A stretch of DNA of 48,755 nt from a bacterium (GTDB lineage Bacteria; Electryoneota; RPQS01). This document shows, piece after piece, positions 1-48,755 of this stretch. The stretch covers positions 1 through 48,755 of the forward strand of contig JAPKYT010000077.1 of NCBI GenBank assembly GCA_026394155.1, read 5' to 3'. How positions within the stretch are numbered: position 1 is the first letter of the stretch; each line of letters opens with the position of its first letter. The position numbers and the translations under genes were made by a program. A model generated the notes under the pieces. The model saw nothing but the letters and a program-made list of their open reading frames with translations. It searched no databases and was not told the DNA's origin.

Positions 1-97
1 GTTTGACCGCCACTTTGTCTGCTGAACGGCGGATGACGCGCAGCAGATCGCGCCCTTCTTTCGGGGTGAGGCGCCGTAAGCGCAGTGGGGGGAACAT
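1..97 (-). CDS. Partial N-terminus, IS630-like transposase/HTH protein
   Basis: This reading frame is absent from the ORF track because it runs off the left edge. It starts at an ATG at 97 on the minus strand, with a strong AAGGAGG ribosome binding site just upstream, and gives 32 residues beginning MFPPLRLRRLTPKEGRDLL. The Leu/Arg-rich start with an LTxEE-like helix resembles the N-terminal helix-turn-helix region of IS630-type transposases, but 32 residues cannot settle this. The good RBS makes it likely to be a real gene start. It is divergent from the gene at 177. Confidence 0.45.
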   Translation of the reverse strand, partial: MFPPLRLRRLTPKEGRDLLRVIRRSADKVAVK

Positions 98-176
98 CTG
101 GATCCTCCTTGATCGGATGAACTCTATCCCCTTCTACGCACAAAGCCCTCCTGGCGACTCAACCACTCATAACTAA

Positions 177-914
177 ATGGAAACGTCACTAGGAGTGGAC
201 ACTGGATGGGTTGACGATCTGGTCTGCGAGGCGTTCGACGGTCTTGCGCTGGACGGATCGTCGCTCGGACCGATTCTCCGTCGTGCGCGAGCCGCAGGCC
301 TGTCGGAATCGCGCTTGGCCGTAATCATCGTTCGGTGGCTTGGGGCTAATGGTGGAACGTTCGCCACTGGGCCGAACGGCTGCGTGTTGAACTACCAAGG
401 GGCGGAGTATCCCGTCATGGCCGCACCGCCGTTCGCGAGCCTGATTTGGAGGCTAAGTCGGGACAGCGGTCACTCGGTTCTGCTTACAAGCTCGGTCTAC
501 GAGTCGGTGCTGTATGAGGCCCTCTACTTAGCCGAAGTGGGGAAGTCGCCAACTGCGGTGGCAGCCCAATCGGTAGCCGGATCCGCGAGCTCAACACCAG
601 CAAGCACCTTTCTCCGTGCGATCCAAAGACTATTTGAATTGACGACGGGACCAGACGCCAAAGCCCGCGAGGCTGCGGAGACGTTCGCCAATGTCAATAG
701 GACGACCGGTCAGGTGGACATTTCGGGGACATGGCAAGATGTCTGTGCGACATTGAATTTGGCATCAGGGAAGCCCTTCCTGTCCGGCGTTGACGACCTG
801 CGAAAGGCTCTCACCGAGGCGACGGCCGAGCTCAAGGCCGCTGGTGTCACGTGGGAAGAATCTTCAGCCGGGAAGGGAAAACGCCGGGTGTTTCATCTGA
901 AGCGGTCTGCCTGA
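177..914 (+). CDS. Hypothetical protein of the integrative element
   Basis: A 245-residue soluble protein with no signal peptide or membrane segment. I do not recognise a family. The C-terminal third (about residues 175-245) is helical and ends in a basic stretch, GKGKRRVFHLKR, of the kind seen at the end of winged-helix DNA-binding or plasmid replication proteins; that resemblance is weak. There is no clear ribosome binding site before ATG 177, so a start further in is possible. It lies upstream of the excisionase-like and integrase genes in the same direction and is probably cargo or a replication/maintenance gene of that element. Confidence 0.6.
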   Translation: METSLGVDTGWVDDLVCEAFDGLALDGSSLGPILRRARAAGLSESRLAVIIVRWLGANGGTFATGPNGCVLNYQGAEYPVMAAPPFASLIWRLSRDSGHSVLLTSSVYESVLYEALYLAEVGKSPTAVAAQSVAGSASSTPASTFLRAIQRLFELTTGPDAKAREAAETFANVNRTTGQVDISGTWQDVCATLNLASGKPFLSGVDDLRKALTEATAELKAAGVTWEESSAGKGKRRVFHLKRSA

Positions 915-1072
915 TGCGCTACGAGAACCGCAGACTTATCGTCGTCAATCCGTCGTGCGTGGCTATGTCCCACTCGAGTCAATACGGACCACAGTATCTG
1001 GAATAAGTAGAGAGTGCCGACCACCGACGAAAGACTCGACGAGATGATGAATAAGAGCGGCATGTCAATCAG

Positions 1073-1330
1073 ATGAAGGAGGAATTGTCCCAGGAGAAGC
1101 GCCGGCCGGTGGACTTGACCATCAAACAGACGATGGCCGAATTGGCTGTGTCGCGGGACACTGTCAACCGGCTGATCAGACGTGGGGAATTGGCAGCGTA
1201 CGACATCTCTGCTAATCCTCAAGCGAAGCGGCGGACTCTCCGTGTGCGATGCGCCAGCGTTCTTGAATTCAAGGAGCGCCGTGCCGTGAAGAGCCGTGTC
1301 TCACTCGAGACCATCCTGCGTGATCTGTAG
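1073..1330 (+). CDS. Excisionase-like helix-turn-helix protein
   Basis: An 85-residue protein with a compact HTH of the excisionase/MerR type: LTIKQTMAELAVSRDTVNRL (about residues 16-35) followed by IRRGELAAYDI, the usual helix 2, turn and wing of HTH_17 proteins. Such small proteins sit beside tyrosine integrases and act as recombination directionality factors or repressors. It is 56 bp upstream of the integrase and probably co-transcribed with it. The basic C-terminal tail (residues 50-80) may contact DNA. Excisionase is the best guess; a simple element regulator is the alternative. Confidence 0.7.
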   Translation: MKEELSQEKRRPVDLTIKQTMAELAVSRDTVNRLIRRGELAAYDISANPQAKRRTLRVRCASVLEFKERRAVKSRVSLETILRDL

Positions 1331-1386
1331 GTTTGATCAGCCATGGTTTCAGTTAGGAAGGAGGGACAACCCGAGGAATCGAGGGC

Positions 1387-2526
1387 ATGAGCTACAAAAT
1401 TCTTGAAAAGCAGTACGCGGACGGCATAAAGCTCGTTGCGCGTGTCAAACTACCCAACGGGAAGTGGAGGCAGTATCCCACCTACCAGACTGATGTGAAG
1501 AAGGCCGAGAAGGTCGCACGGCGCATCGTGAAAGCCCTGGCAGAGGGGGAGGAGCCCAATGCCTTCGGCCAGCGGAATAGGGGTGCTGGCGTGCCTCTGA
1601 ACAAGCAAATCACCCTGGCCGTGATGATCGAAACCTATCTGGAAGAAAAGCACTCCAGTTGGGCTCCAGGCACGTTTCCCGGTTACCAGATCCCGCTCAT
1701 TCTGTTCCGCGACTTCCTTGGGGACGTGAACGTCTCTCAGATTCGGTCCACCGATCTGTTGGAGTTCCGCAAGTTCCTGCTGCGTCGCGGATGCACCCGG
1801 CACAAAACGGGAGACAGAAGCTGGAAGCCTTTGAAGCCAAAGACGCTCCGAAACTATGAGGGAGCGATTCAGTTCTTCCTGACCTGGTCAGGCAAGCGGC
1901 TTGGGTTCAGCCCGCCGAAGCTCGACCTGGTGCCGATGCCCAGAACCCAGCCGCTGAAGTACTGGCGGCCGGACGAATGCGTGGACCTGCTGCGCGCTGC
2001 GCACGAGATCGTTGTCCACGGGCAGCCTTATTCGCTTTACCTTGGGTTCTTGTTCTCGACCGGGATGCGGAAAACCGAGGCGGCCCTGACCCGCTGGGAA
2101 TGGTTGGACTTGGACACGCGGTCGATCAAACTGCCCGGGGTGGACCCGGAGACGGGCCAGCGGATCACGAAGAACGGGCAATGGCGGTTGTTTCTGATGT
2201 CCGAGAAGTCCGGGCATATCTCCGACAACTTCGAACGCACCATCGAACGTGCGAACCGGAAGCGCCGGGCGGAAGGAAAGACTCTGATCCCACGCTTGAC
2301 GCCGCACAGCACGCGCCACACGTACGCGGTGCAGTCGCTGCAGGCGGGGATGGACCTCTTCGCGCTGGCGCAGATTCTTGGACACGCGACCACGGACACC
2401 ACAATGAAGCACTACGCCATGCTGGCCCTGCCCGAGCTGCATCGCCAGGTGACAAAGGCCGGTTCTTTCCACGCTGCTATGTTCCAGGGTTTGTTCCAGA
2501 CAGCTCTAAGTGAAGTAGTTACTTGA
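1387..2526 (+). CDS. Tyrosine recombinase/phage integrase
   Basis: A 379-residue tyrosine recombinase. The N-terminal SAM-like core-binding domain covers about residues 75-180 (LAVMIETYLEEK onward) and the catalytic domain about 195-360. Catalytic residues are visible: Arg in STGMRKTEA, the HxxR pair in TPHSTRHTYAV, a His in LGHATTDTT and the nucleophilic Tyr in MKHYAM. ATG 1387 follows a GAGGG-type ribosome binding site. The gene ends 10 bp before the 3' half of a tRNA gene, the classical position of an integrase beside its attachment site, so it probably moves the element that extends leftward out of the window. Confidence 0.93.
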   Translation: MSYKILEKQYADGIKLVARVKLPNGKWRQYPTYQTDVKKAEKVARRIVKALAEGEEPNAFGQRNRGAGVPLNKQITLAVMIETYLEEKHSSWAPGTFPGYQIPLILFRDFLGDVNVSQIRSTDLLEFRKFLLRRGCTRHKTGDRSWKPLKPKTLRNYEGAIQFFLTWSGKRLGFSPPKLDLVPMPRTQPLKYWRPDECVDLLRAAHEIVVHGQPYSLYLGFLFSTGMRKTEAALTRWEWLDLDTRSIKLPGVDPETGQRITKNGQWRLFLMSEKSGHISDNFERTIERANRKRRAEGKTLIPRLTPHSTRHTYAVQSLQAGMDLFALAQILGHATTDTTMKHYAMLALPELHRQVTKAGSFHAAMFQGLFQTALSEVVT

Positions 2527-2536
2527 AACTGTCCCC

Positions 2537-2581
2537 GGGCTCATAACCCAAAGGTCGTAGGTTCGAATCCTACCCCCGCTA
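2537..2581 (+). repeat. att site: 3' half of initiator tRNA-Met
   Basis: From GGGCTCATAACCC onward the sequence reads as the 3' half of a tRNA: anticodon stem of three G:C pairs, loop CTCATAA (anticodon CAT), variable loop, T-arm GTAGG/TTCGAAT/CCTAC and acceptor strand CCCCGCT. Three G:C pairs in the anticodon stem are diagnostic of initiator tRNA. No 5' half is present; the upstream sequence is the integrase 3' end, and the first anticodon-stem pairs are broken. This is the expected duplicated attR-type remnant, with crossover near the anticodon stem. The intact tRNA should lie at the other end of the element, left of the window. Confidence 0.85.
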
Positions 2582-2592
2582 CAAGAGAAAGA

Positions 2593-2621
2593 CCTGCGCG
2601 TCGTGCGCAGGCCTTTGCTTT
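2593..2621 (+). terminator. Rho-independent terminator after tRNA remnant
   Basis: Stem CCTGCGC / GCGCAGG with a 5-nt loop followed by CCTTTGCTTTT. It is placed where the terminator of the original tRNA-fMet gene would be and now probably ends integrase transcription. Confidence 0.7.
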
Positions 2622-2647
2622 TCAGCCCCGAGGCTTATTTCCTGCCT

Positions 2648-5422
2648 CTACTTGGGGTACACAGACCGATCAGCCAATTTCCTTTCACGCCGCACCGCCA
2701 CGACGCGGACGGAGTCCGGATCCAATCCCAAACAGGTTTCCGCGGGCAACAGAAGCCGCGGGCAAGCCGGGCTCTGTCGGGCGATAAGGGTCAGCGATGG
2801 GCTGCTTAGATCAGGAGGAAACGACTGATGAACCTCGTACCATTCCACGTCACGCTCGCTTTTCCATTCCAGCATCCAACAATCCGAGATCATGCTCAGG
2901 CGGCGATCCACCGGGTCGCCGCCGGTCGTACCGCCTTGACTTGCGCCGGCCACGTTGACGACGAAGGTCGTCAGCGGCGCATCGGCGGGGGCAGAGCGGA
3001 CTTGCCCGCGATGGTCCATGGCGGTCAAGTAGTACTCAATGGCTGTGACTTCGGCTCCCGCGGGGGCAAGTGTCGTCGCGTACCGCCCGGTGCCGATCTG
3101 AGTCATGGGAACGGTAGCCCAACTTCCTCCGGGAAGCGTGCGGTATCGCGCGTCGGCGCTGAGTATGCTGGGCGGCGTGGACGAGCGGAAGGTGTCGCTC
3201 CACATCTCCGCGACAATCCGCAGACTGTCATTCATGTTCGGCGGCTGAGCCGGGTCATGGATGATGTACGGACCCATGTTCCAGCTTAGGTCCCCGAACA
3301 GCGGGATTTTCCAAGGGAGATCTGCGTCGCAGTCGCCCTGCCACATGTAGAACTGGGTCCCGCGGCAGTTGGAGTGACTCTGGGCCGCTCGAACGGCAGA
3401 AACGAACCGGGAAGTGGACACCCAGAGAGCCACCGCCATGACGGCCCCGTGCTGGTTGGCGGCGAAGTAATTCAGCGAGGAGTCCAGATTCGATGAATAC
3501 CCCTCCATGCACATGATCTCCATCGGAGCTGGCAGCTCTTCCAGCGCCCCCACCGTCCACGGCGAGGTGGTCACCGGCATGGCTCGCGGATCCCGCACAT
3601 AGATATCGAAGGCGTCGCCGTAGATGCGCACCGGCGCTCCCGGCCGCCGCGCCTGAATGACCTGATACATCTGGCGGCAGTAACTGCCCACGAGTTGTGC
3701 GGGCGTCATGTGGCGCCGCGTGCAGGCCGCATCGTAACCGGCGTACGACACCTCGTTGATGCTGATCTTGAAACCGTCCGGGTGCAGAAGCGAATCCACG
3801 TGGCGAATGCGCTCCTGATAGTCCAGCAGCGGTTCGATTTGACTGAAACACTGCGTTTTCCGAACTCCCTGATACAACGGCGCGCACGACCAATCCAGCA
3901 ACACCGTGTCGCCGATGGCAAGCCGGCTGCCGGGCACAAGTTCCAGCCGCGGTTGGACGACATACTGAGGGTAACTCGTCGAATAGGTCTCTACCACCCG
4001 AAAGTCCAAACCCTCAGCCATCAACGCGCCGTTGCGTGCGGAGCGAACCACTAAGGGAGTATCCTCGCGCCGCACTATGTTCACCGGAGCGGCGGTCTCC
4101 AGCGACAGGTCATCAAGCCAGATCGTGCCCCCGGTCGGGTATTTGGGACCCACCAGAAAGAGAATTCGGCCGGCATTGTAGGTGCAGAAGTCAAACTGAA
4201 TCTGTGTCCAGCCCTGTGTGGCAGGGCAGGACAGCGCTGCGTACCGGACATCATACGTGTTGTTGGGGGCGGTTGCGCCCTGCATGCCGATCATCAACTG
4301 TCCGCAGTAGTCCTCGGCCTTGTACCAGAAGCGGATCCTAAGCCACTTGTTCGGCCCGATGTCGCGCTCTTGGAGTAGAAACATGTCCGCATACGTGTCA
4401 CTGCCGAATCCGCTGAAGCGGATCGAGTTCGATCCCGAGTGCTTCGTCACGCCGTCGCGGTTCACGTAGGTAAACCGCGAATCCCGCGTCATGCTCCAGT
4501 TGACTGGCCGACTCCCCGACCAGCTCTCGAACCCGCCGTTGGAGAAATCTACCCCGTATCCCTGCGCTACCGGCACAAAAGCCGTATCGGTGACGCGCAT
4601 CATGGTGCCGATGATCGGTATGCCTTCCTGCCAGTAGAGTTGGCTCACGGAGTAGGCGGTCTGATCCACCGACATGGTCAAAGGCAGACCGTAGCTGCGA
4701 ACGCGCGACGCCATCAGCACCGCCTGCGTCAAGCCGTAGGTGCCCGAGCTCCAGAGGCCCGCGTCTGAGGTGTTCCACTCGATCTCGTTCATGCGCGCCG
4801 AATAGGAGAGATCGGTCATCATGTTGCCCCATGCGACCTGCTCCGGGATTCGCACGTGCGAGTTCACGGTTCCGACTCGTTTCGGGAAATCGGGCCAGTC
4901 ACGGATGTACGCCCGGTCAATGTACAGCCGTCCCATCATCTCGGTCGTAAGTTGAAGGAGCGACATCAAGCCCCAGCGAAGGCTGAGTTCGTTGTTGCCG
5001 CCCAGAAGCACCCGGTTGTCCTCCACCACGAGGTGATACTCTTCTGTGTGCGAGACGGAACCTAAGCCGGGCAATCCGGTGCTCCGTAAGGCCGTGGCCA
5101 GTTGCGGAAAACGCGCAAACGTGCCCAGCCAGATGGCCGGCTGCTCCCCCGCGTAGGCCGACCACTCGATCACCGGGAGCGTGTAGCCCGCTCGCTGTTC
5201 GAACAGCCAGATCGCCGCGTCCCGCACCAGCGCTTCCTGTTCGGTGGGATTATCGGGGATGACGAGGAAGGGAGTGCCGGAGAACCACACCGCCTCGGGC
5301 CCGATGAGACCCATCTGCTGAGGTCGGGGGTGAATATCGCGCAGACCGGCCTCCGCGGGGGCCATCCACGCGAAGAACGCAAGAATGAGAAGTAATCGCC
5401 GGACTGCTCTGTCTGTGGTCAT
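2648..5422 (-). CDS. Secreted GH20-like multidomain protein
   Basis: I start this protein at ATG 5422, not at the ORF-track start, because it gives a clear signal peptide (residues 1-25, LLLILAFFAWMAPAEA) and has a GAGGA upstream. The product is 924 residues. Residues 26-175 resemble the N-terminal domain of GH20 hexosaminidases (LVIPDNPTEQEALVRDAA, ending RDWPDFPKRVG). About 290-445 is a jelly-roll carbohydrate-binding-like module (NGGFESWSG ... IWLDDLSLE). About 545-720 looks like a (beta/alpha)8-type region (KISINEVSYAGYD, MCMEGYSS, FYMWQGD). About 750-825 is Fn3/Ig-like. I cannot point to the GH20 Asp-Glu catalytic pair, and the carbohydrate-binding module is inserted in the barrel region, so activity is uncertain. 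It probably acts on extracellular glycans. Confidence 0.75.
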   Translation of the reverse strand: MTTDRAVRRLLLILAFFAWMAPAEAGLRDIHPRPQQMGLIGPEAVWFSGTPFLVIPDNPTEQEALVRDAAIWLFEQRAGYTLPVIEWSAYAGEQPAIWLGTFARFPQLATALRSTGLPGLGSVSHTEEYHLVVEDNRVLLGGNNELSLRWGLMSLLQLTTEMMGRLYIDRAYIRDWPDFPKRVGTVNSHVRIPEQVAWGNMMTDLSYSARMNEIEWNTSDAGLWSSGTYGLTQAVLMASRVRSYGLPLTMSVDQTAYSVSQLYWQEGIPIIGTMMRVTDTAFVPVAQGYGVDFSNGGFESWSGSRPVNWSMTRDSRFTYVNRDGVTKHSGSNSIRFSGFGSDTYADMFLLQERDIGPNKWLRIRFWYKAEDYCGQLMIGMQGATAPNNTYDVRYAALSCPATQGWTQIQFDFCTYNAGRILFLVGPKYPTGGTIWLDDLSLETAAPVNIVRREDTPLVVRSARNGALMAEGLDFRVVETYSTSYPQYVVQPRLELVPGSRLAIGDTVLLDWSCAPLYQGVRKTQCFSQIEPLLDYQERIRHVDSLLHPDGFKISINEVSYAGYDAACTRRHMTPAQLVGSYCRQMYQVIQARRPGAPVRIYGDAFDIYVRDPRAMPVTTSPWTVGALEELPAPMEIMCMEGYSSNLDSSLNYFAANQHGAVMAVALWVSTSRFVSAVRAAQSHSNCRGTQFYMWQGDCDADLPWKIPLFGDLSWNMGPYIIHDPAQPPNMNDSLRIVAEMWSDTFRSSTPPSILSADARYRTLPGGSWATVPMTQIGTGRYATTLAPAGAEVTAIEYYLTAMDHRGQVRSAPADAPLTTFVVNVAGASQGGTTGGDPVDRRLSMISDCWMLEWKSERDVEWYEVHQSFPPDLSSPSLTLIARQSPACPRLLLPAETCLGLDPDSVRVVAVRRERKLADRSVYPK

Positions 5423-6066
5423 AAGAAACCTGTCCTCATCGGAGCCCCGGCGCCCACCAAGGGGCGCCGGAGCCGCTATCTCGTCCTTGTCATAGCGAAC
5501 ACATCGTCGCTCGCACCAGTGGACATTCAAATCATGTGCCACGGCAGGGCAACCGATGTGTCCCGGATTGTCATCACAACCCCCTGGACTAAGCGTTGCA
5601 AACGACCGTCTTACGACCCTCGATGGCGTTCCGCAAGAGACGCCATGCATGGTGTTGCGTCGCTCTTCAGCGACACTCGCGCTGCGGTGCGGCCACGCGG
5701 TGGCGAGACGATTGCCTTCAACGTGTCCGCGACCACTTCGACGCGGCGCCGCACAATGTGCCGTGCTGCCCTCCTCGCTGCACGGAGACTCCTGCTCATA
5801 CGCATGACAGACTCTCCCTTCTCCATCTTAAAATGATGGATTACAATGGCTTATTAGAACAATCCATCAGCGTATGAAAACTACCGCGCGTTCATGGCAA
5901 AAGCAATCAAAATGGCGGACTCAGGATCAGAAAACTATCCCCAAGTATAGTCATCTTATCAATTAACGTACTCCGACCAGTGAGCCTTCCGTGAAATGCG
6001 CCGTCTTGCCACTTGCTTCTCATCAAGAGCAGGCTTAGATTGTCCCCGCTATTGGACCACAAAACC
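5423..6066. other. Intergenic region between divergent genes
   Basis: About 640 bp separating the minus-strand GH20-like gene from the plus-strand barrel gene. Listed ORFs here are Arg/Ser-rich, have no ribosome binding sites and overlap each other in several frames, so I see no gene. It must hold both promoters. A local AT-rich part (5830-5960) carries the inverted repeat listed separately. Confidence 0.6.
5835..5868. repeat. Inverted repeat GATGGATT...AATCCATC
   Basis: Two perfect 8-bp arms separated by 18 bp in an AT-rich intergenic stretch, with an extra CCATC just upstream (5823) that could pair alternatively with the first arm. It may be an operator or mRNA hairpin for the downstream gene; no regulator can be named. 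Confidence 0.4.
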
Positions 6067-6076
6067 GGAGGGCTTA

Positions 6077-6658
6077 ATGAGATTTTCATTGCTGTTGTTG
6101 ATCATCGGCGCGGCTTTCGCGCTGCCGGCCGTGGCGGGTACCTATCCCTTGGCGGTCGGTGCCTACTCCGGCTATGACGTCCCGGCTCTTCAGCAGGACG
6201 TCGGTGCAGGTGTGATGTGGGGAGTGGGCGTGCGAGGCAACATCTGGCGCTTTGTCCACGGGCAAGTGATCGTGCGCGGAACGTCGCAGGGTGATGCGGA
6301 CGAGGAGCTCGAATTCGGAAACGGCCAGACGGAGACCATCACCTACAAAGGCGGGACGCTCACGGGGTTTGGTTTGAATGTGCTGCTCGCCAAGAAGGAT
6401 CCGTGCAGCGTGTGGCCGTACGCTCTGTTCGGGTTTTCCAGCAATTCGTTTAACTTCGGAGACAGCTTCAAAAAGGACCAGAGCCTGACCGGCTGGTCGG
6501 TGGGCGGCGGCTTGGGCATCAATCTCTTCCAGAAGAAGGTCTATCTCGATGCGCAGACTTACGCTCTCGTCTCGCCCTTCCACGACAACAAGGCATCGCG
6601 GAAGAACTGGCAGACCTTGATCGGCCTTCAGTATTTCATTCCCATCCACACCAAGTAG
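6077..6658 (+). CDS. Outer-membrane beta-barrel protein
   Basis: I place the start at ATG 6077, preceded by GGAGGG, giving 193 residues; the longer ORF-track start lacks an RBS and would bury the signal peptide. Residues 1-20 (MRFSLLLLIIGAAFALPAVA) are a signal peptide. The rest alternates short amphipathic strands with Gly/aromatic residues (GVGVRGNIWRFVHGQVIV, GWSVGGGLGINLF, YLDAQTYALV) and ends in an aromatic-rich strand, typical of small 8-stranded OmpA/OmpW-like barrels. Function unknown. It sits 14 bp before the next gene and probably shares its transcript. Confidence 0.7.
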   Translation: MRFSLLLLIIGAAFALPAVAGTYPLAVGAYSGYDVPALQQDVGAGVMWGVGVRGNIWRFVHGQVIVRGTSQGDADEELEFGNGQTETITYKGGTLTGFGLNVLLAKKDPCSVWPYALFGFSSNSFNFGDSFKKDQSLTGWSVGGGLGINLFQKKVYLDAQTYALVSPFHDNKASRKNWQTLIGLQYFIPIHTK

Positions 6659-6672
6659 GGAGGAGAGAAACC

Positions 6673-7251
6673 ATGAAAACCACCACCCTTGTGCTTTTCG
6701 CGGCTCTTGCCGCCCTGTTGGCTGTCGGGTCGGGATGCGGTCTGATGTCGGGCACCGTGTTCATTTCGCAGGCAGTGGACGGGACCATCGAAGCGCAGTC
6801 GCCGGCATCGGCAATGGTGGGATCCCGCCATGGCGGGACTCTGGATGAGAGCTTCGGCGGCGCCAAGGTGGACCTGCGCGACAACTCGGACTGGCAGGAT
6901 ATTGAGATTGACGGGATCGAGGACATCTGCGTCCGTCTCACCGTCCTCAACTTGTTGGCCGACTCGGTGTCGGGCGAAGGTTGGGTGACCATCGGCGAAG
7001 ACAGCGCATACGCCAACATTGACAGCGTTCGAGCGCACGGCTTCCGCATCTTCAGTGGCCTTCTCGTCGCAGGCAATGACTCGGTGATCTTCACCTGCGG
7101 CCAAACGCTCGACCTTTTTGAGAACCTCGACAAACTGGTTGACGCCGTGAAGGAAGGCGTTTTCTGGGTGTGGGGCCGTGGCGATCAGGACACCTATCAC
7201 ATCAAGTATGAGGCCATCTATCTGGGCATCCACGTGACCGGCAGCCTGTGA
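6673..7251 (+). CDS. Exported hypothetical protein, possible lipoprotein
   Basis: A 192-residue protein starting at ATG 6673 after a GGGAGGAGAG ribosome binding site. Residues 1-22 form a signal sequence ending in VGSGC, a weak lipobox, so lipidation at Cys22 is possible. The mature part is acidic and beta-rich with no recognisable domain. It follows the barrel protein and is closed by a strong terminator, suggesting a two-gene envelope unit. Function unknown. Confidence 0.65.
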   Translation: MKTTTLVLFAALAALLAVGSGCGLMSGTVFISQAVDGTIEAQSPASAMVGSRHGGTLDESFGGAKVDLRDNSDWQDIEIDGIEDICVRLTVLNLLADSVSGEGWVTIGEDSAYANIDSVRAHGFRIFSGLLVAGNDSVIFTCGQTLDLFENLDKLVDAVKEGVFWVWGRGDQDTYHIKYEAIYLGIHVTGSL

Positions 7252-7270
7252 CCGCCCATGCCTGAGTTTT

Positions 7271-7307
7271 CGCCCGGATTCCGACGGGGGTCCGGGCGAT
7301 TTTTCTT
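7271..7307 (+). terminator. Rho-independent terminator
   Basis: Perfect 8-bp stem CGCCCGGA/TCCGGGCG followed by ATTTTTCTT, 20 bp after the stop of the 6673 gene. It separates that unit from the efflux operon. Confidence 0.85.
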
Positions 7308-7467
7308 GTATTTGTGCGAATTTTGATTATAACTAAGTGTTGTCTATCTTGTTAAAAGAAAAGTATGGGATTCTTTCATGATTTCGGGCTCCACTTTCGG
7401 CCTTGTGCGTATAAAGACTTGTGGCACTTGCCGTGGTAGTTGGCTAACGGTCAACATCATCGTGCGC

Positions 7468-8727
7468 ATGCGATCCAATATTATCCTCCTCTTCCTTCTC
7501 TTGGCAGTCGTGCCGCTCGTGCGTGTCGCTGCCGCTGAGCCGGATCCCGTTCTCGAGCGTTATGTCGAACTGGCGCTCAGCCAGAATCCGGGACTTGCGG
7601 CCGAGCTTTCACGCGCCGAAGCGACGGGACAGATGCCCGCGCAAGAAAGCGCTCTGCCCGATCCGATGCTGGGCTTCGGTCTCCGTGAGCTCAGCGTGGA
7701 CGATCCCGGCCTGCACTCCACCGACATGACCGCCAAGTGGATTTCGCTCGAGCAGGAATTCCCGTTTCCGGGCACGCTGAGCCGCAAGCGGGATCGCGCC
7801 CGTGCCATGCAGAAGATGAGTGCCGCCATGGCGGAAAAGGAACGCGCCATGCTCATCTCCGACGTGAAGCAGATGTACTACGAGTGGGCTTATGTCCGCC
7901 TGGCCATGGATCTGGTGCGCGAGAGCCGGGCGCTTATGGAACAATCTCTGGCTCAGGCCGTGGAATCCTACCAAGTCGGGATGAGCTCGCAGAGCGACAT
8001 CCTGCGCGCGCAAACGGAGATCATTCGCTTCGACAACGAACTGGCCGAGCTAAGGCAAATGGAGCGCACGGCGGTGGCCGACATCAACATCTGCTGCGCG
8101 CTGCCGCCGGACGTCATTACCCAAGTGCCGTCGCCTCTGACATTTTCCACGGTAGACATTTCCTACGACACACTGTGGGCCTGGATTCAGGCGTCGAACC
8201 CGGAGATCGCTGCGGCCACGGCCAAGATCGAGCGCGCGCGCCTCGAACGGGATTTGACGCGCCGCATGTACTATCCTATGTTCCGTCTGGGCGCAGAATA
8301 CATGCAGCGTAAAGGCGTGGATGAACCCGAAAACATGGTCTCCTTCATGGGCGGCATGACGATTCCCCTGTACTGGTGGAAAAAGCAGAACCCCATGCTT
8401 CAACAGCGGCGGATCGAACTCCGGCAGACCACCGAGGAACAGCAGAATGTCACCAATCAGGCGCATGCTCAACTTACCGATCTGATGGCGAAGACCGCCA
8501 GCCTGCGCGAGCAGGTTGGGCGCTTCGACAGCTCCATCCTTCCGCAGGCGGAGCAAACCTTCGCGTCCGCTCAAGCCGGATACATCACCGGCAAGGTGGA
8601 CTTTATGACCCTGCTTTCCAGCCAAATGCTGGTTCTCGACAGCCAGCGTGATCGCGCCATGAAGACCGCCGAGTACCTGAGAACGTGGGCGAAGATCGAG
8701 GCTCTGGTGGGACGGCGGATTCTCTGA
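7468..8727 (+). CDS. Outer-membrane efflux factor, TolC/CusC type
   Basis: The ORF opens at 7378, but ATG 7468 begins a normal signal peptide (MRSNIILLFLLLAVVPLVRVAAA), so I use it; it has no convincing ribosome binding site. The mature protein shows two outer-membrane-efflux repeats: long heptad-rich helices (RARAMQKMSAAMAEKERAML; YQVGMSSQSDILRAQTEI; AGYITGKVDFMTLLSSQ) joined by short beta stretches. The GxxSxxDxLxAQ and GKVDFxTLL signatures are typical of heavy-metal RND outer-membrane factors. It forms the trans-periplasmic duct for the adaptor and pump encoded next. A palindromic repeat follows the stop codon immediately. Confidence 0.88.
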   Translation: MRSNIILLFLLLAVVPLVRVAAAEPDPVLERYVELALSQNPGLAAELSRAEATGQMPAQESALPDPMLGFGLRELSVDDPGLHSTDMTAKWISLEQEFPFPGTLSRKRDRARAMQKMSAAMAEKERAMLISDVKQMYYEWAYVRLAMDLVRESRALMEQSLAQAVESYQVGMSSQSDILRAQTEIIRFDNELAELRQMERTAVADINICCALPPDVITQVPSPLTFSTVDISYDTLWAWIQASNPEIAAATAKIERARLERDLTRRMYYPMFRLGAEYMQRKGVDEPENMVSFMGGMTIPLYWWKKQNPMLQQRRIELRQTTEEQQNVTNQAHAQLTDLMAKTASLREQVGRFDSSILPQAEQTFASAQAGYITGKVDFMTLLSSQMLVLDSQRDRAMKTAEYLRTWAKIEALVGRRIL

Positions 8728-8765
8728 TCTTTCTCCCTCCGTTTACGGGGGGACGAAAGGGGGGT
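8728..8765 (+). repeat. C/G-run palindromic repeat, copy A
   Basis: TCTTTCTCCCTCCG followed by a short loop, GGGGGGACGAAAGGGGGGT. It starts directly after the TGA of the outer-membrane factor gene. Its reverse complement matches copy B (32075-32113) in the pattern ACCCCCCTTTCRTCCCCCCG...CGGAGGG. Likely a REP-like mRNA hairpin between operon genes. Confidence 0.65.
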
Positions 8766-8808
8766 CCGGCGCGAGAGTAGGGCGAAAGAACTCACTCCAA
8801 GATTGCTT

Positions 8809-10362
8809 ATGAAAACTAAACACGTCACGGCGATTCTCCTCATCCTGCTGCTGGTCAGTGTGGGACTGAACGTGCGGCAGTCCGTCCAGTTGCACAAGGC
8901 CGCTGCGTCGGCATCCACGCAGGGCACGAAGCAGCTTTGGACATGCCCGATGGATCCTCAGGTAGTTCAGGATCATCCCGGCAAGTGCTCCATCTGCGGC
9001 ATGAACCTCGTTCTGCAAACGAATGTCAAGAACGAGGAAGCCGGAACGAGCCCGCCGGCCAAGGAAAAGGAATCCGGCAAGAAAGACGCGCAGAAGTACC
9101 AGTGCCCGATGCACCCCTCGATTGTGCAGGATCATCCGGGAGACTGCCCGGTCTGCGGCATGAAGCTGGTGAAGATGAAGGGTTCCGCGAATGGACAGGT
9201 GACCGCAAATGGCGGGGCAGCCAGAAAGATCGCCTTTTATCGCTCGTCCATGGATCCCAAACAGACTTCGCCAGTACCTCGCAAGGATGAGATGGGGATT
9301 GCCTATGTTCCCGTGTATGAAGAGGAACTTTCAGGCGGTGGCGGCGGGGTCGAAGGTCGTGCCACGGTCGCCATTGATCCCACACGTCAGCAACTCATCG
9401 GGTTGCGCACCGCTCCGGTTACACGTGGTTCCATCAGCACGGAGTGGCGCACGGTGGGACGCGTTCAAGTGGATCCGACGAGAGTGAGCAAAATCAACGT
9501 CAAGGTATCTGGCTACGTGGAGCGCATTTTCGTGGACTTCGTTGGGCGGCCCGTCAAACGCGGCGAACAACTGTTCACATATTACAGTCCCGATCTGCTG
9601 TCTGCCCAGCAGGAATATCTGCTCGCGCTGAAGGCCAAGAGCCGCTCAAAAGGCGGTGTGCAATCCGAGTATGACAGTCTGATGATCGCCGCCGCGCGGC
9701 AGAAGCTCAGGCTGTGGGATGTGCCCGAAGCGGAAATCGAACGGCTTGCGCAGACCGGCGAAGTGGTCAAGGCGCTGACGTTCGTCTCACCGCTGACGGG
9801 AGTCGTGACGGCCAAGAACGTGGTCGAAGGCTCTTCGCTGAATCCGGGTGATACACCATACGAGATCACCGACCTGAGTTCCGTCTGGGTCATGGCGGAT
9901 GCCTATCAGTCGGACGTTGCCCGGGCCAAGGTCGGCATGTCCGCCTCGGTGAGCTTAGAGTCGCTGCCGGGGCATGTTCTTCAAGGCAAAGTTGCCTTCA
10001 TTGATCCGGTTCTTGATCCGCAGAGTCGAACGTTCAAGGTTCGCATCAATGTTGACAACACCAGTGGAGAGCTGAAACCCGATATGTTTGCCGATGTCCT
10101 GTTCGAAGGCGCAGTGCGCGAGGCCGTGACCATTCCGGCGGACGCCGTCATCCCTTCGGGAAGAGGGAATATGGTGTTTGTCGCCGTCGGCGACGGCAGG
10201 TTCCAACCCCGTGCCGTGAGGTTGGGCGAGAAGTCGGGTGACCGGGTCGAAGTGATCGAGGGACTGAGCGAGGGGGAATCGGTCGTCACTCGCGCGAACT
10301 TCCTGGTGGATTCAGAATCATCGCTCCGCGCCGCACTCGCGGCTGTCGGGGGATCACAGTGA
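8809..10362 (+). CDS. cusB: RND efflux periplasmic adaptor (CusB-like)
   Basis: The ORF track opens at a TTG (8803); ATG 8809 is the natural start and gives 517 residues with an N-terminal membrane anchor (residues 5-25). Two heavy-metal-binding modules follow, [20 protein letters not shown] (about 46-65) and [20 protein letters not shown] (about 100-119), then a degenerate third ([25 protein letters not shown], about 148-172) that corresponds to the metal-binding start of CusB-type adaptors. The remainder is the membrane-fusion core: barrel-sandwich, alpha-hairpin and beta-barrel ([37 protein letters not shown]). It would deliver Cu(I)/Ag(I) to the pump. The stop overlaps the pump start by one base. 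Confidence 0.9.
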
Positions 10363-13300
10363 TGTTGCAGAAGATCATTCGCTTCTCGGCGGAGAATCGC
10401 TTTCTGGTGATCGGTGCCACAATGGTGGCGCTGATCATCGCGTTTTGGACCATGCGGCATATCCCGCTCGATGCCTTGCCTGATCTCTCGGACACGCAGG
10501 TCATCGTCTATTCCAAGTGGGATCGCAGTCCCGACATTCTTGAAGATCAAGTCACTTATCCGATTATCAGCGCTCTGTTAGGCGCTCCGAAAGTCAGAGC
10601 CATTCGCGGCTTCTCCGACTTCGGCTACAGTTATGTGTATGTCATCTTCGAAGACGGCACGGACATCTACTGGGCGCGCACGCGAGTGCTGGAATATCTG
10701 TCAAAGATCACGTCGCAGCTTCCGGCAGGTGTCAAGACGGAATTGGGACCGGACGCGACGAGTCTCGGTTGGGTCTTTCAGTATGCCTTGATTGACCGGA
10801 CCGGCAAGAATACTAGCGACGAACTGCGCAGCTATCAGGACTGGTTCCTGCGCTACGCCATACAGAGTGTGCCCGGCGTGGCCGAGGTGGCGACGGTGGG
10901 GGGGCAGGTCCGGCAATATCAGATTACCGTCAATCCCAATGCGTTGGCCAACTACGGCCTGCCGCTGGATGCGGTGATTCAAGCGGTGCGTAAGGGCAAC
11001 AACGATGTCGGCGGCCGCTTGGTTGAAATTGCAGGCCGCGAGTACATGGTGCGCGGTCGCGGCTACGTAAAATCCACGCAGGACCTTGAGAAACTCGTTC
11101 TTAAATCCGAGAACGGCACGCCCATCACGGTCAAGGATGTCGCGACCGTGCAGTTGGGGCCGGAACTGCGGCGTGGCATTGCGGATTACAACGGGGAAGG
11201 GGATGTGGTTGGCGGGATCGTGGTCATGCGGCAGGGCGAAAACGCGCTCAACGTAATTGATCGCGTGAAAGCGAAACTGGAGGAGATCAAGCCCTCATTG
11301 CCGCCCGGCGCGGAAATCGTCACCACCTATGACCGCTCGGAACTGATCGGCCGGGCGATTGACACGGTCAAGAGCAAGCTGATCGAGGAAATGATTATCG
11401 TGGCGATTGTCATTCTCCTCTTCCTCTGGCATATTCCCTCGGCGGCGGTTCCCATCATCACTATTCCCGTGAGCGTGGCTCTCGCGTTCATTCCCATGTA
11501 CCTGATGGGGCTCACGGCGAATCTGATGTCGCTCGCCGGTATCGCCATTTCCATCGGTGTGCTGGTGGATGGCGCGATCGTCGAGGTGGAGAACGCTTAC
11601 AACAAAATCTATCATTGGCAGGCGGACGGGGCGAAAGGAGACTTCCATAAAGTGCGGCTTGAGGCGCTGATGGAGGTGGGACCGTCGGTGTTCTTTTCGC
11701 TGTTGGTGATTGCCGTCGCTTTTCTGCCTGTTTTCACTCTGGTGGATCAGGAAGGGCGTTTGTTTAAGCCGCTGGCCTATTCGAAGAACTTTGCGATGGC
11801 GATTGCGGCCATACTGGCGATTACGCTGGATCCGGCCATGCGGATGATGTTCGCGCGCATTGAGCCGTTCAAGTTCCGGCCCCGCTTCTTGTCTTGGACG
11901 GCCTCCAAGTTCGCCGTGGGCAGGTATTACTCCGAAGAAAAACATCCGATCAGCCGCTTTTTACACCGAATCTATGAAGGACCATGCCGGTTTGTGCTTA
12001 AACACCCGAAGGCCACGATTCTGGTGAGCATACTGATCGTCATCTCGACGATTCCGGTTTATCTGAAGCTCGGATCGGAATTCATGCCGCCGCTGCGCGA
12101 GGGTTCGCTGCTCTATATGCCTTCTGCCGTTCAGCCGGGAATGTCCGTGACCGAGGCGCAGAAGGCGCTTCAGGTGCAGGACAAGCTGCTGATGACGTTT
12201 CCCGAAATCGAGCGTGTCTTTGGCAAAGCCGGCCGCGCGGAGACTTCCACCGATCCGGCTCCCTTCACGATGATGGAGACTACGATCTTGCTCAAGCCGG
12301 AGTCCGAGTGGCGCGAGAAACCGCGCTGGTACTCGAGCTGGGCTCCCGACTGGTTGAAGAGCATCCTTCGCACGGCTTGGCGTGACCGAATCACCGAAGA
12401 GGAGCTGATCGCCGAATTGGATGAGACTCTCCAGTTGCCGGGAATCAGCAATGCCTGGACCATGCCCATCAAAGCTCGGCTCGACATGCTCTCGACGGGA
12501 ATTCGAACACCGGTGGGGATCAAGGTGTTGGGAAGCGACCTGGCAACCATTCAGAAAATAGCAATTGACGTCGAGACCGCGCTGCAAAACGTGCCGGATA
12601 CCCGAAGTGTCTACGCCGAGCGCGTGGCCGGAGGCTACTTTCTCGATTTCGAGTTGAATCGGGACCGGCTCGCGCGCTATGGACTATCGGTGGATGATGC
12701 GAACATGATGGTGATGACGGCGGTCGGCGGCGACAACCAGACCACCACCTTTGAAGGGCGCGGACGATACGGAGTGAATGTGCGCTATGCGCGGGATTAC
12801 CGCAGCGATTTGGAAGCGATGCGCCGGGTCCTGCTGCCCTTGCCGAACGGACGCGGACAGATTCCCATGTCCGAGATCGCCGATGTCAAGCTCGTGGAAG
12901 GCCCGTCCATGATCCGCGACGAGAACGGTCTGCTGGCGGGTTATGTCTATGTGGACTTTGACCCGTCGAAAGTGGACGTCGGCAGGTACGTAGAACGCGC
13001 CAAACAAGCGGTGGCCGCCACCGTCAAAACACCCACCGGTTATTCGTTGGTCTGGAGCGGACAGTACGAGAACATGATCCGCGTGCAGAATCGTCTCAAG
13101 TTCATCGTACCCCTGACTCTGCTGCTGATCTTCGCGCTGTTGTACATGAATACCAAGTCCGCCGCCAAGACACTGGTGGTCATGCTCGCCGTTCCGTTCT
13201 CCGCCGTCGGTGCCATCTGGTTGATCTATCTGCTGGGATACAATGTCTCCATTGCGGTCTGGGTCGGAATGATCGCCCTGCTCGGACTGGATGCCGAAAC

Positions 13301-13631
13301 CGGTGTCTTCATGTTGCTCTTCCTCGATCTTTCCCACGATGAGGCCAAGGCCAAAGGGCGGCTTCGGACCCCGGGCGATCTGGTCGAGGCCATTGTCCAC
13401 GGCGCGGTGAAGCGCGTTCGTCCGAAGGCCATGACGGTCTGTGCGGCGTTTGTCGGATTGCTGCCGATCATGTGGTCAACGGGGACGGGATCGGACCTGA
13501 TGAAGCGCGTTGCCGCGCCGATGGTCGGAGGATTGATCACGTCGTTCGTCCTGGAACTTCTGGTCTATCCGGCCATCTATTACCTCATGAAGAGGCGAGA
13601 GGTTTCGGCGGCAAAAGCGGCGCTGAGCTGA
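10362..13631 (+). CDS. cusA: CusA-type heavy-metal RND efflux pump
   Basis: A 1089-residue inner-membrane RND transporter, full length. ATG 10362 overlaps the adaptor stop (TGATG). HME-type membrane signatures are present: IGVLVDGAIVEVENAYNK in TM4 and LLGLDAETGVFMLLFLDL in TM10, the acidic proton-relay positions. The periplasmic part keeps methionine positions that bind Cu(I)/Ag(I) in CusA: LLYMPSAVQPGMS, FTMMETTI and LDMLSTGIRTPVGIKV. These place it in the monovalent Cu/Ag group rather than the divalent CzcA group, by family knowledge. C-terminal TM11-12 (VRPKAMTV; APMVGGLITS) are intact. Confidence 0.93.
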   Translation: MLQKIIRFSAENRFLVIGATMVALIIAFWTMRHIPLDALPDLSDTQVIVYSKWDRSPDILEDQVTYPIISALLGAPKVRAIRGFSDFGYSYVYVIFEDGTDIYWARTRVLEYLSKITSQLPAGVKTELGPDATSLGWVFQYALIDRTGKNTSDELRSYQDWFLRYAIQSVPGVAEVATVGGQVRQYQITVNPNALANYGLPLDAVIQAVRKGNNDVGGRLVEIAGREYMVRGRGYVKSTQDLEKLVLKSENGTPITVKDVATVQLGPELRRGIADYNGEGDVVGGIVVMRQGENALNVIDRVKAKLEEIKPSLPPGAEIVTTYDRSELIGRAIDTVKSKLIEEMIIVAIVILLFLWHIPSAAVPIITIPVSVALAFIPMYLMGLTANLMSLAGIAISIGVLVDGAIVEVENAYNKIYHWQADGAKGDFHKVRLEALMEVGPSVFFSLLVIAVAFLPVFTLVDQEGRLFKPLAYSKNFAMAIAAILAITLDPAMRMMFARIEPFKFRPRFLSWTASKFAVGRYYSEEKHPISRFLHRIYEGPCRFVLKHPKATILVSILIVISTIPVYLKLGSEFMPPLREGSLLYMPSAVQPGMSVTEAQKALQVQDKLLMTFPEIERVFGKAGRAETSTDPAPFTMMETTILLKPESEWREKPRWYSSWAPDWLKSILRTAWRDRITEEELIAELDETLQLPGISNAWTMPIKARLDMLSTGIRTPVGIKVLGSDLATIQKIAIDVETALQNVPDTRSVYAERVAGGYFLDFELNRDRLARYGLSVDDANMMVMTAVGGDNQTTTFEGRGRYGVNVRYARDYRSDLEAMRRVLLPLPNGRGQIPMSEIADVKLVEGPSMIRDENGLLAGYVYVDFDPSKVDVGRYVERAKQAVAATVKTPTGYSLVWSGQYENMIRVQNRLKFIVPLTLLLIFALLYMNTKSAAKTLVVMLAVPFSAVGAIWLIYLLGYNVSIAVWVGMIALLGLDAETGVFMLLFLDLSHDEAKAKGRLRTPGDLVEAIVHGAVKRVRPKAMTVCAAFVGLLPIMWSTGTGSDLMKRVAAPMVGGLITSFVLELLVYPAIYYLMKRREVSAAKAALS

Positions 13632-13730
13632 ACAGAACCTCACGGTTTCCACCGCACACGCGGAACAAAGGAAGGGAACTGCGGGAATTCGCACGAAGTT
13701 TAAGCAACAAAACCCGAAGGGGAAAGGAAG

Positions 13731-14291
13731 ATGAAAATGAAGACCGTGGGCCGCAACGTATGGATCGTGCTGGCGCTGCTGACCGTGGCATCGCTGGTCA
13801 TGGCGCAGGCAGAAACCACAAGCAAGAGCACGGCCGCCGAGGCCGACACGGTGAAGGCGGCGAAAGCCGTGAAAGAAGCCGAGGCTTATCCGCTCGACTA
13901 CTGCATTGTCACCGGCGAGAAACTGGGTGGCATGGGCGATCCGGTTACCAAAGTGTATGACGGACGTGAAGTGCGCTTCTGCTGCGGCGGATGCGTGAAG
14001 ATCTTCGAGAAAGACAAAGCCAAGTGGACGAAGAAGCTCGACGATGCGATCATCGCCGCGCAGAAACCCACTTATCCGCTGAACACGTGCGTGGTCAGTG
14101 GAGACACTTTGGGCCGCATGGGAGAGCCCGTGGACTATGTGTGGGGCAATCGTCTGGTGCGATTGTGCTGCAGCGGCTGCATCGCCGCTCTCAACAAGGA
14201 TCCTGAAAAGTACCTCGAGATGATCAACGTGGCCTCAACTCCGGTCAAGGCTGCTGAGACGCCGGCCGAGACTCCGTATCAGCATCCTTAG
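13731..14291 (+). CDS. Periplasmic protein with two CCxGC metal modules
   Basis: A 186-residue exported protein starting at ATG 13731 after GGAAAGGAAG. Residues 1-25 are a signal peptide. Two tandem repeats of about 50 residues follow: YPLDYCIVTGEKLGGMGDPV...VRFCCGGCVKIF (about 48-95) and YPLNTCVVSGDTLGRMGEPV...VRLCCSGCIAAL (about 112-160). Each has one Cys near the start and a CCxGC cluster, a TRASH/YHS-like soft-metal site. Between them is a charged helix. Position after the CusA-like pump suggests a periplasmic Cu/Ag binder or chaperone that feeds it; this is inference. No closer named family is recognised. Confidence 0.78.
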   Translation: MKMKTVGRNVWIVLALLTVASLVMAQAETTSKSTAAEADTVKAAKAVKEAEAYPLDYCIVTGEKLGGMGDPVTKVYDGREVRFCCGGCVKIFEKDKAKWTKKLDDAIIAAQKPTYPLNTCVVSGDTLGRMGEPVDYVWGNRLVRLCCSGCIAALNKDPEKYLEMINVASTPVKAAETPAETPYQHP

Positions 14292-14355
14292 CGGCGCGAG
14301 TTCCATAGCGCGGGGCTCACCTCGACGCAGGAGATAGTTGATCTTTCAGAGCTAT

Positions 14356-14376
14356 CGGGCGCATGAAGCCCGTTTC
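14356..14376 (+). terminator. Weak terminator of efflux operon
   Basis: CGGGC/GCCCG 5-bp stem with a 7-nt loop followed by TTTCC. Placed between the last efflux-operon gene and the tRNA-Lys promoter. Short stem, so low confidence. Confidence 0.4.
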
Positions 14377-14380
14377 CGTG

Positions 14381-14409
14381 TTGACAAAGACATTCGGAAC
14401 GGTTAAATT
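14381..14409 (+). promoter_or_regulatory. Promoter of tRNA-Lys
   Basis: TTGACA at 14381-14386 and TAAATT at 14404-14409 with a 17-bp spacer, about 15 bp before the tRNA 5' end. Fits a sigma70-type promoter for a stable RNA. Confidence 0.75.
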
Positions 14410-14423
14410 CTTGTTTCCGTTCG

Positions 14424-14499
14424 GCACCCATAGCTCAACTGGTAGAGCAACTGACTCTTAATCAGTAGGTTTAGGGTTCGAGTCCCTGTGGGTGCACCA
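14424..14499 (+). tRNA. tRNA-Lys (anticodon CTT)
   Basis: A full cloverleaf can be drawn: acceptor GCACCCA/TGGGTGC (7 pairs), D-arm GCTC/GAGC, anticodon arm ACTGA-CTCTTAA-TCAGT with anticodon CTT, T-arm TAGGG-TTCGAGT-CCCTG, discriminator A and encoded CCA at 14497-14499. It has its own promoter and terminator. Adjacent integrase remains suggest it has served as an integration target. Confidence 0.95.
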
Positions 14500-14505
14500 A
14501 GAAAG

Positions 14506-14536
14506 AGCCTGCAAGTGATGAACTTACAGGCTTTTT
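14506..14536 (+). terminator. Terminator of tRNA-Lys
   Basis: AGCCTG...CAGGCT stem, extended by AAGT/ACTT with one bulge, followed by TTTTTG. Starts 6 nt after the CCA end. Confidence 0.85.
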
Positions 14537-14743
14537 GTTTGACGCTGTACTGAACATGTGTTCCGACGCGAGTGCAGTCTTTGACAACCGGCGACAACCA
14601 AAGTGTCCCCAAACTGTCCCCAAAATGTTCGTGACCTGATTCTCAAAGTCAGTCTTTCAGCACGGTGCAAGCGCCGATGGAGAGGCGTGGGCAGTACCTT
14701 CGTGGTCAGGCAAAAAAGAAGGGGACCGACAATTCGATCCCCT

Positions 14744-15391
14744 TCAGTAGGGCAGCTTCTCTACTGTCTTGGCAAGGTGCCCAGGGCTGAGATGGCTGTA
14801 GATCATGGTCACGGAGACATCGTGATGCCCCAGCATCTCCTGAACGGATCGAATGTCCACGCCCGCCATGATCAAGTGGGAGGCAAAGGTGTGCCGCAAC
14901 GTGTGCAGGGACACATGGCCGTCAAATCCAGCCCGCTTCACCGCCTTTCGGAAATCCTGTCCGAGGGTCCAGTAGTTGACATTGAAGACGGTGTCGTCCG
15001 CAGAGTGGGGAGCAGCCTGCATTTCCGTCAACACGGCGGAAAGCTGCGGATTGACCGGCACGACCCTGGATCTGCCGGACTTGGTGCGAAAGTCCTCCTT
15101 GTTCTGGACCGTGATCGTCCTGCGTTCCATGTCCACGTCAGACCACTGCAAGTGGACGATCTCATCACGCCGCAACCCTGTCCACAAGGCGAAGTCCACC
15201 ACTCGACGCAGGTCTGTGTCATCCCCGATGGCTTCTCGGAGCTTCTGAATCTCCGCTTCATTGAGGTACCGCAGGTGCGTATTTCGCGGCACCCGTGTCA
15301 GCTTCACCTGGGCGGCAGGGTTGGTCTTGACATACCCCTTGCGGTGCGCCCAGGCGAACGCTACTTTCAGATGTCGCAGGGCCACGTTCAC
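14744..15391 (-). pseudogene. Tyrosine integrase, N-terminally truncated
   Basis: A 215-residue frame, starting at a GTG, that carries the catalytic domain of a tyrosine recombinase: Arg in WTGLRRDEI, HxxR in SLHTLRHTFAS, His in LGHHDVSV and Tyr in MIYSHL. The family is normally 300-400 residues; most of the core-binding domain is missing. The frame stays open about 100 nt further upstream but into sequence that reads as the end of a different gene on the other strand, so the 5' part was probably deleted. It points toward tRNA-Lys, as expected for an integrase next to its target. Probably inactive. Confidence 0.75.
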
Positions 15392-15420
15392 CGACGACGG
15401 CTTGATACGGCGCAGGCTCT

Positions 15421-15619
15421 CGATCCGGAAACACCTATCTGGGTTTATCCGCCAGGTTATGCGGAAATTGTGCCCAGCGTACTCATGCTAATCCCGCTGG
15501 AGACACTGCAACTGCTGAAAGAGAGACTGACAGGAAACAAAACGGGATCATGGCACGAGCTTGCAAAGAAAGTCAGAGCTGAGTTCGCGCGGCGTGAGAA
15601 AAAGAAGGTTGCTGATTGA
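15421..15619 (+). pseudogene. C-terminal remnant of an unknown gene
   Basis: The last 65 or so codons of ORF 14603..15619 look genuinely coding (PIWVYPPGYAEIVPSVL, then the charged helix ending FARREKKKVAD), while the preceding 270 codons are only the antisense of the integrase. I read it as the 3' end of a plus-strand gene whose front was lost when the integrase fragment was joined at about 15415. I do not recognise the family. Confidence 0.45.
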
Positions 15620-16030
15620 CTCGTGGGTCAGGCTTGTTCTTTGCCATCGACCGGGTTTCTGGGATCAATCCAGCCCGCCGTTCCGCGAGGCCGGAGAGGA
15701 CAGGATCCTGAAAAACGCAGCAGAGGAGACTGCAGCGAGACCACAGAATGGAAGTCGTATGCTAATTTGAGATTCAATCTGTAATACCTGGTCTCTAACC
15801 GCCTGTATTTACCGATACAAAGCTGGAACAGATAAACAGTACCACCAAATGGACATAGTTATCCTGTTTGTGCCGATCCGGACTCAAGTCACAAAGTTCT
15901 TTTTCTTTTTGCCCACCAAGTGTTGACAGTACCCCGTGATTGGTGTATACTCTATCATAACAACGTGAAATGATCTCTGACCCGCCTCCCATGTGAGGTT
16001 GGGGTTTCGAAATTTAAACACAAAAGCAAA
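15620..16030. other. Intergenic region upstream of secretin gene
   Basis: About 400 bp without a supported gene. It contains the promoter listed at 15923-15951 and an A/T-rich leader of about 75 nt before the secretin start. The minus-strand ORF 15795..15992 has no RBS and no recognisable product. Confidence 0.6.
15923..15951 (+). promoter_or_regulatory. Consensus sigma70-type promoter
   Basis: TTGACA (15923-15928), 17-bp spacer, TATACT (15946-15951): close to a perfect housekeeping promoter. It drives the secretin gene and perhaps the following exported-protein genes. The start point would fall near 15958, leaving a leader of about 70 nt. Confidence 0.85.
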
Positions 16031-17638
16031 TTGAGACTCGCAACTCACTCTTGGAGACTCTGCTTAGTTGCCGCGCTTCTGTGGGCAACGCAAGCCTCCG
16101 CCATTTGGCCCTTTGGTTCTTCGGCCAGCTACGAAGCTCGTGAGACAGAGCGCACGGCGCAACTTCTCCTGAGATCACACCGCTACAACGAGGCGGTTCA
16201 CCTGCTTCAGACGGAGCTGAATACTCAGCCCGTCGGCCAGTGGCGCTTTCAGCTGACAATGATGCTGGCGGAGGGAGAGGTCGGGCTCGGCGACTCGCTG
16301 GGTCTGGCGGCAACGCTGGCACAGGCCGAAACCATTGCCCGCAAGCCGTTACAACTCAAGGATATTCAGCGCTACCGGAAGAGGCTTGAAGAACTGCGGG
16401 CGATACCCGTGCTGACACCCGTCACGGCTGACAGTTCTCGCGCAGCGGCTGCCCTAATTGACACGACCACGTCCGGCGCGGACGAGACGCTGCTTCGCGT
16501 CCTGGTGACCAACTCGTTCTTTGAGACGGATCTGCGGCAAGTGCTTTCGGATCTTGCCACACAAACGGGAACACCGATTGTCTGGGATCCCACGGTCAAG
16601 GGTCTTGTCACCTACGAGGCAAAGGAGCAACCTCTCGACAAGGTGCTGGAGGCGATTCTCCTGCCTGCCGGCTTCGGTTACACTTATCGTGGCGGCATCG
16701 TATATGTGGGATCTACGAGTCCCAGTGATGCCAGTTTCGGTCTCATTTCGCGCACGGAAGTCATCACCCTCGCAAACACTGATGCCACAGACGCTATCGC
16801 TCAACTCTCGGAGTATTTTCAACCCTATGTGCGGGCGTCCAAAATTTCCAATACGGTCACCGTCACGGCACCGGCAGCTACTGTCAGCAGGATTCGCTCC
16901 GACCTGAAGCAACTGGACAAACCGCCAGCGCAGATCATGATTGAAGTGGTCGTCTGCGAATTCTCCGAAGATGCTCTGCGTCAAATGGGGCTGGACTGGT
17001 CGCTCACACGGACGGAAGGTCGAAATCCATCCTGGCAAGTTGGAGCACAGCACACCGACATTGCCAATCCATCCTTAGCAGGCACGTACACCGACATCGG
17101 ATACAAGATCGGCAACTATACGGCCGATCTGACTGCCTCGCTTCAGGCGCTGGTGGAATCCGGCCAAGCGGAGATCCGTGCCAAACCGCGCATCACGACT
17201 CTCAACGGTCGTACCGCCCAGATCAGTCTGACCACGGATCAGTATTTTGTCATCCAGACCGGCGGCACTCAGTACTACCAGTACAACACGCTGCAGTCGG
17301 TGAGTTCCGGAATCAAGTTGGAGATCACTCCTTACGTCGCTTCGACCTCAGATGAAATCACGTTGTACGTCAAGCCGGAAGTGGGGGATGTGGTCGGCGC
17401 GGGTGCGCAGGGATTGCCTGAAATCAACAAACGCACGGCCAGTACTTCGGTGCGGGTACATGATGGGGAAACGTTCACGGTGGGGGGACTGAACTTGCAG
17501 CGTCAGAAGCTTTTGCAGCGGAAGATCCCTTTCCTTGGAGACATTCCGCTCTTGGGCTATCTCTTTCGCTATGACGAGCGGCAGTTCAAAGACACCGAGA
17601 TCATCATCTTTGTCACCCCGCATCTGCTCGCTCGTTAG
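16031..17638 (+). CDS. Secretin-type outer-membrane channel (GspD/PilQ fold)
   Basis: A 535-residue protein read from a TTG at 16031; no ATG or GTG exists in frame before the upstream stop, and there is no clear RBS, so the start is tentative. Residues 1-24 are a signal peptide. About 30-125 is a helical, TPR-like region (ETERTAQLLLRSHRYNEAV). About 150-225 is an STN/N0-like domain (FFETDLRQVLSDLATQTG). About 240-305 is an N1-type ring domain. From 310 the secretin domain follows, with IEVVVCEFSEDALRQMG and the hallmark IPFLGDIPLLGYLFR near 505. It should form a gated outer-membrane pore. No other type II/IV pilus genes are adjacent, which is unusual. Confidence 0.85.
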   Translation: MRLATHSWRLCLVAALLWATQASAIWPFGSSASYEARETERTAQLLLRSHRYNEAVHLLQTELNTQPVGQWRFQLTMMLAEGEVGLGDSLGLAATLAQAETIARKPLQLKDIQRYRKRLEELRAIPVLTPVTADSSRAAAALIDTTTSGADETLLRVLVTNSFFETDLRQVLSDLATQTGTPIVWDPTVKGLVTYEAKEQPLDKVLEAILLPAGFGYTYRGGIVYVGSTSPSDASFGLISRTEVITLANTDATDAIAQLSEYFQPYVRASKISNTVTVTAPAATVSRIRSDLKQLDKPPAQIMIEVVVCEFSEDALRQMGLDWSLTRTEGRNPSWQVGAQHTDIANPSLAGTYTDIGYKIGNYTADLTASLQALVESGQAEIRAKPRITTLNGRTAQISLTTDQYFVIQTGGTQYYQYNTLQSVSSGIKLEITPYVASTSDEITLYVKPEVGDVVGAGAQGLPEINKRTASTSVRVHDGETFTVGGLNLQRQKLLQRKIPFLGDIPLLGYLFRYDERQFKDTEIIIFVTPHLLAR

Positions 17639-17639
17639 G

Positions 17640-17681
17640 CCCCTCCTTTTCCCCCACTGTGTGGGGGAAATACAAAGGGGT
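17640..17681 (+). repeat. C/G-run palindromic repeat, copy C (divergent)
   Basis: CCCCTCCTTTTCCCCCAC, 3-nt loop, GTGGGGGAAATACAAAGGGGT: a long imperfect hairpin beginning 2 nt after the secretin stop. It resembles copies A and B in layout (C-run, T-rich step, C-run, G-run, A-rich step, G-run) and in its place after a stop codon, though the sequence is more diverged. It could also limit read-through. Confidence 0.5.
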
Positions 17682-17807
17682 AAGTTCAGTTTTACATTAG
17701 AATTAAATCGAACACTCCGTGCTTTCCGTCCGCCGAGCTGCGGTACGGACCGGGCAAGCACGGATGGACGACTAACCTTCCCCGCGCGGAAGGCATAACC
17801 AAAAAAG

Positions 17808-17915
17808 GCCGGCCCCGGGACTGGCGCGAACCAAATGCCCCGGGGACCGGCTGGGTGAGCACGATCGCTGGCAAAAGTCAGGATCGTCTCGCCTGTTCAA
17901 CAAACCGAACAGGAG
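17808..17915 (+). promoter_or_regulatory. Structured 5' leader with three hairpins
   Basis: Three consecutive inverted repeats lie in the last 120 nt before ATG 17925. Hairpin 1 (17808-17851): GCCGGCCCCGGG pairs with CCCCGGGGACCGGC with a one-base bulge. Hairpin 2 (17861-17887): ACGATCGCTG with CAGGATCGT. Hairpin 3 (17892-17913): CCTGTTC with GAACAGG, whose 3' arm contains the AGG of the AGGAG ribosome binding site. This layout suggests translational control by RNA structure. I compared it mentally with c-di-GMP-I, SAH, THF, glycine and fluoride riboswitches and found no match. Confidence 0.6.
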
Positions 17916-17924
17916 AAAAGTTTC

Positions 17925-18602
17925 ATGAAGTACGTCATTGCAACAATCATGGCCGTTTGCATGATGGCGTTTGCGGCGATGGCCGTTCTTCCGCCACCGC
18001 CGCCGGGCGCCCCCGGCATTCCAGGCGGTTGGGGCGCGAGTTGCGAAGAATACACCGTCTATTCAGTGCCCTGGGGACCTGTCACAGCAATCTACACCCT
18101 CGGTGGTGTAGGTGGTGCCGGCTGGCGTATCTGCCCTGAATGCACAGATCCCATATCCTGGCCTGCGCTGAGTGTCGAGCTGTGGATCGAAATGGAGTGC
18201 GTTTTCTGGTTTCAGTCGACCGAGGCTGACGTTCACCTCTCCAGCTTCTACAATGACTACTGTGTCGCGTTCTACGGCACGAGCGCCTGCAACAACGGCC
18301 AGTGGATCATTGTCAACCCGCCGATGGACCAGAGCCTCGATCAACTGCCCTTCGTCGAGGATATGTGGGGTCGCACAGGCACTAACCACGGAACTCCAAT
18401 TCCAGTGAGTTGGAGCTACTATTTAGACGATGTTGGCCCCCGGGACATGGTTGCGGGTACTGACGGCGCCTACCAGTTCCTAGTACAGCCCTGCAACCAC
18501 TCTTACTACATCCAGCTGTGCTTGCATCCGAAACTCCACCAGGAAGACGGTTACTACACTTGGGCTCAGGGTGGTTTCCTTTGCCCGGCTGAACCCCTGT
18601 AA
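17925..18602 (+). CDS. Secreted Cys-rich protein of unknown function
   Basis: A 225-residue protein with a signal peptide (MKYVIATIMAVCMMAFAAMA) followed by a Pro/Gly stretch (LPPPPPGAPGIPGG) and a beta-rich, aromatic-rich mature domain with about ten Cys residues (CEEY, CPEC, ECVFW, DYCVAFYGTSACNNG, QPCNH, LCLH, LCPAE), which would form disulfides outside the cell. AGGAG precedes ATG 17925 but is part of a hairpin. It follows the secretin gene and precedes an Ig-like protein, so a surface subunit exported through that channel is conceivable; this is inference. Compare the partial secreted protein at 48249, which has a similar signal/Cys style. Confidence 0.7.
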   Translation: MKYVIATIMAVCMMAFAAMAVLPPPPPGAPGIPGGWGASCEEYTVYSVPWGPVTAIYTLGGVGGAGWRICPECTDPISWPALSVELWIEMECVFWFQSTEADVHLSSFYNDYCVAFYGTSACNNGQWIIVNPPMDQSLDQLPFVEDMWGRTGTNHGTPIPVSWSYYLDDVGPRDMVAGTDGAYQFLVQPCNHSYYIQLCLHPKLHQEDGYYTWAQGGFLCPAEPL

Positions 18603-18620
18603 TCGGTATGCTTGAGCCTC

Positions 18621-18651
18621 GATTCCGGCCAAAGCCCGGTTGGCCGGAATC
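18621..18651 (+). terminator. Perfect 12-bp hairpin, no U-tract
   Basis: GATTCCGGCCAA, 7-nt loop, TTGGCCGGAATC, 18 nt after the stop of the 17925 gene. There is no run of T afterwards, so it may stabilise the mRNA end or attenuate rather than terminate. Confidence 0.5.
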
Positions 18652-18695
18652 CGGCTCTGACCCAGAGATTCAATCATTTTGGCATAGGCCATATC

Positions 18696-20390
18696 ATGCA
18701 CCGTTCTCATATCGGACCACCGCCCTGCATTTCCTACCGCACGGATTTACTCCGGAGTGCGGTGTGTACTCTGGCGATTCTAACAGCCTTGATTTTGGCC
18801 CCAGTAGTTACGGGACAGGTTTCCATTATTCCACTGATTCAGGAAATATCCGTTAACCCGGGTGGAAAGACCCAGTTTGACCTGCGAATTGGCAACCGCT
18901 CGGAGCAGACTATGGCCTTTTCCATGCACGGCTCTAACCTCGACATTTCGCAAGAGGGCATTCCATCTCCTCTTGCAGAACAGACCGACTGGAGCTGCGC
19001 CGAATGGATCACCTTCACGCCCAGCGACTTTGAACTGCAGACAGATTCGGTGCAGACTGTTCAGGGTCTTATCAGCGCGCCCGTGGGTGTCGTTGGCGGA
19101 CACTATGCCTTTATCACCTGCCAATATCGGATATCGGCAGAGCCGACGGGTTTTGTTCCTGGGAAAGAGGCAAGGGCCCAGATTGAGTTCGGTCGGGCAG
19201 TATCTTCCACTTTGCTGGTTACTGTCCGCTCGAGCAAGAACGACGTCCAACTCCGGCCTGACAGCCTTCTTCTCGTTTCAGGTCAAGGCGAAAGGCCCGC
19301 CCTGACGCTGGACCGGTCCGCGGCAGGCGGGCCGAATGTCTGGCAGGTTACAGTTCCGGTGACGAACACCGGCAATCTTCACACGGTAGCCACCGGACAG
19401 GTGAGCATTTGGACCGAGGACCTGAGACTGGTGGAACGAGCAGACCTGCTCGCCGGAAAGGGCTTCGTTCTTCCCCGGAAAAGCCGACTGTTCAAAGCAC
19501 AGGGCACGAGACCACTCGATGACGGAACCTATATGGTTCGGGTAGCGCTCCGAAGCCGTGAAGGCAAATTCACCGGTGGTTCGTTTCCATTTTACATTGT
19601 GCAGGGAACGCCCACATCTGATGTTCCCACCGAAACAATTCGGGACATCATGGAGGCGTTCACACCGAAATTCGGACTCTCAAAGAACCTCCTGGATTTT
19701 GCGGTGACACCCAATGCAAGAAGAACCGGTGGCATCCGCCTGACGAACTATTCACAGGATACATTGTCAATTATAGCCAGGCCTGTCACATGGACGATGG
19801 ATGACATCGGGAAGGTGGTCCTTGAACCAGATCCCTCGCAACTCATCAACCCCTGCGTGTCGTGGCTGGACGTATCGCCGAATCCCATCGTCATTCTGCC
19901 AAAAAGCGGGGCAATGGCGAAGGTGACCGTCGCGGCCCCAGAAGAAGTAGAAGGGGAGTACTACGCAGCGATTGTCTTTGAGACCGGTGAGATGCGAAAG
20001 GATTTGCCTGCCGAACTCCAGCTTGGCCGAACCGCACTCATCATGGTTGCATCCGCGACAGGCCTGGTGAGGAAGGCCACGATTGAGGTGACCGCCTATA
20101 AACCCATTAGTCCATTGATGCGAACCTTCACGATCAATGTGGTCAACGCCGGCAATGTGCACTGCTTTGCCTCGGGAAAGCTCACGATCTTGGACAAGAA
20201 TTGGAAGGCCGTGCTGGAGCCAATCACTTTTGGCGGTCCCCAAGATTATCTTCTGCCCGGTAAGAGCTACACTTATGTGGCGCCTTGTGCAGGCGCCCTT
20301 GAACGAGGCCGCTACTCCGCGGTCGTTGAGGTAGAATATAGCGAGGAAGCTCGCTCTGAAGTCACGGAGTACTACTTTGATGCTAAGTGA
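18696..20390 (+). CDS. Exported Ig-like, pilus-chaperone-like protein
   Basis: The ORF opens at 18612, inside the hairpin. ATG 18696 leaves a long signal sequence (hydrophobic core SAVCTLAILTALILAPVVTG) and a 564-residue product. The mature part is a series of beta-sandwich domains: an N-terminal fimbrial-chaperone-like segment (ISVNPGGKTQFDLRIGNRS, about 48-160), a second near 205-300 with an alternating motif VPVTNTGNLHTVATGQVSIW, a third at about 345-455 (FAVTPNARRTGGIRLTNYS) and a fourth whose INVVNAGNVHCFASGKLTI repeats the second. The duplicated domain pairs suggest an internal duplication. It may hold or scaffold secreted subunits in the periplasm. Exact family not recognised. Confidence 0.65.
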   Translation: MHRSHIGPPPCISYRTDLLRSAVCTLAILTALILAPVVTGQVSIIPLIQEISVNPGGKTQFDLRIGNRSEQTMAFSMHGSNLDISQEGIPSPLAEQTDWSCAEWITFTPSDFELQTDSVQTVQGLISAPVGVVGGHYAFITCQYRISAEPTGFVPGKEARAQIEFGRAVSSTLLVTVRSSKNDVQLRPDSLLLVSGQGERPALTLDRSAAGGPNVWQVTVPVTNTGNLHTVATGQVSIWTEDLRLVERADLLAGKGFVLPRKSRLFKAQGTRPLDDGTYMVRVALRSREGKFTGGSFPFYIVQGTPTSDVPTETIRDIMEAFTPKFGLSKNLLDFAVTPNARRTGGIRLTNYSQDTLSIIARPVTWTMDDIGKVVLEPDPSQLINPCVSWLDVSPNPIVILPKSGAMAKVTVAAPEEVEGEYYAAIVFETGEMRKDLPAELQLGRTALIMVASATGLVRKATIEVTAYKPISPLMRTFTINVVNAGNVHCFASGKLTILDKNWKAVLEPITFGGPQDYLLPGKSYTYVAPCAGALERGRYSAVVEVEYSEEARSEVTEYYFDAK

Positions 20391-20436
20391 CGCGAAGCCG
20401 CACTGCTTTCCATTGGAACGCAGCGAGTAGCGAACA

Positions 20437-21090
20437 ATGACAATGACAGAAGAATATTCTCCTGCAAAACTTCGGCTTGTCTGCCGTGCGATGTGCGGGA
20501 TACTCCTCATGGTCTGCTGTGCAGTGCTTGATCAGCCGGTATTGGCGCAGGCAAACACAACACCTGTCGCTGTGTTAGTGCCGCCCTCAAAGGTTTCGGG
20601 GAATGGTCCGGCCGCTTCCAAAGGGATCCCCGACCTGACCAAGGACTTCATCCTCAATTTTCGGAAAGGTCCCGTCCCTGAAAGAATGCCAAGCGTGAGC
20701 CTGGCACTGGACTGGACGACGTGTCAGGTCCATCGCGTAAATGATCACGCACCCCTCGACATCACGTTGAACGGAAACATTACGTCCGACATCGCAACAA
20801 TCTGGACGCTTACTCCGCAGGCTGTTGGCCCGGCGAATCTGAACCGCGTCGAGGACGTAATGGGGCGGCGCGATGCGGCGGGCCGGACAACCGTTCCGCT
20901 GACTTGGACCATTTCGCTCGATGGCGGGGCGTTTGAGCCTATGCATGTGACGCCTGACTACACAATCACGACGGTGTTTCCGCCGGGAATGCACACTTTC
21001 AAGGTTCAACTCTCCGGCCCTCTTCAACCCAATCAGCCCAATGGGTACTACCGGTTGCAGCTTGCGCAGAATTTGATGCCGCAACTGTAA
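20437..21090 (+). CDS. Exported hypothetical protein
   Basis: A 217-residue protein with an N-terminal signal sequence preceded by about 15 polar residues (hydrophobic core MCGILLMVCCAVLDQPVLA). The mature region has a disordered Pro/Ser/Lys linker (about 45-75) and a beta-rich domain (VSLALDWTTCQVHRVNDHAPLDITL... TVPLTWTISLDGG... YYRLQLAQNLMPQL) that could be an Ig-like or pilin-like sandwich. It starts 46 bp after the Ig-like protein and probably belongs to the same transcript. Function unknown. Confidence 0.6.
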   Translation: MTMTEEYSPAKLRLVCRAMCGILLMVCCAVLDQPVLAQANTTPVAVLVPPSKVSGNGPAASKGIPDLTKDFILNFRKGPVPERMPSVSLALDWTTCQVHRVNDHAPLDITLNGNITSDIATIWTLTPQAVGPANLNRVEDVMGRRDAAGRTTVPLTWTISLDGGAFEPMHVTPDYTITTVFPPGMHTFKVQLSGPLQPNQPNGYYRLQLAQNLMPQL

Positions 21091-21329
21091 AGGCGCGAAG
21101 AGATCGGCCGGCGGACCTTGGCGAGCGCGGCCGGCGTCCAAGATTGGCTGTCGTTCTTTTTCAAGTGCCCGCTTCACGCACGCAATGTTCCGCCTGAACA
21201 CAATCTGTTTGCTCAACTCTCCAAGCTCGAAGCAGAGCTCCGAAGGCTCGCAGCAGGCGAACGGTCGGTCATCGAGAGCACCGCTGATCTGATCGGGCGA
21301 TGAAGCGCTGTCCTTGTGCCCCGCAGAAA

Positions 21330-21358
21330 AACGGGTTAGCTTCATCGGCTAACCCGTT
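21330..21358. terminator. Bidirectional terminator
   Basis: Perfect 11-bp stem AACGGGTTAGC/GCTAACCCGTT with a 7-nt loop. Read on the minus strand it is followed by TTTCTG and the upstream arm is T-rich, ending the minus-strand catabolic operon; read on the plus strand it ends the secretin locus. Confidence 0.85.
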
Positions 21359-21381
21359 CTTCATTGCAGATAGGGCGAGTT

Positions 21382-23721
21382 CTAACGTTTGCTCTTGATC
21401 GCCAGTGCAATCTTCTCAGCCGTAATCGGCATAGACTTGATGCGAATTCCCAGAGCATTCTCGACGGCGTTGGCGATCATCGGCGCGGCCGGAATCATGG
21501 TGTGCTCGCCCACGCCGCGCGCGCCGTAGGGCCCGTCGGGCTGAGCCACTTCGACAAGAATCGGTATCACTCTCTCGGGAACGTCCATCGCCGTGGGAAT
21601 CTTGTAGTCCGTGAAGTTCGGATTGAGCAGTCGTCCCTTCGCATCAAAGCGCATGTCTTCGTACAGCGCCGTCGCGATGCCCTGAACAAGGCCTCCCACC
21701 ACTTGATCCCTGACCAGTCCCGGATTGATCGCCTTCCCGACGTCCACCGCCAACGCGACTCGCGGTATCCGCACGCGGCCGGTTTCCTTGTCAATCTCGA
21801 TCTCGACCGCCGCGGCCCCGACCGTGTAGTGAACATTGGGTTTTCCGCCCTGACTGGTTTCCGCATCGGAGAGCGCCGACGAGAACTCGGGCATGAACAT
21901 CCCCCGCCCCACAATCGGTCCTCCGCGGTACGTCCCATCCTTCATCATGATTCCGTTGATGGCGAAATCGCGCAGCGGCAGAGCGAAATCCGCTACGCTG
22001 CGGGATCGTACCGTCTCGCTCTCAAGATAGAGATCCTCCCGCTTCTGCCCCAGAGCCCGTTCCACAAGTTCGAGAATCTGCTCTCGACAATCCTCGGCGG
22101 CGCGTTTCACGGCGTTCCCGGTCCCCCATGTAATGTGCGAGGCCACCGTTTGCCATTCATAAGGATTGCGGTCTGTGTCCGGCAGCTCGACGCGGATTTT
22201 CGAGAGTGGAACCGTCAGCACTTCAGCCGCGATTTGCGCCATTACCGTCTGAAAACCCTGTCCGATCTCCATCGCCGAAACGAGAACGTTCAGGCTGCCG
22301 TCCTCGTTGAACTTGATGAAAGCGGTGGACGAGGCGTTGGGCGGCATGGCCGGGGCTTTCCAGAAACAGGCGAACCCCTTGCCTCTGACGGTCTTGGGAT
22401 TCTCGGATTGCTCCTTCTTGCTCCACTCGATGGCACGCGCCGCTTTGTCAATGCACTCGATCAGGCCGTTGGGATTCATCTTGCTGCCGTAGGTCAGAGG
22501 GTCGCCCTCTTGGATCGCATTGCGCCGGCGGAACTCGACCGGATCAAGCCCGAGTTTCTTCGCGGTTTCATTGATGTGCGATTCCAAACCGAAGAGAAAT
22601 TCCGAATAGCCGAAACCGCGATAGGGTCCGCCGGGAGGCAGATTCGTGTACACACAGCAGGAGTCAATCTTGACGTTCGGAATCCGGTAAGGGCCGGTGG
22701 CGGAAAGCCCGGCGGCGTTGACGACGTTGGCTCCATATTCCACGTAGGCCCCGGCGTCCCAATGGAGAGTCTGTTCGAGAGCGACGATCGCACCGTCCTT
22801 CTTCACCCCGATTTTCGTCTTCGCCGTCAGACCCTGCCGCTGATAGGTGTTGTAGAACTCCTGTGCCCGCGACCAGAGAATCTTCACCGGATTTCCTTGC
22901 ACCGCCGTCGCCAATGCCGCGGCCAGAATCTCCATCGAGACTCCCGCTTTCCCGCCGAATCCTCCGCCCACGAAGGGAGCAATCACGCGCACGTCCTTGT
23001 GCGAAAGTCCCAAGGGTGCAAGCGCTTCGGCGAAAAGATTCCGCTGCGTAAACGGCGATTGCGACGCCGCCCAAACCGTCAGTCTCCCCGAATAATCGAA
23101 AAGGCCGACCGCTCCGTGCGTCTCAATCGCACAATGAGCATACCTCGGCACCGTGTACGTATCTTCGAAAACCAAGTCCGCTTGTTTGAATCCCGCCTCG
23201 ACATCGCCTTTGCGCACTTTTCGCCAGTGGGCGATGTTCGAATTCGCCTGCGGAAAAAACCACGGCACGTGTTTGTAGCTCTTCAAATCAGGATGAATAA
23301 GCAGAGGATGCGGCTTGAGGGCATCTTCCACATTCAAAATCGCCGGCAGCTCGCGATAACGGACCTTGACCAGCTTCGCGGCTTTCTTGGCGGTGACGGG
23401 GTCGCGCGCGATGACGGCTGCCACCTGCTCGCCCACAAAACGCACGCGATCCTGCGCGAAAACGAACCGGTCGTGCATGTACAGCCCGAAGCGGAACGGA
23501 AAGTCTTTTCCGCTGACCACCTTCACCACGCCCGGCATCTGCTCGGCTTTTGCGGTGTCAATGCTCTTGATTTCCGCGTGCGCCAACGGACTTTCGACGA
23601 TTTCCGCATAGAGCAAGCCCGGCCCGAAATCGAGGTCGTCCACAAACTGCGCCGCGCCGGTGATCTTCGGCTTGCCGTCAATCCGGATCTCCTCATGGCC
23701 CACGAATTTCAATCCGTTCAT
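21382..23721 (-). CDS. Molybdenum hydroxylase, molybdopterin-binding large subunit
   Basis: ATG 23721 (MNGLKFVGHEEIRIDGKPKI) is preceded by GAAGGTG and overlaps the stop of the FeS gene as ATGA, so I use it instead of the ORF-track start; 779 residues. It is a xanthine-dehydrogenase-family large subunit: GKPKITGAAQFVDD (N-terminal a/b hammerhead), FVGGGFGGK, RGFGYSE, GQGFQTV and the C-terminal GARGVGEH with the catalytic Glu. The active-site loop reads GGPYRGFG, not the Cys-containing loop of CO dehydrogenase form I, so CO oxidation is unlikely. It hydroxylates an unknown, probably N-heterocyclic or aldehyde, substrate in the cytoplasm. Last gene of the operon. Confidence 0.92.
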   Translation of the reverse strand: MNGLKFVGHEEIRIDGKPKITGAAQFVDDLDFGPGLLYAEIVESPLAHAEIKSIDTAKAEQMPGVVKVVSGKDFPFRFGLYMHDRFVFAQDRVRFVGEQVAAVIARDPVTAKKAAKLVKVRYRELPAILNVEDALKPHPLLIHPDLKSYKHVPWFFPQANSNIAHWRKVRKGDVEAGFKQADLVFEDTYTVPRYAHCAIETHGAVGLFDYSGRLTVWAASQSPFTQRNLFAEALAPLGLSHKDVRVIAPFVGGGFGGKAGVSMEILAAALATAVQGNPVKILWSRAQEFYNTYQRQGLTAKTKIGVKKDGAIVALEQTLHWDAGAYVEYGANVVNAAGLSATGPYRIPNVKIDSCCVYTNLPPGGPYRGFGYSEFLFGLESHINETAKKLGLDPVEFRRRNAIQEGDPLTYGSKMNPNGLIECIDKAARAIEWSKKEQSENPKTVRGKGFACFWKAPAMPPNASSTAFIKFNEDGSLNVLVSAMEIGQGFQTVMAQIAAEVLTVPLSKIRVELPDTDRNPYEWQTVASHITWGTGNAVKRAAEDCREQILELVERALGQKREDLYLESETVRSRSVADFALPLRDFAINGIMMKDGTYRGGPIVGRGMFMPEFSSALSDAETSQGGKPNVHYTVGAAAVEIEIDKETGRVRIPRVALAVDVGKAINPGLVRDQVVGGLVQGIATALYEDMRFDAKGRLLNPNFTDYKIPTAMDVPERVIPILVEVAQPDGPYGARGVGEHTMIPAAPMIANAVENALGIRIKSMPITAEKIALAIKSKR

Positions 23722-24224
23722 GATCGCACCTTCTTGCCAAGTCTTTCTCTCCCGGGAGGTGTCAGTGCATTGTTGACGTTGGCTATGGCCTCCACGATCG
23801 GCAAGTATCCCGTGCAGCGGCACAGATTGCCGGAAATCGCTTCCTTGATCTCGTCGCCACTGGGCTTGGGATTTCGCTCCAACAACTCTGTAGCGGCAAG
23901 AATGACTCCCGGCGCGCAGAAGCCGCACTGAAAAGAGTTGTGTTCAAGAAATGATTGTTGCAGCGGCGTCATCTGCCCGTCCTTCATCAGCCCCTCGAGA
24001 GTGGTGAGGCGCTGCCCATCGGCCTCAACAGCCAGCACTATGCAACTGCGGACGGTCTTTCCGTTCATCAGCACCGTGCAGGTGCCGCAGTCGCCGCGGT
24101 CGCAGCCGCACTTGGGACTTTTCACACCAAGCTTGTCGCGCAGCACTTCCAGCAGGACTTCTTGTGCGGCGATCTCAAGTGTGATCTTCCGGTCATTGAG
24201 GACGAAAGAGAGTTTCTTCTTCAT
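23718..24224 (-). CDS. Molybdenum hydroxylase [2Fe-2S] subunit
   Basis: A 168-residue electron-transfer subunit. The plant-type [2Fe-2S] site is CGCDRGDCGTC...C (about 38-60), and the second, four-helix cluster domain has CGFCAPG and NLCRCTGY (about 99-140). Both clusters appear complete. ATG 24224 has GGAGA upstream. It passes electrons from the molybdenum centre to the FAD subunit encoded just upstream; the order FAD, FeS, Mo is the coxMSL order. Confidence 0.95.
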   Translation of the reverse strand: MKKKLSFVLNDRKITLEIAAQEVLLEVLRDKLGVKSPKCGCDRGDCGTCTVLMNGKTVRSCIVLAVEADGQRLTTLEGLMKDGQMTPLQQSFLEHNSFQCGFCAPGVILAATELLERNPKPSGDEIKEAISGNLCRCTGYLPIVEAIANVNNALTPPGRERLGKKVRS

Positions 24225-24248
24225 GGCAGTGTTCTCCTTTCCTCAACG

Positions 24249-25136
24249 CTAAATCAAGTTCACGCCGTATTCCGGCCCATTTCCGGAAAATCTGCTCGCG
24301 GCGGCCCGAATTCCGCGCGCGAACATCACCTGACACATGTGGGATCGGTACTCTTTAGTAGCGCGAATATCCGTGATGGGCGAGATCAAGCCGGGAATCA
24401 GCGCCTGACATTTCGCGATGAGTTCGTCGCTGAGGTGTTGTCCGTTTAACAGCCTTTCGATTTTAGAAGCTCGGACCGGAACCGGTGAAACGGCACCCAA
24501 AGCGACACGGTATTGCTTTCCCGGCAGCGCGAGAATCAGCACGCTGGCTTGCGCCAAGTCTTCGCCCGAATACCGGCCCAGCTTGACGTAACAGCCCGCG
24601 TGCCTTCGTGCGGGCAACGGGATCTCAATCGCTGTAACCAGTTCGGCTTTCTTGATGTCCGTTCTCTTGTTGCCCTTGAACCATTTGGCTGCGAGAACTT
24701 TGCGTTTGCCTTTCGACCCGCGAACGAGGATCAATGCTTCATAAGCGGCCAGCAGCGGTCCGCTGTCGGCGCACGCCACCGCCGAGCAGATGTTGCCGGC
24801 CATCGTGGCACGGTTGCGGATTCCCACCGATCCAACCGTCTTCGCCACTTCCGCGATCACCGGAAATCGCGATTGAATCACTCTCGAATCAAGAAGTTCG
24901 CTGAACGTCACGGCCGCGCCGATGGTCAGCACTCCGTTCTTGTAGGTAATTCCGCTCAGTTCCTTGATCCCCTTGATATCAATGACCGCGTCAGGTTGGT
25001 CAATCTCTTCTTTAAGATTGTTGATCAAGTCGGTGCCACCCGCCAGAACCGCAGGTTTCTTGTGCTTCGAGAGAAGCCTGACCGCCTCTCGCACCGACGA
25101 TGGTTTGAAATATTCAAATTCAGAAAGGATCGGCAT
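24249..25136 (-). CDS. Molybdenum hydroxylase FAD-binding subunit
   Basis: A 295-residue FAD subunit of the CoxM/XdhB family. FAD-pyrophosphate motifs are visible: AVLAGGTDLINNLK (about 29-42) and the TMAGNICSA loop (about 110-120), followed by a CO-dehydrogenase flavoprotein C-terminal domain (about 185-290). ATG 25136 follows AAGGAGAG. It sits 24 bp before the FeS subunit and is the first of the three. Confidence 0.93.
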   Translation of the reverse strand: MPILSEFEYFKPSSVREAVRLLSKHKKPAVLAGGTDLINNLKEEIDQPDAVIDIKGIKELSGITYKNGVLTIGAAVTFSELLDSRVIQSRFPVIAEVAKTVGSVGIRNRATMAGNICSAVACADSGPLLAAYEALILVRGSKGKRKVLAAKWFKGNKRTDIKKAELVTAIEIPLPARRHAGCYVKLGRYSGEDLAQASVLILALPGKQYRVALGAVSPVPVRASKIERLLNGQHLSDELIAKCQALIPGLISPITDIRATKEYRSHMCQVMFARGIRAAASRFSGNGPEYGVNLI

Positions 25137-25171
25137 GTTCTCTCCTTCTCTTCTTCACGAATGCGGAAACA

Positions 25172-26539
25172 TCAAATGGAGTTTTTCCGCGGCGGCACAA
25201 ATCCCGTTCCGGCTTCGAACACGCCGGTGGATTTGAAGCGATGATGATAACTGAGGTTGAGGGGAATGATTCCCGCCAGCGCTGCACCGGGCTCCTGCAG
25301 CCTGAGCGCGCGCCAGATGCGCAGGGCTACGGAGCTTCTTGAATAGAACCGGGACTGAACCCAGTGGAGTCCATTTTGGAGAGTCTCGGGACTCATCTGC
25401 TTGGGCTGGAAAACAACATGGGCAAAGTCGTACTTCCGCCAGTCCCTATCGAAGATCCTGCCCTCCGCATCCAGTTCCGCAAAGAGTTGTGTCCCGGGCA
25501 GGGGCGTGAGGATCGCGGCAGTCAGCAAATCAATTCTCGCCTGATAGGCAAAGTCAAGGGTTTGCTCAAAAACATCCGGGGTATCACCGTCCAATCCGAA
25601 CATGACCGCTGCGATGACGGCAATTCCCGCCCGGTGAATCTTTTCGATTGCGCGGCGGTAATCCACTCCCCGGTTGATGTGCTTGCGGGTGAGTTTCAGA
25701 TTCTCCTGTGACAGCGATTCGAAACCGATGAACGCCATTCGGCAGCCGGCCGCCGCCGCCAGGCGCAGCAGCTCATCATCGTTAGCGAGGCCGATGCTGG
25801 CCTGAGTCGCCCATCGTTTCTTGAGCGGAATCATTTTCGCGAAAAGCTCTTTCGCGAAGCTGGAATCACCGATGAGATTATCATCCATGAAAGCGACGTG
25901 CCGCCCCAGTTGCTTGAGTTCCTCGATGACCTCATCCACCGGACGGATACGATAGCGGTAATTGCTGAAGGCGGCGACCGAGCAGAAGGTGCATCGAAAA
26001 CAGCAGCCGCGTGAAGCCTGCAGTGAATCCGGCACTAAATAAGCCGATTGCCTGATCAGGCTCCGATTAGGAATCGGCAAGCCTTTCAGATCAATCGGCT
26101 CACTCTTGTAAAACGGCTTGAGCTTGCCCGCGACGAAATCCTCGATCATGCGGGGCACGTTGTTTTCCGCCTCGCCGATGCAGATCGAATCGGCGTGCTG
26201 GATCGCTTCCTCCGGCATGAACGTGGCATGGTAGCCGCCCAAGATAACGGGTTTGCCCTTTTCCTTGCGAAAGCGGTCCGCGATTTCATACGCCCACGGC
26301 GCACAGAAGGTCATAAAAGAAAGTCCGATAAGATCGGCATCGGTATCGAAATCAACCGGTTCAACGTCCTCGTCAATGATCCGGGTCTCCACATAGGGCG
26401 GCATGGCAGCGGCAACATAGAGGCTCGGAAGCATGGAGAAACGTAAGGCTCGGGTCTTGCGGTTGGGCGGCCTCTCGTGGGTCGCACGCAAATCCGGGAC
26501 CGTGGGAACGATCAGAAGGAATTTCAGCTTATCTCTCAA
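25172..26539 (-). CDS. B12-binding radical SAM protein
   Basis: A 455-residue protein if read from TTG 26539, which has GGAGG at ideal spacing; the ORF-track ATG at 26611 has no RBS and adds a non-conserved tail. Residues about 5-140 are a cobalamin-binding-like Rossmann domain (LIVPTVPDLR ... GLSFMTFCAPWAYEI ... VILGGYHATFMPEEA). The radical SAM domain follows with SRGCCFRCTFCSVAAF (CX3CX2C cluster, about 175-185), AFMDDNLIGD and IGFESLSQENL. The C-terminal part resembles the DUF4070-type extension. Such enzymes do B12-dependent methylations or rearrangements; its substrate is unknown. It lies 35 bp before the FAD subunit gene in the same operon. Confidence 0.85.
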   Translation of the reverse strand: MRDKLKFLLIVPTVPDLRATHERPPNRKTRALRFSMLPSLYVAAAMPPYVETRIIDEDVEPVDFDTDADLIGLSFMTFCAPWAYEIADRFRKEKGKPVILGGYHATFMPEEAIQHADSICIGEAENNVPRMIEDFVAGKLKPFYKSEPIDLKGLPIPNRSLIRQSAYLVPDSLQASRGCCFRCTFCSVAAFSNYRYRIRPVDEVIEELKQLGRHVAFMDDNLIGDSSFAKELFAKMIPLKKRWATQASIGLANDDELLRLAAAAGCRMAFIGFESLSQENLKLTRKHINRGVDYRRAIEKIHRAGIAVIAAVMFGLDGDTPDVFEQTLDFAYQARIDLLTAAILTPLPGTQLFAELDAEGRIFDRDWRKYDFAHVVFQPKQMSPETLQNGLHWVQSRFYSRSSVALRIWRALRLQEPGAALAGIIPLNLSYHHRFKSTGVFEAGTGFVPPRKNSI

Positions 26540-26656
26540 TGTCGCCTCCGAAGGAAATCGGTGTTCATGCCCTGCAAGATAACAGAAGTCTATCCGCCCC
26601 GTCAGGTTCATTCTAAAGCAGGCTCATGTTTTCCTGACTTCTTTGCAGAAGAATCA

Positions 26657-27469
26657 TCATGGCAGTAGCGCCACGATCCGGCACATGGAGGACTCCATCT
26701 CAATGCCGCGCAGTGGAAAGAGTCCGATCCAGCAGCGCTTGTTCGAGAGCTTGTCAATCTCGCCGCCGAGATTCTCGGCATGCACCAGCTTTTTCGGGAA
26801 CAGCTTCAGATGCATGACTTGATAATATTGTTCCGGCGGGAAAAGCTCGTCCCAGTTCTTGCCGTACTGTTTCTTGATTTTCTTTTCGGCTTCCAGAAAG
26901 AGCTTGGGGTGCCAGTTGCGGATGATCGTGTTCATGGGATGATCCGCGCTGCCGCAATCCACTCCGATCCATTTCAGCTTCATCTTCAGTGCCCACTTGT
27001 GGAAGGACGGATCGGGTCCCGGATGCTTGACGAAATAGCGAATCTCATCGGATCGTCGCTGATCCCACGCGTACTTGTGATAGCCGGTGTTGATGATGAG
27101 AATATCCCCCTTCTTAATCTGTACTTTGCGCATGAGAAGCTCGGGCGAGTAGAGGCCGTAGTCTTGCATGTCTTTGGAAATGTCCACCACCACGCCCGCG
27201 CCCACCCACTCGCTCATCGGCACTTGTCCGATGGAGCGGCCGCTGGCGTGAAAGTGAATTTCGCCGTCAATGTGCGTGCCCACGTGATTGCTGGTGGTGA
27301 TGATCTGTCCGTTGGCTCCCTGCCCCATGTGCGCGCCGGCAATGCGCTTGAAGTACTGAATCCCCAGCGGCATGTAGCTCGGCCACGGCGGCGTGTGAAT
27401 GGACAATCGCTGCGTCAGGTCAAACATCTTGACCTTGTTCATGAACTGAAGAAATTGCGCGGTGCTCAT
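26657..27469 (-). CDS. Cyclase-family metal-dependent hydrolase
   Basis: I use ATG 27469 (MSTAQFLQF), which has GGAGG just upstream, giving 270 residues. The cyclase/kynurenine-formamidase family metal site is HVGTHIDGEIHFH (about 88-100), matching HxGTHxDxxxHF. Further conserved parts are KKGDILIINTGYHKY and GVDCGSADHP. Members hydrolyse cyclic or N-formyl amides, for example kynurenine formamidase and isatin hydrolase. In this cluster it is the best candidate for ring opening of an oxidised N-heterocycle or cyclic amide (inference). Length is at the long end of the family because of an extended C-terminal part (about 200-270). Confidence 0.88.
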   Translation of the reverse strand: MSTAQFLQFMNKVKMFDLTQRLSIHTPPWPSYMPLGIQYFKRIAGAHMGQGANGQIITTSNHVGTHIDGEIHFHASGRSIGQVPMSEWVGAGVVVDISKDMQDYGLYSPELLMRKVQIKKGDILIINTGYHKYAWDQRRSDEIRYFVKHPGPDPSFHKWALKMKLKWIGVDCGSADHPMNTIIRNWHPKLFLEAEKKIKKQYGKNWDELFPPEQYYQVMHLKLFPKKLVHAENLGGEIDKLSNKRCWIGLFPLRGIEMESSMCRIVALLP

Positions 27470-27653
27470 TCCGCCTCCCATCTATTCTGATTTGTTCTCT
27501 CTTGTGCTTCGTCGCCGTTGTCGATCTCCTGACCGGCAATGGCGGCATCGTGACTCGGGAGAGTCGCAATGCGATCACTCCAGACTCGCGTAGGGCGGCA
27601 CTATCAAAGCGATTCGACACGACAACGTGTGAGTGTCGAAAGCGAACCTCGTG

Positions 27654-28157
27654 CTACCAGTGTATGTCCAGCGTCTCAAGATTGAAACGTGCAGGCCGAC
27701 TCTCATAGTACCTTCCCTCGGAATCTTGGTAGAATCCACGCAGCGTCGCTTCACCCGCGTATCCGACCACATTCTTGAGCTTGGCGGATACTTCGTCCAG
27801 ATCCACTGTGAACTCATGGTAACTACCAGGTTGGAACCTACCTGGTGCCTCTCTGTGACCGAAGGGGAGACTTGGTAGCGTCGCGGTTCGTTGCCCATGT
27901 TGCTCCGCACGAACTCCATACTCGACAAGCCTTACACTAGCTTTCCCTTGGTTGCGCGCACGAACAACAAGCGCATGGGGCGGCAAATCAACGAATTCCC
28001 GCGCTTTCTGGTCTATCTGTAGGGCGAGAGTCTCGACCACAATTTTCTTGCGAGGGTGACGTTTGACAAGAATCGCGATGAGTGCGGCGATCAGTGCGAA
28101 GAAGCCGCTGATGAAAGCACCGATAATAGTTGTATCGCTGTACCACGGCCCAGTCAT
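27654..28157 (-). CDS. Membrane-anchored hypothetical protein
   Basis: A 167-residue protein with one N-terminal transmembrane helix (IIGAFISGFFALIAALIAILV, about 11-31) and a basic KRHPRKK stop-transfer, followed by a beta-rich domain (about 40-165). ATG 28157 follows AGGAGGAG. Codon composition looks less biased than neighbours and 170 bp separate it from the cyclase gene, so it may be an insertion into the operon rather than part of the pathway. No family recognised. Confidence 0.6.
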   Translation of the reverse strand: MTGPWYSDTTIIGAFISGFFALIAALIAILVKRHPRKKIVVETLALQIDQKAREFVDLPPHALVVRARNQGKASVRLVEYGVRAEQHGQRTATLPSLPFGHREAPGRFQPGSYHEFTVDLDEVSAKLKNVVGYAGEATLRGFYQDSEGRYYESRPARFNLETLDIHW

Positions 28158-28196
28158 TCCGATCTCCTCCTAAGAACTTGCTTCCTCGCTGCGCAA

Positions 28197-29648
28197 CTAC
28201 GCGGTGCTCTGTGTTTCGAATCCGCTTGAGAATTGCCCACAGCGGCCGTTTTGTTTTACGACCTTCTCCGCCAACCTCTCATACGCCTTGACAAAGGGCT
28301 CCGCCGGAGCGGAGAGCACGCCCGCGCCCACTTGTCCGATGCCGGGTTTTTTGTGAGCGACTCCGGTGTCAATGAAAGGCAGGATTCCCGTTTCGACAAC
28401 TGTGATGACGTCAATTCCGGTGGGTGTGCCGCGAAAATCCAAGGATGGAATCTGATACGCGCGATTCTCGGCGGCCGTGATTTCGTACATTTGCAGCGTA
28501 TAGTTCAATGCGTCGCGCGCCTGTCCCCCGACAAATTGCACAATCGCCGGAGATGCGGCAATGGCAAAACCGCCAAGTCCGTAGGTTTCCGCGATCGCGC
28601 TGTCGCCGATGTCGGGATTGGCATCGTCCTTCGTGAAACCGGGGAAAAAGAGCGCATCGGGCACGGGGGCGGGGCCGGTGAACCATTGACCGCCGGTTCC
28701 GGAAAGCTGCACTCCGAAATCCGTTCCGTTGCGCGCCATCGCCACCACGATGCTGCTGTTCGCAATACCGCGTGCGGCATCCAAAGATGCTTTGGCGGCG
28801 GCCATGGAAAGATTGAGGAAGAAATGATCGTTGCCGCCGATGAAATCTAAAACGCTGGCAGCAGCGTCTCTTTCACTCGTTCGTACGACCTGCGGCGCAA
28901 GCGCGCGATAGAGCAGCGAGGTGGCCGCTCGATTGCGATTGTGAACCTCATCTCCCATGTGCAAGGCTTGAGCGATGATCGCTTTCAAATCAATCCGTTC
29001 AACGCGCTCCACCGCTTTCCTGAGAGCCGGATACAACACCCGTTCCATCCATTTCAGCCGTGCGATCACCTCATCGTTGAACGCCCCATAGCGCAGCACC
29101 TTTCCCAAACCCTCATTCATCGTGGCATAGGACGCATTGCCAAACTCATCATTCTTTACGATGAAAACTGGCATGGATGCGGAAATGATTCCCGCCATCG
29201 GCCCGACAGCGTTGTGCTCATGGCACGGAGCAAACTCGATTTCTCCCGACGCGGCCAGTCGCTCCGCGTCTTCCGGATTCCCTGCAAGTCCTTCGTAGAT
29301 GAGCGCGCCGATTATCGCGCCGCGCATCGGCCCGCACATCCGCTTCCACTCAATCGGTGGCCCCGCATGAAGCAGCAAATTCTCCTTCATGCGTGGGATA
29401 GTGTCCAGAGCCTTGCCCAATCCGACCAGCATCGGTTTGCCGCTCAAGATTCGCTCGACCGCCGCTCGATTCGCATCTTCAATCTGTTCGCGCTTCTCCG
29501 CAATGATGCTCGCAGCCTGTGGCGAGACGCTGAGCGGCGGCATCCAATCCACCTGCACGGCCTTCACGTTGCGCGCGTCCAGCGTGTCCTTGAAGGAACG
29601 CAGTCCGATGTTGATAACTTTCAGTTCTTGATCAAACAGGTGTGTCAT
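28197..29648 (-). CDS. DUF1116 protein, oxamate carbamoyltransferase-type subunit (YlbE/AllG-like)
   Basis: Read from ATG 29648 (MTHLFDQELKVINIGLRSF) it has 483 residues, the usual size for DUF1116/YlbE. This start overlaps the end of fdrA by 17 bp, consistent with translational coupling; there is no strong RBS. Characteristic parts are VQVDWMPP (about 30-40), RGAIIGALIYEG, FAPCHEHNAVGPMAGI and NGTDFGVQLSGTGGQWFTGPA. In E. coli YlbE (AllG) works with FdrA (AllF) and YlbF (AllH) as an oxamate carbamoyltransferase producing carbamoyl phosphate and oxamate from oxalurate. The same three-gene set is here, so a related carbamoyl transfer is likely. Confidence 0.88.
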   Translation of the reverse strand: MTHLFDQELKVINIGLRSFKDTLDARNVKAVQVDWMPPLSVSPQAASIIAEKREQIEDANRAAVERILSGKPMLVGLGKALDTIPRMKENLLLHAGPPIEWKRMCGPMRGAIIGALIYEGLAGNPEDAERLAASGEIEFAPCHEHNAVGPMAGIISASMPVFIVKNDEFGNASYATMNEGLGKVLRYGAFNDEVIARLKWMERVLYPALRKAVERVERIDLKAIIAQALHMGDEVHNRNRAATSLLYRALAPQVVRTSERDAAASVLDFIGGNDHFFLNLSMAAAKASLDAARGIANSSIVVAMARNGTDFGVQLSGTGGQWFTGPAPVPDALFFPGFTKDDANPDIGDSAIAETYGLGGFAIAASPAIVQFVGGQARDALNYTLQMYEITAAENRAYQIPSLDFRGTPTGIDVITVVETGILPFIDTGVAHKKPGIGQVGAGVLSAPAEPFVKAYERLAEKVVKQNGRCGQFSSGFETQSTA

Positions 29649-31233
29649 GAGAGCAATCGCTCTGTTCAATCGGGTGTACAATGAATGCGGTCAGCAAACA
29701 TGCGGCCGCGTTGGATTCCGCCACAATCACACCGGCGTCGCGCAGACCTCGCACGACTTCCGCTCGATTCTGCGGGTCCTTGTCCGTTCCGGTAACGGAG
29801 CACACCATCGGTAAGTACCGCTGCCTTTGGGAGGTGGATTTCCGCGCCGACGTGATCGCGGGAACAATCTCCTTCAGCGGATCAGGGTTTGCGCCGTATC
29901 CTAACACGATGTCAAACAGCACGACCGCCGTTTCCGGATCGGCTGCTTCCTCGATAATCCGCCGGTCCCGCAGCGAATAGTCAATCATCGGATGAGGTCT
30001 GCCCACGGTAAATTCGTCCGCGCCCAAGTCCACCAGAGTATGTTTGACGCTCTTCAGCGAGTTCTTGAGCTGCTGCGATTTTCCGGTGGGCGCGTTCGAG
30101 TAGATTTCATCGAGATCGTCTCTTAGAAGAAGTTGTGCCTCATAACAGAACGTTCCGCCGCTGAAAAGACCTCGCACGTTCTTCTGTTGGGCCTGCAGCT
30201 TCCGTGCCTCGGTCGCACCAATCACCCGTAGGTCATTTCTTAGTCGGGCGAAATAGGTGGTCACGGTCTCGACGGGTTTGCGTTGAGAGAGCGCAGTCGC
30301 CAGCAAGGCGGCTTCGTGAAGTGATCCCGCGGGCAGCATTCCGTGTCGCCGGATGCTGTCGTTCTCTGTGCCCAGAAAAGCCGCCACCACGGGCTTGCCC
30401 AGCGTTCGTGTCACCTTGCCGATCTTCTCCAGAACGCTAAAATGCGGCGGTTTGGAGATCAGCACGATGACACGTGTACTCGGATCTTCCGACAACATGG
30501 CGAGGGCCGCGAGCATCATCAAGCCGCCCACTTCCTCCTTTACGTCGCGGCCGCCGGTTCCGATGGCTTGCGAAATTCCCGCCCCGGCGTTGGAAATCAG
30601 ACAGGACACTTCCTGCAAACCCGTTCCCGCCGCCGCTACGATTCCGATATCTCCTCGATTCACCGCATTGGCGAAAGCCAAAGGCACACCGTTGATGATC
30701 GCCGTTCCGCAGTCAGGGCCCATCATCAGCAGGTGGTGCTCCATTGCATATTCTTTGAGAGCGATTTCACGTTCAAGCGGCACATTGTCCGAAAACAGCA
30801 TCACATGCAAGCCGTGCCGCAAAGCTCTCATCGCCTCACCGGCCGCATGCTTGCCGGCCACCGAAATCAGAGTCATGTTGGCATCCGGCATGAGATGCAG
30901 CGCCGTTTCGATGGAGCGGGGTAGAGGAGCGAGACTGGAATCGGCACGTGTGCGCACGGACTTCAAGATGGACTCCGCTTCCGACAGCGCGCGCTCGGCC
31001 AGCAAAGCGTCCTCAGCCTTCACGGCGATCAAGAGATCGGCGTCTGTGCTCGCGCGGAATTCCTCCACGGTCAACCCCGCGGCCTCGAGTATCGCACGAT
31101 TCTCTCGGGTCCCCATCACGATGGCGCTGTCCAGCAAGCCCGACAATTCGCGCAGCTTTCGCGCCGCCGTCATGAGCGTCAACGAATCGTAGTATTCGCC
31201 CTTCTTGACAATACCCTTGACCATCATGTCCAT
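29632..31233 (-). CDS. fdrA: FdrA, acyl-CoA-synthetase-like carbamoyltransferase subunit
   Basis: About 533 residues from ATG 31233; ATG 31227 or 31224 are possible alternatives, all close to the DUF2877 stop. It aligns by eye with E. coli FdrA along its length: VKKGEYYDSLTLMTAARKL, LPDANMTLISVAGKHAA, VMLFSDNVPLEREI, LMMGPDCGTAIINGVPLAFAN, IGTGGRDVKEEVGG, TVGRPHPMIDYSLRD and VTGTDKDPQ. These are succinyl-CoA-synthetase-like CoA-binding and ligase folds. By family knowledge it is the AllF subunit of oxamate carbamoyltransferase. It is flanked by its two partner subunits (DUF2877 upstream, DUF1116 downstream) with overlapping ends, a coherent complex. Confidence 0.92.
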   Translation of the reverse strand: MDMMVKGIVKKGEYYDSLTLMTAARKLRELSGLLDSAIVMGTRENRAILEAAGLTVEEFRASTDADLLIAVKAEDALLAERALSEAESILKSVRTRADSSLAPLPRSIETALHLMPDANMTLISVAGKHAAGEAMRALRHGLHVMLFSDNVPLEREIALKEYAMEHHLLMMGPDCGTAIINGVPLAFANAVNRGDIGIVAAAGTGLQEVSCLISNAGAGISQAIGTGGRDVKEEVGGLMMLAALAMLSEDPSTRVIVLISKPPHFSVLEKIGKVTRTLGKPVVAAFLGTENDSIRRHGMLPAGSLHEAALLATALSQRKPVETVTTYFARLRNDLRVIGATEARKLQAQQKNVRGLFSGGTFCYEAQLLLRDDLDEIYSNAPTGKSQQLKNSLKSVKHTLVDLGADEFTVGRPHPMIDYSLRDRRIIEEAADPETAVVLFDIVLGYGANPDPLKEIVPAITSARKSTSQRQRYLPMVCSVTGTDKDPQNRAEVVRGLRDAGVIVAESNAAACLLTAFIVHPIEQSDCSHDTPV

Positions 31234-32072
31234 GCGCTCAGATGATGAAGAGAGTCGCACTTCTCCAGTTCGAAGACAAGCCCCGCGGCCAGATCGCTGC
31301 CGGAGGTCTCACCGAAAGAGGCCAGTTGTTGAGCACTTTCGGCGATTTCGTTTTCGGCGGCCCGCAGGATGGCCGTCAACACGCGCTGAAGCCTCTCGAA
31401 AACGCGGCCTTCTTGGGCGCAGCGCAGAAAGGCCGTCGAAAAGGGATTCGCGCCTATGGCCTCGCGACCAATATCTTCGATAATGCTTGATGTGTTCTCC
31501 TCAAAAAGCGCTTGTCGAAGATGCAAGGCAATGAGGATCCCGCAAATGAAATCGTCACCACTGGGTGTCAATCCCCAACCGAGTCCTTTGATCTTGTGGA
31601 CGCCTTCGACGTAACGGCCGTCCTGCAACAGCCGCAGACCGTCAGAAAACCGTTCCGCGAGCGCGGTCTCGAAATCCCATGATGCGGCCTGAGCGCTTCC
31701 GCTCTCGACCAAGAAGATCAGGCTGCGCGGCGGAGCTGTTTCTTGAAGCGCCGCTCGAAAACATGCAAGGCCGCTCGCAATCAGACTGGGAGGGCTTTCC
31801 GGCGGGATCGCGATGGCGGAATCATAGCGTCGTTCCTCCGTCAAGGTGAATTCGGTTTCGCCGACCCGGATGAAATCGTCGCCAACAAGAACCTGCGGAC
31901 CGTCCAGAATCTCAAGGTCTCGCAGCACGACATTCAAGGGTCCCGCTCCCACTGATGTATCCACAAGAGCGAGCAGGTGCTCGCCGCAGACAAAGTTGAC
32001 GGCTCTTTTGAACCGCGAGTGCAGGCGGTAAGCCCCGCAGGCAATCCGGTCTCCATAGCTGAGAAATCGAAT
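31224..32072 (-). CDS. DUF2877 protein (YlbF/AllH-like subunit)
   Basis: DUF2877 homology begins near IRFLSYGDRIACGAYRLHSR and runs to the end (KGLGWGLTPSGDDFICGILIAL is the signature). No ATG, GTG or TTG lies at this point. The nearest start consistent with a strong GGAGGG ribosome binding site is an ATT at 32072 (283 codons). The ORF-track start at 32198 would read through a palindromic repeat and overlap the preceding gene by 77 bp. So either a rare ATT start is used, or the repeat/RBS region replaced the original start, or a base is wrong. In E. coli YlbF (AllH) is the third subunit of oxamate carbamoyltransferase. Confidence 0.75.
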   Translation of the reverse strand: MRFLSYGDRIACGAYRLHSRFKRAVNFVCGEHLLALVDTSVGAGPLNVVLRDLEILDGPQVLVGDDFIRVGETEFTLTEERRYDSAIAIPPESPPSLIASGLACFRAALQETAPPRSLIFLVESGSAQAASWDFETALAERFSDGLRLLQDGRYVEGVHKIKGLGWGLTPSGDDFICGILIALHLRQALFEENTSSIIEDIGREAIGANPFSTAFLRCAQEGRVFERLQRVLTAILRAAENEIAESAQQLASFGETSGSDLAAGLVFELEKCDSLHHLSAWT

Positions 32073-32074
32073 CG

Positions 32075-32113
32075 TCTTTCCCTCCGCCTCAGCGGGGGGA
32101 TGAAAGGGGGGTA
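32075..32113 (-). repeat. C/G-run palindromic repeat, copy B
   Basis: On the minus strand it reads ACCCCCCTTTCATCCCCCCG, a short loop, then CGGAGGGAAAGA, matching copy A base for base outside the loop except for R and spacing changes. It begins 8 nt after the stop of the DUF35 gene and its last GGAGGG forms the apparent ribosome binding site of the DUF2877 gene. Confidence 0.65.
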
Positions 32114-32121
32114 GATTCCGA

Positions 32122-32469
32122 TTAGGCCTCGTAGAACACCATCCCGTAATACTGGTTGTACTCGTCCTTCCGCACAACTTCCACATTGGCTCGAACATGC
32201 ATGCCGATGGTGGGCCTCTCGATGCTGAGTTGTCCGGTAATGCGGCTGCCGTCCTCGAGTTCCACGATTCCCAACGACAGGAAAACGGTGCTGAAGTCGG
32301 AAGGCGGATTGAAAAGATGGGTGAACGTCAACAACTTCCCCTTCTTCGGCAGAGGAACGATGTCGAATTCGTTGTGGTCGTTCTCGTGACAGTTGCGGCA
32401 GATAGTCCGGTAGGGATATTGCACGTGGCCGCATCGCTTGCACTTGTAGGCGTAGATATTCCGTTCCAT
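32122..32469 (-). CDS. Zn-ribbon OB-fold protein, DUF35 family
   Basis: 115 residues from ATG 32469, with GAGGG upstream; the TTG used by the ORF track lies inside the thiolase stop region. The N-terminal rubredoxin-like zinc ribbon has CKRCGHVQYPYRTICRNCH (about 9-27), followed by an OB-fold (LLTFTHLF...ELEDGSRITGQLS...GMHVRANVEVV). DUF35 proteins are obligate partners of thiolase-like enzymes, where they form the substrate-CoA channel. Its gene directly follows the thiolase-like gene, as in archaeal thiolases and the steroid aldolases Ltp2-ChsH2. Confidence 0.9.
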   Translation of the reverse strand: MERNIYAYKCKRCGHVQYPYRTICRNCHENDHNEFDIVPLPKKGKLLTFTHLFNPPSDFSTVFLSLGIVELEDGSRITGQLSIERPTIGMHVRANVEVVRKDEYNQYYGMVFYEA

Positions 32470-32471
32470 AG

Positions 32472-33647
32472 TCAACCCTCGCGGATGAAGGTCAGACAGA
32501 CCACATTGTTGCCGAAGCCGCCGAAATTGCAGGTGAATCCCACCTTCGCGTTCTTGACCTGCCGCTTGCCGGCTTCACTCCAAAGCTGAAGCACGATTTC
32601 GTGCGCTTGTCCCACTCCAGTTGCGCCGACCGGATGGCCTTTCGCCTTCAAACCGCCGGACGGATTGATGGGCAGCTTGCCGCCGATTCTCGTGTAGCCT
32701 TCCTGCAAGGCGACATGTCCTTGCCCTCTTTCAAAGAACCCCGCCTCTTCGCTCTCGACGATTTCTAAAATGGTGAAGGCATCGTGCAGTTCCGCCACGT
32801 GAACATCCGCCGGTTTCACGCCGGCCATAGCGAAGGACTTCTTCGCGGCTTCGCGCACCGCGAGAAGGTCGGTGGGGTCTTTTCGATCATGCACCGCGTG
32901 CGTGTCGGTGGCTTGTCCCACACCGGCCAGCCGCACCATCGGTTTGCCGGTCTTCTTGGCAAGGTCCGCCGTGGTCAAAATCAGACAGGCCCCACCGTCC
33001 GAAACCGGGCACATATCGTAGTATCTCAGGGGATCCGCCACGATGGGATTGTTGGTTGAGGCATCCGGCGAATCGAGAATTCCCTCCAGCGTGATTTCCT
33101 CGTGCAAATGGGCGTAGAAATTGTCCATCGCATGTTTGTGATTCTTCACCGCCACCATGGCCAAATGCCGCGAGGTGACTCCGTATTTCTCCATGTACAA
33201 CCGCGCGAACATTCCCGCCAGCGATGGCAGCGTGACCCCGTAAATGTATTCGGCCATGGGGTGTGTGAGCGTGGCGACGAAATCGGTGGCTTCGAGATTG
33301 TTGACTTCGCGCATTCGTTCCGCGCCGATGACCATCACCGTGTCGTGCATCCCCGACGCCACCGCCAAGAAGCCCTGTTTGATCGCCGATGCGCCGGAAG
33401 CCGGGCCGTTCTCAATCGTCTCGGCTCCGGCCGGTGTCAGACTCAAATTGTCCACCACCGCGCTGGCCAAACCGCTCTGATGATTGACCCGCGCGGCTCC
33501 CATGTTGGCCACGTAAAGCTGGTCAATGCTCTTGATCCCGCTCTCTCTCATCGCCATGAGGCCGGGATAGGCGGCGATTTCCACCAGCGGGTATTCCAGC
33601 CGCGTGAAACTGGTGATGCCGATTCCCGCCACGTAAACGTCACGCAT
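32472..33647 (-). CDS. Thiolase-fold protein lacking the nucleophilic Cys
   Basis: A 391-residue thiolase-superfamily protein of the SCP-x/lipid-transfer type. The position where thiolases carry the nucleophile (CASG) reads ENGPASGASAI, with Pro replacing Cys. The C-terminal catalytic-region motifs are kept: ELHDAFTILEIV and NPSGGLKAKGHPVGATG. A Cys at CNFGGFG corresponds to the second thiolase Cys region. Loss of the nucleophile argues against ordinary Claisen thiolysis; Cys-less relatives with DUF35 partners are retro-aldolases (Ltp2). A C-C cleaving aldolase is the working idea. Start and stop overlap or abut its neighbours, showing tight coupling with the GNAT-like and DUF35 genes. Confidence 0.85.
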   Translation of the reverse strand: MRDVYVAGIGITSFTRLEYPLVEIAAYPGLMAMRESGIKSIDQLYVANMGAARVNHQSGLASAVVDNLSLTPAGAETIENGPASGASAIKQGFLAVASGMHDTVMVIGAERMREVNNLEATDFVATLTHPMAEYIYGVTLPSLAGMFARLYMEKYGVTSRHLAMVAVKNHKHAMDNFYAHLHEEITLEGILDSPDASTNNPIVADPLRYYDMCPVSDGGACLILTTADLAKKTGKPMVRLAGVGQATDTHAVHDRKDPTDLLAVREAAKKSFAMAGVKPADVHVAELHDAFTILEIVESEEAGFFERGQGHVALQEGYTRIGGKLPINPSGGLKAKGHPVGATGVGQAHEIVLQLWSEAGKRQVKNAKVGFTCNFGGFGNNVVCLTFIREG

Positions 33648-34395
33648 CGCGCAGCCCTCCCAACTTCTTGCGCTGTTCGAGGAGCGCCGTGGCCGTGGAA
33701 TCGTAGAGCGAGCGGGTGGCCGCCAGGAGATCCACCGGCGGTCGCGGCGGATCGGTGGGGGGCAGGATCGCTTGTTGGGCCTTCTTCAAGAGCTGCTCGG
33801 GAACCGGTCTGCGTCCCACGATCAAGGTGTCGCGGGCCGCGTCGTAGAGTTCCCTGGTGAGCGACCACGAGGGACAGCCCCCCAATTCGTGCGGAACATG
33901 AAATCGCTTTTCCAACTTGTACTCGATCATCCAACGCCGGAAGCCGATCGGTGATTCGGCCACGATCAGAACTTCCTTCTGCCCGAGGATGTCCAGATGA
34001 TATTCCATCTTGGCGGCGAAGGCGTGCGCTCCGACCCGCAGTCCCCGGCGCAGAGCCAGAGTGTGGTAGGAGATCCCGACGTCCTTGTTGGCCATGCGCC
34101 CGTTCACCACCGCCACCAGCTCGCCGTCTATCTGCGCCGCCAAGACGTACTCGTCCTGAACCCGGTAGGTGTAATACCCGAGAAGTTCGGCGTACACGCG
34201 CGAAGCCACAATGTCATAGAAGTCGCGCTCGACGTGCATCAGCGGTTCCACGTGCGGCAGAATTTCCGGAATTTCCTCGCGCGTCACCTGACGGATCACC
34301 AACTGTTCGCCGCCGGCCAAGGTCATGTACTTGGGCGGATATTCCGGAAGTGGTGTGTCTGTCGGCCGGAGGATTTTCTCCAAATCAATAGACAT
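33640..34395 (-). CDS. GNAT-like acyltransferase-fold protein
   Basis: A 251-residue soluble protein. Residues about 30-185 have GNAT-like order: LVIRQVTREEIPEIL (beta1-alpha1), VLAAQIDGELVAVVNGRM (beta2-3), ISYHTLALRRGLRVGAHAFAAKMEYHLDIL (beta4-alpha3) and VLIVAESPIGFRRWMIEYKLEK (beta5-alpha4). The usual Q/RxxGxG/A acetyl-CoA loop appears as RRGLRVGA. The last 60 residues are a Pro-rich linker and a helix. It is the first gene of the cluster, overlaps the thiolase-like gene by 8 bp, and may acylate the substrate or sense CoA esters; both are guesses. ATG 34395 has AAGGGATAGG upstream. Confidence 0.6.
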   Translation of the reverse strand: MSIDLEKILRPTDTPLPEYPPKYMTLAGGEQLVIRQVTREEIPEILPHVEPLMHVERDFYDIVASRVYAELLGYYTYRVQDEYVLAAQIDGELVAVVNGRMANKDVGISYHTLALRRGLRVGAHAFAAKMEYHLDILGQKEVLIVAESPIGFRRWMIEYKLEKRFHVPHELGGCPSWSLTRELYDAARDTLIVGRRPVPEQLLKKAQQAILPPTDPPRPPVDLLAATRSLYDSTATALLEQRKKLGGLRDA

Positions 34396-34777
34396 GGCCT
34401 ATCCCTTGTATGGACGATGGATCAGGATTCTAAGGCACGGAGGTTAAAAGGATACGACGAATGGCAGGGAAAAGCAAGTCGTTTCACAAAGTCCTCGGAG
34501 TTCGATGGCCCGAGCAGAATGTTCTTTGTCGCTTCGAGCCTCACCCGAAAGTCAAACCAAACGTGGTTAACATTGTGTTTATCAGTGATTAAGGATAGAG
34601 ACTGAGCCTCCCGTCGCGGTCGCCAACTTTGCAGCGGACGCGCCGTTTCGCTAAACCGGACAAGGCACAGCGGGTCAAACAGGAGTCGGGACGATCCCGG
34701 TGCGCCGCCGTGCCGCAGCGGTGGCGATAACGAGACAGTTTATGCCGAGACGGCCAGACATCACTGGAGGTAACCTC
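34396..34777. other. Intergenic region between divergent transcripts
   Basis: About 380 bp between the minus-strand catabolic operon and the plus-strand lipoprotein gene. ORFs here have no RBS or recognisable product. It should contain both promoters, but I cannot assign convincing -35/-10 boxes or an operator. Confidence 0.6.
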
Positions 34778-35635
34778 ATGCATCGGGATTCGTGGATGCG
34801 CACGCTTGTTCTTGGTGCCATGCTTCCGGCTGCCCTTCTTTTCGCGGGGTGCCAGCCTGAGAAGCTCGCTTCCGTATGGTACAGCTCATCGTCTGTGCGG
34901 GCAAGCGAACGCGATTGGTGGAATCTGCCGGCTTACCGGGTGAAAAACTTCGCCGGAAGAATCACGGTCGTCAACGACAGCAGCGAAATGTGCCTCGGGC
35001 TTTATTCATCTGACCGGCATCTGGCAAGCAGGCTGAGAGGCAGCGGACTCACGGTGTGGCTGACCAACGCGCAGAACAAGTCCGAGAAACTGGGCATCCG
35101 CTATCCGATCGGCAGGCAAAAAGGAGAAAGAGGATTCCGCCCCAACCGGTTTCTTCCCAGTGCGAACCTGCCGCCTTCCGAGATGCACGCGATGTTCGAG
35201 ATGCAGAACGATGAGATCGAGATCCTCGCCGAGGACTCGACTCGAAGCGGAAGGAAATCCGTTGACGAAGCCGAACAATTAGGTGTGAGTGCGCAGCTCT
35301 CCGAGGCGGACAGCGCCGTCGGGTACCTGTTGATCATCAAAATGACCGAGCTTGCTTCATGGCTAAGACCGGGATCGAAAGTGCTTCTTGAGATAGAATC
35401 GCCTGTCATGGAACGCCCGAAGCCCGGAGCCGGGGGATTCTCAGATGAGCGCGGCGGGGGACGAGGAGGCATGCCGCCCAGCGGCGGCGGAGGAGGCTTC
35501 CCGCCCGGAGGCGGCCGAGGTGGCCAGCACCGAGGCGGGCTTGGAGGCAGAGGCCATCAAGACGATGCGATTTCCTCCGACCGCGCCATCCGTTTGTCGT
35601 TCATCATTGATCTGGCCGTGAAGCCGGCATCCTGA
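34778..35635 (+). CDS. Gly-rich lipoprotein of unknown function
   Basis: Start at ATG 34778, preceded by a strong GGAGGTAA; the ORF-track start is upstream without an RBS. 285 residues. Residues 1-24 are a lipoprotein signal with lipobox LFAGC. The middle (about 30-205) is a mixed alpha/beta domain with no recognised family. Residues about 215-262 are a low-complexity Gly/Arg/Pro region (GGGRGGMPPSGGGGGFPPGG), then a final beta strand (AIRLSFIIDLAVKP). The Gly-rich segment may span the cell wall space or be sticky. A strong terminator follows, so it is monocistronic. Confidence 0.7.
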   Translation: MHRDSWMRTLVLGAMLPAALLFAGCQPEKLASVWYSSSSVRASERDWWNLPAYRVKNFAGRITVVNDSSEMCLGLYSSDRHLASRLRGSGLTVWLTNAQNKSEKLGIRYPIGRQKGERGFRPNRFLPSANLPPSEMHAMFEMQNDEIEILAEDSTRSGRKSVDEAEQLGVSAQLSEADSAVGYLLIIKMTELASWLRPGSKVLLEIESPVMERPKPGAGGFSDERGGGRGGMPPSGGGGGFPPGGGRGGQHRGGLGGRGHQDDAISSDRAIRLSFIIDLAVKPAS

Positions 35636-35681
35636 GACGGCCCCCGGACTTGTTCGCGCCGCGCGGAAGGCTCGCAGTGAG

Positions 35682-35719
35682 GAACAGATCGGCAGTGCAT
35701 GCCGATCTGTTCATTTTTC
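35682..35719 (+). terminator. Rho-independent terminator
   Basis: Perfect 13-bp stem GAACAGATCGGCA/TGCCGATCTGTTC with a 5-nt loop followed by ATTTTTCT. Ends the lipoprotein transcript and insulates the ars locus. Confidence 0.92.
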
Positions 35720-35804
35720 TGGTGGTCAAATGGCACCTGCGAGGCTTGTAACAAACGAGATAATAATAATTTGACGTTGTTTTCGCGGACATGCCAAGAA
35801 GCAC

Positions 35805-35833
35805 TTGCTTTTAACCGTTTACACGGTTATATT
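35805..35833 (+). promoter_or_regulatory. Promoter of the arsenic operon
   Basis: TTGCTT (35805-35810), 17-bp spacer, TATATT (35828-35833), about 25 bp before the arsR start. The ArsR-type dyad fills the spacer, so repression by blocking RNA polymerase is expected. Confidence 0.75.
35812..35829. promoter_or_regulatory. Putative ArsR operator
   Basis: 7-bp inverted repeat TAACCGT-TTAC-ACGGTTA between the -35 and -10 boxes. Position and symmetry fit an ArsR/SmtB dimer site. The repressor gene is directly downstream. Confidence 0.7.
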
Positions 35834-35858
35834 CATTCCCGAACAAGAGGTGTTACCC

Positions 35859-36257
35859 ATGAGAGATCTCGCCCACATTTTCAGAGCCTTGGCCGATGAG
35901 ACGCGGCTCAAGATGCTGGGACTGATGTTGAAACACCGCGAGCTGTGCGTCTGCGACTTCGTGAAAGTGCTGGAGATTACTCAGTCCAAAGCCTCGCGTC
36001 ATCTCCGCTACCTGCTTCATGCGGGTCTGCTCAGCGACCGCCGCGACGGTGTCTGGGCACACTACCGCATCGCGGACGACTTGCCGCACTCCGAGCGCGC
36101 GGCGGTTCTTGACATGGTGGAAAAACTCCTGCAGGCACGAGGCCTTGACCAATTGGAGAACTCTCTGCGCCAATGGCTGCGGGAAAAACAGGGGCGCGCG
36201 GAATCGGCTTGCACCCTCGGCACGGATGTCACAGACGGCGCGGGAGCACTTTCGTGA
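35859..36257 (+). CDS. arsR: ArsR-family arsenic-responsive repressor
   Basis: I use ATG 35859 with AAGAGG upstream; 132 residues. Winged helix: [16 protein letters not shown] (about 8-23), metal-sensing ELCVCDFV (about 27-34; the classical ELCVCDL As(III)/Sb(III) site in helix alpha3), recognition helix [18 protein letters not shown] (about 41-58) and wing [12 protein letters not shown]. Binding of As(III) to the CxC Cys residues would release the operator seen in the promoter. The C-terminal 35 residues ([17 protein letters not shown]...) are an extension. Its stop overlaps the GTG start of the permease by 4 bp (GTGA). Confidence 0.93.
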
Positions 36258-37321
36258 GTGAACACTCCCCAAGCGTTGCCCGCCGCCTGTCCTTCTTGGA
36301 CCGCTACCTGACCCTGTGGATCTTTGCGGCGATGGCGGCAGGCGTGGGATTGGGATTTGTGTTTCCGGGCGTTGTGCCGTTTCTGGATCGCTTCAGCGTG
36401 GGCACGACCTCGATCCCGATTGCCATTGGCTTGATCCTCATGATGTATCCTCCTCTGGCGAAAGTGCGCTACGAGGAACTGGGAGAAGTCTTTCGCAATT
36501 GGCGGATTCTCAGCCTTTCGCTAATTCAGAATTGGGTAATTGGCCCGATTCTGATGTTTGCGCTGGCGTTGATTTTCTTGCGCGGTTACCCTGAGTACAT
36601 GGTGGGACTGATTCTGATCGGCCTTGCGCGCTGCATTGCCATGGTCATTGTCTGGAATGAGCTGGCCAAGGGCGACACCGAATACGCGGCCGGGCTGGTA
36701 GCTTTCAATTCCATTTTTCAGGTGCTGTTCTACTCCGTCTATGCGTATGTCTTTATCACGCTACTTCCGCCGCTCTTTGGCCTCTCGGGCACGGTAGTTC
36801 ATATCACCATCGGACAGATTGCCAAGAGTGTGTTCATCTACCTTGGCCTGCCTTTCATCGCCGGATTCCTGACGCGGTTCGTTCTGATCCGCATCAAGGA
36901 CAAGGAATGGTACCACCGGAAGTTCATTCCTAAGATCAGCCCCGTCACGCTGATCGCGCTGCTGTTCACGATTGTCGTGATGTTCTCCCTGAAGGGGGAC
37001 GCAATTCTGACCCTGCCCTGGGACGTGGTACGGATCGCCATCCCCCTGCTGATCTACTTCGTACTCATGTTCTTCGTGTCCTTCTGGATGGGCAGAAAAA
37101 TCGGCGCGGATTACTCAAAAACCGCGACGCTTTCCTTCACGGCCGCCTCGAACAACTTCGAGTTGGCCATTGCCGTGGCCATCGCGGTCTTCGGCGTGCA
37201 CTCGGGAGCCGCCTTCGCGGCGGTCATCGGCCCGCTGGTGGAAGTTCCTGTCCTCATCGGTCTGGTCAACGTGGCGCTGCGGTTCAGGAGAAAGTACTTC
37301 TCGACCGCCGAGCCGGGTTAA
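36254..37321 (+). CDS. acr3: ACR3-family arsenite efflux permease
   Basis: GTG 36254 overlaps the arsR stop; this start gives 355 residues (the ORF-track start is inside arsR). About ten hydrophobic segments. The conserved ACR3 motif with the essential Cys is [19 protein letters not shown] (about 128-146), and the second conserved helix reads [22 protein letters not shown] (about 294-315). It extrudes As(OH)3 through the inner membrane. The last residues, STAEPG, and the stop codon are supplied by a dispersed repeat and the edge of a miniature element, so the native C-terminus has been replaced, probably without loss of function because the final helix is complete. Confidence 0.93.
37304..37318 (+). 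repeat. Partial copy of GCCGAGCCGGGT repeat in acr3 end
   Basis: ACCGCCGAGCCGGGT is identical to the start of the two full repeat cores at 37358 and 37526 and lies inside the acr3 coding end. It is followed directly by TAA and the left end of the miniature element. Confidence 0.6.
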
Positions 37322-37484
37322 GAGCCTATCTTGAAATAAGGAAACGCGACCCTTTTTCCGCCGAGCCGGGTCAGTCTTCGCCACCCGGCCGGAATCGGGA
37401 TTGCGCAAATCGAGAACAGTGTAAGAGTTGAGTCATCTGTTCAACTCTCCGAGTGCCGCCTTCACTTTATTTCGAGATAGGCCC
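37322..37484. mobile_element. Miniature inverted-repeat element (MITE-like), 163 bp
   Basis: Left end GAGCCTATCTTGAAATAA; right end TTATTTCGAGATAGGCCC is its inverted copy (two or three mismatches). TAA flanks both sides (37319-37321 and 37485-37487), consistent with a 3-bp target duplication of the kind made by some IS5-group elements. It has no coding capacity and contains a GCCGGGT/ACCCGGC hairpin core. It sits between acr3 and the DUF318 permease gene within the ars operon. Confidence 0.65.
37358..37399 (+). repeat. Dispersed hairpin repeat, copy 1
   Basis: CCGCCGAGCCGGGTCAGTCT... to ...GGCCGGAATCGGG, with internal stem GCCGGGT/ACCCGGC. About 42 bp, nearly identical to copies at 37526 and 47048 (reverse). 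Confidence 0.75.
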
Positions 37485-37487
37485 TAA

Positions 37488-37567
37488 GAGCCTATCTTGA
37501 AATAACGAAAGGGCTGGTTTCTTGACCGCCGAGCCGGGTCAGTCTTCGCCACCCGGCCGGAATCGGG
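37488..37567 (+). repeat. Second, left-half copy of the MITE plus repeat core
   Basis: GAGCCTATCTTGAAATAA recurs right after the first element's TAA, followed by a different 20-bp spacer and the repeat core (37526-37567) identical to copy 1. The right inverted end is missing, so it is a truncated or nested copy; the permease gene starts 85 bp later. Confidence 0.65.
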
Positions 37568-37652
37568 TCGCCCAGATGGAGTAAGAGCCGTGCCTGAAGG
37601 GCAACGCGCCGACCCTCGTGACCTCATGTGAAATCCCGAACATCGAGTCCGT

Positions 37653-38951
37653 ATGAACTGGAAGTCCGAGTGGAAGCCTCTGGCCATTATCGTCGTCGTC
37701 TTTCTTGCAGCGTTCCATCTGCCCACCGGAGTGCCGCGCTTTGACAATGCGGTCGGCGAATCCCTGCAATTGGTTCGCTGGTATGCTCGCGAGCATGTCA
37801 TTCTGTGTCTGATCCCCGCCTTCTTCATCGCCGGGGCCATCGGAGTGTTCGTGCGGCAGGAATCGGTCATGCGCTATCTGGGAGCGAAGGCCAACAAAGT
37901 CTTGGCCTATGGAGTAGCCTCGGTCTCCGGCACCGTCTTGGCCGTTTGCTCGTGCACGGTGCTGCCGCTCTTTGCCGGCATCTATCGCATGGGCGCCGGA
38001 CTCGGCCCGGCTTCTGCCTTTCTCTATTCGGGTCCCGCCATCAACGTTTTGGCGATCGTTCTCACCGCCCGCGTTCTGGGTATCGAGTTGGGAACGGCAC
38101 GCGCGATCGGCGCCGTCGTGTTCAGCATTCTCGTCGGTCTGGCCATGCACTTCATCTTCCGCAAGGAAGAAACCGCGCGCATGGAAGAGCAAATGAACGC
38201 GCCGGTCCCCGAAGCAACACGCCCGCTGTGGAGAACGGTCATCTACTTCGCGTTGATGATCGCCATTCTGGTTTTTGCCAACTGGGGAAAACCGGGAACG
38301 GATCGAGGTTTCTGGTATGGGGTGTACGCGGCTAAATGGTGGATTACGGGCATTTCGGCACTGTTGTTCGCCGTAGTCCTCGTGAAGTGGTTTGGCGCCG
38401 CGTCGTGGAAGATCACGCTTGCGGCACTTCCCACGGCCTGTCTGGCTGTGATCTTCCCCGAAGCACCTGTGCTCTCGTTTGGAGCCGGGGCGATTGCTCT
38501 GTCCGTCATCACCAGTACGGCAAGTGGTGAATTGAAAGACTGGTTCGACTCGACATGGGGATTTGCAAAACAGATTTTGCCGCTGTTGCTGCTGGGTGTG
38601 TTGGCATCGGGATTCCTGCTCGGCCGACCCGGTCACGACGGAGTGATTCCATCGCACTGGATCAGTGATTCCGTGGGCGGCAATTCGCTGTGGTCCAATT
38701 TCTTCGCGTCGCTGGCGGGAGCGTTCATGTATTTCGCCACTCTCACCGAGGTGCCGATCTTGCAAGGCCTCCTCGGCAGCGGCATGGGACAGGGTCCTGC
38801 TCTCGCTCTGCTGCTCGCCGGCCCCGCACTTTCGCTTCCCAGCATGCTGGTCTTGAGCAGCATCATGGGATTCAAGAAAACGTTCGTGTTCGTTATGCTG
38901 GTGATCATCATGGCGACTATCACCGGCTTGATTTACGGCTCTCTCGCTTGA
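37653..38951 (+). CDS. DUF318/YraQ-type permease (ArsP-related)
   Basis: A 432-residue membrane protein with about ten predicted helices. The family signature is VCSCTVLPLFAGIYRMGAGL followed by SAFLYSGPAINVLAI (about 105-145) and repeated in the second half (GAFMYFATLTEVPILQGLL; AGPALSLPSMLVL), the two-fold repeat of UPF0718 permeases. Relatives include ArsP, which exports trivalent organoarsenicals, and permeases in arsenic islands of unknown substrate. The Cys pair in VCSCT may bind thiophilic metalloid. It lies downstream of the MITE and directly before a CPKC thioredoxin, the pairing commonly seen for this family. Confidence 0.85.
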   Translation: MNWKSEWKPLAIIVVVFLAAFHLPTGVPRFDNAVGESLQLVRWYAREHVILCLIPAFFIAGAIGVFVRQESVMRYLGAKANKVLAYGVASVSGTVLAVCSCTVLPLFAGIYRMGAGLGPASAFLYSGPAINVLAIVLTARVLGIELGTARAIGAVVFSILVGLAMHFIFRKEETARMEEQMNAPVPEATRPLWRTVIYFALMIAILVFANWGKPGTDRGFWYGVYAAKWWITGISALLFAVVLVKWFGAASWKITLAALPTACLAVIFPEAPVLSFGAGAIALSVITSTASGELKDWFDSTWGFAKQILPLLLLGVLASGFLLGRPGHDGVIPSHWISDSVGGNSLWSNFFASLAGAFMYFATLTEVPILQGLLGSGMGQGPALALLLAGPALSLPSMLVLSSIMGFKKTFVFVMLVIIMATITGLIYGSLA

Positions 38952-38966
38952 GCAAGGAGGCATGCC

Positions 38967-39224
38967 ATGCTGAAAATACAAGTGCTCGGAACCGGTTGTC
39001 CCAAGTGCAAAAAGCTGGCGGAAAACGCAGAAATGGCCGCCAATGATCTCGGTCTCGACTATGTCCTCGAAAAAGTCACGGACATCAACGAGATCATGAA
39101 ATTCAAGGTGTGGCAAACGCCGGGCTTGGTGGTGGACGGAGAGGTGAGATCCGCCGGAAAAGTGCTGACGATGGAGGAGATCAAGAAGATTCTCGAAACC
39201 GCCGCGCGGACTCCATCCGCTTAG
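38967..39224 (+). CDS. Small thioredoxin-like redox protein (CPKC)
   Basis: An 85-residue cytoplasmic thioredoxin-fold protein of the redox-active disulfide protein 2/MTH895 type: VLGTGCPKCKKLAENAEMAA (active site CPKC, about 10-13), cis-Pro loop WQTPGLVVDGEV (about 49-60). ATG 38967 has an AGGAGG RBS. These proteins are encoded next to DUF318 permeases and probably reduce the permease or its metalloid substrate. 15 bp after the permease gene. Confidence 0.92.
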   Translation: MLKIQVLGTGCPKCKKLAENAEMAANDLGLDYVLEKVTDINEIMKFKVWQTPGLVVDGEVRSAGKVLTMEEIKKILETAARTPSA

Positions 39225-39258
39225 GATGTCCAGACCTGAGAGTCACGAGAGGTGTGTC

Positions 39259-39657
39259 ATGAACAAGCGCATTTGCGCGGGCGCGGCGATTTTGGCGTTG
39301 GCGGTTCTCTTTCTTTCTTGCGGCACTGCCGACACGGGCAAAGGTTCACCGCCGCGCGTTCTACAGGGCGAGGCCAGAATCACCTTCATCGAACTCGGAT
39401 CGGTGACCTGCATTCCCTGCAAGCAGATGAAGCCGGTCATGGAGTCCATTGAGAAACGCTATGCCGGTCAGGTGAAGGTGGTCTTTTACGACGTCTGGAA
39501 GGACAAACGTCCCGCCGAACAATACAAGATTCGGCTCATTCCGACGCAGGTCTTCCTCGACAAGGACGGCAAGGAACTCCTGCGGCACGAAGGCTTCTTC
39601 GCTGAAGCGGAGATTGACAAGTTCCTCGCCGCGCAAGGCGTGAAGCCCAAAGGGTAG
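39259..39657 (+). CDS. Thioredoxin-family lipoprotein (CIPC)
   Basis: 132 residues from ATG 39259 (GAGAGG upstream). Signal with lipobox LFLSC (Cys about 22), then a thioredoxin fold: ITFIELGSVTCIPCKQMKPV (CIPC about 58-61) and the cis-Pro in IRLIPTQVFLDKDG. It should be anchored at the periplasmic face and exchange electrons with the CcdA-type protein encoded 5 bp downstream. Together they form a reductive relay. Confidence 0.9.
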   Translation: MNKRICAGAAILALAVLFLSCGTADTGKGSPPRVLQGEARITFIELGSVTCIPCKQMKPVMESIEKRYAGQVKVVFYDVWKDKRPAEQYKIRLIPTQVFLDKDGKELLRHEGFFAEAEIDKFLAAQGVKPKG

Positions 39658-39662
39658 AGAGA

Positions 39663-40364
39663 GTGATTCAGCAAACCTTCACCGCGCTGAATGAAGCTCT
39701 GCTCCAGAGTTTCTGGGTGGCGATGCTCGCTTCCGTGACGTGGGGAATCCTGAGCATTCTCCTCAGCCCCTGCCATCTGGCCAGCATTCCGCTTCTGATC
39801 GGATTCATCAGCAGTCAGCAAGTCGCATCCGTCAAGCGCACATTCGTCCTCTCGCTCACCTTTGCCTTCGGCATTCTGCTCACCATCGCCGCCATCGGTC
39901 TCGTTACGGCGGCGCTGGGCCGGCTCATGGGTGACGTCGGCACGGTCGGCACTTATCTGGTCGCCGGCGTGTTCTTTGTCGTCGGCCTTTATCTGATGGG
40001 AGTGGTAAACCTGCCGTGGAGCGGGATGCAGCTTTCGAGCGACCGTAGTTCGGGAGTCGCGGCGGCGCTGATTCTCGGACTCTTGTTCGGAATTGGATTG
40101 GGACCCTGCACGTTCGCTTTCATGGCTCCGGTGCTGGGCGTGGTCTTTCAAACGGCAACCACCAATTTCGCCGGCGCGGTGACCTTGTTGTTCGCCTTCG
40201 CACTCGGGCACTGTGCGGTGATTGTCGCCGCCGGGATGCTGGCCGGGCACATCCAGCGGTATCTGGACTGGTCCGACAAGTCCAGGGTGACTCTCTGGAT
40301 CAAGCGGGTCTGCGGCTTTCTCGTGATTCTCGGCGGAGTGTATATGATTTGGAAGGTGTCGTAG
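39663..40364 (+). CDS. ccdA: CcdA-type transmembrane thiol transporter
   Basis: 233 residues from GTG 39663, with GAGAGAG before it. Six hydrophobic helices in two repeats. The two redox Cys residues are in SILLSPCHLASIPLLIGF (TM1) and GLGPCTFAFMAPVLG (TM4), the DsbD-beta/CcdA signature. It transfers electrons from cytoplasmic thioredoxin across the membrane to the adjacent lipoprotein thioredoxin. In this locus it probably supports ArsF or the efflux proteins rather than cytochrome c maturation. Confidence 0.92.
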   Translation: MIQQTFTALNEALLQSFWVAMLASVTWGILSILLSPCHLASIPLLIGFISSQQVASVKRTFVLSLTFAFGILLTIAAIGLVTAALGRLMGDVGTVGTYLVAGVFFVVGLYLMGVVNLPWSGMQLSSDRSSGVAAALILGLLFGIGLGPCTFAFMAPVLGVVFQTATTNFAGAVTLLFAFALGHCAVIVAAGMLAGHIQRYLDWSDKSRVTLWIKRVCGFLVILGGVYMIWKVS

Positions 40365-40386
40365 CGACGGAACCTCGAACTGCACT

Positions 40387-40857
40387 ATGACTCAACACAG
40401 GATGTTCTTCCCGGTGACAGCGCTGGTCATTGCGGCTCTCATGCTGCCCGGCGCAGGCGGCTCCTTCGCGGAGGAGTTGGCCGTCGCGCCGGACACGGCC
40501 TTGCCGAGCATTCCCCATGATGGTCACGTGGTCGTGGCCTACTACTTCTATACCACGCTGCGCTGCGAGAATTGCCTGCGAATCGAGACCTGGTCGAAGC
40601 AGGCTCTTGATAGCGCCTTTGTCGAACAACAATCCGCCGGTTTGCTGTGGTGGCGGCCGCTGAATACGGACCTGAACCCGTACGCGCACTTCACCACCGA
40701 CTACAAACTCGAGCGAAAGTCGCTGGTCATCGCCGAGTTCGAAGATGGCGAACAGGTGCGATGGAAGAAATGCGAGAGCGTTTGGGATCTGTTAGAGGAC
40801 AAGCCGGGATTCGCCGCCTATATCCAAACGGAGGTGAGCGAGTACTTGTCCCCGTAA
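40387..40857 (+). CDS. arsF: ArsF-family thioredoxin-like exported protein
   Basis: 156 residues. Residues 1-28 are a signal peptide. The mature part carries the ArsF-family motif YYFYTTLRCENCLRIETWS (CENC, about 57-75), followed by NPYAHFTTDYKLERKSLVIAEFEDGEQVRWKK, a thioredoxin-like core with a conserved family tail. The annotation nitrophenyl-nitroreductase subunit ArsF is historical; proteins of this type are found in arsenic gene clusters with CcdA and small thioredoxins. Its job is unproven; a periplasmic arsenic-linked thiol reductase is plausible. Last gene of the ars operon. Confidence 0.85.
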   Translation: MTQHRMFFPVTALVIAALMLPGAGGSFAEELAVAPDTALPSIPHDGHVVVAYYFYTTLRCENCLRIETWSKQALDSAFVEQQSAGLLWWRPLNTDLNPYAHFTTDYKLERKSLVIAEFEDGEQVRWKKCESVWDLLEDKPGFAAYIQTEVSEYLSP

Positions 40858-41004
40858 GCGATGTATCGCCGTCGTCGCCTGCTCGCCAGCGCTGTACAGA
40901 TGTTCAATCCGTTCCCAAGCCCTCGCCCATCGGGGGCTTTGCTCATCTCCACGAAATTGCTATATTGCGGCAAGATCAAAAGTTCCAGCCCGCGAGAAGA
41001 GTGA

Positions 41005-41823
41005 ATGTCAAGAACCTCCATTGATAGTTGGACGGAGCGACCCGCGCGGACATTCCGCAAGGTCGTTTGCATCATGCCCGCCTACAACGCCGAGACGACT
41101 CTGGAGAAAACCTACCTTTCCATCCCCGAAGGTTGCGTGGCCGAGTTCATTCTCACGGACGACGGCAGCAAGGACCGGACGGTGGAAATCGCCGAGCGGC
41201 TGGGGATGACTGTGATCCGGCACGAAAACAACCGCGGCTACGGCGCGAATCAGAAGACCTGCTACGACGCGGCGCTGGAGCGCGGTGCCGACGCGGTGGT
41301 GATGATTCACCCCGACTACCAGTATGACGGTCGCGTGACCCCGCACGCGGTGGGTCTTCTGGCCGCCGGTACCTGCGACGTGATCCTCGGCTCGCGCATC
41401 CGCACGCGGCGCGAGACTCTCGAAGGCGGCATGCCCGTCTACAAGTACATCAGCAACCGCCTGCTGACGACCTTCGAGAACGTCGCTTTGGGACAAAATC
41501 TCGGCGATTTTCACTCCGGATTCCGGGCTTATGTACGTGAGGTGCTCGAGACCGTCAACTACCATGCGAACTCTGATGACTTTGTGTTTGACTCGGAGTT
41601 TCTCGCACAATGCGTCTACCACGGATTCCGGCTCGGCGACATACCGATTCCGACGCGATATTTCCATGAGGCCTCGTCCATCAACTTCGGTCGCAGCCTG
41701 ACGTATGGCTTGCAGACCGTGGCTGTGATGGGGAAGTACTGGATGGTGAAAGCCGGTGCCGCTCACAGCCGGCTTTTCAATCTCAATCCCGCACATCCTT
41801 CCCACAGCCCGGAGACGGCATGA
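41005..41823 (+). CDS. Family 2 glycosyltransferase
   Basis: 272-residue GT-A enzyme of the dolichyl-phosphate-mannose-synthase-like group: [17 protein letters not shown] (about 25-41), nucleotide-binding [12 protein letters not shown] (about 48-59), metal-binding HPDYQYD (about 101-107) and acceptor-side [10 protein letters not shown]. No C-terminal membrane helices, so it acts on the cytoplasmic face and is likely to build a polyprenyl-linked or surface sugar. ATG 41005 follows GAGAAGAGTGA. It stands apart from the ars genes by 147 bp and is probably a separate unit. Confidence 0.9.
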
Positions 41824-41926
41824 AAGGCGGCTTTCTCTCGCCTCGTTTCATCCTTCAGAATGATGCTCCTTTCTACCAGCCGATTTTCTCTCACCACACC
41901 GGAGAACGTCCACTCCAGAAGAAGAA

Positions 41927-41951
41927 CGGCCTTGCGAAGAATGCAAGGCCG
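41927..41951. terminator. Bidirectional terminator between convergent genes
   Basis: Perfect 9-bp stem CGGCCTTGC/GCAAGGCCG with a 7-nt loop. On the minus strand it is followed by TTCTTCTTCT. It separates the glycosyltransferase and the methyltransferase. Confidence 0.8.
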
Positions 41952-41975
41952 ATGGAGTTCACGTTGCCAAAGTCC

Positions 41976-42893
41976 TCAGAGTGGCTTGACTGCACGGACT
42001 TGAAGCGAGCCTGCGTACGTCAGATCCAGATCATCGGTCGGTTTCTTTCCCTTGAGCCGGTAAGCCATCCGCCAGAGTCCTAGACCAAGTCGGAAAGCGG
42101 TCCGGTCCAGCGCAAGGCTCATACGCCGTACGATTGAGACTTGATTCCAAATCCAGAAACGGGAATGGAGAGCCTCGAGACCCGACCATCCCGGACGAAT
42201 CAGGATTTCCACAAATCCGGCACGGTGCAGCACCTCGCGAACCCCCAAGTGCGACATGTGAAAATAGGATTCGGCATGATACGGCTCCAGAAAGGCGCTT
42301 GACGCCACCAAGGCGCCGCCCTTCTTCAGAACCCGAAAGATTTCCCGGGCGGCCTGAAACGGATCGTACAAGTGTTCGAAGACCGCAATCGAGGTGACCA
42401 CATCGAACTGCTCATCGGCGAACGGCAGTTCGTGTCCGTCGCAAACACAGTCCGTCAACGAACTCGGATAGACGTCGAACGCCGTCACCGAAAACCCGTT
42501 TTCCTCCAGCCAGCGCCGATCGCCGCCGTCCCCGCTTCCGCAGTTCAGAAGCCGCGATCCGGAAACACCGCGAAGGAGCTCCTGCAAGCGGCCCGTTTCC
42601 CAGTGTCTCCGCGCGGCGTTCTTGCCCAGTGCGGCAGGTTCAACCTTGTAGGCAAGAACGTCCTCCGTTTTCAGCGGCGAACGGCTGCTCAGAAATACGG
42701 GAATGCCACCGAATGAGTGTTGCGGAAAGCGCGCCCCACACTTGGCACATTGAAATCCGCTCGGAGCCGTTTTCGCAAGGCCGTCAGCACCGCACTCAAC
42801 ACATCGCAGTGCGAGCGCCAACAGCCCATCAGCGGCCATTTTTTCGGACGCTGCGGGAGTGGTCGTGAGGGATCTGTTTCCGGGCGGACTCAC
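41976..42893 (-). CDS. Class I SAM methyltransferase with Zn-ribbon
   Basis: 305 residues from GTG 42893; ATG 42839 is an alternative start and neither has a clear RBS. An N-terminal zinc ribbon, CVECGADG...FQCAKCGARF (about 31-57), resembles the Trm112-like ribbon fused to several methyltransferases. The Rossmann domain has motif I RLLNCGSGDGGDRRW (about 114-128), acidic strand-2 FDVYPSSLTDCVC and motif IV AVFEHLYDPFQAAREI (about 168-183). The C-terminal 90 residues are helical and hydrophobic in part. Similar proteins modify O-antigen or glycan precursors; next to a GT2 gene this is plausible but not shown. Confidence 0.85.
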   Translation of the reverse strand: MSPPGNRSLTTTPAASEKMAADGLLALALRCVECGADGLAKTAPSGFQCAKCGARFPQHSFGGIPVFLSSRSPLKTEDVLAYKVEPAALGKNAARRHWETGRLQELLRGVSGSRLLNCGSGDGGDRRWLEENGFSVTAFDVYPSSLTDCVCDGHELPFADEQFDVVTSIAVFEHLYDPFQAAREIFRVLKKGGALVASSAFLEPYHAESYFHMSHLGVREVLHRAGFVEILIRPGWSGLEALHSRFWIWNQVSIVRRMSLALDRTAFRLGLGLWRMAYRLKGKKPTDDLDLTYAGSLQVRAVKPL

Positions 42894-42974
42894 CTAAGGC
42901 AAGAACCTACTTTCGTTTGCGTGAAAAAAAGGAGCGAGGCCGCAACAAATCGCCCCGACCTCCTCGGAAAACGG

Positions 42975-43048
42975 AAGCGCAGAAGGGACTCAAACCCCCG
43001 ACACCAGAATCATGATTCCCGTGCTCTGACGAGCTGAGCCACTCCGTC
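42975..43048 (-). tRNA. tRNA-Met-like gene (CAT), probably decayed
   Basis: On the minus strand all arms have canonical lengths: acceptor GACGGAG...CTGCGCT, D-arm GCTC/GAGC, anticodon arm CGGGA-ATCATGA-TTCTG with anticodon CAT, 5-nt variable loop, T-arm GGGGG-TTTGAGT-CCCTT. But two acceptor pairs are mismatched (G5:G68 and A2:C71), the T-loop has T instead of the invariant C56, several pairs are G:U, and no CCA is encoded, unlike tRNA-Lys in the same window. I read it as a degenerating tRNA; a divergent functional tRNA or tRNA-Ile2 remains possible. Confidence 0.5.
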
Positions 43049-43213
43049 AGATACCTCATGTTCCACAGGGGGTTAATGGTAAGCAAAAACCGTCCCAATG
43101 TCAAGCCAACATCTCGGGCCAAGTCTTGATTGTTGCGCAGCCCGACGTTACATTTGCAGTGGAAATATTGAACATGACCCGCCAGATAACTAAGTCCGCC
43201 ACGATCCCGCAGG

Positions 43214-43270
43214 ATGAATAATCTGAAGTCGTTGAGTGTCTTGGTGACCGGAGCGGCCGACTTCTCTACC
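43214..43270 (+). pseudogene. N-terminal fragment of an NAD-dependent epimerase/SDR
   Basis: ATG 43214 begins NNLKSLSVLVTGAADFS, the nucleotide-binding start of extended SDR sugar epimerases (normally VLVTGAAGFIGSH). After about 18 codons homology stops and the frame becomes Arg/Ser-rich noise. It appears to be a gene start left after a deletion. Confidence 0.5.
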
Positions 43271-43795
43271 TCGCGTTCACGGGAGCGGGCGCGGATTGGT
43301 GGCTGCGGCGACGCGCCGAGCGACGCCGCGCCCGAGTCTCGAATACCGCCGCCTCGATGGAGTAGGCGCGTAACGTCGTCGCATACACCTCGCCATGTTC
43401 CTCTGTTTTAAGTTCTCGCCGCGAAACCCGGCAGCACCCCCAGCGGCAGACCGCATTGATGGGCAGCGCTGGGCCCTCGATATCGAGCGTTCGACGAACG
43501 AGCGCCCGTGGTATCCTCAAATCGCGGAACAACGGAGCGAGACCGGCTACCGTTTCTTGGCAGGCCGGCTCGCCGGCCAAACGGATTCACGCGAGCTTCC
43601 GTCTTCGGCTCCCTCTGTCTCGGCGGCGAGCGACTGGAACTTCTCTTCCGGAGAGCCTGACGGCAGTTGGATTGCCCTCAAGTTTGACCGGCGCGAAGAC
43701 ACCCTGAGCATTGCTTGTGACCTGTTCCTGCTGTAGCGCTGGTACTACGCTTGCAGCGGCCAAACGTGGTTCGTCGCCAATTCACTCCGTTTCCT

Positions 43796-43825
43796 TCGCC
43801 GCAGGCTCGGCCTGCCGGCGAAGCT
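43796..43825. repeat. Hairpin CTTCGCCG...CGGCGAAG
   Basis: CTTCGCCG-C-AGG pairs with CCTG-CCGGCGAAG around a CTCGG loop, with one bulge. Located just before another strong hairpin; role unknown, possibly a terminator of lost genes. Confidence 0.45.
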
Positions 43826-43840
43826 CGGATGGGTACAACG

Positions 43841-43871
43841 GAAGCGGGCCTCGAAAATCGAGGCCCGCTTC
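43841..43871. terminator. Strong hairpin GAAGCGGGCCTCGA...
   Basis: Perfect 14-bp stem with a 3-nt loop, 24 bp after the stop of the minus-strand T9SS tail fragment. Likely the original terminator of that gene, without a long U-tract. Confidence 0.65.
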
Positions 43872-43894
43872 ATATTGACGATGAGCGACCGCGG

Positions 43895-44454
43895 CTATTT
43901 GAGCAACAGCATCTTGCCGGTCGCCTGAAAATCACTGGCGCTCATGCGCACCAGATACATGCCGGAAGGCAAGTGGCCGGCGTCGAACGTCACCCGCTGA
44001 CACCCCGCCGCCCACATAACCCGTCTCGGAAAACTCCGTCGCATCCCCCTTCACGAATGGAACGCCCAATCGCTTGGCGATGAGTTTCACAGTATAAGTT
44101 TTGCCAACGCCCGTCGGCCCAATCATTAAAATATTCAACTTGATTCGACCCAAATCAAGCTCGTCGGAATGCCGTTGGCTTTCAGATTCGCAGTGATGAA
44201 AGTGCACAGATTTCCGTCGCCAAAATCTCAATCGCTTCGTCCTGATGCACGACATAGTCCTTGAGAAAGGTTTCGAGTTCGGTCGGTTTCAGGTCAAAAT
44301 CAATCTCCTCTTCGGCCGGTCCGGGAGCCGTGTGCACCCCTTCATGAGGCGAGCCGAGGTCTCCTTCGGCAATCGCCACATCGTTGCCATATTTGCTGCG
44401 AAGGAACTCCACGATTGCTTCCCGCACTTTCTCCGGACTTGGAGGCTTGCTCAT
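43895..44454 (-). pseudogene. Broken ClpX-like AAA ATPase joined to a T9SS sorting tail
   Basis: ATG 44454 (AGGAAG upstream) starts MSKPPSPEKVREAIVEFL and runs through [32 protein letters not shown], the N-terminal part of a ClpX-related AAA protein. A frameshift near 44200 moves the homology to another frame: [20 protein letters not shown] (Walker A) to [13 protein letters not shown]. There, about 44005-44020, it stops and a third frame gives [18 protein letters not shown]...TGKMLLLK and a stop at 43895, a typical type A sorting tail of a T9SS cargo protein. So the front of one gene is fused to the end of another by deletion. Not functional. Confidence 0.8.
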
Positions 44455-44528
44455 AGCTATCAACTTCCTTGTAAGCAATAATGAATGTGCCGCCATTGTA
44501 GCCACGCTAACGTCCCAACATGCGCACC

Positions 44529-45221
44529 CTACTGGCCATCCGAGTAGCAAGGTCTCAATGATCCCAATACCCTCACGATGCCTTTGTACTTCGGTTTGTT
44601 GATGCTCTTGGCGAGCATCCCCTCATCAAATCCGGACGGCCCAAAACTGAATGAACATGAATCTTGCCAAACCGCCTCTCGTGTAGATTTGGATACCAGC
44701 ATAGCACTGAGAGTCGAAATCCTGCCTCCGGCAACTTCACTCTCGCTCCTGCGACAATTGCCGACCGACATGAATAGGATTAGCTCCGTCGTTTTCCCTC
44801 CAACGAGATCAAGAGTACTTTGTTGGACAGAGCGAATAGAGTCGGGATCCACTGATTGGTTCGACAAAACGGCATAATAACCCAATGATTCCAGTAAGAA
44901 TTGGGCTATTTTTCGAATCATACTATCAGCCTTGATGCAGCGGGATGAATCTTCAACGACGACATCACCCATTTGGTATCGATAGTGTTCCTCAACTACA
45001 TTGTCACGGATCGGAACGATCGCAACGGCAAAATCAAGTCCGCGTAGTTGCTCGGATTCTTCAAGAAATGTGACCGCAAGTCCACCCCCCCCCCATCGGA
45101 CCAATGGAAATCGGCCATATAAGCTATATATGCTGGTATGGACTCCGACCAATCCATCTGCTCCCGCAGACGCGCAAAGGGTGGGGAAGAAGTGCTCTTG
45201 CGAACAGCAGCGGCCTCATCG
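44529..45221 (-). pseudogene. Unknown gene, 5' end cut by IS1182 element
   Basis: The reading frame of ORF 44529..45152 stays open upstream to the left end of the insertion sequence (FFPTLCASAGADGLVGVHTS), so the ORF-track TTG is probably not the start. About 230 codons remain. The product has beta/alpha segments (LDFAVAIVPIRDNVVEEHYR, SMIRKIAQFLLESLGYYAVL, GGKTTELILFMSVG) and no recognised domain; the N-terminus, possibly with a signal sequence, is lost. A run of about ten C near 45085-45096 falls within it and could also shift the frame. Confidence 0.55.
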
Positions 45222-47013
45222 CCTATGAACAAACAGGGGCCGACTCAGAAGTAACTGGGTCGGCTCTTTGTATTCTTGGTATCGGCGGTGTTGTGGAGCG
45301 GGAGTAAGGAAGAGAGCCAGCGGGGCGTGGATCAAGCCGGGCAAGGTTGAGTAGTCGCCCACCACTTTTTCAGGTTGTGGGCCAAGGCGACCAGATGGAA
45401 CTCGGTTTTGACTTTGTCCAAGCCGCGCAAGGTGAACCGTCGAAAGTTGCCGTTGTGCTTGATCTGTCCGAACACCGACTCCACCTCGATCATCCGCCGC
45501 GAGCGATACTCCCGGCCCGGTGGACTGTTCAGGAGCTCTCGCGCCTTTTGATGATAGGGTTCCACGTCGGCGTTGGTCCATAGGCGGCGCGCGGCATACT
45601 TCGGCGAGCACCGCGCCTTCAGGGGACAGGTCGTGCAGTCGTGGGCCTCGTAGATCCGCAACGTGCGATCCTTGCGATGCCACGACCGGAGGTAGGACAA
45701 GGTCTGCCCTTGGGGACAGGTATAGGTGTCGCTTGAAGAGTCGTAGACGAATGCGGTGTAATCCAGCGCGCTGTCCTTGCGCTTGCCCCGCTGTTCCTGA
45801 TCAAAGCGGTTGTACTTGACATACGCCGTCGCCCCCCGTGCTTCCAGATCCCGGTAGTTCTGGGCACTGCCGTAGGCGGCATCGGCCACCACCACCTCCG
45901 GATCGATCCCGTACAGATCATGAAAGTGATCCAGATGCGCTTTCAGCGTGGGCGTGTCCGTGGGGTCCTGATGCACCGTGACGTTGGTGATGAACTGCTG
46001 TTCCGTGCTGATCTGCACATTGTAGCCCGGCTTGAGCTGGCCGTTGCGCATCCGGTCTTCCTTCATCCGCATGAAGGTGGCATCTTCATCCGTCTTGGAA
46101 AAGCTGTTCCGCTCGCCCAGGATATCCTGTTGCCGCTCGTACTTCTGAAGCCGCGGCAAGAAGTTCTGGCGGATCTTCTTCACCGCCTTGCCCGTCGGAT
46201 CGTCCTGATCCTTCTCCTTCCGAGCCGCCAGCCGCGCTTCCATCTCCTGGGCTGTCCGTTCGAGCTGCCCAGCCGTGATCGGCGTCGCGTTTTCCCCCAC
46301 CTCTTCGAGATCCTTGTCCCCGTAGCGCGCGTTCTCCGTGTCGTTCTCCGCCTCGATCTGACGGAGCAACTCACGCACTTGCGCTTCCAGACGGGTCTTC
46401 TGCGTCCGGACCCCTTTGCCCCAGACGAAGCTGTAGCGGTTGGCCTGAGCTTCGATCTTGGTCCCGTCCACAAAGGTCTCACACAGCGTCACCAGCCCTG
46501 CTTCCACCAACAGCGCCGTCAGTGACACAAACACCTCTTCAATCGTCTGCTTCAGATGGGACGTACGGAAGCGGTTGAGGGTGCGGAAGTCCGGTCGCTG
46601 GCTTCCGGAGAGCCACATGTAGTGCACGTTCTCCCGTAGCGCCTTGGCGATCCGGCGCGAGGAGCGCACCCCATCCAGATACGCGTAGAGCATCACCTTC
46701 AACAGCATGCGGGGGTGATAACGGCTGGCCCCGCCGCCGTCATAGGACGAAAGCAGCGCGGCCAGATCCATGCGGTCCACGACCTCGTTGACCACCCGCA
46801 CCGCATGACCCGAAGGAATCAACTCTTCGAGCGAGGACGGCAGCATCGTGGTCTGATGCTGATGATACGGCTTGAATACCGGCTGCGACGATACACCCTT
46901 GGGCATAGCCACTCTCCTTTGGCAAACACCACGCTGCCCAAAGATAACTCACCGCCAACAAAAAAGAAAGGGGCCGACCCGTACTTATGGGACAGCCCCC
47001 GTTGAGTTCATAA
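45222..47013 (-). mobile_element. IS1182-family insertion sequence
   Basis: About 1.8 kb. The two ends align as imperfect inverted repeats of about 50 bp: CCTATGAAC...GGGGCCGACTCAGAAGTA...GGGTCGGC on the left, and inverted CTTATGAAC...GGGGGCTGTCCCATAAGTA...GGGTCGGC on the right. The single transposase gene lies between, transcribed leftward. The left end interrupts the gene at 44529-45221. I could not define a target duplication with confidence, so the outermost 10-15 bp are uncertain. Confidence 0.8.
45332..46912 (-). CDS. IS1182-family transposase
   Basis: 526 residues from ATG 46912, with AAGGAGAG upstream. The N-terminal DUF772-type domain (PSSLEELIPSGHAVRVVNEV ... YHPRMLLKVMLYAYLDG ... 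RRIAKALRENVHYMWLSG) is typical of IS1182. DDE residues: Asp in ETFVDGTKIEA, Asp in EVVVADAAYGSAQNY, Glu in RMIEVESVFGQIKHN. A CxxC-type segment (CTTCPLKARC) precedes the last motif. It appears intact with no frameshift, so the element may be active. Confidence 0.95.
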   Translation of the reverse strand: MAMPKGVSSQPVFKPYHQHQTTMLPSSLEELIPSGHAVRVVNEVVDRMDLAALLSSYDGGGASRYHPRMLLKVMLYAYLDGVRSSRRIAKALRENVHYMWLSGSQRPDFRTLNRFRTSHLKQTIEEVFVSLTALLVEAGLVTLCETFVDGTKIEAQANRYSFVWGKGVRTQKTRLEAQVRELLRQIEAENDTENARYGDKDLEEVGENATPITAGQLERTAQEMEARLAARKEKDQDDPTGKAVKKIRQNFLPRLQKYERQQDILGERNSFSKTDEDATFMRMKEDRMRNGQLKPGYNVQISTEQQFITNVTVHQDPTDTPTLKAHLDHFHDLYGIDPEVVVADAAYGSAQNYRDLEARGATAYVKYNRFDQEQRGKRKDSALDYTAFVYDSSSDTYTCPQGQTLSYLRSWHRKDRTLRIYEAHDCTTCPLKARCSPKYAARRLWTNADVEPYHQKARELLNSPPGREYRSRRMIEVESVFGQIKHNGNFRRFTLRGLDKVKTEFHLVALAHNLKKWWATTQPCPA

Positions 47014-47047
47014 GAGCGCACTGCCGTGCGGCACTACCGCACGGGCG

Positions 47048-47090
47048 CCCGATTCCGGCCGGGTGGCGAAGACTGACCCGGCTCGGCGGT
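47048..47090 (-). repeat. Dispersed hairpin repeat, copy 3
   Basis: The reverse complement reads GACCGCCGAGCCGGGTCAGT... to ...GGCCGGAATCGGG, nearly identical to the copies at 37358 and 37526. It lies 35 bp outside the right end of the IS1182 element, without the GAGCCTATCTTGAAATAA end sequence. Confidence 0.75.
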
Positions 47091-47165
47091 CAATTCGTTT
47101 TTCTGATTTCTAATTTCTCGTTTCTCATTTCTTCCTTTCTTCACGCCTCCTTGGACTGCCGCGGC

Positions 47166-47705
47166 CTACGCGGCGTCGCCCTCCAACTGGACGCCGAGCG
47201 CAACGCCCAGGCGTGCGGTGTAGTTGAGGTACGCCGCCGTGTGAACCGTCCGCAGAATCTCCACATCCGAGAGGCCCGCCCCGCGCAGGTGGTCCACGTC
47301 GCGCCGCGACATGGAATTGGGAAGCAACGTCAGCTTGCGCGCAAAGTACACCAAGCGGCGCAACCGCACGGGTTCCGTGTCCGGGTCCTCACCCGCCACC
47401 AAGGCCTCCACCAGATCGGCGCTGCCTCCCGCCTGAAGCACCGCTTCCGTGTGATGGTGCAGCCCATACAAGCACTCGTTGGCCGAGCACACCGTCAGCG
47501 CAATGGAATGGCACTCCAAAGGCGAGAGCCAGTCCGGCCTGAGCATGGTGGCGACGTTCATGTCCAGATGCGCCTGCAACAGGTCAGCGTCCAGACTCGC
47601 GATCTGCCAGATGTTGGTCACCTGGCCGTGATGCCGCGCGATTGAGGCATAAACCTCCGCCAGCCGGCCGGTTGCGCTCTCGGGAGCAATCGTCTCGATG
47701 AACAT
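47166..47705 (-). CDS. AhpD/carboxymuconolactone-decarboxylase-like protein
   Basis: 179 residues, all helical, of the peroxidase-related AhpD-like group. ATG 47705 has GAGGG upstream. The normal motif is NxCxYCxxHH with two redox Cys; here it reads SANECLYGLHHHTEAVLQAG (about 79-98): the first Cys and the His residues are kept but the second Cys is Gly. Peroxidatic cycling with two Cys is therefore not possible in the usual way; a one-Cys or non-redox role is likely. It is flanked by the IS element and a long intergenic region and seems monocistronic. Confidence 0.85.
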   Translation of the reverse strand: MFIETIAPESATGRLAEVYASIARHHGQVTNIWQIASLDADLLQAHLDMNVATMLRPDWLSPLECHSIALTVCSANECLYGLHHHTEAVLQAGGSADLVEALVAGEDPDTEPVRLRRLVYFARKLTLLPNSMSRRDVDHLRGAGLSDVEILRTVHTAAYLNYTARLGVALGVQLEGDAA

Positions 47706-48248
47706 TACGGAACCCTCGCAAATCTACCCAATAACTGCCTGGAGTATTCGCCGACCGCGCAATGGGTCGTTTTCTACGCAGTACAAATATACAAGAGAAT
47801 GTGAAAGCTGGAATACCTCCAAGCTATTCAGGTGCGATTTTTTGTCGGGGCGCGCTTTTCTTCAGAGCCGACGTTCGGGCGGTTGCGCATTTTTCTACTC
47901 ATTTGCCGAGAGGCATCATATCGGACTGTTATGTCTTGAAATGCGACGCACCTCAATCTTGTACCAGAGCGATCCTGACCCAGCTCGTTACTTGACTAAA
48001 CACAGAAGGTTTTGAGAGGGCGCGGGGCGCCGTGCCGATTTCACGCGAACGTTCATTAAATTGTCCGCCGCGCGAAAAAGTATTGCATTGGTCTCTCTTG
48101 CGTCGTATTCTATTTATTAGAGGAAAAGTGCGTTGAGAGTTCCTCTGACTTTGTGAAGTGAATTACATGAGTGGCCGCGCACCGCTTGTGCCGGCGGGTG
48201 CGCCCGGTTTCCGTCCTTTTGTGCAAGGGAAAAGAGGAGGAGAGGTTC
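47706..48248. other. Intergenic region with promoter
   Basis: About 540 bp, AT-richer than its surroundings. ORFs 47698..48015 and 47762..47995 have no RBS and no recognisable product. It contains the promoter at 48083-48111 and a leader of about 130 nt for the secreted protein that follows. Confidence 0.6.
48083..48111 (+). promoter_or_regulatory. Sigma70-type promoter
   Basis: TTGCAT (48083-48088), 17-bp spacer, TATTCT (48106-48111), about 137 bp before ATG 48249. The leader to the start codon has no strong hairpin that I could see. Confidence 0.65.
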
Positions 48249-48755
48249 ATGAGAAATGTGACAAAATTCGTAGGGGTGATCGCCTTGATGCTGGCGGCTT
48301 CGGTGCCGGTCGCCCGAGCGCAATGCGGCGCCTACCTGTTGGCGGCGCTCGACGAGAACAACCCCCTTCATGCCTATCAAACGTTCGACGCGAGCGTGTG
48401 GACCAACAGCCCGCACTGCCCGGCCAGCGGACAAATCAGCATCAGCACGGTGCCGCCGGGACAAGTGTCTTTCAACTCCAGCCGGGATACCTACTGGGTG
48501 GAAAGCTTCTTCGACGTCTTTACCGAGTGCCACACGATCAAGCCGCAGGTCATTCCGACGGGGCCGGTGGAATCCTTCTTTGATATCTGGACGGAGGTGA
48601 CCTTCGATGACCCGGCCTATTCGCCGCTGTCGTTCGTCGAACACGTGCGGATCACTCCTCTGAACCGGCTCGAGATTGTGCACATGCCTCCTTGCGGGGA
48701 TGCTGTGCCCCTCGGCATGTATCCCGAAGAGAGCTACTGCTTCCACGTCTGTCAC
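48249..48755 (+). CDS. Secreted protein, 3' end outside window
   Basis: Missing from the ORF track because it has no stop within the window; 169 codons are visible and all are open. ATG 48249 follows GGAGGAGAGG. Residues 1-23 are a signal peptide (FVGVIALMLAASVPVARA) and the mature protein starts QCGAYLLAAL. It is beta-rich with spaced Cys (HCPAS, TECHT, PPCGD, SYCFHVC), like the protein at 17925. WVESFFDVFTE and VESFFDIWTE form a short internal repeat (about 85-120). Family unknown; probably a surface or secreted beta-sandwich protein. Confidence 0.75.
   Translation, partial: MRNVTKFVGVIALMLAASVPVARAQCGAYLLAALDENNPLHAYQTFDASVWTNSPHCPASGQISISTVPPGQVSFNSSRDTYWVESFFDVFTECHTIKPQVIPTGPVESFFDIWTEVTFDDPAYSPLSFVEHVRITPLNRLEIVHMPPCGDAVPLGMYPEESYCFHVCH

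Follow-up and report, generated by a model that had tools for sequence, protein, structure and literature searches.

A conserved, apparently cis-regulatory leader RNA precedes a secretin-linked secreted-protein gene in Candidatus Zixiibacteriota

Gene A of the DNA stretch analysed here (48,755 nt, referred to as the window) is preceded by a structured leader of ~200 nt, starting at 17716, which is real and conserved and is apparently an undescribed cis-regulatory RNA; six more genomes of Candidatus Zixiibacteriota (making seven in total) have it before genes homologous to A. Its conserved structure, the pairing of its Shine-Dalgarno (SD) sequence, a CC dinucleotide shared by two of its stems and its association with one gene family are all computed directly, and conservation, covariation and gene association extend across at least three families. 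It is somewhat more likely than not that this undescribed Ca. Zixiibacteriota RNA controls the translation of A by means of a switch between two hairpins, P4 and P5, with a ligand (a small molecule being favoured) bound at P1-P3.

The preliminary description of this region reported three consecutive hairpins before ATG 17925, the third covering the ribosome binding site, and folding bore this out. Positions 17800-17940 (141 nt) fold at -60.7 kcal/mol compared with -41.5 +/- 3.9 kcal/mol for dinucleotide-shuffled sequences (z = -4.88), none of 200 shuffles being as stable, and the third hairpin, with seven continuous Watson-Crick pairs, includes the AGG (17911-17913) of the SD sequence. These hairpins (17807-17913), here named P3, P4 and P5, form the 3′ part of an element whose real start lies ~90 nt further 5′, P1 and P2 having been missed. 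Folding of the whole gap from the secretin gene to the ATG gave z = -5.6, with extra structure 5′ of the three hairpins, and that of 17716-17927 gave z = -5.3. Nor are the three simply consecutive stems, for while all of them fold, P4 and P5 overlap at C17892-C17893 and are never both complete.

In 5′ to 3′ order the leader comprises P1, which carries the CCGGGY bulge, a P2 that is optional, a linker rich in A, then P3 and P4, and finally P5 over the SD sequence (Table 1). The consensus of P4 is GG(G/U/C)GAG...CUCGCC with a variable arm, and the apical part of P3 has YUGG in all eight full copies with GAACC usually present. The invariant unpaired CCGGGY together with YUGG..GAACC point to a specific recognition surface. 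The bulge could form a pseudoknot with the YUGG loop in P3 (four pairs, one of them G-U), but as the letters show no covariation this is no more than an idea. Rejected was an upstream ORF, a seven-codon ATG frame in the P3 of the window with no counterpart in the G025 and G028 sequences read.

Table 1. Features of the leader and of the adjoining gene cluster in the window (hairpins numbered as in the preliminary description).
Feature	Position	Strand	Evidence
P1: 9-bp outer stem (17716-17724 / 17756-17764) with inner hairpin of variable length	17716..17764	+	Covariation, 8 leaders
Bulge on 3′ side of P1, CCGGGC, 6 nt (consensus CCGGGY)	17750..17755	+	Invariant, 8/8 full copies, 7 genomes
P2: optional 6-bp hairpin	17776..17793	+	Present in window and G023 copies; absent from G022, G025, G028, G034, L058
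A-rich linker: consensus AUAAAAAA then GCCG	17794..17806	+	Alignment
P3 (hairpin 1): GC-rich stem, conserved apical segment YUGG..GAACC	17807..17852	+	Fold, alignment
P4 (hairpin 2): GGUGAG...CUCGCC, variable arm	17854..17893	+	Fold; equal pairing in G022, G025, G028, G034
P5 (hairpin 3), anti-SD: CCUGUUC (17892-17898) / GAACAGG (17907-17913)	17892..17913	+	6 leaders
CC used by both P4 (in its 3′ strand) and P5 (in its 5′ strand); proposed switch point	17892..17893	+	Overlap in 5 genomes
SD sequence AGGAG, 9 nt before ATG 17925	17911..17915	+	Sequence
Secretin gene (GspD/PilQ-like), 5′ of leader	16031..17638	+	Pfam PF00263, 4.4e-40
Gene A: 225-aa beta-rich secreted protein, proposed controlled gene	17925..18602	+	ORF; family profile 8.7e-65; predicted fold
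Gene B: 592-aa Ig-like, WxLIP-like protein	18612..20390	+	Conserved in 7/39 phylum genomes; profile match EfmWxLIP1, E 0.0016
Gene C: 217-aa protein, C-terminal domain common with A	20437..21090	+	A-family profile 7.6e-9

Relatives of gene A are present in six of 61 related genomes, its own genome included. The leader of the closest relative (locus L010 of genome G023, from another family) can be aligned with the window's leader across the upstream hairpin as well as P3, the common blocks being GGACCGGGYAA, AGGCCG-CCCCGGGA-YUGG, GAACC and CGGC-UGGGUGAG. A covariance model of these two leaders (R1) was run on 39 phylum genomes and matched further copies in G023, G025, G028 and G022, all near the same gene cluster. 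The full alignment of A was too little conserved for a search of the genome collection, but a subset alignment worked, and a protein-alignment scan of GTDB genomes led to L058, a locus reached via its protein and then shown to have the leader.

A second covariance model (R2), built from seven sequences and extending to GGUGAG, begins at the bulge because MAFFT alignment of the full leaders confused P2 with the 3′ strand of P1. Searched against 291 genomes, it matched only six Zixibacteria genomes, with the same set returned by laxer filters and no match among the approximately 250 genomes outside Candidatus Zixiibacteriota. All nine matches of at least 42 bits in these 291 genomes lie directly 5′ of A genes, two of them being upstream tandem partial copies in G025 and G028; the weak matches G028:C109, G028:C12 and G025:C132 were left out of the counts. 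An out-of-sample copy in G034 sits exactly in the gap that separates a secretin gene from the ATG of an A-family gene, and possesses P1 with CCGGGU, P3, P4 and P5. Its A-family gene is cut off by the contig end, its start being independently recognised by the A-family profile (E 6e-4). Genome G023 has a strong copy at two A paralogs and a degenerate copy at the third. Only eight well-formed copies of the leader are known from these searches, and the genome of the window has one. For the leaders G025_2, G028_2 and G022, which share the same topology, z ranges from -6 to -8, and for the G023 copies and L058 from -2.4 to -3.0. The tandem upstream copies (L044 4035-4175, L045 7451-7579 (-)) have kept P3 and P4 and are without P5 and without CCGGGY in P1 context.

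The A-bearing genomes G030 and G033 lack this leader. Their A genes (L047 in G033, L048 in G030; another family) carry a leader hairpin of a different kind, GCACC...GGUGC, which ends about 10-15 nt ahead of the SD sequence. Other elements were also met. G025 possesses a tandem pair of GC-rich elements, each of two hairpins (GGUUGAAGGGACCCUCC...GCGGGACCCG), before another secreted-protein gene (L074 1430-1700 (-)); Rfam gave no match to these elements, and no clear relative of them turned up within the phylum. In G028 a P3/P4-like element (L073, G028:C109:5313-5392 (-), E 0.0015) lies 5′ of a type VI secretion-like operon, judged so from translations only. The window also has a palindrome (CCCCTCCTTTTCCCCCACTGTGTGGGGGAAATACAAAGGGG, 17640-17680) 3′ of the secretin gene. 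This is a dispersed repeat: G000, G001, G003 and G004 have copies that are 79-94% identical, and further members of the family have weaker copies. Classification of the leader itself as a repeat or mobile element was rejected, as its own genome has one copy and the repeated palindrome is separate from it.

Whether homologous leaders keep their pairing was one of two points on which the preliminary description had staked its reading, and they do so in all seven genomes, with P1 and P5 covarying and always before the same gene family. With the stems anchored by hand and by eye, and with kinship of the sequences inflating such counts, 70 of the 72 pairs of P1 are standard in eight leaders and two-sided changes occur at 8/9 pairs (reached by 7/2000 column shuffles), while for P5 all 42 pairs are standard in six leaders with two-sided changes at 5/7 (4/2000 shuffles), one bulged base of the G023a P5 having been left out of the scoring. 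The outer pairs of P3 are standard in 38 of 40 cases, and P4 has too few changes and no covariation support of its own. An independent check of P1, seeking upstream the complement of the nine bases after CCGGGY, gave nine of nine in six of the eight leaders (shuffle probability <= 0.022) and was not significant for G023b and L058.

In the window, G025, G028, G022 and G034, the two bases that end the 3′ strand of P4 also open the 5′ strand of P5, and they are always CC. Folds with a complete P4 and those with a complete P5 are near-equal in energy, the computed gap being 0.5, 1.9, 0.7, 0.3 and 0.3 kcal/mol respectively, partly because two G-C pairs are exchanged for two G-C pairs. P5 alone amounts to -5.7 to -9.0 kcal/mol and falls to -3.1 to 0 kcal/mol minus the two CC pairs; it is therefore the CC which decides the pairing of the GG of the SD sequence. 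The overlap is of only 2 nt; in G023a the two stems merely abut, and G023b, G023c and L058 deviate. In these computed folds, the shared CC and the near-equal energies have the look of an expression platform acting on translation.

In the mechanism proposed, P1 with its bulge, the A-rich linker and P3 would form a sensing or binding domain stacked on P4, with expression controlled through P4 and P5 as the platform. In the state with a complete P5, CC 17892-17893 would pair with the GG of the SD sequence and translation would be off. A complete P4 would engage the CC with the GG at its own base, beside P3, leaving P5 marginal without its two strongest pairs and the SD sequence free. A ligand, for which a small molecule is favoured, may on binding to P1-P3 shift this near-balanced equilibrium. 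That the leader switches, the direction in which it does so and its small-molecule driver are what we infer.

The second of the preliminary description's two points was that transcription should not start 3′ of hairpins 1-2. Neither a sigma-70-like site nor a terminator-like site was found in window positions 17500-18000, and intrinsic attenuation was rejected, there being no terminator hairpin with a U tract before gene A in this interval. Three relatives have their best forward sigma-70-like site 5′ of the whole leader, namely TTGACA-17-TATCAT (L058), TTGACT-17-TATATT (G025) and TTGACT-17-TAGATT (G028). These putative promoters agree with transcription of the full-length leader, for which they are weak evidence.

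The gene cluster, which is uncharacterised and spans 16031-21090 in the window, has the order secretin, A (one to three paralogs), B and C. Protein A has no Pfam or NCBIfam match. The preliminary description took it to be a secreted protein, with which a predicted N-terminal signal-type helix agrees; its further remark that the protein is abundant-looking is unsupported. AlphaFold models of A are beta-rich with an N-terminal hydrophobic helix, and the structures nearest to the better of the two, at low TM-scores, are CFA/I and type 1 pilus subunits, TLP-1a and TasA fibres. EfmWxLIP1, matched by the profile of B, is an enterococcal WxL-interacting protein. That A may be a pilus- or TasA-type fibre subunit, and the cluster a system for surface fibre assembly, is a reasonable but weak guess, weak because the models of A are modest (pLDDT 55 and 66). 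A tRNA gene (14424-14496) and a phage-type integrase gene (14744-15391) are situated near the cluster, which is absent from the other searched members of its own family. It is possible that the secretin/A/B/C region, along with these two genes, is a genomic island.

A small-molecule riboswitch is regarded as more likely than a protein-bound operator, in which P1-P3 would be bound by a protein, for example A, B or a regulator sensing export or assembly, so that synthesis of the subunit would come under feedback control. Bulge-plus-stem RNA elements are typical protein binding sites and the leader has this form; A, B and the secretin are encoded in one cluster, and the leader lies before every A paralog in G023 with strong scores nowhere else. 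However, since A and B leave the cytoplasm, they could regulate themselves directly only if a pool of them stayed there, and the cluster shows no visible link to any RNA-binding protein; an operator is considered rather unlikely. The dense, stable hairpins 3′ of the secretin gene would also suit a constitutive leader which protects the 5′ end of the mRNA and tunes the A:secretin ratio without sensing, as a structural subunit would presumably be needed in excess. For stability alone, though, the invariant unpaired CCGGGY and GAACC would be superfluous, as would the conserved anti-SD hairpin, which lowers translation, and a leader of this kind appears improbable.

The preliminary description had offered a cis-regulatory RNA or a thermosensor, of which the former is upheld by a conserved leader with covariation and the latter is not favoured. 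Melting of P5 by heat would expose the SD sequence which it covers, and the computed energy of P5 alone speaks for this. Yet P5 is continuously Watson-Crick paired, without the imperfect pairs of ROSE and fourU, and forms only the end of a longer element that includes invariant unpaired bases; for a thermosensor the conserved P1-P3 would be superfluous; no Rfam match to the thermometer families ROSE, fourU or cspA was obtained in the leader. Such a role is very unlikely. Least credible of all are chance hairpins or a functionless dispersed repeat, for which the GC-rich region and the unrelated palindromic repeat just 5′ might speak, but against which stand the single leader copy in its own genome and homologs with covariation and gene association.

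A further-reaching and more tentative reading takes the leader as a riboswitch class that is new and peculiar to Ca. Zixiibacteriota, sensing a signal molecule and switching translation of the subunit of an undescribed surface fibre linked to the secretin. If such a switch is confirmed, it would add an RNA class absent from Rfam 15 and provide a compact two-base switch model with a defined target gene, and its signal would reveal when the putative fibre is produced by these uncultured bacteria. The leader also points to an uncharacterised cluster of secretin, beta-rich subunit and WxLIP-like protein, which may build a surface fibre.

The preliminary description recognised no known riboswitch class here, and Rfam 15 concurred, giving only chance-level matches far below gathering scores for the leader of the window (E up to 10) and no match for the leaders of the relatives' loci (E up to 5). 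A literature search found no paper on Zixibacteria and riboswitches together. In keeping with riboswitches in general, the leader has a covarying structured 5′ domain and conserved unpaired nucleotides forming a possible pocket. It resembles translational riboswitches in that a structured domain is followed by what computation suggests is a mutually exclusive SD-hiding stem, in adjoining one gene family and in its tandem partial copies in two genomes, and differs from them in having no known aptamer consensus and in targeting a secreted subunit rather than a metabolic enzyme or transporter. With ROSE and fourU thermometers it has in common a terminal hairpin pairing the SD sequence, although P5 is fully paired, follows a larger conserved domain and has no Rfam match. 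Like autogenous leaders of the ribosomal-protein type, it could repress translation of its own downstream gene; unlike them, it has an exported target. Its restriction to Ca. Zixiibacteriota among the genomes searched sets it apart from orphan riboswitch and structured RNA candidates (Weinberg et al., PMC2864571; review PMC10043782), with which it shares discovery by comparative genomics, covarying stems, invariant loops and a restricted gene context.

Follow-up and report, generated by a model that had tools for sequence, protein, structure and literature searches.

A cluster of genes encoding a three-subunit molybdenum hydroxylase, a PF04199 cyclase-family hydrolase, and the three subunits of an AllFGH-type transcarbamylase is real and present in many unrelated, mostly uncultured bacteria. 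Judging from sequence and from neighbouring genes in other genomes, from which every substrate and step is deduced, we place a probability of roughly 0.6 on the reading that this cluster serves the oxidation of uracil or thymine, the opening of the ring, and phosphorolysis of the product to malonamate and carbamoyl phosphate. The window, that is, the whole stretch of 48,755 nucleotides analysed here, contains 12 ORFs within positions 21382-34395, all on the minus strand (Table 1), as the first-pass annotation had described, and the families that it had named were all recovered by domain, family, and fold searches. The overlapping gene ends that it reported are likewise real and occur at MoS/MoL, AllH/FdrA, FdrA/AllG, and the 251-aa protein/thiolase. 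The start of MoL is an internal ATG (about 21382-23721, 779 aa) and not the GTG of an 848-aa ORF, and the true start of AllH probably lies inside its listed ORF.

Table 1. Genes of the cluster, with the match or model on which each assignment is based
Feature	Position	Strand	Basis
X251, GNAT-fold protein, new conserved family tied to cluster	33640..34395	-	AlphaFold model + Foldseek; without Pfam match
Thiolase-fold protein lacking the catalytic Cys (Pro instead; second Cys motif absent; His of HPVGATG retained)	32472..33647	-	PRK06064-like
DUF35 (zinc ribbon + OB fold), thiolase partner	32122..32469	-	DUF35 domain pair
AllH (DUF2877) transcarbamylase subunit	31224..32198	-	PF11392 E 2e-23
FdrA/AllF transcarbamylase subunit	29632..31233	-	NCBIfam PRK06091 502 bits, cut-off 433
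AllG (DUF1116) transcarbamylase subunit	28197..29648	-	PF06545 E 7e-100
167-aa membrane-anchored short protein	27654..28157	-	no Pfam family
Ring-opening hydrolase of the PF04199 cyclase family (putative barbiturate amidohydrolase)	26657..27481	-	PF04199 E 2e-31
B12-binding radical SAM protein	25172..26611	-	domain match
MoM, Mo-hydroxylase FAD subunit	24249..25136	-	PF00941 E 5e-48
MoS, Mo-hydroxylase 2Fe-2S subunit	23718..24224	-	PF01799 E 3e-30
MoL, Mo-hydroxylase molybdopterin subunit (proposed uracil/thymine dehydrogenase)	21382..23721	-	PF02738/PF20256

Searches seeded with AllG and with the cyclase recovered the core, consisting of the three Mo-hydroxylase subunits, the PF04199 cyclase, and AllFGH, at about 40 loci in many phyla, often with the gene order kept. 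The linkage of DUF1116, FdrA, and DUF2877 with XDH-family and cyclase genes, which had been suggested as a check, was found in many genomes. When the cyclase alone was used as the seed for 296 genomes of the phylum of the Spirochaete query, 15 matches were obtained, and all 13 that were not cut by a contig end adjoin AllG; the Mo-hydroxylase was also linked in most loci. The gene cluster is not a chance grouping, and the operon has probably spread horizontally. Two genes lie outside the conserved set. The radical SAM gene, earlier counted with the cluster, is missing from the sister species (L023), where the cyclase (92% identical) is followed directly by MoM, and had no match in the other cluster loci examined, which rules it out as a core gene. 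The 167-aa gene was also ruled out as a pathway member, its place in the sister species being taken by a different, unrelated gene and the gene being missing from other loci too, and its membrane-anchored product is probably a passenger.

In the proposed pathway, the Mo-hydroxylase would oxidise C6 of uracil, yielding barbiturate, or of thymine, yielding 5-methylbarbiturate, and the cyclase-family amidohydrolase would open the barbiturate ring to give ureidomalonate. AllF-AllG-AllH would then convert ureidomalonate and phosphate to malonamate and carbamoyl phosphate, as for oxalurate, and a carbamate kinase encoded elsewhere would make ATP from the carbamoyl phosphate. Malonamate would be hydrolysed to malonate and NH3 by the malonamidase-E2-like amidase or one of the two nitrilase-family amidases seen in relatives, after which malonate would be activated (malonyl-CoA) and decarboxylated by a CoA-transferase route; our guess is that in the window the trio of GNAT-fold protein, Cys-less thiolase, and DUF35 protein would act instead of the CoA-transferase. 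The first-pass annotation had proposed that an N-heterocycle is hydroxylated, its ring opened, and a carbamoyl group transferred to give carbamoyl phosphate; these steps are supported by the conserved co-occurrence and the neighbours found in relatives, but a part for the radical SAM protein in the pathway is not. The substrate had been left open at that stage, and the evidence now favours uracil or thymine, with malonamate as the acid amide.

All three subunit types of an XDH-family enzyme (Mo, FAD, and 2Fe-2S) are present, and MoL contains the MoCoBD_1 and MoCoBD_2 domains (E 3e-76 and 1e-74 in the Pfam search). Its score was below every XDH equivalog cut-off in NCBIfam (552 vs 780 bits), and its nearest solved structure is the alpha subunit of 4-hydroxybenzoyl-CoA reductase. 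Alignment revealed that the catalytic Glu is kept, and that the positions of Glu802 and Arg880 of xanthine oxidase, which we take to be the purine-specificity residues, are occupied by Ala and Lys. As a point against the proposed pathway, a gene for a tungsten-type aldehyde oxidoreductase was observed at one locus (L072) at the place expected for the Mo-hydroxylase.

The cyclase matched PF04199 (E 2e-31) and carries NHVGTHIDGEIHF. The metal motif earlier ascribed to this hydrolase (HxGTHxDxxxHF) was confirmed, as was the fold of the family, and the motif residues were invariant in 23 sequences. Family, fold, and motif are common to isatin hydrolase and kynurenine formamidase. The best Foldseek matches of the cyclase model (pLDDT 87) were isatin hydrolases (E 5e-14), with 17-20% identity in the structural alignment, and isatin hydrolase opens a cyclic amide; the score against the NCBIfam kynurenine formamidase (arylformamidase) equivalog was far under the cut-off (47 vs 223 bits). 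For the AtzD/Bar-type barbiturase (PF09663), none of 31 host genomes gave a match in a search that returned no control match either.

The FdrA, DUF1116, and DUF2877 subunit families are encoded together in the cluster, and FdrA and AllG are fused at two loci (L031 and L097). The substrate proposed for them, ureidomalonate (3-oxo-3-ureidopropionate), is an N-acylurea and the next longer homologue of oxalurate. Ureidomalonate is a known product of barbiturate hydrolysis (PMC3758960), and the only characterised AllFGH complex, that of E. coli, is a transcarbamylase converting oxalurate and Pi to oxamate and carbamoyl phosphate (PMC11326118). The three subunit families of this oxamic transcarbamylase (FdrA-YlbE-YlbF) are common to both systems, and each would use phosphate to split an N-acylurea into an acid amide and carbamoyl phosphate. 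In contrast, the E. coli set is found with allantoin genes, whereas the set described here stands beside the Mo-hydroxylase and the cyclase, has no adjacent carbamate kinase, is fused in part in some relatives, and would act on a substrate one CH2 longer. No carbamate kinase lies in the window, as noted previously, and the cluster contains no allantoin genes, but the implied lack of a carbamate kinase does not hold, since one is encoded on another contig of the same genome (G000:C125:40653-41576, E 4.5e-107). Outside the phylum of the window, a full-length carbamate kinase was present in 15 of 16 genomes with AllG and in 26 of 92 without it (p 9e-7). As specific proof this co-occurrence is weakened because the enzyme is near universal in the window's own phylum and lies near hydantoinase/YgeW genes in some hosts.

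Evidence from neighbouring permeases, amidases, and CoA-transferases comes entirely from genomes other than that of the window. The 11 linked NCS2 permeases all had the Glu-type ENxG signature and none had QNxG, compared with three of each type among unlinked NATs from a background search (p 0.03, for a small background of n=6). Based on the role of this signature motif (PMC5972032), the linked permeases appear to be of the pyrimidine type, and for the permease at L065, UraA was the sole solved relative at E<1e-20. Three independent amidase lineages are attached to the core, one malonamidase-E2-like and two of the nitrilase family. The top PDB matches of the linked amidase at L101 were malonamidase E2 (E 3e-46), an enzyme that hydrolyses malonamate (PMC8393822), and its Arg158 was kept in six linked amidases (L101, L070, L094, L095, L098, and L103) and missing from the GatA-like amidase at L097. 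CoA-transferases were found in eight loci. Counting against the pyrimidine reading, the window's own genome (88% complete) showed no NCS2 permease, its only malonamidase-like match was probably of the GatA type, and its stand-alone nitrilase-family gene was only 23-31% identical to the linked ones.

The core chemistry needs only a ring that yields an N-acylurea or a ureido acid, and a different ring of the cyclic ureide or imide kind (hydantoin-, isatin-, or pterin-like, for instance) could be hydroxylated, opened, and cut by AllFGH with no pyrimidine base involved. The isatin hydrolase fold of the cyclase and the lack of a detected NCS2 permease in the window's genome would fit such a substrate, which we nevertheless consider unlikely given the nucleobase permeases and malonamidase-E2-like amidase linked to the core in relatives. 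Less probable still is a purine variant, in which the Mo-hydroxylase, as a member of the XDH family, would form xanthine, the cyclase would act as a xanthine amidohydrolase to give 4-ureido-5-imidazolecarboxylate, and AllFGH would take the carbamoyl group as carbamoyl phosphate. Hydrolytic opening of the xanthine ring is a known strategy (the xanthinase pathway, mentioned in PMC12507026), but the score and active-site residues of MoL and the pyrimidine-type motif of the permeases argue against it, and it offers no step for the malonamidase-like amidases or the CoA-transferases. Some hosts also have separate purine-type genes (YgeW and YgeY at one locus in G151, YgeY in G152), and for this reason the cluster is probably not needed for purines there.

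FdrA, a homologue of succinyl-CoA synthetase in which both CoA-ligase and CoA-binding domains are recognised, was formerly annotated as an acyl-CoA synthetase, and with a thiolase, CoA-transferases, and a GNAT protein close by, AllFGH might be pictured as an acyl-CoA-forming ligase or transferase feeding the thiolase-like protein, with no transcarbamylase at all. We regard this as highly improbable, as transcarbamylase activity was found for the sole AllFGH complex characterised (PMC11326118), carbamate kinase tends to occur in the same genomes, and some loci have CoA-transferases of their own. That the complex simply uses oxalurate like its E. coli counterpart, which has the same three subunit families, with the other genes as unrelated neighbours, is scarcely credible when every testable cyclase of the Spirochaete phylum adjoins AllG, the Mo-hydroxylase is linked in most loci, and none of the annotated loci showed allantoin genes.

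Returning to the pyrimidine reading, the oxidation of uracil to barbiturate has been recognised since the 1950s and the oxidative pathway itself is known, but the gene set and the phosphorolytic ending appear to be new. That pathway consists of uracil/thymine dehydrogenase, barbiturase, and ureidomalonase (Soong et al., described in PMC3758960), and barbiturate, ureidomalonate, and malonate are its intermediates as well as those proposed here. The ring opener is of the AtzD/Bar type there and of PF04199 here, the products are urea and malonate there and would be carbamoyl phosphate and malonamate here, and for the first step the cluster puts forward a specific Mo-hydroxylase as the candidate. 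No gene assignment for this first enzyme, uracil dehydrogenase, was found in the literature searched, from which subscription journals were mostly absent, so novelty is not proven. The reductive uric acid cluster of E. coli (XdhD, YgfK, SsnA, HyuA, YgeW, and YqeA; PMC12507026) also combines a Mo-hydroxylase with transcarbamoylation to carbamoyl phosphate for ATP, but it is reductive where the proposed pathway is oxidative, its carbamoyltransferase and hydrolases are unrelated, and family searches found no YgeW, HyuA, or YgfK/PydA-type genes in the window cluster. Only tentatively do we suggest the fuller picture of an undescribed, ATP-yielding oxidative pyrimidine pathway spread horizontally through mostly uncultured phyla, with the Mo-hydroxylase as uracil/thymine dehydrogenase, a second, unrelated barbiturase, a ureidomalonate phosphorolase, and the trio as a new enzyme replacing a CoA-transferase for malonate disposal. 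If the pyrimidine reading is right, the cluster would provide candidate genes for three enzymes at once, AllFGH would represent a wider family of N-acylurea phosphorolases, and many uncultured bacteria could draw ATP and nitrogen from RNA bases.

The C-C cleavage proposed in the first-pass annotation is a speculative role for the Cys-less thiolase; the observation is that the trio and the CoA-transferases were mutually exclusive among the cluster loci. X251 (251 aa) had no Pfam match, and its AlphaFold model (pLDDT 79) shows the GNAT fold supposed earlier, with GNAT acetyltransferases as the best Foldseek matches (E about 1e-6); a relationship to malonyl-CoA decarboxylase was unsupported, as the fold search returned ordinary GNAT acetyltransferases. 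Orthologues of X251 were found in cluster loci L031, L061, L062, L064, L065, L073, L100, L101, L103, L104, and L112, and the DUF35 gene adjoins the thiolase in L031, L061, L064, L073, L100, L103, and L112. The thiolase is indeed Cys-less, as had been noticed, with Pro in place of the Cys (ENGPASGASA) both here and in all four relatives for which the N-terminal region was available. A thiolase fold with a DUF35 partner also occurs in Ltp2-ChsH2 aldolases and archaeal thiolase/DUF35 complexes, and the catalytic Cys is missing from Ltp2-type proteins too, but the thiolase described here differs in having Pro for the Cys and in its association with this cluster and with a new family of GNAT fold.

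The twelve minus-strand reading frames that the first-pass annotation had described as a catabolic cluster were real and of the families named, and several of their ends did overlap, with the start of the molybdopterin subunit (MoL) at an internal ATG overlapping the stop codon of the 2Fe-2S subunit (MoS). In the direction of transcription they encode X251 (251 aa, GNAT fold), a Cys-less thiolase, a DUF35 protein, the transcarbamylase subunits AllH, FdrA/AllF and AllG, a membrane-anchored protein of 167 aa, a cyclase of family PF04199, a B12 radical SAM protein, and then three Mo-hydroxylase subunits: the FAD subunit (MoM), MoS and MoL. The window is contig 79 of the source MAG, which is 2.4 Mb and 88% complete and whose nearest relative in our search was a 'candidate division KSB1' MAG (L023). 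Coordinates of the cluster and of other features are collected in the table.

Coordinates of the cluster, its surroundings and features of related loci
Feature	Location	Position
Twelve-gene cluster (minus strand)	window	21382-34395
CusCBA-like metal efflux set in one run: outer membrane efflux protein, CusB/HlyD with heavy-metal-binding domains, AcrB-type pump	window	7378-13631
Apparent arsenic or thiol-redox set: consecutive genes immediately upstream of the cluster for an SBF-family transporter, an ArsP-type permease, thioredoxin and a DsbD-like membrane protein	window	36173-40364
DDE transposase and phage-type integrase near the contig's two ends	window	45332-46912 and 1387-2526
FdrA and AllG as one fused protein	L031	3462-6569
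FdrA and AllG as one fused protein	L097	5358-8498
Two tandem cyclase domains, single 579-aa frame	L060 (G012)	2218-3954
Tungsten-type aldehyde ferredoxin oxidoreductase, between AllG and cyclase	L072	10969-12870
M6 peptidase between core genes	L023	4191-6659
Uncharacterised 240-aa protein between core genes	L023	1197-1916
Fic protein between core genes	L028	5639-6697
Integrase between core genes	L063	5062-6165

The first-pass annotation had proposed looking for co-occurrence of these families in other genomes, and in scans seeded with either AllG or the cyclase the core set recurred across many phyla. When the window's proteins were mapped onto the 29 loci obtained with the AllG seed from named genome contigs, genes in the order AllH-FdrA-AllG-cyclase-MoM-MoS-MoL, or in a permuted order, were seen in Zixibacteria, Elusimicrobia, Bdellovibrionales, KSB1, Aminicenantes, Bipolaricaulota and Spirochaetes; an archaeal MAG had a divergent form. 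With the cyclase as the only seed, a scan of 296 genomes from the phylum of a Spirochaete yielded 15 matches, and AllG adjoined all 13 whose contig did not end at the cyclase. Presence was patchy (3/39 genomes of the window's own phylum, 2/40 of another), which fits horizontal spread. We concluded that the cluster is real, conserved, horizontally spread and catabolic. The radical SAM gene, previously counted as a member, is treated here as a passenger together with the 167-aa gene, because in a sister species MoM directly follows the cyclase and a different gene occupies the 167-aa site; unrelated single genes carried as passengers within the run in other genomes included those for a secreted peptidase, a Fic protein and an integrase.

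By sequence score MoL is not a xanthine dehydrogenase (552 bits vs a cut-off of 780). It has no equivalents of xanthine oxidase Glu802 and Arg880 and retains the catalytic Glu. The nearest folds to the predicted cyclase model (pLDDT 87) were isatin hydrolases, enzymes that act by opening a cyclic amide. At L072, no XDH-type Mo-hydroxylase was found near the cluster genes.

E. coli AllFGH reversibly converts oxalurate and Pi to oxamate and carbamoyl phosphate (PMC11326118), and hydrolysis of barbiturate gives ureidomalonate (3-oxo-3-ureidopropionate) (PMC3758960), our proposed substrate, which like oxalurate is an N-acylurea. In the proposed route the Mo-hydroxylase would oxidise uracil or thymine to the corresponding barbiturate, the cyclase-family hydrolase would open the ring and AllFGH would release malonamate and carbamoyl phosphate, after which a malonamidase-E2-like amidase and CoA-transferases would be natural next steps. 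We infer every substrate in this route from the genes and their neighbours. The chemistry first suggested, hydroxylation of an N-heterocycle, ring opening and carbamoyl transfer, was right in outline, and we put at roughly 60% the probability that the cluster is a new version of the oxidative pyrimidine pathway already known, one that conserves energy by phosphorolysis.

The NCS2 nucleobase permeases linked to the cluster in relatives had Glu in the signature motif (ENxG) in 11/11 cases and Gln in 0/11, against 3 Glu : 3 Gln in a small background (n=6) of unlinked canonical NATs (p 0.03). Specificity is set at this Gln/Glu position, and replacing Gln by Glu in UapA lets uracil in (PMC5972032). 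Solved relatives of the L065 permease at E<1e-20 were UraA structures only; that of L062 was closer to mammalian SLC23A1, and permeases for uracil and for urate/xanthine ranked behind.

Amidases beside the core in relatives came from three lineages unrelated to one another. Two are groups of the nitrilase family (L025/L026/L029/L045 and L060/L067/L075) and the third is an amidase-signature group. For the L101 member of this third group, malonamidase E2 (MAE2) was top among solved structures (E 3e-46), well ahead of GatA. The Arg at MAE2 position 158, which we take to bind the malonamate carboxylate, was kept in six linked amidases and was Ile in the GatA-like L097. MAE2 hydrolyses malonamate to malonate (PMC8393822). 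Neither an NCS2 permease nor a malonamidase-like amidase was found in the window's own genome (88% complete), where the only amidase candidate was a distant nitrilase-family protein.

Family I CoA-transferases lay beside the cluster at L027, L045 and L048, and family III enzymes were also linked, that of L075 scoring best as a CoA:oxalate CoA-transferase; at other loci X251 recurred, either by itself or together with the thiolase and DUF35. CoA-transferases (8 loci) and the X251 set (12 loci) never occurred together in 40 cyclase loci (p 0.04, ancestry ignored), an exclusion pattern suggesting a candidate role for X251, the Cys-less thiolase and DUF35 in replacing a CoA-transferase. A kinship of X251 with malonyl-CoA decarboxylase was considered and not supported, as X251 has the GNAT fold with no special closeness to that enzyme.

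The window's own genome encodes a full-length carbamate kinase on a different contig. Outside its phylum the kinase was present in 15/16 genomes with AllG vs 26/92 without (p 9e-7), an association weakened because the kinase is near universal within the phylum and in some hosts lies near hydantoinase, YgeW or YgeY genes. The last two belong to a purine set (PMC12507026) and occur, in E. coli-like form, near carbamate kinase/hydantoinase genes in Bdellovibrionales hosts (YgeW and YgeY at L147 in G151, YgeY at L148 in G152), which argues that those hosts do not need this cluster for purines.

Beside more distant AllG/FdrA loci (L042, L047, L069, L074) the same four genes, from unannotated families (c24, c28, c34, c35), recurred as a group; they may encode the nucleoside-type ABC transporter that has been reported next to allFGH in nitrifiers (PMC12625717).
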